From a virus, in the IMG/VR virus record IMGVR_UViG_3300032322_001295, positions 1 to 64,000 of that record: a stretch of 64,000 nucleotides of DNA. The stretch is one strand, 5' to 3'. Below the pieces are notes generated by a model. The model had not been told where the DNA came from, searched no databases, and saw only the letters and a list, made by a program, of their open reading frames with translations. Position 1 is the first letter of the stretch. The number at the start of each line of letters is the position of its first letter. Shown in pieces: positions 1-64,000 of the stretch. A program made the position numbers and the translations under genes.

Positions 1-3000
1 AATCATCTTGAAGAAATTGTAGGTAAAAAGATTGACGACATTAGTAAAAAAATCAATGACGAAAGAGAAAAAATACAAAATGAACTTGATACTGATTTTA
101 ATTCGGTAAGAGATAAGTTTGGGTTTGACGATGTGACGTTTGATGATTTATACAACAAAACCGGTAACGATGAAATAGATGCTGCTATTGATGAAGTTCT
201 TGGTAAAAAGAAAGATAAAGTAGAAAGATTTAGTGCGCTTAATGGTGTTGATAATGAAATAAAAAATGCCAAAACATTACTTAAGAATAGAGGCGCAGTA
301 AAATATGTTCCTGGTGGAGGAATAGATACAAGAACTGGAGAATGGAATAATGGTGATTATTTTACTCAACAAGCTAATCAAAGAAAGTACAAAAAAGTCA
401 ATAAAGATGTCGAAACTGAAATAGATGAAAAGACATTTTTGTCAATGCAAGATGCTGCAAAAGCGCAAGGCAAAGATTCTTTTGAGTACAACGGAGAAAT
501 GTTTATTGCCGATGACTCTAATCAGATTAAAGTTGATGGTAAAAAAGCAGTTGATAGAAGTACATTAGTAGATGACTCCCAGTTATTTGACTTTTTAGAA
601 ATAGATGATGTTAATGAACTATTCTTGAAAATGCCTACTGTTGGTGGCATGAATATAAGAGAAGAACTTAATAAAATTTCAAAAGAGTATGATGAAACAA
701 AAGTTCTTACTGCTCAAATGAAAGAAAGACTCAAAGAAATAAACAAAAATATAACAGACCAAGAGGAAATGTTATCTGTTTATAAATGGGCAAAAATGTT
801 ATCTGAAAATAAAATACTTTCTCCTATACAGGAAGAGTATATGGATATGCAAACATTTAATGAAATAAATCTACCTGCTTATATAAATAAACTAGCAGTA
901 GATAGATCTTATTTTATGAATGTTGCTATTAGTACATTATCAAAAGATGACCGAGACAACAAACTTAATGAGCTAAAAGATAACGTCATTAAGATGCAAG
1001 CACATGTTTATAATGAACTTGTTGCCGAGTTAAATGGTGATGACATTGTTGTTAATGGACAAACAGTAAAGTTTCCTAGTGAAATATCTTTGGATTCAAG
1101 CGAAACAGAAGTAATGCAAGCATATCAGTGGATGCATTATTTTATTCAAAATCTTACACCAGATCAGAAAAATGAATTTAAAGAAACATTTGATAAGTTT
1201 TGGAGCACTAAAGTAGAAAGTAAAGATTCTATACCTAGTGCAAAAGAACAAGGTATGTTTCTTGAAGGATTTGATTTAATGTTTGATTTTGAAGCATTTA
1301 AAGATGGATATACTAAGAGCAAATATCATAATAAAAACAATTCTTACAGAGAACTATTTTATTATCATGCCATAAATATGATGATGAATGTAGACCCAAT
1401 GATTGCATTTGGTGCTATAAGTAATGTTATTGATGCCGTAGATGCTAGTCAAAAGTTTGAACTTGATAAGTCAAAATATCCTGCAGGCGATCATACCGCA
1501 GAACAGATTATGAACGTAATGATAGGTATTACTCACTTGTCAGAAAACATAAAAAGAAACGAAGCAAATCCAGATGTAGCATTTATAGAATTATTAGATC
1601 ATGTAAAAAGTACCATGAAAATAGGTACAAGTAGAGAAGGCAGATTTAATAAAGCCAAAGGTTTATATGACAGAGTAAAAGATGCTGCAACTGGAAAATA
1701 TAATACAAATGGCAAACATATAAAAGATAATGTAATGTCGTTTTTTGGTTATGGTGGTGTAGGTAAATCTACTTTTATAATCAAAACATTATCCGAAATT
1801 GCATTATCATTAGGTAAAAAGAACTTTGTATTTATAGCTCCCAATATAGAGCAAAAGAACATACTTGAAAATACGGTAAAAAATATCTTTCCTAAAGGTA
1901 TTCATGCTGAATTTTACCTTGTTAGTGATTTTGTTAAAAAACAAGATCAATACAAGGATTATGTAATATTTGCCGATGAAATATCATTGTATAGCGATGA
2001 AGAAAAAAACTCCATTGCATTTAACTATAACAAAATAGGTGGTAAAAAAATATCTACCGTAGACAATGTAGGTTTTATTGATGAATCCAACACAGTATTT
2101 TTACTTGGTGACACATTACAGGCACCTCCATCTGGTGAAATATATGACAATTCACCAAGAATAGAACAGTTTACTCAACATGGTTTTAATATAACTTCAG
2201 TAAAAAGAAGTAGTTTTATTGAAATATATAAAATACAAACTGAGTTTAGAAGAAATGCTAAAAATAATGAACTAGGCCCTCCACAATTATTTGGTTATTC
2301 ATATAGCGAAGATGACAATGTAAAAAAAGGTGTCAAGTTAAATAATGACAAGGATGGATTTTTAGCTGAATCAAAAGCTGCAGTTGAATCTGGTATAGGT
2401 TATATTATTGTTCACTCTGAAAAAGAGTACAACGAAATAATAAATGACATATCACCTGATAAGCATGACAGAGTATTTTTAATGACTCAGTTAAGCAAAT
2501 CGCCACAAGGCAGAACACTAGATGGTGAGGTTTATGTTTATATGCCATACAGTACAACTGACACTAAAAGCCAGTATAACAATAATAAGTTGTACAACAT
2601 GTACATGCTTACCGCTGTTAGTCGCGCATCTCAGTTTGTATCCGTTTATACAGGTGATGGACTAGGCAACAAAAACTCTGTTAAAGTAAGTGAAGATAAA
2701 ATAGAATCATTTGATGATAGTGCTGAAGCAAAAGTTGAAAGAAAGCAACAGCTTTGGAATAGAATATCTGGTGTGGTAAAAGGTCTTACTGCTGTAAAGC
2801 CTGTACCATTGCCAGTAAGAAATACAAATAAGCCAAAAGCACCAGTTGTTCAAACAGATGACTTAAATCAAGAGGAAGAAAAACCTGAAGAAAATGCTGC
2901 ATCAAATAACACAAAAGGTAAAGGTGTAAAGTCTAACTCTAAAAAACCAAAGAAAACAACACAGGTTAAAACTAATAATAGAAAACGCAAAACGACTAAC

Positions 3001-6000
3001 AAAAATAAAAAGCAATACGAGGAACAACAAGAAGCGCTTGAAGAAGAAATTAACGAACCGATTACTGCATACGAGCAAAACGTAAGCAATCAGGGAGACA
3101 TGTCAGAAGATGAACTAGACAACTTAGATGGTAATCAAGACACAGATACAGACCATTCTAATATTGAATCATCTATTGATAATGGCGAGTTTGGATTGAC
3201 ACTTAAAACAGGCGAAAACAATGTAAATCTAGTTACAACATTTGTTAACGGCAATCCATTTGTAGTTGTTGTTGGCGGTACTTATAGAAAGCCAGATGGA
3301 GAAATAATAAAAGTTACTAGAATAATATCAAATGACGATGGCACATATTCTGTAAAAACAGATAAATTAAAAATGGTAATACCATTAGAAAAATTTAGCG
3401 AACTTGCATTATCTCCTTCTATTGATATTTTAGATAAGTATGAAAATGCTTTAATATCATTTACTCAATCAGGCATATTAACATTGTTTGGTAAAACTAT
3501 TGGCTACACTCCTGCAATGGGGCCGTTAACAAATAAAAAGGCATTAGCTGCTAAATACCAAGAAATGGCTAATGCAACGGCAATGCTTTACAAAAATCTA
3601 GGTCAAAGATTTGAAGTAAAAATTGAGATTGTTAAAAACATGCCTACAGTAGATTGGAATGGTAGTGTAAATACAGCATTTCCATACGTACTTCAAGTAT
3701 CTATTGACAATGGTAATGGTTTTGAATATTTTACAACACACTACTTACAGGATCCACAAAGAATAAATAAAACTGTAGCTGATAATGCACAACAAGAAAA
3801 TCTTGAAGTGTACAACAATACATTATTTGGAATAGTAGAAAAGCTATACAATGCAAATAGAACGGAGTTTTATACATCTGCTACTAAAAATAATATTAGC
3901 GCATCGTCATTTATAGGATTTCATAAAGACATTCCAGTAATGTCATACAGCCAAGTAAAAGACATGGTTGGTATGTATGGTATGGAACTAACAGAAACTT
4001 TCCAGGGAATTGACAAAAAAGGTTTAGCAGAAACTTACGCAATAGCGCATTTTGGAAATAAAGACAATGGACAGAAAATAATATTTCAGTCTATCACTGC
4101 AAGCAATATGAACGATGAGCAAAAAAATCTTATGCTCAACGAAGTAAATAGAATGCGTGGTATTTTGCAAAATGCTGTAAATCAAAAACTACCAAATGAA
4201 GCTGTAAATAAACAAGCACTTCAGGGTACCGATTCTATATTTGCATTTAACAACTCTTTTGCACTTTTAAATAATGCAGTAATAGCTCAAAAACTATATA
4301 CTGAAAAAGATGCAGAAAATAAAACAACTATAGAAGAAAGGATTAAAATAAGACTTGAAGTCCTTAATGACTTAGCTGCATTTTTATCTCCAGTAAAAGA
4401 TGCAGACTATAAATATAAGTATGAAAGTTTAGTATCTCAGTTTAGATTAAATACAAAAATGCAAGGCGGAAAAGAAGTAACTGGCATTGAGTACATGTCA
4501 ACTGTTAAAGGACTATTTTTAAGAATGCCTGTAATTGATATTTCTGCCGGCATACTACTTGACGATACAAAAGGTCTTGCTTCTAAAATAACAAATCAAC
4601 AAGAACTAGAAAACTATACCAGCTCATTTGCTGAAATACAATCAGAACTTGAAGATATCCTTGGCGAAGGTATTCAACTTGGCATTATAAAATCAGATTT
4701 ATATCATGGTTTTGTAGACAAGCTTGGAAAGATACACATGAACATGCATAATGGCGCATTTAATCCTAAAACATTAAGCCACGAAATATCGCACTATGTA
4801 TCAGAATTTTTGCTAACTGATGAAAAACAAGCTGAATTATTTGATGAAGTTGATAAAAAGTATGGAGTAACACAAAAACAAGGCAACTGGAGAAATGATC
4901 TTGATGCAAGAAGAACTGTTGCAGAGCACCTTGCTGATGACGGAGAAAGATATAAATCAGACAGAAGAAACCTTAAAGGTATTTCAAAGGTAATGAGGTC
5001 TTTCTTTGACTGGTTTAATAGATTTATGTCAAGAATAGGCATTATCAATGACAAAATAAATGATTTTTACTATGATTTATATGTAGCCAAAAAGTATAAA
5101 TCACTATCTGGAATGGCATTAAACACTGTTAGAGATGAAATGCCATACGATAGTCTTTACTCAAGAATAATATATGACGATTCATCTTTTAATACTGTAG
5201 CTAATAACTTTTTTTACGATAATCAGATAGCAAGACAGGTAGCTAATAATGTTGCGGAAATAGCAGCTAAAGAAGTTATTATGCCATCCATGAACAGACG
5301 TATGTTTTTAGATGGTGCTATGTCATTTACAGATATGATTAATAGGATTGAAAACAATTCTAGAGAAAAGGTCATGTATGATACTGATGAAAACGGCAAT
5401 ACGATTTATAAAGAACAAGTGATAAATGGTAAATCAATGTTTTTGCCAGTAATCAGAGAACTTACTGTTGATTACACTAAACCATTTTTGCGCTGGAACT
5501 ACAATGCTACCGATGAAAATGGAAACTCAGTAACCGGTCTGCATTTGCAATATTATGACGAAAGTATTAAAGGCTATAAAACCGCAGTTCCAAACTCTCA
5601 GGGTATATTTTTTACTGAAAAAAGACAGAGAGAAGAGTTTAGAAGATTGCTACAAAAGTCTGTTGATGAGTTTGAAATAGAAACAGTAAATGGCCTTGTA
5701 AGTGTTGTCGACAAAACAATAGAAGGCAAGATGAAACTTAAAGGAATCATCAGCAACAAAGACAAGGTTTTATACAAAAATGCAATGCTATTAAATAGCA
5801 AAGTATTTAAAGCAATGATTAATAGAATATTTCCTTCTCTTGATGTTGATACGATTATAAATAGAGATGGCCAAGTAAGATACAGTGATATTCTAGAATC
5901 TCTTATTAGAGTACAGGATGCTAATATTAGAAAAAATGAAGAGGAGTTAAATCCAATGGATAAGCAATCGGATATAATGAAGCTGATGCTTAATACTATC

Positions 6001-9000
6001 CCAGTATATCAGTTTTTACCTGATGGTAGTGTTGTTGAAATGCGCGGAAAAAAACTAAATTATGAAGTAGCAAACAAAATACTTACTGACATTCACAGTA
6101 ATCTTTGGATTGGTAATAGCCAGGATGGAATAGAAGCCTTTGCTAAAAGCATGAAAAGGTTTATTGAGAATAAAATGATGAACAACACAAATCCAACTGA
6201 ACTAAACTCTGATGCTAAATTTATAAGTGCATATTCTATTTATAAAACATATTTTGATCCACAAGCAAAACAAAGTACAGACAAGTATTATTATCCATCT
6301 CACACAAGGATTTATAACTGGAACAAACAGCTATCAACTAAAACCAGAGGCACTAAAGATTACCAGGATGCTCTTGATAGATTTTACGCTGAATATTTAA
6401 CAGCTGTAAATACAGAAAAGGAATCTGATGAAACAATCAGAAAGCAGACACCATTAACAAAAGATGAGTTTGAGCTAAATATTGCCAAAAGATCAAAGTT
6501 GTCAGAAACAATTTTAAACTCTGTTATTACGCATTTTGGCTCTCTTACATCTAATAAGTTTGAGAATGTAAAAAAATATGGCAAAGGTAAAAGAACTACA
6601 TTTGTGTCAATGGCCAAGCAATCAAGTTCTGCTCACGATACAAAGTTAAAACTAGAACAAAGCATTATATCTAACCTACAAATCAATGGAGGTTTAATGC
6701 CTGATAGATATGTCGATTTGTTTATCAATAGAAAAAGGCCATTAAAAGTAAAAGAAGGACAAGAAAAATCCAACTCTTACTTTACAATGACGGATAGAGG
6801 TATTAGATACAGGCACAAAACAAACGATCCATCTGATTTAGGTGTAATAATAATGCCTTTGGAAAATGGTAAGTTTAGAAACATGAAACCAGATGAAATA
6901 AATAAACTTACACAATACGCTAAAAACGCACAAACAAATATTAGTGGTATAATCAGAAAAGTATTTACTGATTTCTTTAATATGAGTAAGTCAAGTACAG
7001 CTAAAAATGCAGCTAAAGTATTGTCTGTTCCAAAAGTAGGTAGCAATACCCATGGTATAGAAAATCTTAGTGATGTACTTGCTCCACTTATAGCATCAAT
7101 GTATGTCTATACTGTTGAAAGAACCGTAGATCCAAACCAGATTACAGCAAAACAGCCTGTATATCCATTATATTTACAAGCATTGGCAAATACTGCAAAG
7201 GATTCTGGACAAAAAGAAAATTATGGTAAAATAACAGATGCTACTATAGATAGCATTTTAGATAAAGATGCAGGCTCTAACATATTAAAAGATGGTGAAG
7301 AGTATTTCTTCCCAACTGGATTTTATAAAGAACTTCAGGCACTTGCTGAAATTATGACTTACAATGAAAACAATCCAACAATTTTAAGTCTTGATGGCAG
7401 AAGAAAGCTTTACACTATTGGCAACTCTCATAATTTTAACTATAAGTTTTCTAATGGTAAAAATGATTCACTTGTTGAAAAGTTTGAAGAAGTTGTAAAA
7501 GGCCCACATACAAATCCAAATGCTAGAGGAAGTAAGATATTGAATCCAATACTTGAAAGAAAAGGAATAATAACTTCAACGCCATACATGATGGGTATAG
7601 ATTCAACTGGTAAAACCGCTGAGTTGAAAAACATGACTGTACAAGACAACCTACATGCGGCATTAGCAAACTTTACCAAAAATGAAAATCAAAAGGCATT
7701 AACCTACAACATATCTCCAGTTTTAATACCTGTAAACAATGGAGGTAATCGTGGTAGACAACATTTGTTTGAAGTTAGACTAGGTCATTTTAACGGTAAT
7801 GGAAATGGATTTTTAACAAAACAAACCATTGATAATGTTGATACATTTAAGCTTGATGTAAGAAATATTGCAAGTCAACTTAAACGTGGTTTTGCAATAA
7901 AAGAAGAAGCACAGGTTAATAGTATTAACAGGTGGATGAACTTTTTAATGAATCCAGCTAATAACAAAATCACAAACAACGCAAGTTCTTATTTTGCTTC
8001 ACTAGGATTAGGTCTGTCTCCAATCGATACAACTATACCTGGATGGAAAGCACAACGAGATGCTACGGTTCCTGCATTAGTAGAGTATTTAAAAAATTAT
8101 GACGCTTGGATAATTGATGATGATGTAGTTGGATTTGAAGGTAGTGGGTTAAGATTGGGTTCTGATTTCTTAATAATCAAAGCTAACAAAAATGACAAAG
8201 GTGGCAGACTTCATTTAGGGCATGATGCTTCTATGATGAATAAAGTACTCACAAGAAATGAAGACGGATCACTAAAATTTAGAAGTCTTGCGCAACAACT
8301 ATTCAATTATTCAAACTATAACAATACAGTAACAATCGATGTTGATGAAAACAATCAAATAAAATTTAAACTACATGAAGTATTAAGAACAGATGATTTT
8401 AACAATGAGCAGATTTATGTAAACTACATAGATAATCTAGGTTTGACTCAAACATATATGTTTACAGATGATAATTTACAGTTTATCATAGATTCATTAT
8501 TTGAAAAACACTATAAAGAAACTAATGAAATAGCATTAGCGGATGGTTATAAAATGACCAGTGAAAACGTTTTTGATTTATATCCATACGAAGACAATAT
8601 AAAAGTAGTAGATGGTATTAATATTTATGGCACTACTCCATCTGTTGTTTGGAAAGGTCTTATTATTGGCCATGCAATGGTTAACTATTTTTCCGATCAT
8701 GCTATAGAGGGTACAGAAGCGAATCATCTTTCCAGCGTTATTTATGAAAACGAAACTGGTCCATTGACATATGGTGTAAATAGAAACAAACGTGCTTTAT
8801 CGCATACTTCTACAGGTTTTACTCCTTCGTTTAAAACACATAATGGCATGGATGAAGAATCCAGAATTATGGTTATTAAAGACTTAAAAGTAAATGCTTC
8901 TATATCAACATTACTTGGAGAAATAAACAAAGAACACATTGTTTTTGATGGTCAAAGTTTTAACAATCCATTTTCAATGGAGATGTACTTTAACAGTATT

Positions 9001-12000
9001 GGAGGAAATAATGGTAGCTTAAATAGAAGAATCCAAAAATCTATAGCACAGCAGTTTAACTACAAAGATGGTTCTACTTTTTTGAAAAAACATGCAGGAT
9101 TTATTGTATCAAAATCTATGATGGATTCTAGTGTTGACATGGCTAACTTGTTTGAATACATGTTAAATCCAGCACTAAGACTAGTCATTAAAGGTGAAGA
9201 TTTAAATAAAATATCATTTTTAAAAAAATCTGATATTGATAACCTGGCTAATGATAGCTTATATCAAAGGTATTTGATTTATTTTGATCAATCTGCTACT
9301 GAAACTGCATTAAAGCAAACGCTTAGTAATATCAACAGTAAGTTTGGTAGTCTTAAAACTATGCTTGAAGGCAGCATTAAATACAAAAACAATGCTCCGG
9401 CCGTTGATTCTATTTTGGCAGATTGGAAAAACAGTCAGTTTAATGATACTATTGTAGGTCAATACGATTTTATTAGTAAAGTATTAGCGGATATTAACAA
9501 TCAAGGTTTATTATCACAAGAAGGAGATAAGGATCATGGTAGAGCTATTGAAATGCTTGTTGATTTTTATGCTGAATACAGAGCTAAAAATCCCGATACC
9601 TACAAAACAAAATATCCATATTTATCATCAATACAGTTTACTGGTAATAAAAAGGACCAAACCAAAGATTTTGAGATGCCGTTTGTTGCATTTAATAAAT
9701 CTGCAGGGGCAACACATTCTGATGCAAATGGTCAGTTTAACCAGGGCAGGCCTATGCCAATGTTTGTTAAAGATGGCGACGCTGCACCTACTAACTTTTA
9801 CGAACTTGTTGATTACTGGAAAAATCAAAAAGAAGATGCTCCTTATGATAAATGGACATATATGTTTGACAATACACAGGAAATAACACAATTAAATCCT
9901 GAAAGAGAAATAGATGACAACGAAGAATCGCCAATGGTTCAGGCAATGTCTATTATTCTTGCAAATCCAAATAGTTTAAATACAGGTCTTGCACAAGAAA
10001 TAGCAACAGACTTATCTTCTCTAATGCGCGTAGGATTAGAGAATGTAATGCGCTTTATAACAAATGAAGGTAAATGGAGTGAAGATGTAGACCAAAGAAT
10101 AAAAGATCTAAAAATACAAACAAGTGATATTATATCTGAAACTGGCGTTGTTTTATCTAATAAAGAAATAGCAACTATTGAAAACTTTGTAAAAAGTAAA
10201 ATCAAAAAGTCTATGTCTCAATCTGATGACACTACAATGCTATCAGAAATTATCAGTGACGACCAAATAAGTTTAAATGTTTCTCATGGTGCAGTAACTA
10301 GAGCCCAGCAATACGTAGCAGCATTCTTAAGAAAAGAAGCTGTTAAGAGAAAAGTAGATGCGATGCGTCTTGTACAAGCCGGTGGTAATTTTATTGATAT
10401 AGTGGAACATAAAGAAACTGGTGAAGTATTTATGTTAGCAGAAGCATATAAGCATGCTGCAAAAATGGGTGTAAGTTTTGATTCTCTTTTTGATGTAAAC
10501 TCTGTAAGAGGATTAAAGCATACTACAATTGATGCCAAACCTGATTTATCTGTAGAACAACTAGCACAGGTTAGAGCTATTGATACAATCATGAATCAGG
10601 CAATAGCGGAAAATCCAGCAAATGAAAAACAAATCAAAAAGGATTTTTCAAGGATTAAAATGAAATATCTGGCAGAGCAAAACCTACTAAATGTATCAAA
10701 AGGAGAAGCTATTGTTCCAGCAGTAATGTTTAAAAAGTTTAACATACCTAGCAATGTTGGACTCAATGAGATATTTAGATTGTATGGCAAAAAAGATGGT
10801 ATTGTCAATGAGACCAATCTAATTGAAGCTAGTTCAGACTACAATGCGACAAAAGAACTTATACAAAGCTTTGTAAATGATAACATTTCTTTTGAAATGA
10901 AATACAATAGCAATGGTAAGCCTAGAGTTGAAGTGCTGTACAATGAAAACCAATCAGGATTAAATACTTACTTTGAAATAATGTTTGTTGATGGATTAAA
11001 CAAATACCTCAAAGACAACTATAAAAAGTTTGGAAGTATTTATGCTAAGGTTGACAAGGAAATGGAGTTGAAGTATGGAGACTCATATAGAGCAATGAAA
11101 GAAGGTTCACTTGAAAAATCTGTAGAAGATATTAAGCAAGAACTAAGAACAAGACTTGCTGAAGAATCTACTGCTTTTGCTCAATCTGAAATAGCAAACT
11201 TAGTTGATAAATATACCGATGCCATAACATCTGTAGCAATAACGCTAAAAGATAATATTGGTATGCGTATTCCATCAGGACCAGGTTCTGGTTTTATTAA
11301 CAACATTGTAGGGTTTATAAATGATGCTAGTTCTGTTGGATATGTAAACACTATTAAAAACCTTATTGATGGTTCTGACCAAGACGTTGACCAGTTTACA
11401 ATCTACTATTTGTCAAGTACAATGCTTGACTCTGGTAAGATGTCTATTTTGGAATATAACAACTGGAAAGATAAGCAAAAGAAAGATGGCAACTATAATG
11501 TTTTGTCTGACGAGGAAGCTAAGGTTATTAACAACAAACTAATCAGACATCTTCAAAGATACTATTCAGATCCATTAAATGCTGAACTTACTATGGCAGC
11601 TATTGACCTTGACCCGGTAAAAAAAGCTGCTGATGGTACATATAGAGAATTATTTAAAGATGGCGACTTAGCGCATAACATTGGGCATTCATTTGTATAT
11701 AGAAATATTGCAATGGACGGACAGGCAGTAGGTCCATTTGCTAATGCTCAAAAACTACAAACATTGCTTTATTCTGGTTATAGTATGAACCAAAGAAGGG
11801 GTATAGATTCAAGTATTTACAACTTTAAAATTAACAAAGTAGAAAATGCTATTGGCCAGTTAGAAGATGAGTACAGCAAAGTTCCAGTGTACATGGAAAT
11901 GCTTATAAATGCAGCTACGGATAATCCAAAGTTGTTGATTTTAGGTGCAATGAATATCACAATGAACAATTCTGATATGGCATCTGCTATGATGTTTGCA

Positions 12001-15000
12001 CCAAAGGATATTCAAGATTACATGAGGTCAATGCCCGGTAATGAAAATATGAATGAAGTAGATGCAGTATTGAATTTCTTGAAACTTGATGCAAATAAAG
12101 ACATATTCAATTATGTAAAATCAAACTCAGGTATGTACAATGGTGGATTTTCTAGGTCTTACTACAATACAGCATACAATTATTACAAAAAACTACAAGC
12201 GCATGGTTCAGAATATGAAGAACAATACAAAAATAACTTAAATAAAAATAGTGACATTTTCGATAGTATGGTTTCGTTCCTTATCAATGATGTAGGATAT
12301 GATGAGGCATTTATAAATACAGCAATAGCAACCGCTCAAACAGAAAACAAAGGTGATGTTTTGCTATCTATGATTAGAAATATTAATATCAATAACATTA
12401 GTAAAGAGATTTCTAAAAAACACAATATTCTTAAAAATGTACTTGATAACTTTATAAAAGATAACCTTGAAGAAATAACTGACAACGAGTTTAAAGCTGA
12501 AATAGAAAAAGCGCTTAACTCTAAAGATGTTCAAGCATCATACGATATTGTTAACAGCATAGCTAGCATGTCGCCTATTGATAATTTGGCTAATATTAAC
12601 GAAGAAAGCAAAGCATTGTCTGAGAAGTACAAAAAGTTTTTTAAAGACCTAAAATCTTACAAGGACAATCTCAAGAAGAATAAAAATCTTTCTAGAAAAA
12701 CCGATCCTAGTTATATTAATGAAGTATATCTTGTTACTAAATATGCTATGCTTGGTGATATTATGAGCGATTTAGTTAAGGTTGCTAATATCAATCAGTT
12801 TAAACAATCAAAAGCTTATGATCAAAAAAAGTTTGAAAACGATTTTACGTTTGCCACTGGTTATACTATTGATGAACTTATTGGTATCTATGATAGATTT
12901 AACAGCTGGAAAAAAGACAACGGAGCAAGTAGCACAATAGGTGACTACTTTGACGCCAATCCTAATGAGAAAAAACCTATTGAAGCAGTAAGAGAAACAG
13001 CTTTTAAAACAAAAGCACACACTATGTCTCAGGTTGATTTTTCCTATATGAAAGATAGCATAGAGTCACCTGTAACTGGAGAAGTAATAAACTACTACGA
13101 AGACTACCACAAGATATTTGATTTTGCATCTATACTGCTTTCTAGGCCGGATGTAATGGAAAGCTTTAGAGCATCACAAATGTTTAAAGACATTAACTCT
13201 TCAATATTTAACATAGAGTCTACGGAAATACAATCTATGATAGACACTATAACAGATAACATTGCTTACGATATACTTCCAGAAGCTAAAAGCATAGTTT
13301 TAAAAGAAGAGATTAGTAAGTATTTTGTCCATTTGTATCTTTCCGAAATCAACAACAATGGTTTTGAATCAATAGTAAAAGAAGATATATTTAAAGCATT
13401 AGAAAAGTTTAATATTCTTACGCTTCCAATGACAGCTGGTTCATCAACGTCAAATGGAATGATGCATAATATTGGCAATCCTATTGGTGTAAGAAACTTT
13501 ATATCAAACTTTCCAGAGTTTTTTGATACAAGAATAAGACAATCAGAAATGCAAAGGTTGAAAGAAATGAGTAGTAAGTTTACTGCACAAGACCTTGAAT
13601 CTGCGTATGAGTTTATAGACAGAATAGAAAAGTATTCATACAACCGTATGGATTATCTTGAAGTGCAAAAGTCAAGAGTGCAAAACGCTAATGAAAATGA
13701 AATGCTTAGAGATGGCTTTAATAAGCTGTCAAATGAAACACAAACATTGCTAGCGTTGTACCATATTCTTAAGAACCAGTTTGACACAAGTAGGTCGTTT
13801 TTTGGTGAAGTATTACCTAAAAAGTTTCTTATCGATTATTCTAAATTTTTAAAAGAAGTATTGCCTACTAAAGAAATAAGTCAGGATTTGAATAATATTT
13901 CAGAAATGATTTTGTCTAACACAAGTCTTGATTTGCTTAAAAATGAAAAACGTATCTACAAAGATGGTAAAGAGTTTTCACAGGCCCCAGCTGCTTGGTA
14001 TGGCGTAGCCAAGCATTATAAGAAAACAATACAAACGCAAAAATCTAAAGTAGGTACGACAATAAGAACATTTGCTCTTGGTACTACCAATGGTATAAAT
14101 GGAGTTGCACTTACCCAGGGATCTGCTACAAAAACATCATTGTCAAATGTAGTACCATTTGATTCTGTAATCAATATGTACAATGATACAGATGCAATGG
14201 GTAATCCTATTACAATATCACTTAGTTATACTCCTACAATACTAAGAAACTTAAATATACCAATGTCATTCTCATTGGATTTAAGGCCGCACGCTTACAT
14301 CAAAAATATATTGCATGGGCATTTAGAAAATGACATACAAAACGCTATTAAAAGGCAGACACAAGAAGGCGTAGAACTTACTCCACAGGATGTATTGCAG
14401 ATAGTTAATGATGTTATGTCAAGAGATTTAAATAATGTTTATAACAAAAAAGGTATTCCTGCATTGCAAGATAAGACAACTTCAATGGATATGGAAAACA
14501 TGATAAGAAATAATGTTTTTAATATTACCGTTAACTCTATTTTGCAAAAACATGGCCCAAATGCTGATGCAATGTTGCAGTCATTAGATGGTAAAATGCT
14601 TAAAGATGAATACTATTATAGCGATATAGCCCCTTCGTACACATTGCACGCTGCGTTAAACATGCTTAAAGCTGAAGGCAAGCCGTTTACTATAGAAAAT
14701 CTTAGAGCAATAGAATCTATACCATCAATAGAATTATTTAGCGATACGTATGGCGTTCAATCAAACGAAGATGCTCCATTGGTAAACTTACTTGGTACTT
14801 TTGGTAATTACTTTACCAGAGAAAATGCTAGAGATTCTGGCTATGTGGTTGCCGTAAACATGAAAGGTCCAAACGGAGTAGGCACAAAAGAATTGTTCTA
14901 CGAAGCAGCAAAAGAAATATTTCAAGATACAAGTTTAAAAAACGATCAACTTAATACATTGCTTGCTAATATTCTTATAGCTGATTCTATAGGAATGTCT

Positions 15001-18000
15001 ACAGCTGATATGAAAAATAGAATAAACTCATTGTCAACTGTATCAACAAGCAATATAGATTTATTAAAAGAAGTTGCTTTTAAAACTTACTACAAACATG
15101 TTGATAGAAATATTGATGAAGATATAAGCAAAAGACATTCTACTAAATATCACAACATCAATAAGAGTATTGCAGAAGGAAAAATAACTGAACTTTTTGG
15201 CTCTATAAAATCAACTGTAGAAACATTGCAAAGGTATCAAGAAACACCGTATGAAGTTGGCGATATGATACATTTTCCTGATGGTATAGTTGGTATTGTT
15301 ACTAATGTTACATCAGAAAACAATGTAAACTATGTTATTAACCATAAGCTTACAGACAATAGAAACATATTCAATGCACAAAGAGCTGTTGTAAGTCTAG
15401 AAAACATCATGCAAAAAAACAACACAAGGTTTGCACTTGATGGTTTTGTTAGAACAATAGCCGGCATTATGCCAAATGTTGAGTACAGATATGTTAATGA
15501 CGAAGAAGCCCGTCAAATACAAAGGTCTGAACATGACAGCGTATCTTTCTACCAAGATGGTATTGTTTACATAAATGTAGATAAAGCTGATAGAGGTGTT
15601 GCTATTCACGAGTTTGCGCATCCATTGACATTGGCAATGCAGATAGAAAAGCCTGAACTATTTAACGCAATAGCGCAACAGGTTTCTCAATCTAGTGTAA
15701 TGGACTATGTTAGAAAAATGTACAAGGATGATCTTGATACAGAAGAAGCAATGATACTTGAAGCAATACCAACATACATTCAGTTTAGGTATTACGCAAG
15801 ATTGGCGCACGAAATGTCACCAGAAGAAAGAGCAAACTGGGAAATGTTTTTTGCTGAGGCAGGTTCTATATTTAAAGAAGCGTTAATCGGTGATGTAAAT
15901 GCAGAATCAAGTATTGACAATGTTGATTTTAAAACTGCTGACCTTAACTCTATATCTGATGCTATCTTAAATGATATGCTAAAAGGTAAGGAGTTTGTAG
16001 TCAGAAACAAAGAAGCGTTTAATATTGCTAGGTTCTTGCCATATACCATGCGGGCATCATCTGCTTCATCGGTCAAGAATATAAACTTAACAAATATAGA
16101 TACGTTATTTCAGCGAAAGTCGCACAATACAAAGGATGACAAAGCTAGAAGACAAATAATGGATTCTATTCAAGGTAATACATTCTCTGGATTATCAGGT
16201 ACTTATGACTTGACTATGAGAAACAAAGATTTCTATGACCCTAATGGTAATTACGATCAAAAACGCAAAGAAAAGTTTATTGTTAAAATAGTTGAAAACG
16301 AAATGGCGTTTTATGGTGGTATAGAAAATAACATTATTCAGTTCTTAAATGAACTTAAAGTACTTGAACCATTAGCTGCAGCAAAGCAATCATTATTTGC
16401 ATCTTGGAATAAGCGCTACGATTTACCTAATGCTACAGAAGTACAGAAAGAGCAACTTACTCAAAACATACAAAAAATGATGAACAAACTTGGCTACAAT
16501 CCAAATTTAGACCAAGCAATGATGCTAAGTGAAGCGGAAAAAACACTTGGATTAAAACTGCCCAATGGTGTAAAACTCGATAACACAATTGTCATTGTTC
16601 ATAACATTGGTAAGCCGGCACAAGAAATATCAATATTAAATGTTTCTCCAGAATACCTTAGTAATCATGGTATGGAAAAGAATAATATTGCTGCTGCGTT
16701 TATTGGAGAAAACTTAACTAATAAAGAAAAGAAACGTGCTAAAAAATTACAAAACGTAACTTTATCTAATGATAACGGACATATTGAAGCAGTTAAAACA
16801 GCTGTAATTGCTATGGCTATTAAAAAATCTAGTCCTGGTACAGTCATTAGAAAAGTAGGTGCCATGCATGTAAATGGTAGTAACATATCTGTAAGAAGTC
16901 GTGATGTGGATGACACTGTAAGACAGATTGAGTTGCTTGTTGACAATGTTCCGCAATTGCGTGATAATCTAGAAGTGGATATAAGAGATATTGTATCTGA
17001 TAAAACTTTGTACAACATGAACTTATACAAAGTACCTGTTGGAACTAGACTGCTCAACTATTTTAGAACGCTAATATCTACTTTAAAGCCTAATGATAAC
17101 TATAAAAAAAGTGTACAAAACACAATAGATCAAGGTATTAAAGTATTTGAAAATGGTGATAACTCATTTTACCAAGATATTCAAAAAGCTGTATTTGGTA
17201 GAATAATGCACTTAGCTGAAGAACTAGATAGCGATGTAGCAAAGGCTGCCAACGAAGAATACCAATTTTTATTACAAACGTATAGAGAACTTACTGGTTA
17301 CAACGAGATTAATACTCAAAGATTTAACGAGCTTTCATTTGATGAAAAGCTAATACAGACGGCAGACCGCTGGACAGGAGGAATAAGAACATGGTTATTT
17401 GACCAAGTTGATCTTGCTTCTAGAAAAGGTGTTAATGAAATGGTTCCGTTTAACAAAGAGTTGAACAAAAGAACAAAAACATTAAACACACTTTCTGGTA
17501 ATATTTTAAGTTATGGCCTTGACAAATCACATGATTTATTTAAACCATTATTTAAAAAGGCAACCGGTTATGATCAAAATGGTAAAGAAGTTCAAATATC
17601 AACTCACGAAATACATTGTGATATAAATGATGCTGAAACTGCAAGAGCATTAGCCAACAGAGAAATAACTACAGAACAATTAGAGTTTGGTAAATGGTTA
17701 GCCGATAGCATGTATGAAGAGTTTGTTCAATACGTAATGACCGTTGAACGCAAAAACATATCACAGCGCGCAAATATGACTGAGGTTGAGCTTAGAGCAG
17801 CAGCAGAAAATGAAGTAGCAAGACGATACAAGAGAGGTATGATGCCTGTATTTGTCCGTTCTACGGGTTCTGCTTTAAGTGAAGGCAAGTTGATGGAAGC
17901 ATTAAATATGTACATGAAAAACGCTGGTAGATTTATCGGTGGTGCATTGTATGAAGAGTTTACTCAAACAGAAGATGCAGATTACCAAAAAGAATCATTC

Positions 18001-19836
18001 AGAAAACTTATGTCGCCGTTCTGGAATCAGTTCCAAAATGCAGAACTATATGGTGGTTCATTTAGAATGAAACTTCTTGGATTAGACCTAAAAGTTAGAA
18101 ATCAGGATAGATCTCTTGAAGTAATTGCTCCGGAACTACAAAACTCATTGTCATATAACCTTCAGAATATAGGTAACTATACCATGATGGCATCTAAGCG
18201 TACAAAGTACATGCAAAGAGCAGTAGCATCTGCAAATATTGCAATGGATATGCTTAGAGGAGAAGAAGCAATGCGCGGTATAAATACTAAAGACGCAAGA
18301 GAGCATGTAGAAAACTATATTAACAGACAGATTTATGGTAATCTTCCAGAAATGCCTAAAGTAATGCTTGGCAATATATCTGTAAATATTGACTACATGT
18401 TAGATGCTAGTAACAGATTTATAAATATGGCACACCTTGCCGTTAAGCCTGGTGTTGCAATGAAAAACGTAGTAGCTACAACATCTAAACTTTTAATTAA
18501 TGCTTTGATAAATCAGATATCAGGTAAGAACTTTAATATTGCTAATGTTACTCGCGCTGTAGAGCAAATGTTTTCAAATGGTGAAAAAATAAGAGCATTA
18601 AATGAAAAGTATCAGTTTGTAAACATGAGTGAAAAAGATTTAATCAATCACTTTCAACATGTAGTAAGTAAAGCAAATGCTACTGAGCCAGATGCTCAAA
18701 TGATTCTTAACTGGTTTGGTGATTATTACAACCAGCTTATTGGTGGTATTGCTCAAATGATTAACGATGGTACTTATGATGCACACGACGAGTTTGGTAA
18801 TTACGATGAAACAAAAGACAAACGATTTGAAGGAGAAGATGGTGAATATATCAAAAACGCTATTATTGAACAGCAGTACAAAGAAGGATATCACATTCTT
18901 GATAATGGCAAAATGACACACGCATACACTCAAAGACAAGAGAACCATGTAAAATTGCAAGTGCAAAGATTTGTTGGTGAGTTAACCGATCCTAAATACA
19001 AAAACTTAGCATCAAGTTATTCATTTGTTCGTGCTGCGTCATCAATGAGAAGCTATATGTACAACGTAGCACAAGCATGGTGGAAAAACCCTAGCCAAAC
19101 AGTACATCTTGGTGGTTTTAAAGTAATTGAAGTTGATGGTAAAAAAGAAACTGTTTGGGCCCCAGAACTTACAGAGGGTATGATTAATACATTAATTTAT
19201 TGCGCTAAAGGTTTGAGAAATGCTGTAAAAACAGGTACATTTGATGATTATAAAAACATGTCTAGTTTCCAAAAGCGTAATCTTATAGCAATGGCTACGT
19301 TTACTGGTATCATGGCCGGTGTTTATCTTCTTGCAGATTCAATGTTATACGATGAAGATAGAAAGAAAGTTAAAAAATACCGTTATGAAAAAGACCCTAA
19401 AACAGGTAAGCGTAAAAGAGTAGATATTGATGAGCCTTGGATTTCTGAAAGATTATTATCTATGTTGTATGATACAAAATATGATATGCCAATAAAAGGT
19501 GACTTGTCTATGACTGAAATGTTTGCCAAAAATATACTTTTAAAAGGTGTTGAAGAACAACTGTCTTATGTATCTCCATATAGAATGTTTCAAGATATAG
19601 GTAGTATGCCATCAACTCATATTATGCAAGCTGATAATGTAGCTCAAACATTTGTTTCTACATTGATGTTGCCCTGGACATTGTATCAACAGAAAGATAT
19701 TGAAGGTCTTACTAATGAACTTGATGAGTATTTCTATGATTTAAGTAAAAACATGCCTCTTGGTGGTGGTTACCGTGACATACATGACACATACGATTAC
19801 ATGTTAAATTATATTGGTGAATCAACTAAAAAATAA
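1..19836 (+). CDS. Giant polyvalent protein: SF1 helicase, two zincin motifs and crAss-like RNA polymerase core (5' end outside window)
   Basis: The frame has no stop from base 1, so the GTG at 133 is not the true start; at least 6,611 residues are encoded. Numbering below counts from that GTG. Residues 537-835 form a superfamily 1 helicase: Walker A GYGGVGKST (539-547), acidic D615-E616, GDTLQ (659-663), a motif-VI-like TAVSRA (827-832). Residues ~890-1010 are a charged low-complexity linker. HExxH motifs lie at 1550-1554 (HEISH) and 5159-5163 (HEFAH). FDGQ at 2938-2941 and RIP (3712-3714) followed by D3749-Q-D3751-V-D3753 match the two double-psi-barrel motifs of crAss-like virion RNA polymerases. 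A hydrophobic segment lies near 6383-6405. In crAss-like phages such giant proteins are packaged and injected to transcribe early genes; that role, and proteolytic maturation, are inferred. No frameshift is seen. Confidence 0.8.
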   Translation, partial: NHLEEIVGKKIDDISKKINDEREKIQNELDTDFNSVRDKFGFDDVTFDDLYNKTGNDEIDAAIDEVLGKKKDKVERFSALNGVDNEIKNAKTLLKNRGAVKYVPGGGIDTRTGEWNNGDYFTQQANQRKYKKVNKDVETEIDEKTFLSMQDAAKAQGKDSFEYNGEMFIADDSNQIKVDGKKAVDRSTLVDDSQLFDFLEIDDVNELFLKMPTVGGMNIREELNKISKEYDETKVLTAQMKERLKEINKNITDQEEMLSVYKWAKMLSENKILSPIQEEYMDMQTFNEINLPAYINKLAVDRSYFMNVAISTLSKDDRDNKLNELKDNVIKMQAHVYNELVAELNGDDIVVNGQTVKFPSEISLDSSETEVMQAYQWMHYFIQNLTPDQKNEFKETFDKFWSTKVESKDSIPSAKEQGMFLEGFDLMFDFEAFKDGYTKSKYHNKNNSYRELFYYHAINMMMNVDPMIAFGAISNVIDAVDASQKFELDKSKYPAGDHTAEQIMNVMIGITHLSENIKRNEANPDVAFIELLDHVKSTMKIGTSREGRFNKAKGLYDRVKDAATGKYNTNGKHIKDNVMSFFGYGGVGKSTFIIKTLSEIALSLGKKNFVFIAPNIEQKNILENTVKNIFPKGIHAEFYLVSDFVKKQDQYKDYVIFADEISLYSDEEKNSIAFNYNKIGGKKISTVDNVGFIDESNTVFLLGDTLQAPPSGEIYDNSPRIEQFTQHGFNITSVKRSSFIEIYKIQTEFRRNAKNNELGPPQLFGYSYSEDDNVKKGVKLNNDKDGFLAESKAAVESGIGYIIVHSEKEYNEIINDISPDKHDRVFLMTQLSKSPQGRTLDGEVYVYMPYSTTDTKSQYNNNKLYNMYMLTAVSRASQFVSVYTGDGLGNKNSVKVSEDKIESFDDSAEAKVERKQQLWNRISGVVKGLTAVKPVPLPVRNTNKPKAPVVQTDDLNQEEEKPEENAASNNTKGKGVKSNSKKPKKTTQVKTNNRKRKTTNKNKKQYEEQQEALEEEINEPITAYEQNVSNQGDMSEDELDNLDGNQDTDTDHSNIESSIDNGEFGLTLKTGENNVNLVTTFVNGNPFVVVVGGTYRKPDGEIIKVTRIISNDDGTYSVKTDKLKMVIPLEKFSELALSPSIDILDKYENALISFTQSGILTLFGKTIGYTPAMGPLTNKKALAAKYQEMANATAMLYKNLGQRFEVKIEIVKNMPTVDWNGSVNTAFPYVLQVSIDNGNGFEYFTTHYLQDPQRINKTVADNAQQENLEVYNNTLFGIVEKLYNANRTEFYTSATKNNISASSFIGFHKDIPVMSYSQVKDMVGMYGMELTETFQGIDKKGLAETYAIAHFGNKDNGQKIIFQSITASNMNDEQKNLMLNEVNRMRGILQNAVNQKLPNEAVNKQALQGTDSIFAFNNSFALLNNAVIAQKLYTEKDAENKTTIEERIKIRLEVLNDLAAFLSPVKDADYKYKYESLVSQFRLNTKMQGGKEVTGIEYMSTVKGLFLRMPVIDISAGILLDDTKGLASKITNQQELENYTSSFAEIQSELEDILGEGIQLGIIKSDLYHGFVDKLGKIHMNMHNGAFNPKTLSHEISHYVSEFLLTDEKQAELFDEVDKKYGVTQKQGNWRNDLDARRTVAEHLADDGERYKSDRRNLKGISKVMRSFFDWFNRFMSRIGIINDKINDFYYDLYVAKKYKSLSGMALNTVRDEMPYDSLYSRIIYDDSSFNTVANNFFYDNQIARQVANNVAEIAAKEVIMPSMNRRMFLDGAMSFTDMINRIENNSREKVMYDTDENGNTIYKEQVINGKSMFLPVIRELTVDYTKPFLRWNYNATDENGNSVTGLHLQYYDESIKGYKTAVPNSQGIFFTEKRQREEFRRLLQKSVDEFEIETVNGLVSVVDKTIEGKMKLKGIISNKDKVLYKNAMLLNSKVFKAMINRIFPSLDVDTIINRDGQVRYSDILESLIRVQDANIRKNEEELNPMDKQSDIMKLMLNTIPVYQFLPDGSVVEMRGKKLNYEVANKILTDIHSNLWIGNSQDGIEAFAKSMKRFIENKMMNNTNPTELNSDAKFISAYSIYKTYFDPQAKQSTDKYYYPSHTRIYNWNKQLSTKTRGTKDYQDALDRFYAEYLTAVNTEKESDETIRKQTPLTKDEFELNIAKRSKLSETILNSVITHFGSLTSNKFENVKKYGKGKRTTFVSMAKQSSSAHDTKLKLEQSIISNLQINGGLMPDRYVDLFINRKRPLKVKEGQEKSNSYFTMTDRGIRYRHKTNDPSDLGVIIMPLENGKFRNMKPDEINKLTQYAKNAQTNISGIIRKVFTDFFNMSKSSTAKNAAKVLSVPKVGSNTHGIENLSDVLAPLIASMYVYTVERTVDPNQITAKQPVYPLYLQALANTAKDSGQKENYGKITDATIDSILDKDAGSNILKDGEEYFFPTGFYKELQALAEIMTYNENNPTILSLDGRRKLYTIGNSHNFNYKFSNGKNDSLVEKFEEVVKGPHTNPNARGSKILNPILERKGIITSTPYMMGIDSTGKTAELKNMTVQDNLHAALANFTKNENQKALTYNISPVLIPVNNGGNRGRQHLFEVRLGHFNGNGNGFLTKQTIDNVDTFKLDVRNIASQLKRGFAIKEEAQVNSINRWMNFLMNPANNKITNNASSYFASLGLGLSPIDTTIPGWKAQRDATVPALVEYLKNYDAWIIDDDVVGFEGSGLRLGSDFLIIKANKNDKGGRLHLGHDASMMNKVLTRNEDGSLKFRSLAQQLFNYSNYNNTVTIDVDENNQIKFKLHEVLRTDDFNNEQIYVNYIDNLGLTQTYMFTDDNLQFIIDSLFEKHYKETNEIALADGYKMTSENVFDLYPYEDNIKVVDGINIYGTTPSVVWKGLIIGHAMVNYFSDHAIEGTEANHLSSVIYENETGPLTYGVNRNKRALSHTSTGFTPSFKTHNGMDEESRIMVIKDLKVNASISTLLGEINKEHIVFDGQSFNNPFSMEMYFNSIGGNNGSLNRRIQKSIAQQFNYKDGSTFLKKHAGFIVSKSMMDSSVDMANLFEYMLNPALRLVIKGEDLNKISFLKKSDIDNLANDSLYQRYLIYFDQSATETALKQTLSNINSKFGSLKTMLEGSIKYKNNAPAVDSILADWKNSQFNDTIVGQYDFISKVLADINNQGLLSQEGDKDHGRAIEMLVDFYAEYRAKNPDTYKTKYPYLSSIQFTGNKKDQTKDFEMPFVAFNKSAGATHSDANGQFNQGRPMPMFVKDGDAAPTNFYELVDYWKNQKEDAPYDKWTYMFDNTQEITQLNPEREIDDNEESPMVQAMSIILANPNSLNTGLAQEIATDLSSLMRVGLENVMRFITNEGKWSEDVDQRIKDLKIQTSDIISETGVVLSNKEIATIENFVKSKIKKSMSQSDDTTMLSEIISDDQISLNVSHGAVTRAQQYVAAFLRKEAVKRKVDAMRLVQAGGNFIDIVEHKETGEVFMLAEAYKHAAKMGVSFDSLFDVNSVRGLKHTTIDAKPDLSVEQLAQVRAIDTIMNQAIAENPANEKQIKKDFSRIKMKYLAEQNLLNVSKGEAIVPAVMFKKFNIPSNVGLNEIFRLYGKKDGIVNETNLIEASSDYNATKELIQSFVNDNISFEMKYNSNGKPRVEVLYNENQSGLNTYFEIMFVDGLNKYLKDNYKKFGSIYAKVDKEMELKYGDSYRAMKEGSLEKSVEDIKQELRTRLAEESTAFAQSEIANLVDKYTDAITSVAITLKDNIGMRIPSGPGSGFINNIVGFINDASSVGYVNTIKNLIDGSDQDVDQFTIYYLSSTMLDSGKMSILEYNNWKDKQKKDGNYNVLSDEEAKVINNKLIRHLQRYYSDPLNAELTMAAIDLDPVKKAADGTYRELFKDGDLAHNIGHSFVYRNIAMDGQAVGPFANAQKLQTLLYSGYSMNQRRGIDSSIYNFKINKVENAIGQLEDEYSKVPVYMEMLINAATDNPKLLILGAMNITMNNSDMASAMMFAPKDIQDYMRSMPGNENMNEVDAVLNFLKLDANKDIFNYVKSNSGMYNGGFSRSYYNTAYNYYKKLQAHGSEYEEQYKNNLNKNSDIFDSMVSFLINDVGYDEAFINTAIATAQTENKGDVLLSMIRNININNISKEISKKHNILKNVLDNFIKDNLEEITDNEFKAEIEKALNSKDVQASYDIVNSIASMSPIDNLANINEESKALSEKYKKFFKDLKSYKDNLKKNKNLSRKTDPSYINEVYLVTKYAMLGDIMSDLVKVANINQFKQSKAYDQKKFENDFTFATGYTIDELIGIYDRFNSWKKDNGASSTIGDYFDANPNEKKPIEAVRETAFKTKAHTMSQVDFSYMKDSIESPVTGEVINYYEDYHKIFDFASILLSRPDVMESFRASQMFKDINSSIFNIESTEIQSMIDTITDNIAYDILPEAKSIVLKEEISKYFVHLYLSEINNNGFESIVKEDIFKALEKFNILTLPMTAGSSTSNGMMHNIGNPIGVRNFISNFPEFFDTRIRQSEMQRLKEMSSKFTAQDLESAYEFIDRIEKYSYNRMDYLEVQKSRVQNANENEMLRDGFNKLSNETQTLLALYHILKNQFDTSRSFFGEVLPKKFLIDYSKFLKEVLPTKEISQDLNNISEMILSNTSLDLLKNEKRIYKDGKEFSQAPAAWYGVAKHYKKTIQTQKSKVGTTIRTFALGTTNGINGVALTQGSATKTSLSNVVPFDSVINMYNDTDAMGNPITISLSYTPTILRNLNIPMSFSLDLRPHAYIKNILHGHLENDIQNAIKRQTQEGVELTPQDVLQIVNDVMSRDLNNVYNKKGIPALQDKTTSMDMENMIRNNVFNITVNSILQKHGPNADAMLQSLDGKMLKDEYYYSDIAPSYTLHAALNMLKAEGKPFTIENLRAIESIPSIELFSDTYGVQSNEDAPLVNLLGTFGNYFTRENARDSGYVVAVNMKGPNGVGTKELFYEAAKEIFQDTSLKNDQLNTLLANILIADSIGMSTADMKNRINSLSTVSTSNIDLLKEVAFKTYYKHVDRNIDEDISKRHSTKYHNINKSIAEGKITELFGSIKSTVETLQRYQETPYEVGDMIHFPDGIVGIVTNVTSENNVNYVINHKLTDNRNIFNAQRAVVSLENIMQKNNTRFALDGFVRTIAGIMPNVEYRYVNDEEARQIQRSEHDSVSFYQDGIVYINVDKADRGVAIHEFAHPLTLAMQIEKPELFNAIAQQVSQSSVMDYVRKMYKDDLDTEEAMILEAIPTYIQFRYYARLAHEMSPEERANWEMFFAEAGSIFKEALIGDVNAESSIDNVDFKTADLNSISDAILNDMLKGKEFVVRNKEAFNIARFLPYTMRASSASSVKNINLTNIDTLFQRKSHNTKDDKARRQIMDSIQGNTFSGLSGTYDLTMRNKDFYDPNGNYDQKRKEKFIVKIVENEMAFYGGIENNIIQFLNELKVLEPLAAAKQSLFASWNKRYDLPNATEVQKEQLTQNIQKMMNKLGYNPNLDQAMMLSEAEKTLGLKLPNGVKLDNTIVIVHNIGKPAQEISILNVSPEYLSNHGMEKNNIAAAFIGENLTNKEKKRAKKLQNVTLSNDNGHIEAVKTAVIAMAIKKSSPGTVIRKVGAMHVNGSNISVRSRDVDDTVRQIELLVDNVPQLRDNLEVDIRDIVSDKTLYNMNLYKVPVGTRLLNYFRTLISTLKPNDNYKKSVQNTIDQGIKVFENGDNSFYQDIQKAVFGRIMHLAEELDSDVAKAANEEYQFLLQTYRELTGYNEINTQRFNELSFDEKLIQTADRWTGGIRTWLFDQVDLASRKGVNEMVPFNKELNKRTKTLNTLSGNILSYGLDKSHDLFKPLFKKATGYDQNGKEVQISTHEIHCDINDAETARALANREITTEQLEFGKWLADSMYEEFVQYVMTVERKNISQRANMTEVELRAAAENEVARRYKRGMMPVFVRSTGSALSEGKLMEALNMYMKNAGRFIGGALYEEFTQTEDADYQKESFRKLMSPFWNQFQNAELYGGSFRMKLLGLDLKVRNQDRSLEVIAPELQNSLSYNLQNIGNYTMMASKRTKYMQRAVASANIAMDMLRGEEAMRGINTKDAREHVENYINRQIYGNLPEMPKVMLGNISVNIDYMLDASNRFINMAHLAVKPGVAMKNVVATTSKLLINALINQISGKNFNIANVTRAVEQMFSNGEKIRALNEKYQFVNMSEKDLINHFQHVVSKANATEPDAQMILNWFGDYYNQLIGGIAQMINDGTYDAHDEFGNYDETKDKRFEGEDGEYIKNAIIEQQYKEGYHILDNGKMTHAYTQRQENHVKLQVQRFVGELTDPKYKNLASSYSFVRAASSMRSYMYNVAQAWWKNPSQTVHLGGFKVIEVDGKKETVWAPELTEGMINTLIYCAKGLRNAVKTGTFDDYKNMSSFQKRNLIAMATFTGIMAGVYLLADSMLYDEDRKKVKKYRYEKDPKTGKRKRVDIDEPWISERLLSMLYDTKYDMPIKGDLSMTEMFAKNILLKGVEEQLSYVSPYRMFQDIGSMPSTHIMQADNVAQTFVSTLMLPWTLYQQKDIEGLTNELDEYFYDLSKNMPLGGGYRDIHDTYDYMLNYIGESTKK

Positions 19837-19839
19837 AAT

Positions 19840-21129
19840 ATGCCAACTTTAATTTCAAACGAAAACTATGCGATACGCTGGGACAAAACAGAATGTAACC
19901 AGTATACCATATCAAACATATCAAGTGTTTATAATGCCAACGTAGTCATAACAGATGAAACTGGCACGTACACAGAAACATTTAATCTTGCCCCTGATGG
20001 GTCAAACACTATAATTTTACCTGGCGATGGTGTGTTTAAGTTATGCGCTTACGCATTTGATATACCGCTTAATCCAGAAGAACTAGAAACAACAAATGGT
20101 AGATTGTCAGTTGTAGAGTTTATAACTTCAACAACATCTGGATTGAATCTTATATCTGCATCTTTTTACGATACAGGTTATACTACATTTATTCCTACTC
20201 CAGGTTTATTTAATTCTGTGCCAGCATCATATCAAGACTTTGTTAATGATTTGCAAGGATATGTAACTGCTAATGGTGGAGGTATAGTTACAATGCTTGC
20301 TCCAGGCAGTTCTTTACCAAATGTTCCAGCCAATAACAATGCATATCAACTTGTAGTTCAAGCAAATGATGTTTACTTAGCATCTGTAAATGGTAATTAC
20401 CCTCCAGGTGTAATACTTGAAACAACATACGAAGCAGATTTATATTGCGCATACGAATACGTATTTGATGAAAACAAACAATACGTATCATCGCTTATAA
20501 TAGATGGTTTTGAAGTAGTACCTGTAAATACTGTATGGAATATGTCAACTGTACAAGGAACAACAGAAGCAGAAACAACTATTAACACATTTTTAGGAAA
20601 TGACGGTTATTCGGTAGCAGATATTTTGTCTTTAAAAATTTACATAGTAAATCCAAGTCTTGGAAAAGATTGTGATTTAATAACACTTACTGCTGTAGAG
20701 TTAGGCCCGGGCGAAACACAATGCGATTATATCTATGAGTTCTGTGATTTGTACGCCTGCCTATCTAGATTGATGAACCGTTGGTTATGTCAAGATCCAT
20801 GCGCTGACAAATGTACGGCCGCTGGCGAATCTTATGAAGAAGCAAGGCGCAAAGCAGTAGAACTAAGCACTATGTTTTTTCACGCTTTAATGCCATTGGT
20901 AACAACAGACAGACTTTGGTATCTTGGCAACTGGGATATATCGGACCAAAGACTATGCAATGTCAATAACATATTAGAGCTTTACAAAAAGATGCGCGAC
21001 TATGTTAAAAACTGTGGCTTTGACTGTGGATGCGGATGCCCGGATAACTGCGGCAACTGCCAACCATGCAACGGATATAGCTACGCACCTTCTCCTTCTA
21101 ACCCATCAACACCCTGCGGATGCAAGTAA
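19840..21129 (+). CDS. Cysteine-rich putative structural protein
   Basis: Starts three bases after the stop of the giant gene, so it is probably co-transcribed and translationally linked with it. The 429-residue product has a beta-rich N-terminal two thirds. A helical region follows with spaced cysteines (QCDYIYEFC, DLYACLSRL, CQDPCADKC). The C-terminal tail is extremely Cys/Gly/Pro-rich (CGCGCPDNCGNCQPC). I do not recognise a family. Its position next to a polymerase polyprotein and before the tail fibre suggests a virion component. The cysteine clusters could bind metal or form disulfides after release, but this is inference. Confidence 0.75.
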   Translation: MPTLISNENYAIRWDKTECNQYTISNISSVYNANVVITDETGTYTETFNLAPDGSNTIILPGDGVFKLCAYAFDIPLNPEELETTNGRLSVVEFITSTTSGLNLISASFYDTGYTTFIPTPGLFNSVPASYQDFVNDLQGYVTANGGGIVTMLAPGSSLPNVPANNNAYQLVVQANDVYLASVNGNYPPGVILETTYEADLYCAYEYVFDENKQYVSSLIIDGFEVVPVNTVWNMSTVQGTTEAETTINTFLGNDGYSVADILSLKIYIVNPSLGKDCDLITLTAVELGPGETQCDYIYEFCDLYACLSRLMNRWLCQDPCADKCTAAGESYEEARRKAVELSTMFFHALMPLVTTDRLWYLGNWDISDQRLCNVNNILELYKKMRDYVKNCGFDCGCGCPDNCGNCQPCNGYSYAPSPSNPSTPCGCK

Positions 21130-21587
21130 TAACAGACTTTGATAGACGAGTAGGCAATGTATATGAAATTGCCAACAAAGTAACACAAAACTGGGCATGC
21201 TCCTACTACGAACTTGGCAAGTGGGGCATAACTAGTAATGGCAAACAAATGCTAATGCTTCAAGACATGGGAGTTCTATACTTGTTTCTTGCTATGTTAG
21301 AATGGAAAGCAATGAAGCATAACACATATAGCCTTACATACGATGAAAACAATTGCCCAGAATGGAAATACCCGGGTAACTTTGTAGATGAAAAGTTTAT
21401 AGACTGCATAGTAAAGCATTTTCATTGCCAAGGCATAGACATCAGGACAATACTAAGAAAGTTTGGTATACTGCCATTAGAAGGCAAGCCAGATGGTATT
21501 GACTACATGCATATTGAAAGTGGTAATCCACCTTGCGACAATAGGCTATTTCAGATTGACAAACCTTATGGAACTGATTTCGTATAA
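21120..21587 (+). CDS. Small conserved-looking phage protein of unknown function
   Basis: The ATG lies inside the last codons of the preceding gene (10-base overlap in another frame), a typical translational-coupling arrangement that supports this start. The 155-residue protein is rich in Trp, Tyr and Cys (for example NWACSYYELGKWG), with no signal peptide or clear membrane helix. I cannot assign a family. Its place between a Cys-rich structural gene and the collar/fibre gene suggests a tail or fibre-assembly role. Confidence 0.7.
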   Translation: MQVITDFDRRVGNVYEIANKVTQNWACSYYELGKWGITSNGKQMLMLQDMGVLYLFLAMLEWKAMKHNTYSLTYDENNCPEWKYPGNFVDEKFIDCIVKHFHCQGIDIRTILRKFGILPLEGKPDGIDYMHIESGNPPCDNRLFQIDKPYGTDFV

Positions 21588-21603
21588 CTAAAAATATAAA
21601 GCC

Positions 21604-22770
21604 ATGGCATTACGACAAAGAACTTATTTCTTCGACGCAGGAAACGCAGATAGGTTTAACTCTCAGGATATTCCAACAGAGCAAACAATGTCTGACTGGT
21701 GCGATTCAGTACCATTTATTAAAGAAATAACAGACCGCGCACAGCTTACTAGAGCTGGCATTGCAAAGACTACAACCGATGCAAAAATAAATACTGGCGA
21801 TAATACTGATGCTGCCGGTGTATCTCCATTAGGATTTACAACATTTGTAAGACCGACACAGATACCAAAGATACTTGATAGCCCATCAATAACTTGGACT
21901 AAAGTAGCAAGAGGCGGTGCAACTAACACAGATACAGGTGTAGGTATTGAAGACTGGCAAGCAAGTTTTGAATACTCTACATTGCCAGATGTTGATACTT
22001 CTGAAGTATTGCTTGATGCAAACAAATCTGTTAGAATATTGACAGGTGGCTTTCCTTGTTCTATGACAGATGCTGAGGTTACAACTCTTGCAGGTGATCC
22101 TTTGAATGACTACTTAAGTGATTTAAAGTCGGCTATAAATCAAGCAAATCAAACTATTATTTCATTGTCAAATACTGTATGTAGTTTAAGTGCAATTGCA
22201 GATACACAAGTAGCATTAGGTGATGTTATTATGACTGTTACTCCACCTAGTTATTGGGGAACTAGCTGGGCAGAACCATTAGGGCAATCTCTTTTAATAG
22301 CAGACCATCCTGATTTGTATGCTTTGTTTTTAAATACATATGGAGTTGCTGCGCCAGGTTATTTTAAGATTCCTGATTTAGTACAGCAGCAAAACTATTT
22401 TAGGGCTCAGCAAACATCTGGCGGGTTACTTGTATCACTTACTGGAGGCCAAGCAACAAGAACATTGGTTGAAAGTGATTTACCATTACACGATCATACA
22501 GTAACTGGAAATACAACAGATAGTGGAGTACATAGTCACACATTACCTGTTTATAGAGCAGATAGTGGATACATTGTTCCTGATGGTAATGGCGGTAATG
22601 ATCCTAATCCGCCAGTAAACTATGCAATGCCATCAGGTGGGGCGCATACGCATACAGTAGCCGGCACAACAGATAATTTTGGTTCTGTAGATCCTAATCC
22701 AGTATGGAACATTGCTACATCAGTAACACCTAGATACACTAATTTCTTTCTTAAAATGCGCGTAAAATAA
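21604..22770 (+). CDS. Tail collar / fibre protein with His-rich tip
   Basis: This 388-residue protein carries a phage tail-collar domain at about residues 205-280. It follows the usual pattern of a Gly-Trp-containing start, a hydrophobic LF-x-YG core and FKIPDL (the family's F-x-[IL]-PDL signature). A distal segment follows with repeated His-x-His pairs (HDHT, HSHT, HTHT) and a C-terminal F-x-K-x-R-V-K end typical of microcystin-dependent-protein-like fibre tips. In T4 short tail fibres such His pairs coordinate iron; metal binding here is inferred. It is probably a host-adhesion protein. It overlaps the endolysin start by one base (TAATG). Confidence 0.85.
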   Translation: MALRQRTYFFDAGNADRFNSQDIPTEQTMSDWCDSVPFIKEITDRAQLTRAGIAKTTTDAKINTGDNTDAAGVSPLGFTTFVRPTQIPKILDSPSITWTKVARGGATNTDTGVGIEDWQASFEYSTLPDVDTSEVLLDANKSVRILTGGFPCSMTDAEVTTLAGDPLNDYLSDLKSAINQANQTIISLSNTVCSLSAIADTQVALGDVIMTVTPPSYWGTSWAEPLGQSLLIADHPDLYALFLNTYGVAAPGYFKIPDLVQQQNYFRAQQTSGGLLVSLTGGQATRTLVESDLPLHDHTVTGNTTDSGVHSHTLPVYRADSGYIVPDGNGGNDPNPPVNYAMPSGGAHTHTVAGTTDNFGSVDPNPVWNIATSVTPRYTNFFLKMRVK

Positions 22771-23717
22771 TGAAAACAATAAAAATAGGAAGCGAAGGAC
22801 AAGATGTAATGACGCTTCAAAAGATACTTGAAGTTGCCGTAGATGGATTCTTTGGCGCTGATACACACGATGCAGTAATAGCATTTCAAAAACAATACGG
22901 CCTTATTGCCGATGGTATTGTAGGGCCTATTACTTGGGCGGCATTACAAGGTACAGGTGATACTAGTATTGGTAAAGAAACTGAGTTTGTTGAGTACATG
23001 CTAACAAAAGGTAAGCAGGAAAAAGACAAATGGATTCCAAACTATTACCCTGGGCCTTTCCAAAAGAAATGGTTGATGTTTCATCATACTGCCGGATGGG
23101 ATAATCCAAAAGCTACAGTAGATTTCTGGAGCAATGATTCAAACTCTATTGCTACTGAGTTTGTAGTTGGTGGTGTTCATATTAGTGGAAGAGATAACGG
23201 ACATGATGGGATAACTGTCCGTTGTATGCCAAAAGGATCATATGCCTGGCATGCATCAGTAGGTAATACTCCGCTACACAGAGAGTCTATTGGGGTAGAG
23301 ATATGTAGTATGGGAGGACTGACAAAAGGTGGGTACTATACAATAGTAAATGGTAAAAATATTTGGGTAGTTGGATTGGCAAACTCTTACTACACAGCAT
23401 ATGGCAACATTGTGCCTGAGTCACAAGTTTTTGATTTGGGATGGACATACAGGTTTCATAGGTATTTCCATAAATATTCAGACAAACAAATAGAGCAATG
23501 CAGAATAATAGCAGAGCATTGTCGCGATGAATATGGTATGAACTTAAAGAAAGGACTTGCCGAGCATATTAGAAAGTATGGAGTAGAGAAGGCATTCGGG
23601 TACATACTCGATTACGCAAACAGAGTGCCTGGCATATACACCCATGGCAATGTGTTTCAAGGTAAAAACGATATATACCCGGACCCTCGTATGATTGATA
23701 TGATTCTATCTTTGTAA
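22770..23717 (+). CDS. N-acetylmuramoyl-L-alanine amidase endolysin with peptidoglycan-binding domain
   Basis: Residues 1-62 form a peptidoglycan_binding_1 domain (repeat LQKIL, GFFG, AFQ, DGIVGPITWAAL). Residues 98-305 form an amidase_2/PGRP-type catalytic domain with FHHTAG (104-109), WHA (160-162) and H292 followed by a K-N-D segment as likely zinc ligands and active-site residues. The enzyme would cut the bond between N-acetylmuramate and L-alanine. No signal peptide is seen, so release through a holin is expected. The ATG overlaps the fibre gene stop (TAATG). It is the last gene of the left plus-strand block and ends six bases from a convergent gene. Confidence 0.92.
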   Translation: MKTIKIGSEGQDVMTLQKILEVAVDGFFGADTHDAVIAFQKQYGLIADGIVGPITWAALQGTGDTSIGKETEFVEYMLTKGKQEKDKWIPNYYPGPFQKKWLMFHHTAGWDNPKATVDFWSNDSNSIATEFVVGGVHISGRDNGHDGITVRCMPKGSYAWHASVGNTPLHRESIGVEICSMGGLTKGGYYTIVNGKNIWVVGLANSYYTAYGNIVPESQVFDLGWTYRFHRYFHKYSDKQIEQCRIIAEHCRDEYGMNLKKGLAEHIRKYGVEKAFGYILDYANRVPGIYTHGNVFQGKNDIYPDPRMIDMILSL

Positions 23718-23723
23718 CAATTT

Positions 23724-24587
23724 TTAAAATATGTAGCGTATTTTGTTCCAAGGGATAATACTATCATGTAAAGATACAAACCGATTGACAAGTTTTGCTT
23801 TCAAATCGTGACGATACCTGATATTCTCAGAGCCAAAAGAACTGGTTTTATTTTCTTGCCATTCTGGATTCCATAATAGTTTTTCTACGTCAGCCGGCGC
23901 GTTCTCTAAGTTGTGTATATGCATCTTCTCGTTATGAGTTAGCATGATACATTCTGCGAGAACGTGCTTTTTTATTTCATTATCTACAATATCATTGATT
24001 TGTTCAAACAGCTCTGTGTATAAAGCTTTTGATTCTGCCAATGCCAGTATAGGACTAAAGTTAATATGTACGTCATAGCCTGCAGCATAAAAATCATTGA
24101 TAGCCTTTATTCGGTCTACAATCTTTGATGTGTCTGGCTCAAGTATGTCGGATAGTGACTGAGGCATTAGAGAAAATCTAATCCTTATCTTTCTATTTGG
24201 ATTATATTCTAGCAGCTTTTGATTGACATACTTTGTAGCAAATGTAGCCATAGAAATAGGATGCTCTACAAAGAAATCAAATATCTTCTGCCATTCATGA
24301 TATTTCAAGTGCAAAGCAAAGTCTTCATTGCAAGAAATATCGTAGGTAGTGTACACTGGATGCGTCTGGTTAGGCTTTTTAACTGGTGTAAATAAAGCAT
24401 GCTTGTTAATGACATCTAGTATTTCATCTACGTTGGTAGCCACAGACAATCCTTCTGGCTTATTACGGCGCATGTAACAATAATGGCACTTATATAAACA
24501 CCCATGAATAAAAGAAGGAGTAATGAAATCACTACTCCTTCCTGATGGTTTTATATCTAATGCTTTTCTAACTACTTTTGTAATCAT
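23724..24587 (-). CDS. Radical SAM protein, spore photoproduct lyase-like
   Basis: The 287-residue protein has C30-x3-C34-x2-C37 within GCLYKCHYCYMR, the [4Fe-4S]/S-adenosylmethionine site. The flanking residues (PSFIHGC before, then a DEILDVI helix) match the SplB-like branch. SplB reverses the spore photoproduct, a thymine dimer; phage homologues may repair UV damage or modify another substrate. Length is slightly below that of bacterial SplB. It is the distal gene of the minus-strand block, overlapping its upstream neighbour by four bases (ATGA). The family call is firm; the substrate is not known. Confidence 0.8.
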   Translation of the reverse strand: MITKVVRKALDIKPSGRSSDFITPSFIHGCLYKCHYCYMRRNKPEGLSVATNVDEILDVINKHALFTPVKKPNQTHPVYTTYDISCNEDFALHLKYHEWQKIFDFFVEHPISMATFATKYVNQKLLEYNPNRKIRIRFSLMPQSLSDILEPDTSKIVDRIKAINDFYAAGYDVHINFSPILALAESKALYTELFEQINDIVDNEIKKHVLAECIMLTHNEKMHIHNLENAPADVEKLLWNPEWQENKTSSFGSENIRYRHDLKAKLVNRFVSLHDSIIPWNKIRYIF

Positions 24588-25000
24588 AGCTTTAGATTTT
24601 CTTTTACAATTTTGAATACTTCTTCTGTTTCTTCGTCAGCCCAAAATATAATTTCTTCTTCTTTATTGATATCCCAGTTGTGTAGTTCAAATGACCTGTG
24701 CATTAGTTCATGAAAAATAAGTCTTACTGTTTCTACTGTATTATTACATCTACTAAGATTAATAAAAACAAAGAAATCATCACCATGCTCGTACTCAAAA
24801 TTATCTTTTTCTGCTTCTGTTAAATGTACAGGAACATAGTTTGAAAAGCCTGCAATGTATGCCTGCTGTTTGTTGTTCTTGTGCATTACACACTCATCAT
24901 ATTTTAAACCGTGCATTTCTCTTTCACCATAGTAAGTAAAGATTTCACAAGGATCAAAGCTAAGAAGTAATGTATAGGTTTTGCGATTTATTTCTATCAT
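24584..25000 (-). CDS. Small zincin-like metalloprotease
   Basis: The 138-residue protein carries HELMH at 97-101 in a predicted helix, followed by an acidic segment (E114-E116) that could supply the third zinc ligand. This is the HExxH pattern of minimal zincins. There is no signal peptide, so it would act in the cytoplasm or virion. It sits between a radical SAM gene and small unknown genes. A similar HExxH pattern appears twice in the giant protein, but there is no further visible similarity. Activity and substrate are inferred only. Confidence 0.65.
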   Translation of the reverse strand: MIEINRKTYTLLLSFDPCEIFTYYGEREMHGLKYDECVMHKNNKQQAYIAGFSNYVPVHLTEAEKDNFEYEHGDDFFVFINLSRCNNTVETVRLIFHELMHRSFELHNWDINKEEEIIFWADEETEEVFKIVKENLKL

Positions 25001-25001
25001 A

Positions 25002-25280
25002 CTAGTTGTGTTTAAAAGCTTTACACCAGTTTTTGTAGTTCATGTGTGTTTCGGGATGATCGATTGTATTGTAAAGCCAGTCGAGTATTCTTCCTGCTGG
25101 CTGCTTAGTATCTACATCATAACGTATGTCATCAAATCCAAAGTACATAACATCGCCAAAGCATGCTATTGTACCGATTTCATTTGCTACCCACGATTCT
25201 AGAATCATGTCTTGCTTTTCGCAGAACGCATCCATATATGCTTCTACAATGGCTTTGTATTTAGTCTTTAAGTTGCTCAT
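25002..25280 (-). CDS. Small unknown protein
   Basis: A 92-residue acidic protein with two Trp/Tyr-rich patches (FGDVMYFGFDDIRYDV and WLYNTIDHPE). It overlaps the upstream 61-codon gene by 20 bases, consistent with coupled translation in a compact early operon. No motif or membrane segment is recognised. The pattern of short, acidic, aromatic-rich proteins is typical of phage host-takeover genes, but no function can be assigned. Confidence 0.6.
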   Translation of the reverse strand: MSNLKTKYKAIVEAYMDAFCEKQDMILESWVANEIGTIACFGDVMYFGFDDIRYDVDTKQPAGRILDWLYNTIDHPETHMNYKNWCKAFKHN

Positions 25281-25446
25281 TGAGTTGTTTTATTACGTCT
25301 TTAAATCCAAATGGAAAACAAGTATGTTCCCAAAGATAGAAATCACATTGTTCGTCAGACCAGTCGGGCCTAAAATGTTTCACCCAATCTTTATATGAAG
25401 TTTTGTTTGCAATATCCATTGCCATTTCAATTGTTAGTTCTGTCAT
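25261..25446 (-). CDS. Very small unknown protein
   Basis: A 61-residue protein with conserved-looking aromatic and Asp/Glu residues (WVKHFRPDWSDEQCDFYLWEH). It is the first protein gene downstream of the tRNA/structured-RNA region and overlaps the next gene by 20 bases. No family is recognised. Confidence 0.55.
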   Translation of the reverse strand: MTELTIEMAMDIANKTSYKDWVKHFRPDWSDEQCDFYLWEHTCFPFGFKDVIKQLNEQLKD

Positions 25447-25472
25447 TGTGTTGTGTTTTATAGTTAAAAAGT

Positions 25473-25565
25473 AGTCCTGACAGGATTCGAACCTGTAACG
25501 TACATCTCATATCTTTGATGCAAGCACTTGATAATAGTTGCGTCTACCAATTCCGCCACAGGACT
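25473..25565 (-). tRNA. tRNA-Leu-type (class II) with irregular anticodon arm
   Basis: The minus strand gives a perfect 7-bp acceptor stem (AGTCCTG/CAGGACT), a GCG/CGC D-stem around the leucine-type GAATTGGTAGA loop, and a 5-bp T-stem with a canonical TTCGAAT loop. Length is 93 bases without CCA. The anticodon arm does not fold normally. A U-CAA-G reading (leucine CAA) sits in a poorly paired stem, and an alternative 3-bp stem would present UAU. The identity rests on the leucine-like D-arm and long variable region. Confidence 0.75.
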
Positions 25566-25572
25566 ATTAAAA

Positions 25573-25666
25573 AAGAACACACTTCTGGAGCTTCACCAGC
25601 CTTCTAGTATACATTGTACCTCTCAGTTAAGAGTCAGCACTGAGCTTTCTTACTTTGTGTGTTCTT
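25573..25666 (-). ncRNA. Structured, tRNA-like small RNA candidate
   Basis: Seven bases upstream of the tRNA, the minus strand forms a 94-base unit closed by a perfect 10-bp stem (AAGAACACAC with GTGTGTTCTT). Inside are CTCAGT/ACTGAG and CTGG/CCAG stems. Fragments resemble tRNA parts: AGCTCAGT (D-arm-like) and GACTCTTAA (lysine anticodon-loop-like). No canonical T-loop is present. It could be a decayed tRNA, a tRNA-like RNA or a processing element. No U-tract follows, so it is not an ordinary terminator. Confidence 0.45.
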
Positions 25667-25704
25667 AAAAATTGCTGTCTTTCCAGCTGTCAGGTTAGTT
25701 TTTT

Positions 25705-25785
25705 GTTCAGCGGCCTGCCTGTCTGGAACTCTACCAAAACCAAGTATCAATAAGTAAAAATGCGTTTTTAAATTATCCCCTGAAC
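25705..25785 (-). other. Possible structured RNA element
   Basis: An 81-base unit closed by GTTCAG/CTGAAC ends, containing an A/T hairpin (AAAAA, four-base loop, TTTTT). It lies in the same noncoding minus-strand stretch as the tRNA. Evidence is only the terminal inverted repeat and lack of a reading frame, so this is tentative. Confidence 0.3.
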
Positions 25786-25848
25786 GCTAACAGTGGCAAC
25801 ATACGATTTGCAATACTTAGTAGTATTATCTTCGTTCCATGCTCAGCG
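25785..25848 (-). other. Long imperfect hairpin between gene stop and structured RNAs
   Basis: The arms CGCTGA and TTAGCG (one G-T pair) continue after a three-base internal loop as TGG/CCA. They enclose a second hairpin, AATACT-ACTA-AGTATT. The element begins at the stop codon of the upstream 67-codon gene. No U-tract follows. It may be an RNA-processing or stability element. Confidence 0.35.
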
Positions 25849-26052
25849 CTAAGCAGAGGGCTTGTAGGTTTCATTGTAGTAGGTTTCAGGTTCATTCTCC
25901 ACATAAGGATGAAAAAACTTATATTGAAAAGCATCTATTATCTGCTGCTTTTCAAGTTCTAATGCTTGTTCAATTAATGGTAAAATCCATCCATTATTTT
26001 CTAAAAGATTAGCTTCTTGTACTAACCATTCTACTGCTGTCTGTTTAGGCAT
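25849..26052 (-). CDS. Small unknown phage protein
   Basis: A 67-residue protein of the type often found in Bacteroidota phages: an N-terminal TAVEWLVQE helix followed by a LELEKQQIIDAF helix and a short acidic tail. Its function is unknown. It is the last protein gene before the tRNA and structured-RNA stretch, and its TAG stop abuts the hairpin at 25785-25848. Confidence 0.6.
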   Translation of the reverse strand: MPKQTAVEWLVQEANLLENNGWILPLIEQALELEKQQIIDAFQYKFFHPYVENEPETYYNETYKPSA

Positions 26053-26054
26053 AA

Positions 26055-26339
26055 CTAATAGTTTGATTGTTCATCTAATAATGCTTCCTGTAGCCATTCA
26101 TCCATAGCCTCCCAGTCCATTCCAAATATTTCTTCTGTTTCTTGATCTGTCTTGTACTCTCCATCTACATAGAAGTCAAGAATCTCAAAGTATGCTTCTT
26201 CATCCGGTTCTTCTGGTACGCCTAAGCTATCGCGATAACCTTTACAAAATGGATGATATTGATAATCAAAACTAATTTTTCTTTCTACTCCGTTTACATC
26301 TTCTTTGTAGAATATTGCTTCCGATTTATAACTTTTCAT
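26055..26339 (-). CDS. Small acidic unknown protein
   Basis: A 94-residue strongly acidic protein (EEPDEEAYFEILDFYVDGEY) with no signal peptide or membrane helix. It is separated from the downstream gene by two bases and overlaps the upstream gene by 14 bases, as expected for an operon. Strong acidity fits DNA-mimic or host-inhibitor proteins, but nothing specific is recognised. Confidence 0.6.
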   Translation of the reverse strand: MKSYKSEAIFYKEDVNGVERKISFDYQYHPFCKGYRDSLGVPEEPDEEAYFEILDFYVDGEYKTDQETEEIFGMDWEAMDEWLQEALLDEQSNY

Positions 26340-26736
26340 TTTTCTGCATGTTTTGTCTGTTATAAGCTACATATGATAGCTTTACACATTCTTCTGTGAA
26401 CCAATCTATTTGTTCTTGTGGCATCTTGGATATCAAACCAAATACCGTTGTTGCAGCGGCTACGTTATTAAACGATATGTCCTGCAAAATATCGATGTCT
26501 TGTTGTTTTGTTGCTTTTGCAAAGATGTTATCTAATAAATAAGTAGCACTTGTCTGCATGTTTTTGAACATCATTTTATGCTCATGTTTTAATGTATCTA
26601 CACCAATCTGTGCAATACAATATTTAACAGTGTTTAATGATGTAAGTAGCATATAGTAATGCTCTTTTCTTATTTGATATTCTTCTTTTGTTAGCTCAAC
26701 TTTTATTTTAACTCTTTTTGCAACTAACTTACTCAT
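26326..26736 (-). CDS. Unknown helical protein
   Basis: A 136-residue, mostly helical protein with a basic N-terminus (VAKRVKIKVELTKEEYQIRKEHY). There is no recognisable motif. It overlaps the upstream neighbour by eight bases and the downstream one by 14, typical of this operon. The basic N-terminus could contact nucleic acid, but this is speculation. Confidence 0.6.
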   Translation of the reverse strand: MSKLVAKRVKIKVELTKEEYQIRKEHYYMLLTSLNTVKYCIAQIGVDTLKHEHKMMFKNMQTSATYLLDNIFAKATKQQDIDILQDISFNNVAAATTVFGLISKMPQEQIDWFTEECVKLSYVAYNRQNMQKNEKL

Positions 26737-26998
26737 ACTTTAGATGTTTCTTTGCAATCCTACTCATCCAAGCTGTTAATCTATATTGCCCAACAAACTC
26801 TTCGCTATCTGTTATTTCAAATCTCACCACAAAATCTCCAGTAGATTCGTCAAGATAAATATCTTCAATAGTCACTCCAATGTTAGCGGATGACTCTTCC
26901 ATATCACGCCGAAACGCCGATATATTGTTGATTAGAGACCTCTCGTCAAAATAAGCAGGTTTTAAAAGGCTTATTTCTACAGCTTTAATTTTTAGCAT
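26729..26998 (-). CDS. Small unknown protein
   Basis: An 89-residue protein with alternating strand/helix character (IGVTIEDIYLDESTGDFVVRFE). No family is recognised. Its ATG shares one base with the upstream gene's stop, supporting the start. Confidence 0.55.
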   Translation of the reverse strand: MLKIKAVEISLLKPAYFDERSLINNISAFRRDMEESSANIGVTIEDIYLDESTGDFVVRFEITDSEEFVGQYRLTAWMSRIAKKHLKYE

Positions 26999-27210
26999 TA
27001 CTTTTCTTTTATTACTCTAACAATAGTTTTCTCTGCATAAATATTATTATCCCAATCGCATTCATTATCCGGCAATGATGTTGTTAGTCCCGCAGAAGAC
27101 ATAGCGACATGTTTTTCTGCCCATTCTTTTGCTTCGTATAATGATTTAGGACCTACAAATGTGTATTCTACATTGAAAGTGTACCTAACTTTTACTTTGT
27201 ATCTGTCCAT
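26998..27210 (-). CDS. Small unknown protein
   Basis: A 70-residue protein starting MDRYKVKVRYTFNVEYTF, then a GPKSLYEAKEWAEKHV helix. The pattern of beta strands followed by a helix with an SLYEAKEWAE core is common in small phage proteins of unknown role. It overlaps the upstream gene by 19 bases. Confidence 0.55.
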   Translation of the reverse strand: MDRYKVKVRYTFNVEYTFVGPKSLYEAKEWAEKHVAMSSAGLTTSLPDNECDWDNNIYAEKTIVRVIKEK

Positions 27211-27731
27211 AGCTTTTTAAGATTGCTGATTGATTTGTTAAGACGCATTGGGTTTCTCCAGATTGATTCACATAAGATAATGTAATCACTATTGTTTAAA
27301 GGGTTTACTAGGTAAACATCAGTTTGCTCTTCCAATATTTCATACTTGTATCGTTTAACTTCATACAATAATATTTCTCTTATTTCAGTGACATAATAAA
27401 CCATAGAACCTATTTCAAAGTATTGCTCGTTGTTTTCCGACAAAACCTTGTTAAGATTATCAAGTAACTTACTTATGCCTTTTTTGGTGCCACACTCGTA
27501 TAAAATATCATCTTTAGAAAACAGATGTTCTTGGCCGGAAGAAATCATTATTTTATTGGTATCAAAAGTATCTGTATAAGTGTAAGATATAAGAAAGCTT
27601 TCAAAGAGAGTAGTTGTTTCGCTTTTATTGCTTTTACTCACTTTCTTATTCTTACCATTGGCAATGACAAGCTTTTGTTTAGAGCTTGTTGAATCTTTTA
27701 CGCAATAGACACTACCCTTTTTGACGTTCAT
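27192..27731 (-). CDS. Unknown protein, Lys/Ser-rich N-terminus
   Basis: A 179-residue protein with a Lys/Ser-rich segment near residues 17-40 and a mixed alpha/beta C-terminal half (YVTEIREILLYEVKRYKYEILEEQ). There is no signal peptide or membrane helix. It overlaps the upstream gene by 20 bases. No family is recognised. Confidence 0.6.
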   Translation of the reverse strand: MNVKKGSVYCVKDSTSSKQKLVIANGKNKKVSKSNKSETTTLFESFLISYTYTDTFDTNKIMISSGQEHLFSKDDILYECGTKKGISKLLDNLNKVLSENNEQYFEIGSMVYYVTEIREILLYEVKRYKYEILEEQTDVYLVNPLNNSDYIILCESIWRNPMRLNKSISNLKKLWTDTK

Positions 27732-27945
27732 TTTCTAAGAATTCTTTTGTGTATTGCTCTACTTTATCGTAAGCAAAATCAATATCCATTCTTACTTTTT
27801 CTTTATGAAGTTCTATAACTTTATCCGCATCATCGCTTATCAAACCTATTAAAGTTTGCAATCCGCGCATTTTACCTTCAAGATAAGTTATTGTTTCTTT
27901 CCAAGTTTGTAGCGTCTTGTGGTTTTCCATCTGGCTTTTGCTCAT
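27712..27945 (-). CDS. Small coiled-coil-like unknown protein
   Basis: A 77-residue, highly helical protein (ETITYLEGKMRGLQTLIGL and VEQYTKEFLENERQ) likely to form a coiled coil. An alternative start is the methionine six codons in (27930). Either start leaves an unusually long overlap (53-68 bases) with the upstream gene's 3' end. The partner and function are unknown. Confidence 0.55.
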   Translation of the reverse strand: MSKSQMENHKTLQTWKETITYLEGKMRGLQTLIGLISDDADKVIELHKEKVRMDIDFAYDKVEQYTKEFLENERQKG

Positions 27946-28327
27946 AATATTCTTCTATAAAATGTAAAAAGTTTTTAACAAACCATTCTTTGTGTTCTTC
28001 GGGAAACTCAACGAAATCAGCAGATCCATAAACTGTGTTGTTTGCTCGTAACATATACCAACAAGCCATATAATCACGGCCGTCTTTTGGTTTGTATGTC
28101 ATGACTTCAAAGTAACCTTTGTCAAATGTAAAAGACTGTGACCACATCTCTACTTCATTGATTACACAATTTGGAGTATCATGGCGCATAATATTAAATG
28201 AGCTTATCTCCCAGGCTTCATCTGTTACAGCTTCGTAACCAACAAGCTTAACATAGTACATAAAGTCGATAAAGTCATCGACAGTTTTCTCCGATTCAAT
28301 GTATTTTTTTAAGTTAATATATTGCAT
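27878..28327 (-). CDS. Unknown protein
   Basis: The longest frame begins at 28387, but the ATG at 28327 (MQYINLKKYI) is preferred because it lies 11 bases after the upstream gene's stop, avoiding a 49-base overlap. The roughly 149-residue product is rich in aromatic residues (YMACWYML) and has an acidic helix near the end. No family is recognised. Confidence 0.55.
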   Translation of the reverse strand: MQYINLKKYIESEKTVDDFIDFMYYVKLVGYEAVTDEAWEISSFNIMRHDTPNCVINEVEMWSQSFTFDKGYFEVMTYKPKDGRDYMACWYMLRANNTVYGSADFVEFPEEHKEWFVKNFLHFIEEYYEQKPDGKPQDATNLERNNNLS

Positions 28328-28338
28328 TAAACATTGTA

Positions 28339-28614
28339 TTAAACATCTGAAAACAAGTCTTTTTCTTTTGGCTTGAATACAGGCCAAGGATACTCCTTAC
28401 CATTTTTTACCCAACAGATAACATCTTTGAGATCATACACTTCATAGCCTTTATCAAAAAACATGTCAAGCAGACATTCGTTGTCATTTATTTCGTAAGC
28501 TCTTAGTAATCTGCCACATTTGGGTTTACCTGTGCCATGACATTTGACTTTCAGATAAACCCCTGTGGCTTTAGCTATTTTATAACATTTATCTCTATAT
28601 TGACGTAAGTTCAT
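28339..28614 (-). CDS. Small unknown protein, first gene of a sub-operon
   Basis: The start at 28614 (MNLRQYRDKC) is chosen over the upstream ATG at 28629 because it leaves a leader after the candidate promoter at 28664-28671. The 91-residue product contains KCHGTGKPKCG, a two-Cys turn that could bind metal, and ends in DLFSDV. There is an 80-base gap upstream to the RadC-like gene, one of the few in this block. Confidence 0.55.
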   Translation of the reverse strand: MNLRQYRDKCYKIAKATGVYLKVKCHGTGKPKCGRLLRAYEINDNECLLDMFFDKGYEVYDLKDVICWVKNGKEYPWPVFKPKEKDLFSDV

Positions 28615-28663
28615 CCTACAAAAATACAATACAAAAAGATCAATACATAGAACACTAATACGG

Positions 28664-28671
28664 CAAATATA
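28664..28671 (-). promoter_or_regulatory. Candidate Bacteroidota-type -7 element
   Basis: On the minus strand TATATTTG matches the Bacteroides -7 consensus TAnnTTTG. It sits about 50 bases upstream of the 28614 start, in an 80-base gap between genes. No convincing -33 TTTG is found at the usual distance, so the call is weak. Confidence 0.3.
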
Positions 28672-28709
28672 ATTAATCTTTTATACATTTTTTGTACATT
28701 TTAAGATGT

Positions 28710-29330
28710 TTATATGATACTATTGTCAACAAAAGAATAATACCCATCAATAGTAATAATCAAATGTTCTAGTAGTTTTAAATCAAGTAATAAAGCTGCG
28801 TCTTTTATCTTTCTTGTAAGCGTAATATCGTCTTGTGATGGATTCATACTACCACTAGGATGATTGTGCGCAATGATAAAACTAGACACACGATTGTGTT
28901 CTAGTATTTTCTTGAACAATATCTTTGTGTCAACAACTGTTGCAGATACACCACCTTTAGAAATTTGTATTGGCTTGCAAATAGCGACATTATTTCTAGT
29001 CAATGGTAAGAAATAAAACTCTTCATGATTTAATAGGCCCATAAACTTAAAATACTGATAGCAATCTTGACTTCTAGTTATCTGAGCGTTATTTATGTCG
29101 GCCGGTACAATATTCTTTGCTATGTGAAGCTTTCTGGCGCCAGTTTTACTCATGCCAATCTTTATATAATCTTCTTCAGATGCAATCAAAGCGACATACT
29201 CATTGGAAAAATGGCCATATAGTTTTTCAGTATCCTTGACGCCGATAAGCTCTTGGATAAGTTCTTTATTTGGCTTTTTGTAGTCTGCTTCGCTTTCTCT
29301 GAATATCATAACTCCTGTGAAATCTTCCAA
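28710..29330 (-). CDS. RadC-like JAB/MPN-domain protein
   Basis: The 206-residue protein carries the JAMM signature H155-N-H157-P-S159-G, then P164-S165-x-x-D168 (AHNHPSG...PSQDD). An upstream Glu near 103-104 completes the metal site. This is the C-terminal domain of RadC-family proteins, which are metalloenzyme-like and found on many phages and mobile elements. Their real reaction is not established; the old DNA-repair label is unsafe. The N-terminal 100 residues are not the usual RadC helix-hairpin-helix and are not recognised. It overlaps the upstream gene by 25 bases and is downstream of the ParB-like gene. Confidence 0.85.
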   Translation of the reverse strand: MEDFTGVMIFRESEADYKKPNKELIQELIGVKDTEKLYGHFSNEYVALIASEEDYIKIGMSKTGARKLHIAKNIVPADINNAQITRSQDCYQYFKFMGLLNHEEFYFLPLTRNNVAICKPIQISKGGVSATVVDTKILFKKILEHNRVSSFIIAHNHPSGSMNPSQDDITLTRKIKDAALLLDLKLLEHLIITIDGYYSFVDNSII

Positions 29331-29932
29331 AATGATAATGCTTTTTCCTCTGTTGACTCTTTTAATCTTTCAACAGCGTTAATGTAAAGATAATGAGGAG
29401 AATTGACAAATTCACCAGTTTTCATGTTCAAATAACAGATATGCTCATCAAGTGTATCAAAAGTAGCCTCATCATGAACCAACTCTACGTATGGTTTGGT
29501 CCTGATATGATTGTCGCTGATAATCTCACCGGAAAAGCATTTGTTAAGTACATACCGATTAAAATTTCTGCTATCTTTTTTGCTGTACGCAAACACGTTT
29601 ACTCCATCAGTAACACTGGCAAACTTAGATGCCATGTCCTGCACGTTAGTAATTGGTGCGCTCATTACAATACTGCCACCTCTAACAACTGCTATGTAAA
29701 CAGGAGTTGCTATTGATGTGTGATGTACATAATGAAGATACCAATCCCTGGGATCTGTATGCTGCGTAATGTAGTTCTCGAAATCCCTGATATTCTTTTC
29801 GAATAGTTGATTGAGAAACAAGTTTTGCTGAAATACTGACAAGCCGTCAAAAGAAACAGCTGGGCCGCCGTATACAACGACAGCCACAGCAATATTTCTG
29901 TTTTGAAACTTGTTAAAAGGAAATGTTTCCAT
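29306..29932 (-). CDS. Unknown protein co-transcribed with ParB-like gene
   Basis: A 208-residue alpha/beta protein, with a hydrophobic strand near the N-terminus (NIAVAVVVYGGPAVSF). There is no clear motif. Its ATG overlaps the ParB-like gene's stop by one base (TAATG), so the two are almost certainly co-translated. It may work with the ParB-like protein or the RadC-like protein downstream, but no function is recognised. Confidence 0.65.
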   Translation of the reverse strand: METFPFNKFQNRNIAVAVVVYGGPAVSFDGLSVFQQNLFLNQLFEKNIRDFENYITQHTDPRDWYLHYVHHTSIATPVYIAVVRGGSIVMSAPITNVQDMASKFASVTDGVNVFAYSKKDSRNFNRYVLNKCFSGEIISDNHIRTKPYVELVHDEATFDTLDEHICYLNMKTGEFVNSPHYLYINAVERLKESTEEKALSFWKISQEL

Positions 29933-31971
29933 TAGCTAATAACTTGGTATTTATTCTTATCGTTTTTGTAAGCAAATGCTGTTTTGAAGTTAAAGCATTC
30001 TTTCACTTTCGTAAAGAACGAAACAAACATTGCTTTTCTTCTCTGCTCTGTATCACTAGACTTTATGATGCCTTTAATATCAAATGTCTGTAGCGTAGCA
30101 TTTGCATTAACAAAGTTATACTCATGCATTAAACTAGCAAGTTCTCTCATTTTGGCATTTAAATCAGTTCCATTTAAAGTTTCCTCTTTAGTTGCAGCAT
30201 TAAACATTTCAGTGCCTTTTTCCTGACAAAGTTCTATCATTTTAAGACCAGCAATCATACTATCTGTATCAGCATCATCATCAATAGTGCTTAGTATTTG
30301 ATTTACTAGATTCTTAACACGCATTCTCATGATGAACTCACTGCCTTTATATGGAATACCAATGTTCTTGCAAATGTAAGTAAGCAATGCTTCGTCGGCT
30401 TCATCAATAGAATTATAGATACTTTTGCCTGTTTCGTATACATTGATATAGCACATATCTACAACAAACTTGCGTCTTGCTTTAGCATCATCGTCAATCT
30501 CTTCAGATCTTTCTGTTGCTTTCTCAGTCATATCTGCACGCTTAAGTTCAATAGAACTGTATTCATTCTCGTATTCTTTCTCCAAATCAATGTTATTGTC
30601 TTTAAAGAACATAGTAAGAACATTAGGAGTATAGGATGCCATTGTCATCAGATTAGCTTGTAGAAACACAGTCATCGCATAAGATGCACCAGCTTTTTCA
30701 ACAAGGTCTGCGCCATTGCTAATGCTGTCACCAAGTAAATGCTCAATGCAATTACTTAAAGCATTGTTGATGTGCATACCTTTAAAGAAAGCAAGTACAG
30801 CATAGTCTAAAGTTGCTCCATCTTGATTAAGTTGCTTCATCAATCTAAACACAACATCTTTCCTTGCTTGCTCTTTCAAGCTTGTAATCTTACGATTAAC
30901 ACGCTCAATAGCAGCATCTTGCTTTTTCTCAACATAACTTTCTTCTGCTTTGACACTTTCAATCAAAGATGGCTTGACAAAGAACTTAATATTGCCATCA
31001 TAATCCCAGCAAGCAACTTCTTCAGGATGTGTACCCATAGCGCATGATATATATCCCGTTATGTCATATCTGTCAACAACTTTGAGTTTGTTTTCATCGA
31101 TAAACTTTTCCCAATATGCCCTTGATCTAGCTTTTGTTGCATAAATATCAGATGTTCTAGGTCTATCAAACATATTACCTACGTTGATGTACCATTTCTC
31201 TTCTTTGATATTTGGATGCACATTGCCATCTAAATCAACAAAGCTTTCTTCTGGAACACTTTCAGATATTTCCGGCATGCAATAGTTAGACAATCTTACT
31301 ATTTCTCTATCATCAAGAGCTTCACCTTCTGTATGCAAATCACGATCATAAATCTCGTCAACAATCAATTTTTGTACAGCATCAGGCATATCGCACAATG
31401 CAGTAGCGCCAGACTCGTCGATAACACCTTCAAAGCAAAGCTTTATAGCTTCTTTGTTTAATGCCGCTATCTTGCGAAGTGATGTTGCTCTATTTACAGA
31501 AATACCAAGCTGACTAGCAATCTTTGGCAATGTCACACCTTTAACAGCAACAGCCTGTCTGATTGCATGGGCCAATGTAATAAAATGCTGCTCACTGCGA
31601 AGTACATTTTCAGTCAATGAATCGACAATGTTAATGCCATCCATAATATAAACTGGGATTTCTGCAGTAGCATCAATCTCTTTACACAAATCTTCATAAC
31701 GAGTAACAAAAGCCATTGCTCGGGTGTAGCCGGCACGAACAACATACTTGCCTTTTACTTGCTCGCAGATGATTGGCTGCAGCAATAAAGAACCAGTCTT
31801 TTTGTAGGTCTCAACCATTGAAACATACATTTTATCAATAGCATCACCATACGGAGTAGCATCATTTACATCATAATCTATGCCAGCAAATCTAGGATTA
31901 GGTATAGAAAAGTCAAGCAAATCTGGAGTTACTTTCAACATTTCGTTTTTAATTTTAATATTAGAAGCCAT
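29932..31971 (-). CDS. Large ParB-like protein with extended C-terminus
   Basis: The N-terminal ~180 residues of this 679-residue protein follow the ParB/Spo0J layout. They show QPIICE and YVVRAGYTRA (81-85 corresponding to the GERRxRA CTP/phosphate motif), SLTENVLRSE (121-127 matching the ENxxR motif), and a helix-turn-helix at about 147-170 (TLPKIASQLGISVNRATSL). Known ParBs are about 300 residues; the ~480-residue extension is unrecognised. ParB proteins load at parS and spread as CTP-dependent clamps. A perfect parS palindrome lies at 43315-43330 in this window, but no ParA is seen. Roles in partition, genome condensation, transcription control or interference with the host system are possible. 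Confidence 0.8.
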   Translation of the reverse strand: MASNIKIKNEMLKVTPDLLDFSIPNPRFAGIDYDVNDATPYGDAIDKMYVSMVETYKKTGSLLLQPIICEQVKGKYVVRAGYTRAMAFVTRYEDLCKEIDATAEIPVYIMDGINIVDSLTENVLRSEQHFITLAHAIRQAVAVKGVTLPKIASQLGISVNRATSLRKIAALNKEAIKLCFEGVIDESGATALCDMPDAVQKLIVDEIYDRDLHTEGEALDDREIVRLSNYCMPEISESVPEESFVDLDGNVHPNIKEEKWYINVGNMFDRPRTSDIYATKARSRAYWEKFIDENKLKVVDRYDITGYISCAMGTHPEEVACWDYDGNIKFFVKPSLIESVKAEESYVEKKQDAAIERVNRKITSLKEQARKDVVFRLMKQLNQDGATLDYAVLAFFKGMHINNALSNCIEHLLGDSISNGADLVEKAGASYAMTVFLQANLMTMASYTPNVLTMFFKDNNIDLEKEYENEYSSIELKRADMTEKATERSEEIDDDAKARRKFVVDMCYINVYETGKSIYNSIDEADEALLTYICKNIGIPYKGSEFIMRMRVKNLVNQILSTIDDDADTDSMIAGLKMIELCQEKGTEMFNAATKEETLNGTDLNAKMRELASLMHEYNFVNANATLQTFDIKGIIKSSDTEQRRKAMFVSFFTKVKECFNFKTAFAYKNDKNKYQVIS

Positions 31972-31982
31972 ACAAATGGTTT

Positions 31983-32017
31983 AAAAAGTAGCCTGCACAC
32001 AGTTTCCTTGTGCAGGC
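31983..32017 (-). terminator. Intrinsic terminator after the SSB gene
   Basis: A 9-bp perfect stem (GCCTGCACA/TGTGCAGGC) with a nine-base loop lies between the SSB stop and the ParB-like start. On the minus strand it is followed by TACTTTTT. Partial read-through into the ParB-like gene is likely, giving differential expression. Confidence 0.65.
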
Positions 32018-32032
32018 ATTGTGAAATAATAT

Positions 32033-32434
32033 TTAGAACGGTAGATCTACAACCGGTTCTTCTTGTGAACAAATCCAAGAGCCTGATTCATAGTACCAGC
32101 CTTCAACCCATGTTGCTTTGTAGCGAACAGTAGACTTTTCAAGCTTAGTGTTGTTGTCAGTCCACTTTTCAAGCTTAGGCAGTACTCGAACAACAGCCAT
32201 CTGCTTTTGCATTACAATGTCTTTTATTTGTCTCACAAGCTTTTCGCCATAGGCAATGCAGTTAGCATAATATGGATCACTTTCTTGCTTGTTGCCATCT
32301 TTGTCTTTCCATACATCTTTGATGAGGATAACAAACTTTACACCAGGTCCTCTTTCAGTTGAAAAGTCTTCTACTTTAGTGTCAAGGATTTTACCCGACA
32401 ATTGTGTGCCAGGAAGATACTTCTGTGTTTTCAT
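32033..32434 (-). CDS. ssb: Single-stranded DNA-binding protein
   Basis: The 133-residue protein has an OB-fold-like pattern (LSGKILDTKV, KFVILIKDVW, YYANCIAYGEKLV, MAVVRVLPKLEKW). It ends with the acidic tip VVDLPF, close to the DDDLPF tail through which bacterial SSBs recruit partner proteins. It is placed with the ERF annealing protein and Gp157-like genes, as expected for a recombination/replication module. A terminator follows. The OB-fold assignment rests on pattern rather than a clear family signature; the tail is the strongest evidence. Confidence 0.75.
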   Translation of the reverse strand: MKTQKYLPGTQLSGKILDTKVEDFSTERGPGVKFVILIKDVWKDKDGNKQESDPYYANCIAYGEKLVRQIKDIVMQKQMAVVRVLPKLEKWTDNNTKLEKSTVRYKATWVEGWYYESGSWICSQEEPVVDLPF

Positions 32435-32436
32435 GA

Positions 32437-33360
32437 TTAAAATATTAAATTTGGAATAACTTGTTTAGATAATACTCCAGCATCGTGTAATAAAAGAAGC
32501 ACCGTAAACAGTCCTCTTCTCGTAAATGATGGATAAGTTGTGTTTTTGTCTGCATCATGTATGTTGACTCCAAAACCATATGCTACAAACTCTTTAGCAA
32601 GAAAGTAGTTGTTTTTGTAGTTTGCATCATTCATATCTTGTATAATGATGCCATGCTCTACCAAAACTTTCATTGTGTCTCGCAGTAATACTTTGTACTT
32701 ATTGAACAAGAACTTATGAAAATCTAGCACATGGGTGTCTTTCTCAAAGTTCTCAACAATAGTTTTATTGTCTTCGCACATAGCACGGTAGGTCTTTATA
32801 GTTAGTCCGTACTCTCTGTAAAATGAATCTTCTTCGACCTCAGTATGTATTCTTTCAAGCAGCTTAGATCTTCTGTTCTTTAACTCTTTATCTTCTTCGA
32901 CATCTTTCTGCTTCTCAACATAAGTCTTAGGTACTATTACTGTTGTTTCTACAATATCTTTACGATATGCATTCTTTAGCATCGTAGTAAATATCTTTTC
33001 GAGATACAACTTCATGTCGTAGTTACACCAAGTGTACATCTGTGCAAGCCAAAGATGTGATACAACATAGTAGCACATATCAGCTTTAGAGAATACACAG
33101 GCCATAGTAATGGTTCTGCCAATCTTATTGAGTTCTATATTTGTTTCCGCTATAAACTCATCTTTTGGCACCCAGTTACAAGCAAGTATGTAAGAGCTAC
33201 AAACAAGAGGACATTCGATGTACAAATGCCCTCCAATAAATTTGTGTCTGTATTGCTTTGTAAAGCTCCTAAGCATAGAATCTTTGACTATCTTAGGCTT
33301 TGGCTCTTTAATTACCTTTGGCTTTTCAGCAGGCTTTCTACCCATGTTTGTGCTTAGCAT
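32437..33360 (-). CDS. Unknown protein between SSB and ERF genes
   Basis: A 307-residue protein with a Lys/Pro-rich N-terminal 30 residues, a Cys-rich middle (CPLVCSSYILACNW), a central charged helix with KQKDVEEDKELKNRR and a C-terminal alpha/beta part. It overlaps the ERF gene by 23 bases and precedes ssb by two bases. Context points to DNA replication or recombination. The C-terminal layout faintly recalls phage antirepressor DNA-binding domains, but I would not assign it. Confidence 0.65.
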   Translation of the reverse strand: MLSTNMGRKPAEKPKVIKEPKPKIVKDSMLRSFTKQYRHKFIGGHLYIECPLVCSSYILACNWVPKDEFIAETNIELNKIGRTITMACVFSKADMCYYVVSHLWLAQMYTWCNYDMKLYLEKIFTTMLKNAYRKDIVETTVIVPKTYVEKQKDVEEDKELKNRRSKLLERIHTEVEEDSFYREYGLTIKTYRAMCEDNKTIVENFEKDTHVLDFHKFLFNKYKVLLRDTMKVLVEHGIIIQDMNDANYKNNYFLAKEFVAYGFGVNIHDADKNTTYPSFTRRGLFTVLLLLHDAGVLSKQVIPNLIF

Positions 33361-34147
33361 GTTTTACAATATGCTCTCTTCTGATGTCATCTACAACAAA
33401 GTAATTAAATTTACCCAAAGTGTGAGTGTAAATATACTTGTTGTATAGTAGCGTAGCGCCATTCTTTTTCCAGTTGGCAAGTATACCATCCAAATGAGTA
33501 GCTATAATTGCACCATCGCCTCCATAGAGCATGGTTTGTATAGCTTCTTCAGTTGGATATTGAGCGTTAATGCGCTCTGGAACATCAACTGTAGGCTTAG
33601 GAAGTGTAACTACCTCAGTCTTTGGTGATATCTTTGGCGTTTCAATATCCATGCTGTGAATCTTGTCGGTATCTTCGCCAGTAGGCACCATAAAGATATT
33701 TAACAAGAAATACTTCATAGCGTAAGTCATAGCCTTACCCGGAGATTTATCTTGTGAGTCAATACCATGGCCCGATGATTGGCCCTCAATGTGTGCACCT
33801 GATGTGTGATAAAGCCTAAAAGTAAACACAATATCAGAGAATATTTGTTGCTTTTGCTTTACAGCACCAGTTTTAGAATACGGATCTAGCTCTTGCCAAC
33901 GCTCATGCTTGGTTTCTTTCTGTATTTCAATAGGAACACAGATAAGACCATGAGTAATCATGCTTTTTCTTATTTCATTTCTTACTTTTTCGTCTGAAAT
34001 GCCCTTATAAGAACCAGAGCCAGTACCAACAGTGTCATCTTTCTGAAGATAGTTTACCTCAGACATTACATTGAGGACTGCCTCAATCAGTTGTATTTCT
34101 GGTGTCTTTTCTTCTGATGATTGTTTCGAGATTTCTGTCTTCGCCAT
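33338..34147 (-). CDS. erf: ERF-family single-strand annealing recombinase
   Basis: The 269-residue protein matches the ERF superfamily. It has GSYKGISDEKVRNEIR (47-60), a strand pair around residues 105-120 and the diagnostic GIDSQDKSPGKAMTYAMKY (128-146) followed by TGED (157-159). ERF proteins anneal complementary single strands during phage recombination and genome circularisation. It is adjacent to SSB and close to a Gp157-like gene, a common combination. The C-terminal ~100 residues are a divergent tail. No partner exonuclease is recognised nearby. Confidence 0.88.
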   Translation of the reverse strand: MAKTEISKQSSEEKTPEIQLIEAVLNVMSEVNYLQKDDTVGTGSGSYKGISDEKVRNEIRKSMITHGLICVPIEIQKETKHERWQELDPYSKTGAVKQKQQIFSDIVFTFRLYHTSGAHIEGQSSGHGIDSQDKSPGKAMTYAMKYFLLNIFMVPTGEDTDKIHSMDIETPKISPKTEVVTLPKPTVDVPERINAQYPTEEAIQTMLYGGDGAIIATHLDGILANWKKNGATLLYNKYIYTHTLGKFNYFVVDDIRREHIVKHAKHKHG

Positions 34148-34436
34148 ATCTTCTTGCGTAACTGATTGTAAAATATTTGATTTTAGAATTCTTCATTGCA
34201 GTAAATGACACTTCAACATTGTTCCTGATGCAATGAGATACAGACTTAAAGATATCATGCAGCATTACGCTACATATATTTTCCATGTCTTTGTCAGGTA
34301 CAAGCATATCGTAGTTTAGGAAAAGTCTTTCAAACTTATCTTTGTGCTTAGCATACAAATACTTTCCGTATTCCCGTGCCGGCATTTCAGCATGATTAGA
34401 CCTTGCCAGCCTACGGCGTATCATATCAAGTCCCAT
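34083..34436 (-). CDS. Small basic unknown protein
   Basis: A 117-residue basic protein (MIRRRLARS near the start, IIRRKDTRN at the end) that overlaps the ERF gene start by 65 bases and the upstream gene by 16. The basic ends could bind nucleic acid. No family is recognised. Confidence 0.55.
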   Translation of the reverse strand: MGLDMIRRRLARSNHAEMPAREYGKYLYAKHKDKFERLFLNYDMLVPDKDMENICSVMLHDIFKSVSHCIRNNVEVSFTAMKNSKIKYFTISYARRYGEDRNLETIIRRKDTRNTTD

Positions 34437-35296
34437 AGTGCTTTATAGAAACTTATTGGTTCGTTAACAAACATTTTCTTTATTTCGGCATGCTCAGGAG
34501 TGTATATCTTATTTGTAATTATGATATTTTCTTTGTCATTGATCCAAGATTCTAAATTCTTTTGAATGAAACCTTTTAACGACAAAATATATTCCTCAGG
34601 AGTATTACCATCTTTACATTCCCAAAGATACAAAAACCATTTTTTAATGATAAATAAAAATCCATTGTACTGTGCATCATCACGTTCTTTGCCAGAACTA
34701 TTTGTAGCTCCGTTTATACGTAATGCTGCATTGATCATAGTATCTTTAGTTGCCCATTTGTCGCCTTTCTCAAACCTGGACCACGCAAGCGCAAACAAAC
34801 GAACTATTTCGCCTGGCTTTCTGTAATCTTTAGTAGGTTTAATGTTAAATAGCGTTTCAATGTCATCAACAAAGGTTTCTATTTTGTCCTGATCCCAATC
34901 AGAAAACTCAATAGTATTCTCATTGATTACAAGATAGGCATACTCATCATATTTGTAATGGTATTCACAATCTTTGGCTACCGGTATGTATTTTAGTCCG
35001 ATGTATTGATAATAAATATCAACAATGCCCTCTATTTCTGATGTCCAGTATAGGTCTTTTGGACAGGTAACAAGTTTGTTTTTGATAAAATAATTGTACA
35101 GATTATTTTCTACAGTACCATAATTATTATCAAACTTTACATCAAACTTTTGGCAGATAGACATAACAACATCTTCTGTTTTATGTTCTGCTTTTTCATC
35201 TACAATAATTGACAAAAAGTAAAGGGCATTATATCTTTTTAGTGATAAATGCCCTTTTGTACAATTACTTGCGCTATAAACAATACTATTCATCAA
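34421..35296 (-). CDS. Unknown protein
   Basis: A 291-residue protein rich in Tyr, Trp and acidic residues, with no signal peptide or obvious catalytic motif. It overlaps the glucosaminidase gene by 11 bases and the downstream gene by 16. It could be a replication-module protein from its neighbours, but no family is recognised. Confidence 0.65.
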   Translation of the reverse strand: MMNSIVYSASNCTKGHLSLKRYNALYFLSIIVDEKAEHKTEDVVMSICQKFDVKFDNNYGTVENNLYNYFIKNKLVTCPKDLYWTSEIEGIVDIYYQYIGLKYIPVAKDCEYHYKYDEYAYLVINENTIEFSDWDQDKIETFVDDIETLFNIKPTKDYRKPGEIVRLFALAWSRFEKGDKWATKDTMINAALRINGATNSSGKERDDAQYNGFLFIIKKWFLYLWECKDGNTPEEYILSLKGFIQKNLESWINDKENIIITNKIYTPEHAEIKKMFVNEPISFYKALWDLI

Positions 35297-36146
35297 GATT
35301 TGCTAGATTATAAGAGTTAATAATATGCCTCAACTCAGCTACATATCTGCTAGTAACGCCATCACTTGCTGGCCATGCACAAGCACTTGCATAAAGATAA
35401 CCACCTTTATCAGCGAGTTTTTTGGAGTCCGACGCAAGCATACGATTATCACTACATCCACAGATAGCAGCAAGCCAGGCTTCTCTTTTGTTTGGAATAT
35501 TTATCAGTCTTGGTGCATAAGTTTTATTTAGCAGCTGCACATGATTCCACATAGACCACCAACGAGATTCATACTTACGAAAATGATAACTTATAGTCTT
35601 GCCATTTATATCTTTATCATAGGCTTTTACACTACCAGATATACCACGCGATGTTTCCGTTTTACCACCCATATGACCAAATAAGTTATTGGCAACATTT
35701 GCTAGTCTACTGGTGCCGTAACCTGATTCAAGAATAGCTTGTGCTGCAATAATACTAGCAGGAATATTAAACTTAGCAGACAAATCTTTAGCATTCTTAG
35801 ATATGTCATCTACAAATGCTTGTCTTTCTTTGCCTATTCTAGTTTTTAGTCTTGCAAGCTTTTCTTGATCGCCTTTTAAATGACTGCCTTGAAACTCACT
35901 ACTTGACATATACCCACGCTTAGACCATCCATCTTCATCATATCCAACATCAGGATATAACTCATCGGCACCGGCATGTATGTGCTTATGTTCAACAGGT
36001 TCTCTGCTAATCATTTTTCCATTGGAATGACTTCTTTCAGCTACGCTAGTCTTGTAATCTATTGCTTTTTCTGTTGGTTCTTCTACTATGCAGTAAGCTA
36101 CAATAGTAACCACTAGCATAAATAAAGACACATTGAATGTTTTCAT
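35286..36146 (-). CDS. Exported glucosaminidase (FlgJ/AcmA-type muramidase domain)
   Basis: Residues 7-21 form a hydrophobic signal anchor or signal peptide (FMLVVTIVAYCIV). Residues ~108-280 form a glucosaminidase domain with AQAILESGYGTS, in which E140 is the likely catalytic acid. NLFGHMGG and the typical FRKYESRWWSM segment follow. Such enzymes hydrolyse the glycan backbone of peptidoglycan. It is placed in the early/recombination block rather than with the amidase endolysin (22770-23717), and it starts by overlapping the upstream gene (ATGA). Possible roles include periplasmic wall remodelling, superinfection defence or a second lysin. Confidence 0.85.
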   Translation of the reverse strand: MKTFNVSLFMLVVTIVAYCIVEEPTEKAIDYKTSVAERSHSNGKMISREPVEHKHIHAGADELYPDVGYDEDGWSKRGYMSSSEFQGSHLKGDQEKLARLKTRIGKERQAFVDDISKNAKDLSAKFNIPASIIAAQAILESGYGTSRLANVANNLFGHMGGKTETSRGISGSVKAYDKDINGKTISYHFRKYESRWWSMWNHVQLLNKTYAPRLINIPNKREAWLAAICGCSDNRMLASDSKKLADKGGYLYASACAWPASDGVTSRYVAELRHIINSYNLANLDE

Positions 36147-36871
36147 AACTTTGCCATTAAAGCTGTTAAGGAATTGGAACTCTTCTCGCGTTCTTCAGCA
36201 AACACTGGTGAAGTTTCCTTTCTTACGGTATTCAAGCTATCTATACCGGCAACAAACATAGTATAGCGCTGTGTGCCGACAAGCTTTTTCATCTTACGTT
36301 TGCCTTCAGCACAGATAGCTAACCGCCATTTATCTGCTAGTTTTAGATCAGTAGCAACATATAGCAATCCTTTAGGACTATCGTAACCTCTAATGCCATA
36401 TATCACATCAAGTACATATTGAATATGGAATGACAGTTCTGGATAGTACAGTTCATTGTCTTCATCTTTAACAGATGGATAAAACATACAGCTAAGTATG
36501 TCAGATTCTTGCTGTGGCGTAATGAAAGCCATGTCCTGTATTTCTTTATTGTCAACGCTAAACAATGGTGCCTTGCCTGCTTCTATGATACTGTCAATAC
36601 ATAACCACATAGGAACAACAGTTTCTATTGGTTCGAAATAGATATCACATAGTGCTACTTTGAATACTGGGTCTGCATACCTTACCTTAATAGTCCAAGG
36701 AGCGATAAGATACACCTTTTCTAAGAATAACATAGCTATAAGATTATCAAGCTCTTGAAATGTTCTTATACAATCAAAACCAAAAGAACGCAGCAAAGAG
36801 TTCCGCTCTACTGCGTCCAATGGTATGACGTTCTTGTCAGAAAGGAGTTTTAGTAACTCCCGTAACGACAT
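36143..36871 (-). CDS. Unknown protein
   Basis: A 242-residue protein with alternating hydrophobic strands (LFLEKVYLIAPWTIKV) and a Lys-rich C-terminal third. It overlaps the upstream gene by 35 bases and the glucosaminidase gene by four. No motif is recognised. Confidence 0.65.
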   Translation of the reverse strand: MSLRELLKLLSDKNVIPLDAVERNSLLRSFGFDCIRTFQELDNLIAMLFLEKVYLIAPWTIKVRYADPVFKVALCDIYFEPIETVVPMWLCIDSIIEAGKAPLFSVDNKEIQDMAFITPQQESDILSCMFYPSVKDEDNELYYPELSFHIQYVLDVIYGIRGYDSPKGLLYVATDLKLADKWRLAICAEGKRKMKKLVGTQRYTMFVAGIDSLNTVRKETSPVFAEEREKSSNSLTALMAKL

Positions 36872-37670
36872 TGTGTGCTGACTTGATATGTTCTATGATG
36901 CTGCTATAAGTTGACAAAGCCTGCTGCGCTTCCTTGTGATGCTTAACATCTTGGTAAAGCTTATGCGGTATGTCTTTCAGCGTATCTTTGTATATTTCGA
37001 AATACCAGTTAAGTGGATCGAAATAACGTATCTGCTTATGCTCACGCATCTTGAAGAAGTTATCTATATTTGGCACCAAGTGTGCTTTCTTAGACTTCAA
37101 TAGTTCAAGCTTCTTTCCTTCGAAGTTCAGTTGCATATCCATAGTATACATCAACCTGTTACGGATAAGCTGAATGTTATTCTGTGTCTGATCTGACATC
37201 TTATACAACAAGTTTACTGCTAGCTTAAGCACACCAAGTGTTACCGGCTTAGTTGCTACTTTCTCATAGTAGTTCTCTAGTTGCATAGCCATACGAAAGC
37301 ATTTGCCTGATGTGTTGCCCATACGAGCGATAAGCTCAAACGTAGGTAGAAAGTTCATTTCTTTCAGTTGCTGCTCCTGGCCCGAAATACTAAGTACATT
37401 TTCAGCATCATCTGTATCTAATAGATGACTTGCAGTATGTGCTGTATGCTCTGACTGTGAATAGTATATTGGATCTACACCAACAAGAGAGTTTTCCCAA
37501 GTAAGCATCTCTTCTGGTTGTAGGCTGATATACGTTTCTAATAGTCTTGCAGCGTTGTCAGTCTGAAATCCAATAAGATTCTGACTGATAGAGAAGTGAT
37601 CACCGCGCTCGGTATCACCCATAAACGATGCAAGGACTTCAGCTATTCTTTTTTGTTCCTGCTTTTTCAT
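36837..37670 (-). CDS. Unknown helical protein
   Basis: A 277-residue helical protein with a His-rich patch (SEHTAHTASH) near residue 72 and long amphipathic helices after residue 100. It overlaps the Gp157-like gene by four bases, suggesting joint function with the recombination module. No family is recognised. Confidence 0.65.
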   Translation of the reverse strand: MKKQEQKRIAEVLASFMGDTERGDHFSISQNLIGFQTDNAARLLETYISLQPEEMLTWENSLVGVDPIYYSQSEHTAHTASHLLDTDDAENVLSISGQEQQLKEMNFLPTFELIARMGNTSGKCFRMAMQLENYYEKVATKPVTLGVLKLAVNLLYKMSDQTQNNIQLIRNRLMYTMDMQLNFEGKKLELLKSKKAHLVPNIDNFFKMREHKQIRYFDPLNWYFEIYKDTLKDIPHKLYQDVKHHKEAQQALSTYSSIIEHIKSAHNVVTGVTKTPF

Positions 37671-38146
37671 GATATTCTTAAACTTATGTTTTCAACAATT
37701 GATGCACCAGGTATATCTTGACCATCAAGAATGGCATTCCTAATATCAGTTTTACTTGGCTCACGTTTAAACCGGCAATAAATGTCAGGTATGAGTGAAT
37801 CATCACTGATTTCTACTGCTTTACTTTTAGTAGTTGCAATCTTTACAAGAGCTGTTTTAACAGGACCAAACGCAATAACATTCTGCAACATACGATCTTT
37901 AAGCACTTCAACTGATTTATCATATTGCTGTGCCTTTTTAAGTAATCTATGAGCTTCTTCGCGCAATAGTTCTGACTGTGCTTTGAGACTTTTTACAACG
38001 AACGAATAGTCTTGTAATTTTTTGTCTCTTTCTTGTTCAGCTATTTCAAGCTGTTCTAGTAAAAAATCTGGAATTTCTCCACCGTTGTCCTCTATGGATG
38101 TTTGGATAAGAAATAACTCCTGACTGATTTCAAATAGATTTGCCAT
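37667..38146 (-). CDS. Siphovirus Gp157-like protein
   Basis: The frame opens at 38233, but the ATG at 38146 (MANLFEISQEL) is preferred: it overlaps the upstream stop as TAATG and gives the family's usual MANLYELTQEL-type start. The 159-residue product has the long central coiled coil, then the diagnostic C-terminal part: KAVEISDDSLIPDIY, EPSKTDIRNAI and PGASIVENISLRI. The Gp157 family is linked to phage resistance in Streptococcus thermophilus phages and usually sits beside SSB/ERF-type genes. Its mechanism is unknown. Confidence 0.88.
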   Translation of the reverse strand: MANLFEISQELFLIQTSIEDNGGEIPDFLLEQLEIAEQERDKKLQDYSFVVKSLKAQSELLREEAHRLLKKAQQYDKSVEVLKDRMLQNVIAFGPVKTALVKIATTKSKAVEISDDSLIPDIYCRFKREPSKTDIRNAILDGQDIPGASIVENISLRIS

Positions 38147-38487
38147 TAAAATACGTTGTTTTCGATAATTACTGAATTGATTAGTTCTGGGTTCAATGTA
38201 AACATATGACCATCTGATGTTAATACATACCAATCATCTTTAAAGCCTTGAACTATTTTACCTTGATTGCCATTGTAAGTAACTATGTCACCATCACGAT
38301 ATCTGTATGGCACACCATAAACAATAGCATCTTGCTTTAGCCAAACATTTTTGTCATTTTCGCTTGAATATAACCAGAGATCACCATCGGTATCCATTTT
38401 AAGGCTTTTGATATCAAAAGCTAAGAATACTTGATCACCTTCTCTGTAGTTTCTTTCGGACAACTCCGATGCTTTAAACTTTTCCAT
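38146..38487 (-). CDS. Small protein with SH3-like repeat (unknown)
   Basis: A 113-residue protein whose second half (DGDIVTYNGNQGKIVQGF...WYVLTSDG) has the pattern of a small SH3/KOW-like barrel. The first half has a similar rhythm (EGDQVFLAFD). KOW-like barrels often bind nucleic acid or polymerase. Stop and start overlap (TAATG) ties it to the Gp157-like gene downstream. Confidence 0.6.
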   Translation of the reverse strand: MEKFKASELSERNYREGDQVFLAFDIKSLKMDTDGDLWLYSSENDKNVWLKQDAIVYGVPYRYRDGDIVTYNGNQGKIVQGFKDDWYVLTSDGHMFTLNPELINSVIIENNVF

Positions 38488-38503
38488 AATTGAATGTTGT
38501 TAA

Positions 38504-38539
38504 TAAAAATGCCTGCAAACTCGTTAGATCTACAGGCAT
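38504..38539 (-). terminator. Intrinsic terminator
   Basis: A 7-bp stem (ATGCCTG/CAGGCAT) with a 17-base loop is followed on the minus strand by TTTTTATT. It lies 16 bases after the stop of the exported protein gene at 38555. The stem shares GCCTGCA with the terminator at 31983-32017. Confidence 0.55.
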
Positions 38540-38554
38540 AGGTTATAAAATAAT

Positions 38555-39043
38555 TTAATTCTTGCTAATACAATCAAAAGTATTCATTAACTTTGTAGCA
38601 ATCTCATCGCTTAGATCTTCTTGAACATAACCACTGCTTGTATAAACACGCATGGTCTTTATCTTTTTAGTTCTAAACTGAATAAGATTGTATTCATTGC
38701 CAAAGTTACCACCAAAGTAAATAACAAAGCTACCTTTGCAGTTAAAGTCATTGACGTTAGTCATAGTAAGTCTTGTGTCATCATCAAACAATACCTGTAG
38801 TTTAGCATTTTTCTCAATGCATTTGCTTGGACCACCTACAACATCAATACTCCAGATAAGAATACTTGGCTTAAGAAAGTCTATAACAAATCCTTTATCA
38901 CCGGATGCCGATATAGCAATACGTTTTTTGATAGTCTTTGTAGATTTGTCTTCCATCTTATCGTAATGTACATCAAGCATATCACAATCTTGAGCGAATA
39001 ATGATGCCGACAAAAGCATAAGAATGCTAATCAATACTTTCAT
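38555..39043 (-). CDS. Exported small protein (signal peptide)
   Basis: The frame opens at 39130, but the internal ATG at 39043 begins MKVLISILMLLSASLFAQ, a textbook signal peptide with likely cleavage before or after the Gln, so this start is preferred. The mature ~145 residues have four Cys and beta-strand-rich sequence. It probably acts in the periplasm or at the envelope. No family is recognised. It overlaps the upstream gene by 17 bases and is followed by a terminator. Confidence 0.7.
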   Translation of the reverse strand: MKVLISILMLLSASLFAQDCDMLDVHYDKMEDKSTKTIKKRIAISASGDKGFVIDFLKPSILIWSIDVVGGPSKCIEKNAKLQVLFDDDTRLTMTNVNDFNCKGSFVIYFGGNFGNEYNLIQFRTKKIKTMRVYTSSGYVQEDLSDEIATKLMNTFDCISKN

Positions 39044-39236
39044 TGTTACGGTTTTTAATATGTTCTTCAATAAGTTCCTTGATAGATCCATAAGCAAGCT
39101 CCCACTCATGCGTGGGAGATGCGCCTTCATCTATCTCATCTATTGCAAGCGTTACGAAATCTAGTATATCATGTTTTAGTGCAGGATATTCAGATATCAT
39201 TTGCATTGCATAGTCGTTTACAATTTTTCTGTTCAT
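39027..39236 (-). CDS. Small acidic unknown protein
   Basis: The ATG at 39236 (MNRKIVNDYA) overlaps the upstream stop as ATGA and is preferred over the one at 39257. The 69-residue product is helical and acidic. No family is recognised. Confidence 0.55.
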   Translation of the reverse strand: MNRKIVNDYAMQMISEYPALKHDILDFVTLAIDEIDEGASPTHEWELAYGSIKELIEEHIKNRNNESID

Positions 39237-39832
39237 TTGTACCCAATCATTGCGCATAGAGGTCCCAAAATATCTGCTACAAGCATAACTGCTTTAGCTT
39301 TGGGTCTAGCGTTGTCATTTAATCCATTTAACCCTTTGTTTAATGAAGGATACGATGGCATAATGGTATTCCATTTTCCTAATATGCAACTACTACTAAT
39401 AGCATTGCATTCTTCCTGAATGTTATCAGTTTTCAATGTACCTGTTCTGTCTACAACATTATATGCTTTGGTCATAGCAGCACTAAGCTCTTTACCATTA
39501 CGCTTATAACTATGCGCTATAGTCATAACAGCGCTCATATTCTTTTTACTTATAGGTTCATATCTCTTACGCGCTAGCTCTACAAACAATGCAGAGATGT
39601 AATGAGATAAATAGCTGAATCCAAACTGCTTTCCCTGGTACTCATAGTCCCATTTGTAATGAAAGAAGTTTCTATGCTTTGCTTGCAAGCCGGCAAACTT
39701 ACGGACAATAGCAGAGCATGCATCAACAATAACTTGCTTTTCTTCTTTAGTAGCCAGCTCACCTTCAAAGATTTCTTTAGCCTCAATAAGTTGAGCTGAA
39801 AACTTATCGATTGTTTCTTGAATATCGTTCAC
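39233..39832 (-). CDS. Unknown helical protein
   Basis: A 199-residue helical protein (EIFEGELATKEEKQVIVDAC, then KRNGKELSAAMTKAYNV). No signal peptide, membrane helix or motif is recognised. It is the first gene after the terminator at 39855-39882 and is translationally coupled to the next gene. Confidence 0.65.
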   Translation of the reverse strand: MNDIQETIDKFSAQLIEAKEIFEGELATKEEKQVIVDACSAIVRKFAGLQAKHRNFFHYKWDYEYQGKQFGFSYLSHYISALFVELARKRYEPISKKNMSAVMTIAHSYKRNGKELSAAMTKAYNVVDRTGTLKTDNIQEECNAISSSCILGKWNTIMPSYPSLNKGLNGLNDNARPKAKAVMLVADILGPLCAMIGYK

Positions 39833-39854
39833 GATTTATAATTTTAATAATAAA

Positions 39855-39882
39855 ATAAAAAGGGCAGCTATTACAGCTGCCC
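39855..39882 (-). terminator. Intrinsic terminator
   Basis: A perfect 8-bp stem (GGGCAGCT/AGCTGCCC) with a five-base loop is followed on the minus strand by TTTTTATTTTATT. It ends the transcript of the lipoprotein-like gene at 39914-40396. Confidence 0.8.
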
Positions 39883-39913
39883 CAACACACTATAAACACA
39901 AATAAACACTAGT

Positions 39914-40396
39914 CTAATCTTCAATCTCGTAATGGTGTACACGCTGGTACTCATCATCACGCATAACTTTTACATTATTATTGCCTTGTAACTGTGCAAC
40001 AGCGCATTCGTATGGTATAATATACCCATACTTATTAAAGTACACAGGCTTATTAACTAAGTCTTCACCAGATGTATATTTGTATCCGGTAAACTCTATT
40101 GTTTCTACATAAGCTTGTATAAAAGATGATAAATCTCTTAAAACTATTTCAGGCTTTATGTCGCTAAACACTGCAAGACATTCAACTAAGTCTTTACTCT
40201 TAGCTAATGCTTCAAGATTATGGTATGCAATGATAGTGTCATACTGTCCTAGATCTTCTTCAGGAACAGCAATAGATACATGTACTTCCATAAGATTGTT
40301 ATCACGCTGTCCAAATAAAGTACAAGCGTTCATTAGTAATACGATAACCGCAACAATCACAGCGTTTACCATATAGTTGTCATAATTATTTTTCAT
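39914..40396 (-). CDS. Putative membrane-anchored or lipoprotein
   Basis: The 160-residue protein has a hydrophobic N-terminal segment (MVNAVIVAVIVLLMNACTLFG) with MNAC as a possible lipobox. The rest is soluble, with mixed alpha/beta character. Export to the periplasm or membrane is likely. It is followed by a strong terminator and abuts the upstream gene. No family is recognised. Confidence 0.65.
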   Translation of the reverse strand: MKNNYDNYMVNAVIVAVIVLLMNACTLFGQRDNNLMEVHVSIAVPEEDLGQYDTIIAYHNLEALAKSKDLVECLAVFSDIKPEIVLRDLSSFIQAYVETIEFTGYKYTSGEDLVNKPVYFNKYGYIIPYECAVAQLQGNNNVKVMRDDEYQRVHHYEIED

Positions 40397-40397
40397 G

Positions 40398-40739
40398 TTA
40401 GATAAATGTTTTAAATGAAATAAGATTTTTTATCTCTTCAATACTACTCACTGCATCAGCATCGCCGCCATCATCGTCTTTGTTACTGCCGATGATAAGA
40501 GCATTGCCAATCAGCTGTTGTGCGCCCCAACTATTTCCTGGTACGTTTATAATAAAACCATTTCTATTTGTTGTAAAAATAGCTTCATCATCTACATACA
40601 TGTAGTCGCCATTGTCAAAAGAATAACCTCCAGTTATGATATCACAACCTATAAGACTGCGAATCTCCCTAAAGTCATTGCCTGTAATCCTGGCTTCAAA
40701 TATTTCTTTTTTATCGCTATCAATAAATATGGCTCTCAT
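40398..40739 (-). CDS. DUF3846-like protein
   Basis: The frame opens at 40778, but the ATG at 40739 (MRAIFIDSD) follows the upstream stop by two bases and matches the family start. The 113-residue product has the DUF3846 layout: an N-terminal strand, IRSLIGCDIITGG, a YMYVDDEAIF core and a C-terminal LIGNALIIG with an acidic tail. The family is common on phages and plasmids; its function is unknown. Confidence 0.65.
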   Translation of the reverse strand: MRAIFIDSDKKEIFEARITGNDFREIRSLIGCDIITGGYSFDNGDYMYVDDEAIFTTNRNGFIINVPGNSWGAQQLIGNALIIGSNKDDDGGDADAVSSIEEIKNLISFKTFI

Positions 40740-40741
40740 AA

Positions 40742-40939
40742 TTAGTCTTCTTTGTATACATGAGACACACAAAAACACAGTGTCATCATGATAAGTAAAC
40801 TAATAAATACCAACACTTTGGTTATAAAAGTTTGGTATACAGCTGTCTCTTGTAAATGGTAGGCAAACAAAAATGCCATATTACCAAAGAACAGACCCAT
40901 TGCAGTCATAAATATTTTTACTATTAGCGCTGTTTTCAT
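40742..40939 (-). CDS. Small membrane protein with two helices
   Basis: The 65-residue protein has two membrane helices (residues ~5-27 and ~38-58) with a short loop containing Gln and Thr. It could be a small inner-membrane effector or holin-like protein. It is located in the early block rather than near the endolysin, so a lysis role is less likely. Confidence 0.6.
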   Translation of the reverse strand: MKTALIVKIFMTAMGLFFGNMAFLFAYHLQETAVYQTFITKVLVFISLLIMMTLCFCVSHVYKED

Positions 40940-41557
40940 TTATCTATTTATTAAATAATGTTTGAATAATTTTTCCATCACATCATGCTTGTTTTTAAAG
41001 GTCATCATATATGTACCTCTGGAGTAGCTTAAATCATCTATACTGTATGTCAACTCATCGTTGTGAACATCACTCCAATGATTTGGAATAGAAGCCTCAC
41101 AACAAATAAAATTAGACAATGTGTGTTTCTTAACAACTAAGTTAAAGCTAAACGTATGTTCATATATGTTATCAACAGTAAAATGTGATACATTAACAAA
41201 CTTGCTTACTTTAAACCTAATGTCAATCTTTTCAGTGCTACCATCAAAAGATTTAGTGTGACCTCTTTCTATTGGTTTAGCTGTACATAGAAAACCTGGA
41301 CAATTAAATACACTTTCTCTGTTATCTCTATATAACTCTTCAAGTGAATAAAAAGATACAAGTATTTCTTTTCTGTATAAGTCAAACATATGCTCCATAA
41401 TTTTGATAGCAAATGATTTAGTTAAGTCATAATTAAAATCACCTTTGTCGGTGCCTTCTTCATAACCAAACTGCTCTTTTGCTAGCATCTCAGCATATCC
41501 TTTCTTGTTGTTATCATGAGAAAACATGAGTTCAACAATCATACTAATGTCTAACAT
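40940..41557 (-). CDS. Unknown protein
   Basis: A 205-residue protein with several Cys and His residues and beta-rich C-terminal half (FNLVVKKHTLSNFICC). It overlaps the upstream gene by seven bases and meets the downstream gene end to end. No family is recognised. Confidence 0.6.
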   Translation of the reverse strand: MLDISMIVELMFSHDNNKKGYAEMLAKEQFGYEEGTDKGDFNYDLTKSFAIKIMEHMFDLYRKEILVSFYSLEELYRDNRESVFNCPGFLCTAKPIERGHTKSFDGSTEKIDIRFKVSKFVNVSHFTVDNIYEHTFSFNLVVKKHTLSNFICCEASIPNHWSDVHNDELTYSIDDLSYSRGTYMMTFKNKHDVMEKLFKHYLINR

Positions 41558-42204
41558 ATAGTTTGTTTTAAAAATAAAATAATATTATTTACAAAAGTAT
41601 CGCCAGTAACTGATGTCGTTATATCTCCATCCTGGATTTCATAACGACATTCTGATAAGTTTAAATCAGACCTGTATACGTCATAGCTCCTTACTATATC
41701 TAGTGAAAGTAATAACCTGTAAGATGAGTTAAACCAGATGGTAAGTACAACTGACATACGCTCATGTATTATCATTCTACTTCCACTGTCAAAATCTGTA
41801 CAGTAATTATATTCATCAACAATATCGTAATGAATATTGCCACAAACAAAATGCTTTCTATCACCTTCAAAGTATCCAAGGCTATACTGATCATCACAGG
41901 ATATATCTGAACACTTGATTGCATGTAATACTAAAGCTTCTGCTATGCAACTAATGTATAGTTCAATAGCACTATCTCTTGTATCAGCATCTGCATCATC
42001 TATGATAGATTTCAGTAACAACAAAGATAGCTCCACATCATCAGCCAAGAATAATGTAGAGCATCTCTTTATCATATCATTTAGTTCTTGCATGCCGGAC
42101 CAATGCATGCGAAGAACCCAAGAACAAAACCTACTAATGTAGGCAAGTGGGCCCAGTAATAATAAAGGAATACTGACAACCCAATGGTCATCAGTATCCC
42201 CCAA
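41551..42204 (-). CDS. Unknown protein with N-terminal hydrophobic region
   Basis: The 217-residue protein begins with a hydrophobic stretch (VVSIPLLLLGPLAYISRF) that could anchor it in the membrane. The rest is soluble and rich in Asp, Ser and Cys. An internal methionine (MQELNDMIKRC) could be the real start of a soluble form. The sequence fits directly after the upstream stop (three-base gap). Confidence 0.55.
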   Translation of the reverse strand: MGDTDDHWVVSIPLLLLGPLAYISRFCSWVLRMHWSGMQELNDMIKRCSTLFLADDVELSLLLLKSIIDDADADTRDSAIELYISCIAEALVLHAIKCSDISCDDQYSLGYFEGDRKHFVCGNIHYDIVDEYNYCTDFDSGSRMIIHERMSVVLTIWFNSSYRLLLSLDIVRSYDVYRSDLNLSECRYEIQDGDITTSVTGDTFVNNIILFLKQTIC

Positions 42205-42207
42205 TTG

Positions 42208-42507
42208 TTAGAGATAAACTGTTTCACGTTGTACATTTTTAACAAACGCTTGAAAAACTCTTATTGACTCATCAATACCAGGAAGAGTGTTAAACATATA
42301 AATATCTTCTACGTTGTTGTTTTTATCTACGTAGATTTTTACTCCGACTTGACCAAATCCGTAGATTCGGTAACTTATTATGTAATGCCCCTCATCTTCT
42401 TTATACTTCCCATCTTCCCATAGATTAAGTTGGTACTGTGTACCATCGTTAGGAAATAACTCTTCCATTTTATTTAATACCTCAGTTCTTAATTCTTGAT
42501 AGTTCAT
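42208..42507 (-). CDS. Small acidic unknown protein with structured leader
   Basis: A 99-residue protein (YQLNLWEDGKYKEDEGHYII then YGFGQVGVKIYVDKNNNVED) with a beta-sheet pattern. No family is recognised. It is notable for its leader: a ~50-base element with a hairpin ends right before the ATG and is repeated upstream of the 42575-42787 gene. Confidence 0.6.
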   Translation of the reverse strand: MNYQELRTEVLNKMEELFPNDGTQYQLNLWEDGKYKEDEGHYIISYRIYGFGQVGVKIYVDKNNNVEDIYMFNTLPGIDESIRVFQAFVKNVQRETVYL

Positions 42508-42510
42508 AAC

Positions 42511-42563
42511 TATTATACTCTTGTCATCCTCACATAGGCTCGAGTTCTACCTATACGCTTGTT
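42511..42563 (-). repeat. Leader repeat copy 1 with hairpin
   Basis: Immediately upstream of the 42507 start. On the minus strand the hairpin at 42534-42554 pairs ATAGG with CCTAT around the loop TAGAACTCGAG, 26 bases before the ATG. Downstream AGGATGACAAGAGTATA is shared with copy 2. The stem differs from copy 2 but stays paired, which argues for a functional RNA structure. Confidence 0.7.
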
Positions 42564-42574
42564 AGTTATTTGTT

Positions 42575-42787
42575 TTATATTGTTATTTCTGCTGGGTTCA
42601 TGCAAAGCATGACATCCCACTCTTGACCGTAGTCAGAAAAAACTAAACTGTATGGTTCGCGTTCGTAATACTGAACACCATTCCAAGAAAAAAGCATACA
42701 GCCTTCTTCGTCCCTGATTTGCAATCCATTATCATCAACACATGGAAGCAAACATTTAAGAGGGACATATTGTCCTGTCTGTGTCAT
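42575..42787 (-). CDS. Small unknown protein with structured leader
   Basis: A 70-residue protein (MTQTGQYVPLKCLLPCVDDN, with a C-x4-C pair) rich in Glu, Asp and Tyr. It is preceded by the second copy of the leader hairpin, so it may be co-regulated with the 42208-42507 gene. No family is recognised. Confidence 0.55.
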   Translation of the reverse strand: MTQTGQYVPLKCLLPCVDDNGLQIRDEEGCMLFSWNGVQYYEREPYSLVFSDYGQEWDVMLCMNPAEITI

Positions 42788-42789
42788 AC

Positions 42790-42840
42790 TTATATACTCT
42801 TGTCATCCTTACACGTGCTCGAGCTCTACACGCATACTTG
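42790..42840 (-). repeat. Leader repeat copy 2 with hairpin
   Basis: On the minus strand the hairpin at 42813-42833 pairs GCGTG with CACGT (one G-U in RNA) around TAGAGCTCGAG, 25 bases before the ATG at 42787. The loop and the AGGATGACAAGAGTATA downstream part match copy 1 with few changes. Four of five stem pairs changed on both sides or to wobble. Confidence 0.7.
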
Positions 42841-42915
42841 TTTTTTTAAATGATTTGTTGTTTCTTACTGGATAGTACATACTACCCTCGCACCTGTAAA
42901 CTCAGGTTGTTATTC

Positions 42916-43125
42916 TTAATCTTCTAGTTTACGCACGTTCACATACGTTACTACAGTATCACCACTATTATCTGTATCTAGAAGTTGATTCCAGATATAA
43001 TCTGCAACTTTTTCCGCGTTCTCTTCAAGTACATATACACTGTGAAGATTGTCATTTAAATAAATACCATAAGAAAATGGTGTTAAATAATCAAAAGATA
43101 ACTTTTCCATAATACTAGTGACCAT
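42916..43125 (-). CDS. Small unknown protein, first gene of the minus-strand block
   Basis: A 69-residue protein (MVTSIMEKLSFDYL; possible start at the second Met) with LEENAEKVADYIWNQLL helix and a C-terminal strand. It is the most promoter-proximal gene of the leftward block, next to the divergent hub. Early expression is expected. No family is recognised. Confidence 0.55.
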   Translation of the reverse strand: MVTSIMEKLSFDYLTPFSYGIYLNDNLHSVYVLEENAEKVADYIWNQLLDTDNSGDTVVTYVNVRKLED

Positions 43126-43314
43126 TCTTTATAGGGCATTTGAGTCATTTCCCTTGTTGTGAAAAATATATAAAGTGTAGATATAATCACCTATAATAAA
43201 ACCCACGCAATCACTTACAATATTAGTATGTATAACACTAATAGAGTTGTGCGATATGATGTAGAGTAGAGTAATGCGCAGCAGATGGTAGCCACTCACA
43301 CCTTTTCTCTATCA

Positions 43315-43330
43315 TGTTCCACGTGGAACA
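43315..43330. promoter_or_regulatory. parS: parS-type ParB-binding site
   Basis: TGTTCCACGTGGAACA is a perfect 16-bp palindrome identical to a common form of the bacterial chromosomal parS consensus (TGTTnCACGTGnAACA). A match of this length is very unlikely by chance. It lies in the divergent noncoding hub, and the window encodes a ParB-like protein at 29932-31971. Binding could be by the phage ParB, the host ParB, or both. Confidence 0.85.
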
Positions 43331-43414
43331 ATAGCACTAACAGTCTGACAGTCAACGCTATATGTAAATCATTATCTAATATTTTGTTATCTTACTAACA
43401 GTAGTATGAACCTT

Positions 43415-43445
43415 TTAAAAAAACCCCACGCCCGAAGGCGCAGGG
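43415..43445 (-). terminator. Strong intrinsic terminator (TTCG loop)
   Basis: On the minus strand CCCTGCGCC-TTCG-GGCGTGGGG forms a 9-bp stem with a stable TTCG tetraloop followed by seven T. It lies eight bases after the stop of the 43453-43815 gene. The plus strand (followed by ATTTTTC) may also work, making it bidirectional. Confidence 0.85.
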
Positions 43446-43452
43446 ATTTTTC

Positions 43453-43815
43453 TTACTTCTTCTTCTTAGTAGTAGTTTTGACCACTACTTCTTTCTTTTC
43501 TTCTTCTTCTTCAGGAAGTCTAGTCTCGACGACAGCTTTGTTGTTGATGGTGACGAATAACTCCTCACCAGTTTCAAATACAAACTCTTGTTCGTCTAGG
43601 AAATCTTCTAGGATTCCATCTTTACGTAATTGGTCTATCAACTGATAGGCACCAATGGTACCCTTATCAGTCAAGATACACTGCGAAGCTTTCTGCCCCC
43701 AAGTGCCTTTTCCCAATAACTTTACAAGATGTTCCCCTTCTTTCATGAATAGAGGAGAGTTCTTTTCTCCTTTTTCAATGATTTCTGTAACCTTTCCTAA
43801 TGATACCTTGCTCAT
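43453..43815 (-). CDS. Isolated small protein with Glu/Lys-rich tail
   Basis: A 120-residue protein with a basic/neutral N-terminal half (KEGEHLVKLLGKGTWGQKASQ) and an acidic then lysine-rich tail (RLPEEEEEKKEVV, ending TTKKKK). It is transcribed alone: a strong terminator follows it, and a plus-strand terminator hairpin lies upstream. Its position beside the parS site and divergent promoters suggests a regulatory or DNA-binding role, but no family is recognised. Confidence 0.65.
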   Translation of the reverse strand: MSKVSLGKVTEIIEKGEKNSPLFMKEGEHLVKLLGKGTWGQKASQCILTDKGTIGAYQLIDQLRKDGILEDFLDEQEFVFETGEELFVTINNKAVVETRLPEEEEEKKEVVVKTTTKKKK

Positions 43816-43849
43816 AATACATGAAATTAAAAAGTTAGATAATGATTTA

Positions 43850-43896
43850 ACGCGGGGGTACGATACATTAAGTGCCCTCCCGTCTTTTTTCTTTTT
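43850..43896 (+). terminator. Long hairpin with T-tract (terminator or leader structure)
   Basis: ACGCGGGGGTAC pairs with GTGCCCTCCCGT (one mismatch, two wobbles) around a ten-base loop and is followed on the plus strand by TCTTTTTTCTTTTT. This is a good plus-strand terminator shape, yet no plus-strand gene precedes it. On the minus strand it would lie in the leader of the 43453-43815 gene. Confidence 0.6.
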
Positions 43897-43910
43897 CCTC
43901 TACCAAAAAC

Positions 43911-43939
43911 TTGCATAAAACGTGCTATCTGTGTATATT
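43911..43939 (+). promoter_or_regulatory. Candidate promoter of the right plus-strand block
   Basis: TTGCAT and TATATT are separated by exactly 17 bases, a sigma-70-like arrangement. Read with the Bacteroidota consensus, TTG and TAtaTTG also fit loosely. It lies 37 bases upstream of the first rightward gene (43976), just past the hairpin terminator. Confidence 0.5.
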
Positions 43940-43975
43940 GTGCCATTATTCATTCACTATTAAATCTATATTATT

Positions 43976-44479
43976 ATGCAGACTAGGATAAATTATTATG
44001 TAAGGACTACTACTGGTGGTCATATAAAGTTGGGTACTTTGGTTACGACTAAAGATTGCAAGGTACTGGGGGTAGTTGAGGAGGTTGGAAGATTACTGGG
44101 GATAGATGGGTGGAACTGTTACGAGGTTAATGGCAAGATGGTTGTTGATGGTCCTGGTATTCCTACTGATATTGTATATGATTTTGTTGTTAATCATACT
44201 GGTCAGTCTATGAGTTTGAGGTATGATAATAGTATTGATATTAGTGGGTTTGTTGTACCGAAGATAGGGGGGTATAAATATGTTGCACCGGTTGTTGGTG
44301 ATGAGGTTGTTGAGGTAGAGGCTGGTCCTGCTCCGAGTGAGAGTGTTGGGATGTTGAAAGAGCCTGATTATAGTAAGATGAAGAAGGCTGAGTTGTTGGA
44401 GATATTGGGTGATGACGGCGATGGTAAGTTGAGTAAGGCAGAGTTGATAGAAATTATTGTTAACAAGTTAAAGAAGTAG
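43976..44479 (+). CDS. Unknown protein with C-terminal HeH/EF-hand-like motif
   Basis: The 167-residue product has a beta-rich N-terminal part and a C-terminal KMKKAELLEIL...SKAELIEIIVNKL segment, the repeated helix pattern of HeH/LEM-type DNA-binding domains of phage proteins. Between the helices, DDGDGKLSKAEL resembles an EF-hand calcium loop lacking the first Asp. It is the first gene of the right plus-strand block and is markedly G+T-rich on its coding strand. Its function is unknown. Confidence 0.7.
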   Translation: MQTRINYYVRTTTGGHIKLGTLVTTKDCKVLGVVEEVGRLLGIDGWNCYEVNGKMVVDGPGIPTDIVYDFVVNHTGQSMSLRYDNSIDISGFVVPKIGGYKYVAPVVGDEVVEVEAGPAPSESVGMLKEPDYSKMKKAELLEILGDDGDGKLSKAELIEIIVNKLKK

Positions 44480-44483
44480 GATT

Positions 44484-44786
44484 ATGATGTCTATATTAGA
44501 ATATTTGGAATGGCGTGGTGTTAATATTGATGACCATGAGGAGCGTATGTGGTGGATTGGCTGGGAGGACGCTCATTGTATGGGCAGGAGTTATGATGGC
44601 TGGAGGGATTTGAGTAGTAGTGCAGATGGCCGTTATGAGAAGTTTGCTGCATTGGTTGTTGATTACTTGCTTTATTGTAAGGTTGCTGTTGAGAATGTTA
44701 GTAATCATTATGTTTTTAATGAGCCGGGGGTGTCTTATGAGGAAGTGATTGTTGGTAGTCAGAGAGGAGGGTCTTGTCATGAATAG
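44484..44786 (+). CDS. Small unknown Trp-rich protein
   Basis: A 100-residue protein with EERMWWIGWEDAH and a following GWRDLSSSADGRYEKF segment; no signal peptide. The start may be either of two adjacent ATGs. It shares the G+T-rich codon style of its neighbours and overlaps the next gene by eight bases. No family is recognised. Confidence 0.6.
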   Translation: MMSILEYLEWRGVNIDDHEERMWWIGWEDAHCMGRSYDGWRDLSSSADGRYEKFAALVVDYLLYCKVAVENVSNHYVFNEPGVSYEEVIVGSQRGGSCHE

Positions 44787-45111
44787 GTCCTTACTTGTTT
44801 TTGGTAGTATTACTGCTTTGAGTTTATTGTTTACGGCGATGCAGATAGCCTTCATCAGGTATAGTGTTGTTAAGGCTGACAAGTTAAATGATCAGGTTAC
44901 TAAGGTTATGAATGACTTACGTGTTTTAGAAGCTGAGGTTAGGGTAAGGGATAGTATGTTGGTCAAGAGTATTGAAAGTAGTTATCAGAAGATAGAGGAA
45001 CTGACAGAGATTCGGAAGATGAACCAGAAGCAGATTGATAGTTTGAAGTTGGAGATTGAAAGTGACCTTGATGTTATTGATGAGTATAAAAAAGATATGT
45101 TAACTTGGTAA
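44779..45111 (+). CDS. Membrane-anchored coiled-coil protein (inner-spanin-like)
   Basis: The ATG at 44779 (MNRSLLVFGS) is preferred over one 30 bases earlier because it couples to the upstream stop. The 110-residue product has one N-terminal membrane helix (residues 4-24) and then a continuous coiled coil to the end. That is the architecture of Rz-type inner spanins, and of many phage membrane proteins. It is followed closely by another exported coiled-coil protein. The spanin role is inferred only. Confidence 0.6.
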   Translation: MNRSLLVFGSITALSLLFTAMQIAFIRYSVVKADKLNDQVTKVMNDLRVLEAEVRVRDSMLVKSIESSYQKIEELTEIRKMNQKQIDSLKLEIESDLDVIDEYKKDMLTW

Positions 45112-45121
45112 ATTTTTTGGA

Positions 45122-45583
45122 ATGAAAACGCTAATATTTGTTTTGATGTCTTGTTCTTTGTTTGCTCAGCTAGAAACTATTAAGGTTTATGATGGGTTAG
45201 ACATTTCTTACTTGACAAGAAAAGATACTGTGCTTATGTCGTTACGTAAATGGAATGATGTTGTAGGTATTCTTAGGGTACAGAATACTGCTATTGTAGA
45301 TTACAAGTCTTTGTCTGGTAAGTATGAGAAAGATATTAGGGATGCAGAGTTACTGATCACTGAGTACAAGGGTATAGTTAAGAATCTTGATGAAAGGGTA
45401 AACATATACCAGGGGGCGTACAACATGAGTACTGATAAGATAGTTGAGTTAAATAATCTTTGGCAGCAGGGCATGAAATATGCAAATAATGAGCGAAAAA
45501 GAGGTATCTTTATAGGGACAACCTGGGGCATTATTGGAGGTTTTGCTGCAGGGATTATTACATCAGTTATTTTATTTAAGTGA
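45122..45583 (+). CDS. Exported coiled-coil protein with C-terminal membrane helix
   Basis: A signal peptide (MKTLIFVLMSCSLFAQ) leads a 153-residue protein with a central coiled coil and a Gly-rich C-terminal membrane helix (FIGTTWGIIGGFAAGIITSVILF). MSCS could also be read as a lipobox-like site. With the preceding gene it could form an envelope-spanning or lysis pair. No family is recognised. Confidence 0.65.
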   Translation: MKTLIFVLMSCSLFAQLETIKVYDGLDISYLTRKDTVLMSLRKWNDVVGILRVQNTAIVDYKSLSGKYEKDIRDAELLITEYKGIVKNLDERVNIYQGAYNMSTDKIVELNNLWQQGMKYANNERKRGIFIGTTWGIIGGFAAGIITSVILFK

Positions 45584-45584
45584 G

Positions 45585-46001
45585 ATGATAGACGGATATA
45601 GAATTTACTTGGACATTGAACCTATGGGTGCTGTACGTACTACGCAAAAGCAGATGTTTAGCGATAAGCGTTACAAGAAGTATCAGACTTGGAAGGATAA
45701 CATTTTATTGCTTTGGATTGCAGAACTTATAAAGCTAGGGTTTAAGCCAGAAGAGTTTAAGTTTGACGAAATTAAAAGTATTGATTTTGTTGTTACTGTT
45801 CCTAATGGAAAGAACCTTAGTAAAAAGGTAAAGCAGGAAAGAGAAGATCGTATTGGTAGGCCTCATAAAATAAAGCCTGACATAGACAATATGTTAAAAG
45901 CTTTTATGGATGCTTTGATGAGAGAAGACAGTCACGTTCACACTATTGGTAGAACTCGTAAAGTCTGGGGCGAACATGGGCATATAGTTGTGGTTATATA
46001 A
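45585..46001 (+). CDS. rusA: RusA-family Holliday junction resolvase
   Basis: The ATG at 45585, directly after the preceding stop, is preferred over the frame start at 45534. The 138-residue product has the RusA core: PHKIKPDIDNMLKAFMDAL with D99 and D101 (equivalent to the family's catalytic Asp pair), then D115 and a VWGEHGHIVVVI end strand. RusA dimers cut four-way DNA junctions, here probably to debranch replicated genomes before packaging. The gene is followed by a strong terminator and separated from the other recombination genes on the opposite strand. Confidence 0.9.
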   Translation: MIDGYRIYLDIEPMGAVRTTQKQMFSDKRYKKYQTWKDNILLLWIAELIKLGFKPEEFKFDEIKSIDFVVTVPNGKNLSKKVKQEREDRIGRPHKIKPDIDNMLKAFMDALMREDSHVHTIGRTRKVWGEHGHIVVVI

Positions 46002-46025
46002 ATGGTTTTTAGATTATTAGTGATG

Positions 46026-46055
46026 GCCTGAGCGTAAAATCTCGGGCTTTTTTTT
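46026..46055 (+). terminator. Intrinsic terminator after rusA
   Basis: GCCTGAG/CTCGGGC (7 bp, one G-T pair) with an eight-base loop is followed by eight T. It ends the G+T-rich early plus-strand cluster and separates it from the structural genes. Confidence 0.88.
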
Positions 46056-46101
46056 GTTATTATAAATAAATGTGTTATGTTCGCACTATAAAAGCGATTC
46101 T

Positions 46102-46653
46102 ATGTTTTATCTTAATATGGGAGAAGTATGTGTTACTCCTGCAGGACAAACGGTACCGGAATACGTAGCTGTTAAAGGTGAGTTTCCAAAAGAGGTAAAG
46201 TTTGCACAGGTGATTACTTACATTTACTTTGTCTATACCAAGAAAGATAACCCTTACTGGCAACTGCCACCGGTAGAAAGAAGAGAGCAGGTCACTGCAA
46301 ACTACGGACTGTTTAAAGACTGGTCCAACTGGAAAAACATAGAGAAAACGGAACAGGTTATTAACCTGATTGATTTCTACAAAAGAATACAGTTGTCCGA
46401 AAACGATCTGAATGTCGATATGTTTAAGGCTAAAGCAGAGCACTGGAGAAAGATGTTAATGAGTCTTGACAATACTCCTGAGGAAGAACTGCAGATATCT
46501 AAAGCATTAGAAGTATCTACTAGGTTGTGCGAAGAGTTTAAACTAAAATCTGAAATGGAAACTGGTAACGAGGAACAGGAAGGATTGTCATTGTATTTAT
46601 TTGAGATTCCTGAGAATAAAAAACCGTATCACGCAAGAATGAAAATAAGTTAA
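46102..46653 (+). CDS. Unknown protein, first gene after the terminator
   Basis: A GTG at 46072 opens the frame, but it would begin only 17 bases past the terminator; the ATG at 46102 (MFYLNMGEV) is more plausible. The ~183-residue product is Trp/Tyr-rich, with helical DNVDMFKAKAEHWRKM-type segments and an acidic tail. It meets the next gene with one base between. A DNA-packaging accessory such as a small terminase is possible from position, but no family is recognised. Confidence 0.65.
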   Translation: MFYLNMGEVCVTPAGQTVPEYVAVKGEFPKEVKFAQVITYIYFVYTKKDNPYWQLPPVERREQVTANYGLFKDWSNWKNIEKTEQVINLIDFYKRIQLSENDLNVDMFKAKAEHWRKMLMSLDNTPEEELQISKALEVSTRLCEEFKLKSEMETGNEEQEGLSLYLFEIPENKKPYHARMKIS

Positions 46654-46654
46654 T

Positions 46655-47233
46655 ATGGGATTATTCAACCATCATAGTGATTCTGTTATGTTTAACAATC
46701 CTTGTCCTCCGGGTTGTGAAACTTGCTGTCCGTTAGATATACAATTGACATTTGACCCTATTACAAACATACTTACATTAACGTACATTTACGATGATGC
46801 TACTGTAGTTAGAACTGTAGATCTATCTCATGATTTTGACTTAGAACTTATTTTAAATGGTACAATACTTGAACTTACTGGAGAGCATGACGAAACGCAA
46901 GTGTTAACATCTGTAGATTTAGCACCAATTATTCCTGTACGTGGTCCATTATGTTATTGCGAAGACAACTTAGTTTATTATGATGCTTCTGGTACATTGC
47001 TACTAACTGAATACATAATAGTTGTTATCACAGATGGATTAACTTTAACACTACCAGCTACACCGGTATTAGGACAGATGTATAAAGTTTATTGTACTGT
47101 GCCGGGAACAACAGTAAATGGTAACGTAGGACAAACAATATCTGGTAGTGGAACTTCTGTTAGTATGATACTTGGAGATGGAATGATATTTCAATACATT
47201 AAAACAAATCAGTGGGGCGTTATAAATCTATAA
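46655..47233 (+). CDS. Beta-rich protein with N-terminal Cys motif
   Basis: The 192-residue product has a short N-terminal CPPGCETCCP cluster and then beta-strand-rich sequence resembling phage fibre or decoration proteins. A similar two-cluster N-terminus occurs in the genes at 50710 and 51156. Probable virion or fibre-associated protein; no family recognised. Confidence 0.65.
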   Translation: MGLFNHHSDSVMFNNPCPPGCETCCPLDIQLTFDPITNILTLTYIYDDATVVRTVDLSHDFDLELILNGTILELTGEHDETQVLTSVDLAPIIPVRGPLCYCEDNLVYYDASGTLLLTEYIIVVITDGLTLTLPATPVLGQMYKVYCTVPGTTVNGNVGQTISGSGTSVSMILGDGMIFQYIKTNQWGVINL

Positions 47234-47237
47234 TCAT

Positions 47238-47726
47238 ATGAGTTTATTTTCAACAATACAGGTGTACGAGCAGGATGGCGCTATAGTATTTAAAATTCCT
47301 GCAGACCCGGCACCATATGCTGCATTCCCAAAAGGATCTGTTAAGGTTCGAAACTATGGAGTTTCAGGCTTTTTATTTGAGCGTGAAGCAGATAATGCAG
47401 ACATTGCTTTTGTAGAAGAAGCAAATAATATATTAGATATTACTTCTACACCATATGGCGCAACAAGAGATGATGTGTATGAATTGCTATATCCTGTTTT
47501 GTCAACTACGTCAATGCTAGATGAACTTTCTACCTTGGCTAACTTTGACATGATTCCGGGTAACAATATTGATATTACTTATTACACTGGTGTTAATGCT
47601 GGAAATCCTAGTGGTAATACTAACAATATTTATACTATTGTTTATTCAACAGGTGCGACTGTAGTAGCGACAAAAACCTTATCGTATAATGCTGCTGATA
47701 ATGTTATTAGCGTAATCACAACTTAA
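47238..47726 (+). CDS. Beta-rich putative fibre protein
   Basis: A 162-residue beta-rich protein (YEQDGAIVFKIP, then NNIDITYYTGVNAGN-type repeats). No signal peptide. It lies between two other likely virion surface genes and ends one base before the next start. No family is recognised. Confidence 0.65.
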   Translation: MSLFSTIQVYEQDGAIVFKIPADPAPYAAFPKGSVKVRNYGVSGFLFEREADNADIAFVEEANNILDITSTPYGATRDDVYELLYPVLSTTSMLDELSTLANFDMIPGNNIDITYYTGVNAGNPSGNTNNIYTIVYSTGATVVATKTLSYNAADNVISVITT

Positions 47727-47727
47727 T

Positions 47728-49047
47728 ATGGCGTATAAATTTAATCCCGTAACTGGCAAACTTGATTATTACGGTGCAGGAAATCTTTCAACTGTATTAG
47801 GAAATGGTAATACATCGGGTCCTAACGATATAGATTTTGATTCTGGTAGAGGTGTGTTTTTTGATAATGCTTCTAGAATAAAAGAAGGAACTACTGATGC
47901 TGGAAATGGTGGAGGTAAAGGAATAGCTTTATTTTGCTCTATTGATTACGAGTTAAAATGGGAAGCAGGTAGATTGTATGTAATTCAACAAGGTGGTTTT
48001 ATTATTAGACACTCTTTGTATAATTTTAATATTATACCGACTGCTGCCGATGATTCTACAAAAGGCTATCAGATTGGATCCTTGTGGACTTTAGACGATG
48101 GTTCTGTTTATTATTGCGCAGACAATACAATGGGGGCAGCGATTTGGGCATTGCAGCAAAATGCAGTTTCGACTTTGGACCAAGTTTTAGGATCTGGCAA
48201 TACAGCTAATAATAAATCAATAATTGATATCGATTTTTTGGATTTTGCAACATCATTGGGACATACAGTTGCAGAAAGTGAGCTTACTTGGAATGATACT
48301 GACGGAACCTTGGATTTAGGTCTCAAAGGTGGTTTAATCAATAAGGTTGGTCAGCAATTAGTAGTTCGTGCAAGAAATACAAGCGGTTCTTTAATTAGTA
48401 AGGGCAGCGTTGTAAAGGTGGTTGGAGTAGCAGGAGGATTTATAGGTATAAACTTGGCACAAGCAGACAATGACACAAATAGCGCAACAGCATTTGGTAT
48501 TGTTTCCGAAGACATCGCAAATAATTCTAATGGGTTTGTCACAATCAACGGGATTGTTCACGGAGTTAATACTAATGCTTATACAGAAGGAGATATTTTG
48601 TATCTTAGTCCAACTACACCAGGAGAAATAACAAATGTTAAACCAGTCTCTCCGTCTCACATTGTTATTGTCGGATATGTAGCAAAGAAAAGCGCAACAG
48701 ATGGACATATTTTGCTACATGTTCAGAATGGCTATGAGCTTGATGAGTTGCATAATGTGTTAATAACAACGCCTGAGAATGGCAATTTTTTAGAGTATAA
48801 CGGCACACTTTGGGTTAATCGTGGCATTATATATACGGTTGAGTTGATGGATGCATTAACGGTAGATTTTTACGCTCCATACGATTTAAAAATAAACACA
48901 ACTACAAATATCAAAAATGCTCCGACAATTACAATTCAAGACGATGGCGCTGCTTATACTTTGACAAATACTATTGCAGTAGGTAGTAAAATTACGGTAA
49001 CGGCATCGGTTGCAGGGGTTACAAATCTAAACATAACAAAAGCATAA
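47728..49047 (+). CDS. Putative tail/head fibre protein
   Basis: The 439-residue product starts MAYKFNPVTGKLDYYG, an opening common to fibre proteins of Bacteroidota phages. Two copies of a TxLDQVLGxGN / STVLGNGNTS type repeat follow, then a region (RNTSGSLISKGSVVKVVG...GDILYLSPTTPGEIT) of the kind found in phage fibre shafts. The beta-rich C-terminus is likely trimerising. It probably forms part of a receptor-binding fibre. Confidence 0.75.
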   Translation: MAYKFNPVTGKLDYYGAGNLSTVLGNGNTSGPNDIDFDSGRGVFFDNASRIKEGTTDAGNGGGKGIALFCSIDYELKWEAGRLYVIQQGGFIIRHSLYNFNIIPTAADDSTKGYQIGSLWTLDDGSVYYCADNTMGAAIWALQQNAVSTLDQVLGSGNTANNKSIIDIDFLDFATSLGHTVAESELTWNDTDGTLDLGLKGGLINKVGQQLVVRARNTSGSLISKGSVVKVVGVAGGFIGINLAQADNDTNSATAFGIVSEDIANNSNGFVTINGIVHGVNTNAYTEGDILYLSPTTPGEITNVKPVSPSHIVIVGYVAKKSATDGHILLHVQNGYELDELHNVLITTPENGNFLEYNGTLWVNRGIIYTVELMDALTVDFYAPYDLKINTTTNIKNAPTITIQDDGAAYTLTNTIAVGSKITVTASVAGVTNLNITKA

Positions 49048-49049
49048 CT

Positions 49050-49670
49050 ATGGACACATATATAAAAGCAGTTCCTCCAAGCAGCAGTAGAAGCACCGCA
49101 CAGCTAATGAAAACAGGGCAAACTGTAAGTCAACAAACAGGTGACGATGGTGACTTGGAAGCAGGTAGAAATGTAGATTTTACTACATTAGCTGAAAATA
49201 ATCCTTTTGGAAATACAAACAGATTTACAAGTACAACTGGAAATCAAACATATACAAATACTATAATTATAGATTGGTCAACTTATAATGGAAACACAGT
49301 TTTAGGTTGGAGTAATACATTGAGAGGAGGCACAAGTGCAACTTGGTCGCAAAATATTTCAGCATCATTGCTGTTAAACATAGGTGGTTTTTCTTCAGGT
49401 TGGAGAATACCAAATATTACTGAATTATTATCAATTATTAGTTTTGGCTTTAATCCTGCTACTTATGTTTTTAATTTTTTAAATTATAGCCCTTTTAATA
49501 TTTTAGCAAATTTAAGTACCTCAAGTAGAGCAAGCACAAATACTGTTTATAAAATAAATGTTTCATCAGGTTCAAGTCCAGCAGCATTTTCGATTGTTGA
49601 TAGATTTTCTCAAACTAACAGTTATATAGCTTGTAGAACTTTTACAGTAACAGGAACAACACTTTCATAA
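49050..49670 (+). CDS. DUF1566 / Lcl-like putative adhesin
   Basis: The 206-residue protein matches the DUF1566 pattern: TGQTVSQQTGDDGDLEAG near residues 23-40, a central TWSQ segment and GWRIPNITELLSI, the diagnostic W-R-[IL]-P-x-x-x-E-L. The domain occurs in Legionella collagen-like adhesins and phage fibre tips, with a lectin-like fold. It follows a fibre gene, so it likely forms the receptor-binding tip. No adjacent reverse transcriptase or template repeat was seen that would make it a variable protein. Confidence 0.75.
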   Translation: MDTYIKAVPPSSSRSTAQLMKTGQTVSQQTGDDGDLEAGRNVDFTTLAENNPFGNTNRFTSTTGNQTYTNTIIIDWSTYNGNTVLGWSNTLRGGTSATWSQNISASLLLNIGGFSSGWRIPNITELLSIISFGFNPATYVFNFLNYSPFNILANLSTSSRASTNTVYKINVSSGSSPAAFSIVDRFSQTNSYIACRTFTVTGTTLS

Positions 49671-49687
49671 CATAAAAAAATAATACA

Positions 49688-49921
49688 ATGACATACAAGT
49701 TTCCACAATTTAATATTGAAATTATAGACCCTTCAGTATTAGTTAGTTTAAATACAATACAAGATAGAGCTCTTGATAAACTTTTATCTGTTTTTGTTAT
49801 CCTAACAACAGATACGGCAGAATTTGGAGTTATTGCTGAAAATATGCCATATGTAAATACTTGGGAAGATAGCGACATTCCCGATATGGTTAATATTTGG
49901 TTAGCTCAATACGAAGTATAA
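49688..49921 (+). CDS. Small unknown protein after adhesin
   Basis: A 77-residue protein (FNIEIIDPSVLVSLNTIQDR, ending in WEDSDIPDMVNIWL). Its location directly after an adhesin suggests a fibre chaperone or accessory. No family is recognised. Confidence 0.6.
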   Translation: MTYKFPQFNIEIIDPSVLVSLNTIQDRALDKLLSVFVILTTDTAEFGVIAENMPYVNTWEDSDIPDMVNIWLAQYEV

Positions 49922-49931
49922 AAAATCTGTT

Positions 49932-50141
49932 ATGTTAGGCGGTATCTTAGATGAAGAAGAAAAATTATATTTGTCTGATAAATTTTATGATGAATATAAG
50001 CCATTTACTCCTATGTTAGATGCAGAAGATAATTGGATATTACCATTGTATCAAATATTTGAAAACAAAAATATAGACTGTTGGTGGGTAAAGCATTTGT
50101 CAATAGTTGAGTTTAAGTCACATAATAAATATCAAAATTAA
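49932..50141 (+). CDS. Small acidic unknown protein
   Basis: A 69-residue acidic protein (MLGGILDEEEKLYLSDKF, later AEDNWILPLYQIF). It lies between the adhesin accessory and a membrane protein, with a one-base gap to the latter. No family is recognised. Confidence 0.55.
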   Translation: MLGGILDEEEKLYLSDKFYDEYKPFTPMLDAEDNWILPLYQIFENKNIDCWWVKHLSIVEFKSHNKYQN

Positions 50142-50142
50142 A

Positions 50143-50442
50143 ATGAAATCCTTATTGTTACAAGTACCCCAAGAGATAAGCTATCTTACTAACTATGGCA
50201 TTTTAGGTGTTTTCGCTATTCTCATGATTGGCGTCATATATTTTATGGGAAAACAGTTTTTGGCTTTGCATAAAAAAAACGAAGCAAGAATACAGGAGTT
50301 AGAAAAACGACATGACCAATATATGACAGAAGATCGTGTAAGACTCATTGATACAGTAAATAGTAACAATAATGTTATCGAAAACAACACAGCAATGATG
50401 AAAAAACTTCTTCACCTTGTCGAAAGACTAGAAAAAAACTAA
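50143..50442 (+). CDS. Small membrane protein with coiled coil (holin candidate)
   Basis: The ATG at 50143, one base after the previous stop, is preferred over 50107. The ~99-residue product has one membrane helix (YGILGVFAILMIGVIYFMG) and a charged coiled-coil tail. This layout resembles BhlA/UviB-type holin-like proteins. It is next to another small membrane protein but far from the endolysin at 22.8 kb, so the holin role is a guess. Confidence 0.6.
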   Translation: MKSLLLQVPQEISYLTNYGILGVFAILMIGVIYFMGKQFLALHKKNEARIQELEKRHDQYMTEDRVRLIDTVNSNNNVIENNTAMMKKLLHLVERLEKN

Positions 50443-50447
50443 CTAAT

Positions 50448-50726
50448 ATGTTTAACTTCCTTAAAGAAAGCACCGACGTATCTAGCATGCGAGTAACATT
50501 GTTTATAGGAACACTATGTATATGTCTTTTGACTATTGGTGTTTTTATTTATTTAATGATTCACGCTGTTAAGTGCACAGACATTGACTGGTCAGGTATG
50601 TCAATCTTTTTGACTAGTTTGGCTGCATTTACCGGAACGCTATTGTACGGAAAAGTACAGCAAAAAAAAGTAGAAAAATCTCATCTTGACAATCAAAATA
50701 TAGAACAAAATGGCCAGAATGTTTAA
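50448..50726 (+). CDS. Small membrane protein with two helices (holin candidate)
   Basis: A 92-residue protein with two hydrophobic helices (VTLFIGTLCICLLTIGVFIY and IFLTSLAAFTGTLLYG) and a Lys/Gln-rich tail. Its size and topology fit class II-type holins. It may work with the preceding single-helix protein. It overlaps the next gene by 17 bases. Confidence 0.65.
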   Translation: MFNFLKESTDVSSMRVTLFIGTLCICLLTIGVFIYLMIHAVKCTDIDWSGMSIFLTSLAAFTGTLLYGKVQQKKVEKSHLDNQNIEQNGQNV

Positions 50727-51153
50727 CTCAAACAAAGTACGTTCTTTCTTTCAAAAGAAAAAACAAATATTTGTAGATGGTTGCTGCGAAGTTACAGAAC
50801 CTTGTTGCCCTAATGTAGTTTTAGGAAGATATAAAGTTTATTTTGATGATGGCACTATTCCAGTAGAAATTACTGATGGACTTTCGTTTTATAAAACACT
50901 TGCAAATGGAACAAAATGGGTATTTTATTTAGAAACTATAGGACCGGTTGATGTTGATATTATTAATATACTTGTTACACCATCTGTACTTAATACAGTT
51001 GTAAATACTCCTGGCACTGCTGTATATCCACCAGGTTTAGGTTTTTATCCTATAATTCAATCTGGTGTTGGTTTTGCTGGAGGCAACTTTACAGTTACAA
51101 TTGTAACAGATAGCGGAAACTTTACTTTTACTGCAAACATAACAATGATATAA
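50710..51153 (+). CDS. Small beta-rich protein with CC-x5-CC N-terminus
   Basis: The 147-residue protein has a basic FFQKKKQIF lead, then CCEVTEPCC (two Cys pairs separated by five residues) and a beta-sandwich-like body. The same N-terminal plan (basic lead, CC-x5/6-CC, beta body) occurs in the next gene. Probable head decoration or fibre-anchor protein; no family recognised. Confidence 0.65.
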   Translation: MARMFNSNKVRSFFQKKKQIFVDGCCEVTEPCCPNVVLGRYKVYFDDGTIPVEITDGLSFYKTLANGTKWVFYLETIGPVDVDIINILVTPSVLNTVVNTPGTAVYPPGLGFYPIIQSGVGFAGGNFTVTIVTDSGNFTFTANITMI

Positions 51154-51155
51154 TT

Positions 51156-51653
51156 ATGGCAATATTTTCTAAAAACGCTAACCGCGCTGCTTTATTTGGC
51201 AAGCAAAAACTATATGACAAATGCTGCACTCCAGAGGTAGAAGAGTGTTGCTATTCAACAGATCCTTTACCAAGACCTCCAGCTCCTCCATGTCAAGAAT
51301 GTGGAATGAATATAGATAAGTTTATGATAATAGATGGAGTAGAATATGAAATTGGAACTCCTGGTTTATCTTTTGACATATCATTGTTACCATTTACTAT
51401 TGAAGTGTATTTTGAAAATAAAAATCCTTTATGTAATGCAAATTTTCAAGGAAGAATAACAGGAGACACAAGTGAACCAAATGTAACTATTAATACACTA
51501 GGATTATCAGTAATAGCGCCAAATTCTATTGAACTAGTAGCAACAGTAAATGTAACTAATGGAGTCATTGCAGGAACATATTCTTTTTCTATTTATTATA
51601 AGCTTTGTGATGATAATTATGTTGCAACACAATCATTTGAAATAACTGATTAA
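51156..51653 (+). CDS. Small beta-rich protein with CC-x6-CC N-terminus
   Basis: The 165-residue protein starts with a basic lead (NRAALFGKQKLYDK), then CCTPEVEECC and a proline-rich CQEC segment before a beta-rich body with an immunoglobulin-like rhythm. It is likely a paralogue in layout of the preceding gene and precedes the terminase gene by two bases. A surface-exposed virion role is inferred. Confidence 0.65.
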   Translation: MAIFSKNANRAALFGKQKLYDKCCTPEVEECCYSTDPLPRPPAPPCQECGMNIDKFMIIDGVEYEIGTPGLSFDISLLPFTIEVYFENKNPLCNANFQGRITGDTSEPNVTINTLGLSVIAPNSIELVATVNVTNGVIAGTYSFSIYYKLCDDNYVATQSFEITD

Positions 51654-51655
51654 TA

Positions 51656-53797
51656 ATGGCAAATAACGTCATAGACATTGCCGGATATAAAATAAATGCT
51701 CAATCAAATATTATTCTTGATGGCACTAAACCAGTCAACAAAAGATATTATAGATCTTCTTTGTTGCCTGAGAACATATCCTGCTATGACGACCACATGT
51801 GTAAGTTTCAAAACGTAGAGTTGTTTCAGCCAGTTATTTATGACCTTGACAACCCTATGCCAAAATACAATCGCGCGTGGGAAGTATATGACAATCCAAA
51901 TATTAAAAAGAAAAAATTGATACGTATTAACTTTCCAAGGCATTACATGGAATGGTGGTACGAGCAGCGCAGAAGATGTATCGATGGTTACACTACTGGC
52001 GGTGTATATCTTACTGGGGCAAACTATTGGTATTTAAACTTTTGGCGCATTAAGACTAAAGAGAAAGGTGCCGGTCTTATACCGCCAAGGTTTATTGACA
52101 TGGACAAAGAGTTTTTTGATTTACTAGAACAAGCAAAAACAAATGACAAAAACTTATTATGCCTTAAGCGACGTCAGATTGGTTTTACAGAAAAAATGGC
52201 AGCGTTATGCGCGCTCGAAGCATTACTATATCCATCATCGCAGACGCTAATAGTTGCTGGTCTTGATGATTACGCTATTAACTGTTTCAATAAAGTTGTT
52301 ATGGGTATTGATGCTTTGTCGCCATACTCACAAGAGCAATCAGGCAGAGAGTTCTTTAAGCGTAAGCTAAAAGATATTCCCCAATATGTTAAGTTTGGCT
52401 TTGAAGCAACAAGTGTACAGAAAGGATATTTGTCAGAGATATTTGCCATCACTACTAAAGACAACGCACAAGCCGCATCTGGTAAATCTCCTACCTTAGT
52501 GTTTATGGAAGAAGCTGGTATCAATCCGCTTTTAAAGCGTGTGTACAATATGATACAGCCATCTATTGAAGAAAATGGTAAACAAAATGGGCGTATTAAT
52601 GTCATAGTTGGTACCGGTGGTGAAATGAAAAAAGGTGTAGCAGATCTTATGGATATGTTTTACAAACCAGACAAGTATAATCTTTTGGCAGTGCAAAACA
52701 TTTATGAGCCTGGCGCAGAAAATACAAGATGTTGTCCGTTTTTTCCTGCGTGGTATTTTTATGTTATGGATAACGATGGCAATAGCTATAAAGAACCATC
52801 ATTAGAACTTATTAAGCAGAAGCGTAAAAAGATTGGTAACAACAAAAAGGATTTGCACGAAAACAAAACACAGATGCCATTAACTCCAACTGAGGCGTTT
52901 AGTTCATCTGGATTGTCACCATTCAATACAGAAAAGTTAGAAAGGCAATTGCAAAAGTTATTGTCTGAAGAGTGGGAAGATAAGTTACAGCAAGGTAAGT
53001 TTGAAGAAATAGTAGAGAATAGTAAAATAGTTGGTGTGCGTTGGATTGCAGCGCCAATGGGCATGGAAGATGCAATAGATCATGAGGGTGACTTTATGTA
53101 TCCATTTATTATTGTTGAACATCCTGATAGGCCCGAACACGTAAGTTCTGTTGGATATGAATATTACACTGGTTCTGGAAATATTCAAGGTTTGTATGGT
53201 GCCGGCACTGACTCTTACGATAAAGACGAAGCAAACGCATCAGATTCTGAAGGTTCATTTGTTGTGATGAAAGGATATCACTCATCAAACAAAACATCAA
53301 TGATGCCTGTTGCTAGATTGACATGGCGCCCGGTAAAGAAAGAAAAGTTTTACAAACAGACAGCATTGGCTTGTATGTATTATGGCGATTGCGAGAACTT
53401 GATAGAGTGGTCAAACATTGCTATTTTTGACTGGTACAAAAATAATGACTTTGACCATTTGTTGAAAGAAAGGCCCGAAATAGCTTATGCTACAATAAAG
53501 GATAGTAAAGTAAATAATAGATTTGGTGTTGACCCTAATACTAAACCGGTATGGATTGAACACTTTTCATCTTATGTGGAAGATTATGCAGACAATATAT
53601 ATGACCTTGTAATAGTTCAAAAGCTAAGAGATTTTCGCTCTAAAGATCATAACTGTGACATTACCATATCAGTTATGTTAGCATATGAAGGTATATTGGA
53701 TGACATAAAAAAAGGTTATGATAAGGTGGTAGAGTCAACAAATAGTATTATGTTTACAGGATTTATGAAAAGAAACGGCAGATTACAAAGAGTATGA
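51656..53797 (+). CDS. terL: Terminase large subunit
   Basis: The 713-residue protein has the terminase ATPase core: Walker A-like KRRQIGFT (171-178), and Walker B LVFMEE with the acidic pair E285-E286. The C-terminal nuclease part has GAGTDSYDKD, where D519 is the likely first metal ligand. TerL translocates DNA into the prohead and cuts concatemers. It is longer than typical TerLs (450-650) but within crAss-like range. It overlaps the portal gene start (ATGA), the standard crAss-like order. Confidence 0.92.
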   Translation: MANNVIDIAGYKINAQSNIILDGTKPVNKRYYRSSLLPENISCYDDHMCKFQNVELFQPVIYDLDNPMPKYNRAWEVYDNPNIKKKKLIRINFPRHYMEWWYEQRRRCIDGYTTGGVYLTGANYWYLNFWRIKTKEKGAGLIPPRFIDMDKEFFDLLEQAKTNDKNLLCLKRRQIGFTEKMAALCALEALLYPSSQTLIVAGLDDYAINCFNKVVMGIDALSPYSQEQSGREFFKRKLKDIPQYVKFGFEATSVQKGYLSEIFAITTKDNAQAASGKSPTLVFMEEAGINPLLKRVYNMIQPSIEENGKQNGRINVIVGTGGEMKKGVADLMDMFYKPDKYNLLAVQNIYEPGAENTRCCPFFPAWYFYVMDNDGNSYKEPSLELIKQKRKKIGNNKKDLHENKTQMPLTPTEAFSSSGLSPFNTEKLERQLQKLLSEEWEDKLQQGKFEEIVENSKIVGVRWIAAPMGMEDAIDHEGDFMYPFIIVEHPDRPEHVSSVGYEYYTGSGNIQGLYGAGTDSYDKDEANASDSEGSFVVMKGYHSSNKTSMMPVARLTWRPVKKEKFYKQTALACMYYGDCENLIEWSNIAIFDWYKNNDFDHLLKERPEIAYATIKDSKVNNRFGVDPNTKPVWIEHFSSYVEDYADNIYDLVIVQKLRDFRSKDHNCDITISVMLAYEGILDDIKKGYDKVVESTNSIMFTGFMKRNGRLQRV

Positions 53798-56412
53798 TAT
53801 ACGGAGAGTTTTATCCAGTGCCATTAGAGAGCTTACCAAAAGACGAGCAGGAAAAATATGCTAAGTCTTTAATGGATAGCTATATAGAACAGAATCACAG
53901 GGATGGTGGGCTTCAAATGAATGTGCCACTTGAAAGCACTTCTGTTCGTTCTCGCATGGACAAAATAACCTATTGCCGCGCTCTTTGGAATAACGAACTT
54001 GATGATGCAAGGTTTGGTTATCTGTACAATAAGATAGACAAGCAGGTTCATGACAGTCAATCTGGAATAGATGATATTATTACTCTTGAGATGCCTGCAC
54101 GTGTACGTAACATTCCAATAGTAAGACCAAAGCTACAAGCACTTATATCTGAAGAAATGTCAAGACCTGTTGTTACCAAAGTAATTGGAATGACAGATGA
54201 AATAGTTGGCAAGAAATTAGAAAACATTAAGAATGACATTTTAGATAAGCAACTGCAAAAGATAAAGCAGAATCAACTTATAAATGCTACCAATCGAGCT
54301 TTGCTACAAATGCAACAGCAAATGATGCAGCAGTTAGCGCAGGATCCTCAGGCGCAACAGATGATTATTCAGATGCAAGTTGAATTAGAGCATTTGCAAA
54401 ACTTACTACAAAATGACATTGTAATAACAGGTGAAGAAGTAAGAAGAATCAGAGAATATTATCAGTATTCACATAAAGAGTTTGAGGAAAAGCTTTGTTC
54501 GCAAGCATTAGAAGAGTTTGTAGACAGCAAAAGGTTACGACACTTAATGAATAACTTCTTTGAGGAAATGATGATTACCGGTGAACCTATTTGGTATTGC
54601 GACTGGGAGCCTGGATTATCTGAACCCGAAGTTAGACTAATAAGACCTGAATATCTTTGGTATCAAGCAAACGAAGCGGCAAAGTATTTACACGAACTAG
54701 ACTGGATAGTAGAATATAGTCCAATGTCAATAGGACAAGTTATTCAATATTACGGAGCAGACATAACAGAAGAAAACTTAGAAACATTAAGAAGCGAGTT
54801 TCCAATGTTTTCGCAAGATGCGTGGTACAGAACAAATCTTACTAACTTTCCAGATGGCAGTCCATCGGGTTGGTATAGTGGTAATGATTATTTGTACTCA
54901 CACCAAGTAGACACTTATAAAGTAAATTGGAAAGAACAAGTTGAAGTTTATGCATTGTATTCAGAAAACAAAAACTATACTCCCTACTTCTCGGAGAAGC
55001 CGCCTTTCGTTAAATTCCTCACGCCGGAAGAGTATAAAGATCTTACTGCCACAGAATCAAAAAGAAAACGTCTTGAAAAAAAAGGACAGAAAATACTTAA
55101 AGCATATCGTGTTGACAGATGGTCAGGTGTCCGAATAGGAACAATGACTTACATTAAAATAAAAAAACATGATTTTCAATATCGCACTCATGACAGGCTT
55201 TCAGACATTGCGTTACCATACATAGGATTTGCTAACAACAGATTCTATAAAGCATATTCTCCGTTATGGGAAACTAAAGACATTCAGGAACTGTACAACA
55301 TACTGCATTATCAAGAAGAACTCTTGATTGCATTATCTGGTGTTAAAGGTATTATTTATGACCTATCGCAAATGCCAAGCGGTATGACACCACAAGAGGT
55401 AATGTACTACATGAAACAAGGTCTTGGTTTGATCGAAACGGTTAAACCAAATGGTAAAGCAGTACGTACTTCTTTTAATCAGTTTGCTACATACGATATG
55501 ACTGTATCTCCTGCAATACAATCAATAATGATTATTAAGGAATCACTCAATACATTAGCTGGTGAGATTACTGGGGTAACAAGACAAAAGACAGGACAGG
55601 TACTTGCATCAGATCAAGTAGGTACATCGCAAATGGCATTGGCGCAATCTAATGTTGTTACTGAGTATTACTTTATGAAAACCGATGAACTAAATGAACT
55701 TTTATTTACTAGACTTTGTAACATATTTCCATACGCATACGCGGAAGGTAAGCGTGGTATGTACGTAGTAGGCAAAGAAAGACAAGAAATACTAAACATA
55801 CAAAAAGATCAATTGAAAGGAGAGTTTAGAACTATAGTAAACTCAGGTAGCAAAGAACGTGAGATAATGCGTACGGCAAAACAGATGGCTCAGATGAAGT
55901 TCCAACAAGGACAGATAGGTGCTTCTGATTTTCTTGATTTACTAGATACTGATACTATGTTTGAAATGCGCAAACTATTAAAAGATGCAGAACAACGCGT
56001 ATTAGAAACTACTCAAAAAATGCAAAGCGATTCTGCAGAACAACAGAAACAAGCACAGATAGAAGTTGAGCAAATGAAGATGCAGATGCAACAACAAATA
56101 GCACAAATGTCTAGTCAAGTTGAAGGGCAACTATTACAACTTAAAGGACAAATAGACTTGCAAAAAGAGCAAATGAAAATACAAAACGCACAGACTCAAA
56201 TGCAAGTACAACAACAAGCAGAACAACAAAAATTAGAAATAGAACAAGAAAAAGTAGAAAACGAGAAACAAGTTGAGTTAGCTTATCTTAACTTTGCATA
56301 TACAGAACTCGAGGTTAATGCGACGAACCAACGAGCACAGATGCTGATAAATAGAGCGAAAACAGCACTAGAAATGAAATCGTCCGCTAAAAAAGAACGT
56401 GTAAAAGACTAA
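53794..56412 (+). CDS. Portal protein
   Basis: This 872-residue protein directly follows TerL, where crAss-like portals lie. It has the mixed alpha/beta portal core (QAWYRTNLTNFPDG, YKAYSPLWETKDIQELYN) and a long Gln-rich helical C-terminus from residue ~730 (QMKMQMQQQIAQMSSQ). The latter resembles the C-terminal barrel helices of large podovirus portals. A second Gln-rich coiled stretch sits near residues 165-195 (LLQMQQQMMQQLAQDPQAQQ). The dodecameric ring would be the DNA gateway and packaging motor dock. Confidence 0.9.
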   Translation: MIYGEFYPVPLESLPKDEQEKYAKSLMDSYIEQNHRDGGLQMNVPLESTSVRSRMDKITYCRALWNNELDDARFGYLYNKIDKQVHDSQSGIDDIITLEMPARVRNIPIVRPKLQALISEEMSRPVVTKVIGMTDEIVGKKLENIKNDILDKQLQKIKQNQLINATNRALLQMQQQMMQQLAQDPQAQQMIIQMQVELEHLQNLLQNDIVITGEEVRRIREYYQYSHKEFEEKLCSQALEEFVDSKRLRHLMNNFFEEMMITGEPIWYCDWEPGLSEPEVRLIRPEYLWYQANEAAKYLHELDWIVEYSPMSIGQVIQYYGADITEENLETLRSEFPMFSQDAWYRTNLTNFPDGSPSGWYSGNDYLYSHQVDTYKVNWKEQVEVYALYSENKNYTPYFSEKPPFVKFLTPEEYKDLTATESKRKRLEKKGQKILKAYRVDRWSGVRIGTMTYIKIKKHDFQYRTHDRLSDIALPYIGFANNRFYKAYSPLWETKDIQELYNILHYQEELLIALSGVKGIIYDLSQMPSGMTPQEVMYYMKQGLGLIETVKPNGKAVRTSFNQFATYDMTVSPAIQSIMIIKESLNTLAGEITGVTRQKTGQVLASDQVGTSQMALAQSNVVTEYYFMKTDELNELLFTRLCNIFPYAYAEGKRGMYVVGKERQEILNIQKDQLKGEFRTIVNSGSKEREIMRTAKQMAQMKFQQGQIGASDFLDLLDTDTMFEMRKLLKDAEQRVLETTQKMQSDSAEQQKQAQIEVEQMKMQMQQQIAQMSSQVEGQLLQLKGQIDLQKEQMKIQNAQTQMQVQQQAEQQKLEIEQEKVENEKQVELAYLNFAYTELEVNATNQRAQMLINRAKTALEMKSSAKKERVKD

Positions 56413-56416
56413 GAAC

Positions 56417-57550
56417 ATGGAAAACGAAAACAACTTTGTAGACACATCGGGTGCAGATTTTGCCACTCAGTTTAAAGCTCCTGATATGGATTTTCAGGAT
56501 GACTTCTTTGGTGACGAAGGATTACAAGAACAAGATGATGTTCAAGAAAACTTTGATGAGTTTGATAATCCAATCGATAATGACGATAATGATTATCAAA
56601 ACAATAATAATGATAACAATTCTGAAAATACTACTGGAAACCCGGTATTAGATTCTTATTTGCAATGGGCCATAGAAAGAAATATCGATGTAAGAAATCA
56701 AGGCATTGATGTAGATAACTTTGATGCCGATGCAATGGATAAATTAGTAGGTGAATACTATATCCAAAAGAAACTTGGTGGCGTAGACCCTCGCATAGCA
56801 GAACTATCTGAGCAAGGTATAAGTCTTGACGAGTACATGCAGCATAAAAACTATTTGCAAGGTATTGCCAATCAAGATCCAGTACAGTTGTACAAGGCAT
56901 CAATGTATGACCATTTGCTTAAATCAGAATCGCAACTAGGTTCTATTAACGTAGATCAATATGGTAATCCTGATGATGCAAGTATGAGATATCTTGTAAA
57001 TGAAGTAGAGCGTAGAGTACAAAATATGAATCCAGATGCTATTAAACAGAGAGGACAGCAGATTCAACAGTCTTACATGCAGGAAATAAATAGACTTCCT
57101 GATAACTTAATTCAGCAACAACAACAGAAATATACATCCGAACTTCAGAGGTATAACACCGAAGTCGAAGAGCTTACAAGTTTATTTAAAGATAGGCTTT
57201 CAAAAAGTGATAATCTTGTCATTGACTTCTCAGGCCAGTCCGAGAAAGATGATTTTATCAATTATATGAAACAGAATCTTGAAATACACAATTATCAAGG
57301 TCAGCAGGTGGTGCCCCTGTTACACCGATTGCAAAACGACGCTGAATATTTGGCCACTACTATGAGGTTGTTGCACATGCACGATAAAGGTTATTTCACA
57401 GACTTGAAAAATATGGAGCGCAACGCTGCATTCAAAAAGTTAAGTGTAACACCAGTATTGAGCAAAAACTCTAAACAACAATCAACGGGCGGACCTGGAA
57501 AGTATGTAGATACATCTGACCCGAATTATTTAAAAAGATTTAAACGCTAA
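56417..57550 (+). CDS. Acidic scaffold-like protein
   Basis: Between portal and capsid genes, where scaffolding or prohead-core proteins lie. The first ~75 residues are Asp/Asn-rich and disordered; the middle is helical, with Gln-rich segments. The 377-residue length suits a scaffold. No protease motif is visible. The assignment is from position and composition; a minor capsid-associated role is the main alternative. Confidence 0.7.
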   Translation: MENENNFVDTSGADFATQFKAPDMDFQDDFFGDEGLQEQDDVQENFDEFDNPIDNDDNDYQNNNNDNNSENTTGNPVLDSYLQWAIERNIDVRNQGIDVDNFDADAMDKLVGEYYIQKKLGGVDPRIAELSEQGISLDEYMQHKNYLQGIANQDPVQLYKASMYDHLLKSESQLGSINVDQYGNPDDASMRYLVNEVERRVQNMNPDAIKQRGQQIQQSYMQEINRLPDNLIQQQQQKYTSELQRYNTEVEELTSLFKDRLSKSDNLVIDFSGQSEKDDFINYMKQNLEIHNYQGQQVVPLLHRLQNDAEYLATTMRLLHMHDKGYFTDLKNMERNAAFKKLSVTPVLSKNSKQQSTGGPGKYVDTSDPNYLKRFKR

Positions 57551-57555
57551 AAAAA

Positions 57556-59118
57556 ATGGGACTCGAAAAGTTTGGCGTAGCCGGACGAGTTGTTGTAGGT
57601 AATCCACGTGATTTGACTAACTTCAAAATGACAGACTACAATAACCTCCGCAATATCGCAGCAGTTCGCCCTGACGTTATTCAGGGACTATTCAAACATT
57701 TTTCTGAAAGAACAGGTATGATTACCGAGCTTCTTTATTACATGAAAAGTAACTACGATCCAACTGTAGAAAGATTTAAGCAACAGAACTTTGGTCAGCA
57801 AAAATCAGCATGGGCAAAGAACTTCAAGATGCTTAACAATCTTGAATACGCTTGGTGTTCTCCTGCACCTTCAGGATGGGTGTATCGTATTACTACTGCT
57901 CCTGACGATGACAATGGTTTTGTTGGTCGTTACCATCGTGAGTTTTACTTTAATGTAAACAAACAACTTGGTGACAAAGATGATGTATTATTGCTTGCCG
58001 ATGGTACTACACAAATCATCATTACCAAACAACCAGAAGCACAAGCTGACGGAACACTTCGCATTCGTGCAAGACTTCTTACTAAAGAAGGAGAATGGGG
58101 TCAAGCTATTCCAATATACTTACTTGAAGTAGGTCAAGAAGTATCACCTCCTATCTACAACATGAAGCCTGAAGCATCAGAGCATGGTAGCAAAAGCCGT
58201 GTATCTTTTGGCGAATGGCATCGTGGTTGGATGACAACTATGCGTTGGGAATGGAACATCACAGGTCATGCTGCTCACGTTAAAACCGACAAATCTCCAA
58301 TGGGTATCGTTTACACAAACGACAAAGGAGAAATCGAGAATTACTGGACAGAAACTTGGAGATACCAAATGTGGAAAAATGCTTACGAGCATATGGACAA
58401 TCAGTTGTTCTGGGGTATGTCATACACCGACAATGAAGGTCGCTTCCAAAAAGATGAGCGTGGCTACCGCTATTACTCTGGTATGGGTATCTATCATCAG
58501 GCAAATCGCCGTTTAAAGCGCGAGTATGTCAAGATGAATGATTTTTCTATCCTTGATGACCTTATCAAAGGCATGTACAATGATTCAATCGAAACTGGTG
58601 TTAAGCCTGAGATTTTCTTATGTGCTGGCCTTGAATTAAGAACTGACATTGACCGTTTGATTCGTAATGAGTTCAAAGGTTCTCCTGAGGTTCTTTACTT
58701 TGATGGCAAAGGAAACTACCAAGCTGGTGGCACTGGCAATGAAACTATGGGTATTCGTTCTAATTTCCGTTACTACGAAACTCCTGCAGGTAAAATAATC
58801 GTATCAGATTGTCCATATTTTGACAGAAAAGGTATGCCAAGCACTCGTACAAGCGAAGGTAATCGTGAGCAATCTCATCGTGGTATTTTGGTTAACCTTG
58901 CTAAAATGCGTGGTGGTCAAGATGCAATGACTATGGTTACTCTACAAGGCCGTCAAAATGTTGTTGGTAAAGTACACGGTATGTCAGATCCTGGACCCGG
59001 TGGTGCATTAACAACTACAGCTGACGTACAAGGTGAGCACATGCTTACAATGCAGGGTATTGCTTTGCATAACCCTAACTGTATGGCAGAGCTTAAACTT
59101 GCTCGCGGTCGTCGATAG
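57556..59118 (+). CDS. Major capsid protein (HK97-fold, crAss-like)
   Basis: The 520-residue product follows the scaffold-like gene with a five-base gap. Its uniform, highly expressed-looking codon use (many C/G third bases), length near 500 and position match crAss-like major capsid proteins. Features include an N-terminal helix (NFKMTDYNNLRNIAAVRP), a long E-loop-like region and a C-terminal Gly-rich segment. HK97 fold is known for the family; it is inferred here. Confidence 0.88.
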   Translation: MGLEKFGVAGRVVVGNPRDLTNFKMTDYNNLRNIAAVRPDVIQGLFKHFSERTGMITELLYYMKSNYDPTVERFKQQNFGQQKSAWAKNFKMLNNLEYAWCSPAPSGWVYRITTAPDDDNGFVGRYHREFYFNVNKQLGDKDDVLLLADGTTQIIITKQPEAQADGTLRIRARLLTKEGEWGQAIPIYLLEVGQEVSPPIYNMKPEASEHGSKSRVSFGEWHRGWMTTMRWEWNITGHAAHVKTDKSPMGIVYTNDKGEIENYWTETWRYQMWKNAYEHMDNQLFWGMSYTDNEGRFQKDERGYRYYSGMGIYHQANRRLKREYVKMNDFSILDDLIKGMYNDSIETGVKPEIFLCAGLELRTDIDRLIRNEFKGSPEVLYFDGKGNYQAGGTGNETMGIRSNFRYYETPAGKIIVSDCPYFDRKGMPSTRTSEGNREQSHRGILVNLAKMRGGQDAMTMVTLQGRQNVVGKVHGMSDPGPGGALTTTADVQGEHMLTMQGIALHNPNCMAELKLARGRR

Positions 59119-59147
59119 TATTTATTAACTTAAAAGTGAAACAGATT

Positions 59148-60335
59148 ATGAACAATGCAATTTTTTATCCAAAACAACACGAAGAACTTTTAAGAAAGGC
59201 AGGACTACTTGGAACTGGTTTTCTTGAAGTCAGAGCGGTACAAAGGTACAAAATACAAAATGTTAGCGAAGATGGTATTACTTTTCGTGAAGAGAAAAGA
59301 CCTGAAATAGATGACATAGCAACAGGCAATACATCACCAGTTTTTGACAGTTCTGGTTTGATTGCTGGCTATTGGGCAAATGGTCTCACATCGGAAGAAA
59401 AGAGAATCATTAACGAGGAGTGTGGTGTTCCATTCTTTTATTTGAATGAGCCAAACAATCCACTAACAGGAAAGCCTTACCACCCTGACACAGTTCTTTC
59501 TTTAAACGAAGGGCAACTTTTTAATCTTTCTAATCCGCGCGATGTAGCTTATGTGCGTGTTCTTTTTGAGGTTGTATCTACAATCGGCAAAGACAAGCAA
59601 GAAGCTATGGACCATGGAGCATTCTTTTATTTCTTTTCTAAAGAAGAAGAAAAGCAGGAGAAAGAGAAAGAAATAAAAAAGAGAAAAGGTGCTGCTGCAC
59701 TCATTGACAAACTTAGCAAAAAACAGAAACGTGACTGTGTAAGAATACTTATTCTTGATGGTGACTATCCTGCCGATCCTTATATTAATGAAGACATTGC
59801 TGAGGAAATCTTTGATGAGGTTGCATTTTCTATGCCTTACGAAGTGTTGCGTGCTTATGATACTGAAAAGAAAGAAAACTATATTTGTGCTAAAGCATTG
59901 ATACATTCAGGTCATATTGAAGCAAATAGTATTGATGGTCCATACTTTAAAAACCCAACGGTTTATGGACAGAAAACACATCTTGCTGATAGCTTAAGCG
60001 AACTGATGGTTAAAATCGATACGCATTTTGACTTGATGAAAGCTTACAGGGAACTTGAAGGTATTGTTGTTGGCGAAAACAGAATCGAAAAAGAAAGATT
60101 CATTCGTGACGCTGCATCTGTATCGTTTCTTTCCAAACATGGACTTTATGAAAAAGGAGAACAACCTAATGTTGCAGTTGTAGCAAAAAAGCAAGTTCCG
60201 GCAAATTTAAAGTTTATGAATGTAAAGCAGTTGATTGACTACATGGATAATGAAAATATTGTTCATGATTTCACAGAAAACTCAAACCTTAAGGAAGCAA
60301 AGGAATATCTGACTAACTACATCGATAATCAATAA
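59148..60335 (+). CDS. Putative structural or capsid-associated protein
   Basis: A GTG at 59136 opens the frame, but the ATG at 59148 (MNNAIFYPKQHEELLRK) is preferred. The 395-residue product has a central Lys/Glu-rich helical stretch (EEEKQEKEKEIKKRKG) and ends with a helical acidic segment. It is between MCP and a connector-type gene. In crAss-like phages this position holds head-tail joining or internal proteins. No family is recognised. Confidence 0.7.
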   Translation: MNNAIFYPKQHEELLRKAGLLGTGFLEVRAVQRYKIQNVSEDGITFREEKRPEIDDIATGNTSPVFDSSGLIAGYWANGLTSEEKRIINEECGVPFFYLNEPNNPLTGKPYHPDTVLSLNEGQLFNLSNPRDVAYVRVLFEVVSTIGKDKQEAMDHGAFFYFFSKEEEKQEKEKEIKKRKGAAALIDKLSKKQKRDCVRILILDGDYPADPYINEDIAEEIFDEVAFSMPYEVLRAYDTEKKENYICAKALIHSGHIEANSIDGPYFKNPTVYGQKTHLADSLSELMVKIDTHFDLMKAYRELEGIVVGENRIEKERFIRDAASVSFLSKHGLYEKGEQPNVAVVAKKQVPANLKFMNVKQLIDYMDNENIVHDFTENSNLKEAKEYLTNYIDNQ

Positions 60336-61057
60336 TGGTCCCAGTAGTTGAAGTATATAAGGCGGTACTTGCTGAACTAAAGCATTACAATACCACTAGC
60401 ATGACACCTGATGAGTTTAACTATCACATCTGGATAGCTACGCTAGAGTATGTCAAGAATAGGTATTGGGCCCACGAACAGCATCAAAAACAGATAGACG
60501 ATCTGTCTGTCATAAAGGTTGTAACAGATGGCATTGCAGGATTTCCTGCTCCATTGGTAAACCTTGGTCCTGCTGTTGCCGGCCAAGAATACGTACAACT
60601 TCCCGCCAACTATCTTCATCTATTGGCTGTATCTGTCAAGGTAAAGTATAAAAACCAACCTTGCGAAGTTGATAACACTATATCTGGGTATATTTCTGCT
60701 ACTCACTTGAAAGATGATTTTAGATTTACCATTGAAGATGACTATTACAAGAAGCCGTCTGCCGAATGGCCAAATCTTTACTACGATCAAAGAGGAAACA
60801 GACTTACATTCAGATGTGGAGACAGTATAGTTCAAGATGTAAAGATTGCATATTTACGATTGCCACAGCGTATAAACTTTGATGTAACAAATCAAAACAA
60901 TGTAAACTCAGAGTTTGCATGGCCTCAGACGCTTGAGATTGTAAAGCATTGTGTAATCTCTTATCTTGAAACCATTAAAGACCCAAGAGTACAGTCAATG
61001 CTTCCGATAACTGAAAGAAATTTTTTACAAACACCCCCGCCTAACGTACCAACGTAG
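60335..61057 (+). CDS. Head-tail connector / adaptor-type protein
   Basis: A 240-residue protein with an N-terminal helical bundle (VEVYKAVLAELKHYN, then TPDEFNYHIWIATLEYVKNRYW), followed by strands and a helical end (LEIVKHCVISYLETIKDPR). This all-alpha plus beta-insert layout fits head-completion adaptors that stack on the portal. The start overlaps the preceding stop by one base (TAATG). Confidence 0.7.
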   Translation: MVPVVEVYKAVLAELKHYNTTSMTPDEFNYHIWIATLEYVKNRYWAHEQHQKQIDDLSVIKVVTDGIAGFPAPLVNLGPAVAGQEYVQLPANYLHLLAVSVKVKYKNQPCEVDNTISGYISATHLKDDFRFTIEDDYYKKPSAEWPNLYYDQRGNRLTFRCGDSIVQDVKIAYLRLPQRINFDVTNQNNVNSEFAWPQTLEIVKHCVISYLETIKDPRVQSMLPITERNFLQTPPPNVPT

Positions 61058-61076
61058 CGGTAAATAATTTAATAAC

Positions 61077-62252
61077 ATGCAAAGTAATGCTCAAAAACTT
61101 TGGATCCCGAATCCAAACGCAGGTACACTAGTGGATGTTGAAGCACTACAAGGGCCTGATTTTGCAAATGAAGTGCGTATTGTAGACCAAATCTCAATAC
61201 TATCTACATCTGTAACACGTTGCCAAAAGGTTTGCGCATCACCATGTGAAGAAAACATCTGGACTATTGAGTTCGGTGATGTTGACTTTGGTGATTGCAA
61301 TGCTTGCGGCAAATCAGTAGGATTTACTCTGTTGCTTAACAGAAATCCTGATTTTGATAATCAAACGTATTTTGAATACAATCAACGTAGGCAGTATGTT
61401 TACCAAGGTAATCTTTCTGGCGTAGTAACAGGTGTTGACCTTGCTACATGGTTTGAAAGTTACATCAATGACTTGATTAATCAAAACGATCAACACGATC
61501 AGTTTTTGGTAAGCGTAACAAGAAGCACTGATACTCTTACACTTACGTTTCCATGTTCTGGTCTTATTGCATACAGTTTGATTGGTATATATCAGTTACC
61601 AAACAACAATCTTGCAACTGCAGAAATACCAGTATTTACTGAAACGCAAGAAGCAGTAGAAGCTGTATTGAGCCGCGAAAAACTACTTCAGCAGTTTCCA
61701 CAAGAAATCGGTCACGTATTTGGAGAAGCTCCACGCGACCAATGGATGTGGTGCCAGACTGTTTGCGTTATTACACTGAGAGGTTGTATTGATGCTTGCA
61801 GTAACTTCTTTGATAATCAGAATAGCGGTCATCTACATACCGGCGCAACTCCATTTGATTTGTTGCTTTACGTAGATAGTTCTGCCCCTGGTTTTGCTGA
61901 TTTCATTGCAGCATTAAATAACTTGTTCCCTAATGCTTGTGACCTTGATACTCTTCCAGGTTTTCAATCTGGTGTACAAGGACCATTAACTGGCATTGAT
62001 ATTACATCTATTGTTGATAACATTGATGCTGTAAATGGTACACTTATCAATGTTACTATTGGTTCATTGTCATTCAGTGTAACAGCTACAAGTGGAGCTG
62101 ACATAGCTTCTGAAATTGATGCATTGTTTGGTGTAGGAACAGCAGCAACATATTCTGCTCCCGACATTTCATTTGGTGTGCCTCTTGATAACTTTGGTTC
62201 AACTGCTGTTATCAGCATTGTATCTGATCCAGTTAACTACGTAGGCGAGTAA
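61077..62252 (+). CDS. Large beta-rich structural protein
   Basis: A 391-residue protein with N-terminal WIPNPNAG, several Cys (RCQKVCASPCEENIW and CNACGK) and a beta-rich body. The Cys spacing recalls the other Cys-motif virion proteins here. From position after the adaptor it may be a ring, tail or head-fibre-anchor protein. No family is recognised. It overlaps the next gene by one base. Confidence 0.7.
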   Translation: MQSNAQKLWIPNPNAGTLVDVEALQGPDFANEVRIVDQISILSTSVTRCQKVCASPCEENIWTIEFGDVDFGDCNACGKSVGFTLLLNRNPDFDNQTYFEYNQRRQYVYQGNLSGVVTGVDLATWFESYINDLINQNDQHDQFLVSVTRSTDTLTLTFPCSGLIAYSLIGIYQLPNNNLATAEIPVFTETQEAVEAVLSREKLLQQFPQEIGHVFGEAPRDQWMWCQTVCVITLRGCIDACSNFFDNQNSGHLHTGATPFDLLLYVDSSAPGFADFIAALNNLFPNACDLDTLPGFQSGVQGPLTGIDITSIVDNIDAVNGTLINVTIGSLSFSVTATSGADIASEIDALFGVGTAATYSAPDISFGVPLDNFGSTAVISIVSDPVNYVGE

Positions 62253-62671
62253 TGATGATACTGAGCGAGACCTTGTTCTTTTCTGTCTTAGTTTCGCTTT
62301 TTACACAGGGTTTGAGTGCCGCTGCCAACAACGGCGGCATTCTATACCCGATTAAAGCGTGGATGGAAAATATATCTAGGTCAAAAAAACTAGACAACAA
62401 AAAGATAGAAATATCTGGTTACAAGGAAGTAAGAAGACGACAATACCAATCTTCAGAGTGGATTAACCCGGCATTGCAAAAGCTTGAACTATTACATCTT
62501 TACCGCAATCTTTGGCACAAGCCATTGCTGACATGTATGGTATGTATGTCTTCTTTTTATGGAACATTGATTTACTGGATTATGTATAACCAGTACCCAT
62601 TATATATTTGGATTCTAGGTATTCCGATATCATCAGCAATAACTGTATTAACCCATAAACTACGAACATGA
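62252..62671 (+). CDS. Membrane protein in the head-tail module
   Basis: The 139-residue protein has an N-terminal hydrophobic segment (TLFFSVLVSLFTQGLSA) and two C-terminal helices (LLTCMVCMSSFYGTLIYWIM, YPLYIWILGIPISSAITVL), separated by a basic loop. Membrane proteins are unusual between connector genes. It could be involved in ejection through the inner membrane or in envelope binding. TAATG/ATGA overlaps on both sides tie it to its neighbours. Confidence 0.65.
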   Translation: MMILSETLFFSVLVSLFTQGLSAAANNGGILYPIKAWMENISRSKKLDNKKIEISGYKEVRRRQYQSSEWINPALQKLELLHLYRNLWHKPLLTCMVCMSSFYGTLIYWIMYNQYPLYIWILGIPISSAITVLTHKLRT

Positions 62672-63297
62672 GTTTTCAAAGCCTTGAAGCAGTAACATCA
62701 AGATTGATGAATGACTTGATAGCTGTTTATGACGATACAAGATTAAACAGAAAGATAGTACGCGATAAAGTGCTTGTTGCAAGGGCAAATATTTTATCTA
62801 AGTATCTTCGTCAAAATCTTGGTTCTATTGCGGGTCAATACTACAATCAGTGTTGCTTCGAGGTAAATTGTGAACCTGTGTGCCCGGGTGCGCCAGTAAC
62901 TGTCATCAGAGGAAAGATACCAGAGCTTCTTGCTCAATTAGGTAGAAGAGCATTAAAGTATCTTGGTACCGTAGATGGCAAGCATCCTTTTGAATGGCGC
63001 GATGAATCAAGTACAGAGTTTGTAAGTTATGCCCAGTTTGGTTGTGATAGAAAGAATCCGTACTTTGTTCTTACTGGACAAAAAGTTGATGTATATGACT
63101 TGCCAACAGTAGACACAAAGATACTTATGGTAAAAGGAATATTTGCAGACCCATTTGCATGTGGTTGTCCTGAAGATGATGTGTTTGTGCCGGCCGATCA
63201 CATAGATGAAATAGAACAACAAATCAAAGTAGATTTATCGACATTCTTAATACAAAGAAGAATCGATAAAATGAACAATACAAATAGCGACAACTAA
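62668..63297 (+). CDS. Structural connector-like protein with Cys motif
   Basis: A 209-residue protein with an N-terminal helical part, then CCFEVNCEPVCPG (Cys cluster), and a mixed alpha/beta rest with CGCPEDD near residue 165. It overlaps both neighbours by one to four bases. Probably part of the head-tail interface. No family is recognised. Confidence 0.65.
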   Translation: MSFQSLEAVTSRLMNDLIAVYDDTRLNRKIVRDKVLVARANILSKYLRQNLGSIAGQYYNQCCFEVNCEPVCPGAPVTVIRGKIPELLAQLGRRALKYLGTVDGKHPFEWRDESSTEFVSYAQFGCDRKNPYFVLTGQKVDVYDLPTVDTKILMVKGIFADPFACGCPEDDVFVPADHIDEIEQQIKVDLSTFLIQRRIDKMNNTNSDN

Positions 63298-63746
63298 TGC
63301 CAGGAATACAAAAAAACTTAAAGTACAATGACTTGTACGTTGAAGCACAAAAAAACTATGTTACTACAGATCCTTTTGGTAAAAGGTATATTATTTATCA
63401 AGGTATGCAATTTAAGTTTGATTCATACGAAGACATAGAGGTTGGATGCGGATGTGGTGGAGTAGCAAAAGAAGTTTTAAGACATTACAATATAAATGCA
63501 TTTGCTACTTGCAAAGAAGGAGAATACTTATGGCCGACTCCAAAAGGTTCTAATCTGATGCTTGTAGTAACATCAAAATACTTTGTCGAAACCGATTCTT
63601 TAAAATATCCACCTGTAAAAAGCGCTTACGAAGACGAAACATCAGGAAAGGATGTAGATTTATTTACACCACCATGGAAAAGATCAATACCGAGAGAGGG
63701 GGGACTGTGGTATACAGACCCTTGGGAATCACAAAAAGGAAGTTAA
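63297..63746 (+). CDS. Small structural-type protein
   Basis: A 149-residue protein with GCGCGG (residues ~50-55) and SYEDIEVGCGCGG, and a C-terminal proline-rich part. It overlaps the preceding stop by one base and the next reading frame by 73 bases. No family is recognised; a connector or stopper role is possible by position. Confidence 0.65.
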   Translation: MPGIQKNLKYNDLYVEAQKNYVTTDPFGKRYIIYQGMQFKFDSYEDIEVGCGCGGVAKEVLRHYNINAFATCKEGEYLWPTPKGSNLMLVVTSKYFVETDSLKYPPVKSAYEDETSGKDVDLFTPPWKRSIPREGGLWYTDPWESQKGS

Positions 63747-64000
63747 CAACAAGGAAAAGAGCCTATAGAAATCACGGAACAAACTATAATATAAGAAGAA
63801 AAAGGTATAAGCTAAATAGAAAGATTGATAATTTTGATAACATAAACTATAGGATATTTTTTGACGAAAACAACTGGGATTACGACCAAAAAAGAAACCT
63901 ACATCGAGCAGTACGCATTGGAAAGTTAGGTAGGTTTATGAAGCGGAAATGGTTGCCAGATACAGATACACAGCCAAAGGGAATGTTCGAAAGAAAGAAG
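63674..64000 (+). CDS. Basic protein, partial (3' end outside window)
   Basis: An ATG at 63674 opens a frame that stays open to the right edge (109 codons). The sequence is strongly basic (RKLTTRKRAYRNHG, IRRKRYKLNRK), then FDENNWDYDQKRNLHRAVR. It overlaps the preceding gene by 73 bases in another frame. Lack of stops over 327 A+T-rich bases and consistent composition support a real gene. A nucleic-acid-binding or virion role is possible. Confidence 0.6.
   Translation, partial: MEKINTERGGTVVYRPLGITKRKLTTRKRAYRNHGTNYNIRRKRYKLNRKIDNFDNINYRIFFDENNWDYDQKRNLHRAVRIGKLGRFMKRKWLPDTDTQPKGMFERKK

Follow-up and report, generated by a model that had tools for sequence, protein, structure and literature searches.

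A 7,490-residue phage protein that very probably unites a crassviral-type transcription and ejection block with a helicase in a single chain

How would a phage fold, package and mature a protein whose gene runs for at least 6,611 codons? The window, a stretch of 64,000 nucleotides (bases 1–64,000 of the 87,877-base virus record IMGVR_UViG_3300032322_001295), opens inside such a gene. The preliminary description had reported a frame without a stop from base 1 to 19834, a protein beginning upstream, a mass of ~750 kDa or more and a place among the largest phage proteins. Our stop scan of window 1–19836 agrees with the first point: frame 1 contains a single stop, at 19834–19836, and the two other forward frames contain 552 and 924 stops. 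The giant-gene stretch holds zero Ns.

The last 123 bases of the record are an exact copy of the first 123, so the record is circularly closed. Followed leftwards, as the preliminary description had advised, the frame continues through the junction for 879 further open codons and reaches an ATG at record 85118, directly 3' of the stop of the preceding gene. The full protein has 7,490 residues, a mass of 850 kDa and a pI of 5.65. The upstream start and the mass estimate thus both hold, and the protein is longer than the 7,312 aa given for the largest protein of bacterial viruses in a 2021 survey, which later records may exceed (PMC8553790).

The window starts within the gene, and an assembly chimera uniting separate genes, the error against which the preliminary description had warned, would be one explanation of such a frame. 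This explanation is already refuted and keeps a negligible probability. Besides the exact 123-base end overlap, the gene lies internally and stop-free in two independent records near-identical to the window's, IMGVR_UViG_3300044732_001099 (open frame of 7,505 aa, 7,503 from ATG) and IMGVR_UViG_3300043773_000921 (7,499 aa, 7,497 from ATG). Similarly long ORFs occur in at least seven divergent lineages, and dN/dS stays at 0.03–0.16 in each 500-codon block of the whole gene. On the basis of the closure, the two intact records and the low dN/dS, we conclude that the giant ORF is real and selected as one frame over its full length; a chance origin or misjoining is excluded.

We propose that the giant is, with high probability, a virion cargo protein in which the crassviral transcription and ejection block is fused in one chain. 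Its predicted modules follow the order N-terminal region, Superfamily 1 (SF1) helicase, zincin 1, two-barrel-type RNA polymerase, zincin 2 and a C-terminal module with a hydrophobic helix. The features are as follows (window coordinates, all on the plus strand).

1..19836: giant gene, residues 880-7490 and the stop; residues 1-879 lie at record 85118-87754, outside the window
1726..2664: predicted Superfamily 1 helicase domain, aa 1455-1767, from family alignment and motifs
2746..3078: charged low-complexity linker, aa 1795-1905, roughly at the position of a nuclease-like domain in the relative G003
4561..5163: predicted zincin-like metallopeptidase domain 1, aa 2400-2600, from alignment with crassviral zincins
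4780-4794: HEISH of zincin 1, aa 2473-2477
9511..12003: predicted crassviral-type virion RNA polymerase core, aa 4050-4880, from HMM and model
11377..11391: putative catalytic Asp triad DQDVD, aa 4672-4676, on invariant Asp columns
15382..15921: predicted zincin-like metallopeptidase domain 2, aa 6007-6186, from HMM
15607-15621: HEFAH of zincin 2, aa 6082-6086
18115..19194: conserved C-terminal region, aa 6918-7277, homologous to a separate 1,525-aa ORF of phage MT835470
19276..19353: hydrophobic helix near the C-terminus, aa 7305-7330, at a hydrophobicity peak

Alone, the giant protein has no significant match in Pfam, PHROGs or PDB sequences. Scans of viral contigs with single pieces of it returned only the two near-identical records, and a profile search of genome contigs with the motif alignment found no prophage. 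A scan with the large terminase subunit TerL, however, led to G003 (82.8 kb), whose TerL is 44% identical to that of the window. G003 carries a single ORF of 6,790 aa in the same genomic place (gene order muzzle-809-645-giant) and colinear with the window's giant; the C-terminal parts share 19% identity over 1,349 aa (E 2e-21). In total, colinear giants of about 6,400-6,800 aa, each encoded by a single ORF, occur in at least seven lineages besides that of the window. The G008 giant measures 6,829 aa from ATG, and stop-free open frames reach 6,627 aa in G012/G013/G019, 6,416 in G015, 6,691 in G016, 6,689 in G017 and 6,812 in G018. All giants show a P-loop at the helicase position, a DxD[VI]D-type motif and zincin 2, and most also contain zincin 1.

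With Elemovirus as root, the TerL tree places the giant-bearing phages in one cluster (UFBoot 71), apart from Crassvirales (96), and a group of Crassvirales plus MT835470 (97) stands beside them. With Crassvirales sampled from Steigviridae and Suoliviridae only, the giant-bearing phages do not fall within the Crassvirales clade. We therefore refer to them as a sister lineage of Crassvirales, provisionally, since the sampling of Crassvirales is limited and some TerLs are partial. The TerL of G017 (record 11217-13973) consists of two matching pieces ~1 kb apart within one 1,061-aa open frame, which suggests an in-frame insertion such as an intein.

The genome setting supports the attribution to a phage made in the preliminary description. 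TerL, portal and major head protein match head and packaging PHROGs and resemble those of crAss-type phages, to whose TerLs the window TerL is 26-29% identical. After TerL, portal and the head genes comes the gene for a muzzle-like virion protein of 1,366 aa; five genes for proteins of 630-1,525 aa then lead up to the giant, behind which lie more late genes, among them those for a tail-fibre-like protein and an endolysin. There are two endolysin-like genes in the window, one beside the tail genes (22770-23717, plus strand) and one in a minus-strand block (35286-36146); the minus strand also encodes an ERF-family recombinase at 33338-34147 (Pfam ERF, 43.9 bits).

Comparable late blocks are found in Crassvirales. 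In crAss001, the muzzle gp44 is followed by C1 gp45, C2 gp46 and gp47, with gp49 and gp50 adjacent on the other strand; mass spectrometry of virions detected gp45, gp46, gp47, gp49 and gp50, which were taken to be ejected cargo (PMC10172136). The order in cr1_1 (muzzle, 682 aa, 597 aa, 4,551 aa, 2,007 aa) is that of the window. The 4,551-aa protein has a zincin at 2001 and the polymerase motif at 3445, the 2,007-aa protein has a zincin at 517, and the gene break falls between the polymerase and zincin 2. The polymerase and zincin 2 are similarly spaced, by 1,623 residues in cr1_1 (summed over this break) and by 1,410 in the window giant. Total sizes also lie close together: 6,102 aa for gp47, gp49 and gp50 of crAss001, 6,558 aa for cr1_1 and 6,416-7,503 aa for the single-chain giants. 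As judged from gene order, the giant gene occupies the place of the ejected cargo and RNA polymerase genes of Crassvirales.

A gene between virion genes and a tail-fibre-like gene with an endolysin could also encode a structural protein of the tail or baseplate, such as a fibre or a tape-measure-like protein, that is large for mechanical reasons; the largest phage protein in the 2021 survey is itself a baseplate protein (PMC8553790). We reject this explanation as very improbable. The giant has no fibre or tape-measure match in Pfam or PHROGs, its helicase, polymerase and zincin motifs are conserved, and crassviruses are short-tailed podoviruses.

An HMM of 73 crassviral RNA polymerases matches the giants of the window (E 2.9e-7), G013 (1.2e-12), G015 (1.7e-12), G008 (7e-10), G016 (5e-9), G003 (1e-6) and G017 (3e-6), and more weakly G018 (best domain 2.9e-5). 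The best value against the other ORFs of the window phage and G003 was 0.12, and shuffled or reversed controls gave E 7 or worse. The window's GSDQDVD falls on the catalytic GSDFDID columns of the profile. When 10 giants are aligned jointly with 26 crassviral polymerases, R-x-P and the three Asp of DxDxD are invariant, as are K4136 and Q4338 further upstream. The Gln in the triad is unique to the window's lineage; this position is Tyr in the other giants and usually Phe in crassviral polymerases. Since the triad reads DQDVD rather than DYD(V/I)D, the catalytic competence of the window's polymerase is only putative. The pattern DxDGD has no match in the giant, and a reading in which the polymerase is absent was dropped when alignment of the relatives with crassviral polymerases revealed the diverged DxD[VI]D. 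The virion polymerase of coliphage N4 is a T7-type single-subunit enzyme; this type has no Pfam or PHROG match in the giant.

Scores of hhalign against single crassviral polymerases were low, with the best hits (phi14:2 gp66, crAss001 gp50) located at the catalytic motif. The modelled structure of aa 4050-4950 (pLDDT 60, pTM 0.61) has the phi14:2 polymerase 6vr4_A as its best PDB match (probability 1.00, E 2.9e-3), followed mainly by bacterial RNA polymerase beta' chains; this model is supporting rather than independent, because its alignment contains crassviral sequences. AlphaFold with a four-sequence, family-only alignment gave a pLDDT of 31. Taken together, the polymerase identity of the core is well supported by sequence comparison. 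The window's own matches for the polymerase and for zincin 1 are individually weak, and both assignments draw on the family.

The predicted helicase carries GYGGVGKST (Walker A), DEIS, GDTLQAPP, TEFRRN, SKSPQGRTLD and MLTAVSRA. Motifs I, II, III, IV, V and VI are all present in order, which assigns the domain to SF1. By itself the window helicase scores below the Pfam threshold, but it is 26% identical to that of G003 over 330 aa (E 9e-12), and the latter exceeds the Pfam cut-offs (Viral_helicase1 40.7 bits, cut-off 21; AAA_30 33.1, cut-off 27). Directly after its helicase, the G003 giant has a PD-(D/E)XK nuclease-like domain (aa ~1758-1875, L038:14698-15400 region; PDDEXK_1 26.1 bits, cut-off 22), which is unrecognisable in the window's protein, where the charged linker stands instead. 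We found no P-loop pattern in the crassviral cargo sequences examined, and the cr1_1 gp076 N-terminus and crAss001 gp47 have no Pfam helicase match. The helicase therefore looks like an addition of the giant-bearing clade.

Zincin 1 aligns with the zincins of crAss001 gp47 and cr1_1 gp076, including a downstream 'AE' third-ligand site. Its HMM match is weak in the window (best domain 7.6e-4) and better in G018 (1e-6) and G003 (2e-4). The HExxH of zincin 1 is present in the giants of the window, G003, G013, G017 and G018, and was not found in those of G008, G015 and G016. For zincin 2, an HMM built from MT835470 and Elemovirus proteins only matches the window giant at aa 6013-6179 (7e-14), and the HExxH occurs in every checkable giant. 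Elemovirus MT497075 encodes a 3,667-aa 'structural protein' (L014:2-11005) that shares the zincin 2 domain with the giants, a hint that the zincin cargo module predates Crassvirales. Near the C-terminus, the hydrophobic peak recurs at the same relative position in the G003 and G008 giants. In about half of the 7,490-residue chain, no domain was identified.

Two HExxH sites beside an SF1 helicase also recall polyvalent proteins, for which one to five zincin-like domains, varied enzymes and a neighbourhood of late virion genes are published features (PMC5512222). The giant may thus be a generic polyvalent protein in the sense of Iyer and colleagues, a counter-defence effector cargo with zincins and a helicase, in which the similarity to polymerases is vestigial. 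We consider this unlikely. The polymerase signature is kept in 8/8 lineages, colinear with crassviral polymerase cargo, and the marker domains LPD, ArdC (ArdC-N), MuF, ART and PBECR have no Pfam match in the giant. The rivalry is partly one of naming, since the polyvalent category is broad and can include virion polymerases.

How might a fused crassviral cargo work? The unbroken gene under purifying selection, the domain signatures, the colinearity with Crassvirales and MT835470 and the late-block location can be read from the sequence itself; packaging, ejection, polymerase activity and self-cleavage of the giant are inferred. The chain would be made late and packed with the DNA near the portal. 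On ejection it would be threaded through the tail in a partly unfolded state, the route suggested for crassviral cargo (PMC10172136), and refold in the host. There the polymerase would transcribe early genes, as the virion polymerase of phi14:2 is reported to start early transcription (PMC7886860, PMC10136315). The helicase probably aids the opening of promoters or DNA, or genome entry by pulling the DNA in. Before packaging or once inside the host, one zincin or both would probably cleave the chain into functional pieces; such processing by zincins was proposed for polyvalent proteins (PMC5512222). Cleavage of the giant is not assured, because the N4 virion polymerase has a zincin-type domain and yet is packaged uncut (PMC5512222). 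A fused crassviral cargo with two zincin sites is thus our candidate answer to the question of packaging and maturation.

More tentatively, and as a possibility that we would rather doubt than expect, the sister lineage may use a self-processing DNA-phage polyprotein. A few copies of the 850 kDa chain would enter each virion, and the zincins, acting during assembly or once the chain is in the host, would free the helicase, the RNA polymerase and the membrane modules in a fixed stoichiometry, with helicase and polymerase jointly pulling in and transcribing the genome. By arithmetic, six copies would weigh 5.1 MDa, which equals the capsid cargo capacity estimated for crAss001 (PMC10172136).

These findings would extend the crassviral virion polymerase past the sampled Crassvirales into a sister clade in which the whole cargo block stays a single gene. 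Fused and unfused blocks offer a natural comparison for the assembly of ejected machines, and a helicase joined to a putatively injected polymerase turns a motor for helicase-assisted genome entry and transcription into a testable idea. At 850 kDa, the chain would be an extreme case of protein threading through a phage tail. That crAss-like phages have giant virion polymerases, reaching about 6,000 aa, was already known (PMC10136315). What appears new is that a separate clade carries the whole block in a single chain throughout, that a helicase is fused to it and that the window's chain exceeds 7,312 aa; fusions as such may have been mentioned earlier in the literature on crassviral polymerases.

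Among known systems, the cargo genes of Crassvirales (phi14:2 gp66; crAss001 gp47, gp49 and gp50; cr1_1 gp076 and gp077) come closest, in the same late position after the muzzle and C1/C2-type genes. In cr1_1, the order of zincin 1, RNA polymerase DxDxD and zincin 2 is that of the giant. In contrast to the one chain of the giant, Crassvirales distribute the domains over two to four genes (two or three proteins in the systems named here), no SF1 helicase was detected in the crassviral cargo proteins examined, the middle position of their triad is F/Y instead of Q in the window giant, and sequence identity between the two is very low.

MT835470, a 117 kb human-gut phage, shares zincin 2, and three of its ORFs in a row (983, 804 and 1,525 aa) correspond, in order, to aa 4842-4935, 6057-6186 and 6918-7244 in the C-terminal half of the giant. 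Here, however, each of them is a gene of its own, and the catalytic motif is interrupted (GSDY | DIDKAYIM) by a ~1 kb intron-like insertion (MT835470.1, L016:9083-10180) with an endonuclease-like ORF inside (9416-10120). Disruptions within this catalytic motif were described for zeta-group crAss-like phages (PMC7886860). The 3,667-aa Elemovirus protein also has the zincin 2 domain of the giant but is about half its size; neither a helicase P-loop motif nor a significant polymerase-profile match was found in it.

The polyvalent proteins of Iyer et al. 2017 (PMC5512222) resemble the giant as multi-enzyme phage proteins with zincins in a late-gene context, and the giant, a late-gene phage protein with several predicted enzymatic domains including zincin-like HExxH, is of their general type; it differs in being centred on a polymerase. 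The virion polymerase of coliphage N4 and other Schitoviridae, about 3,500 aa long, is packaged, ejected and fused to a zincin (PMC5512222, PMC12633501), but the motif of the giant is of the two-barrel DxDxD type and not the T7-type. The resemblance to N4 is therefore one of analogy, not of membership.
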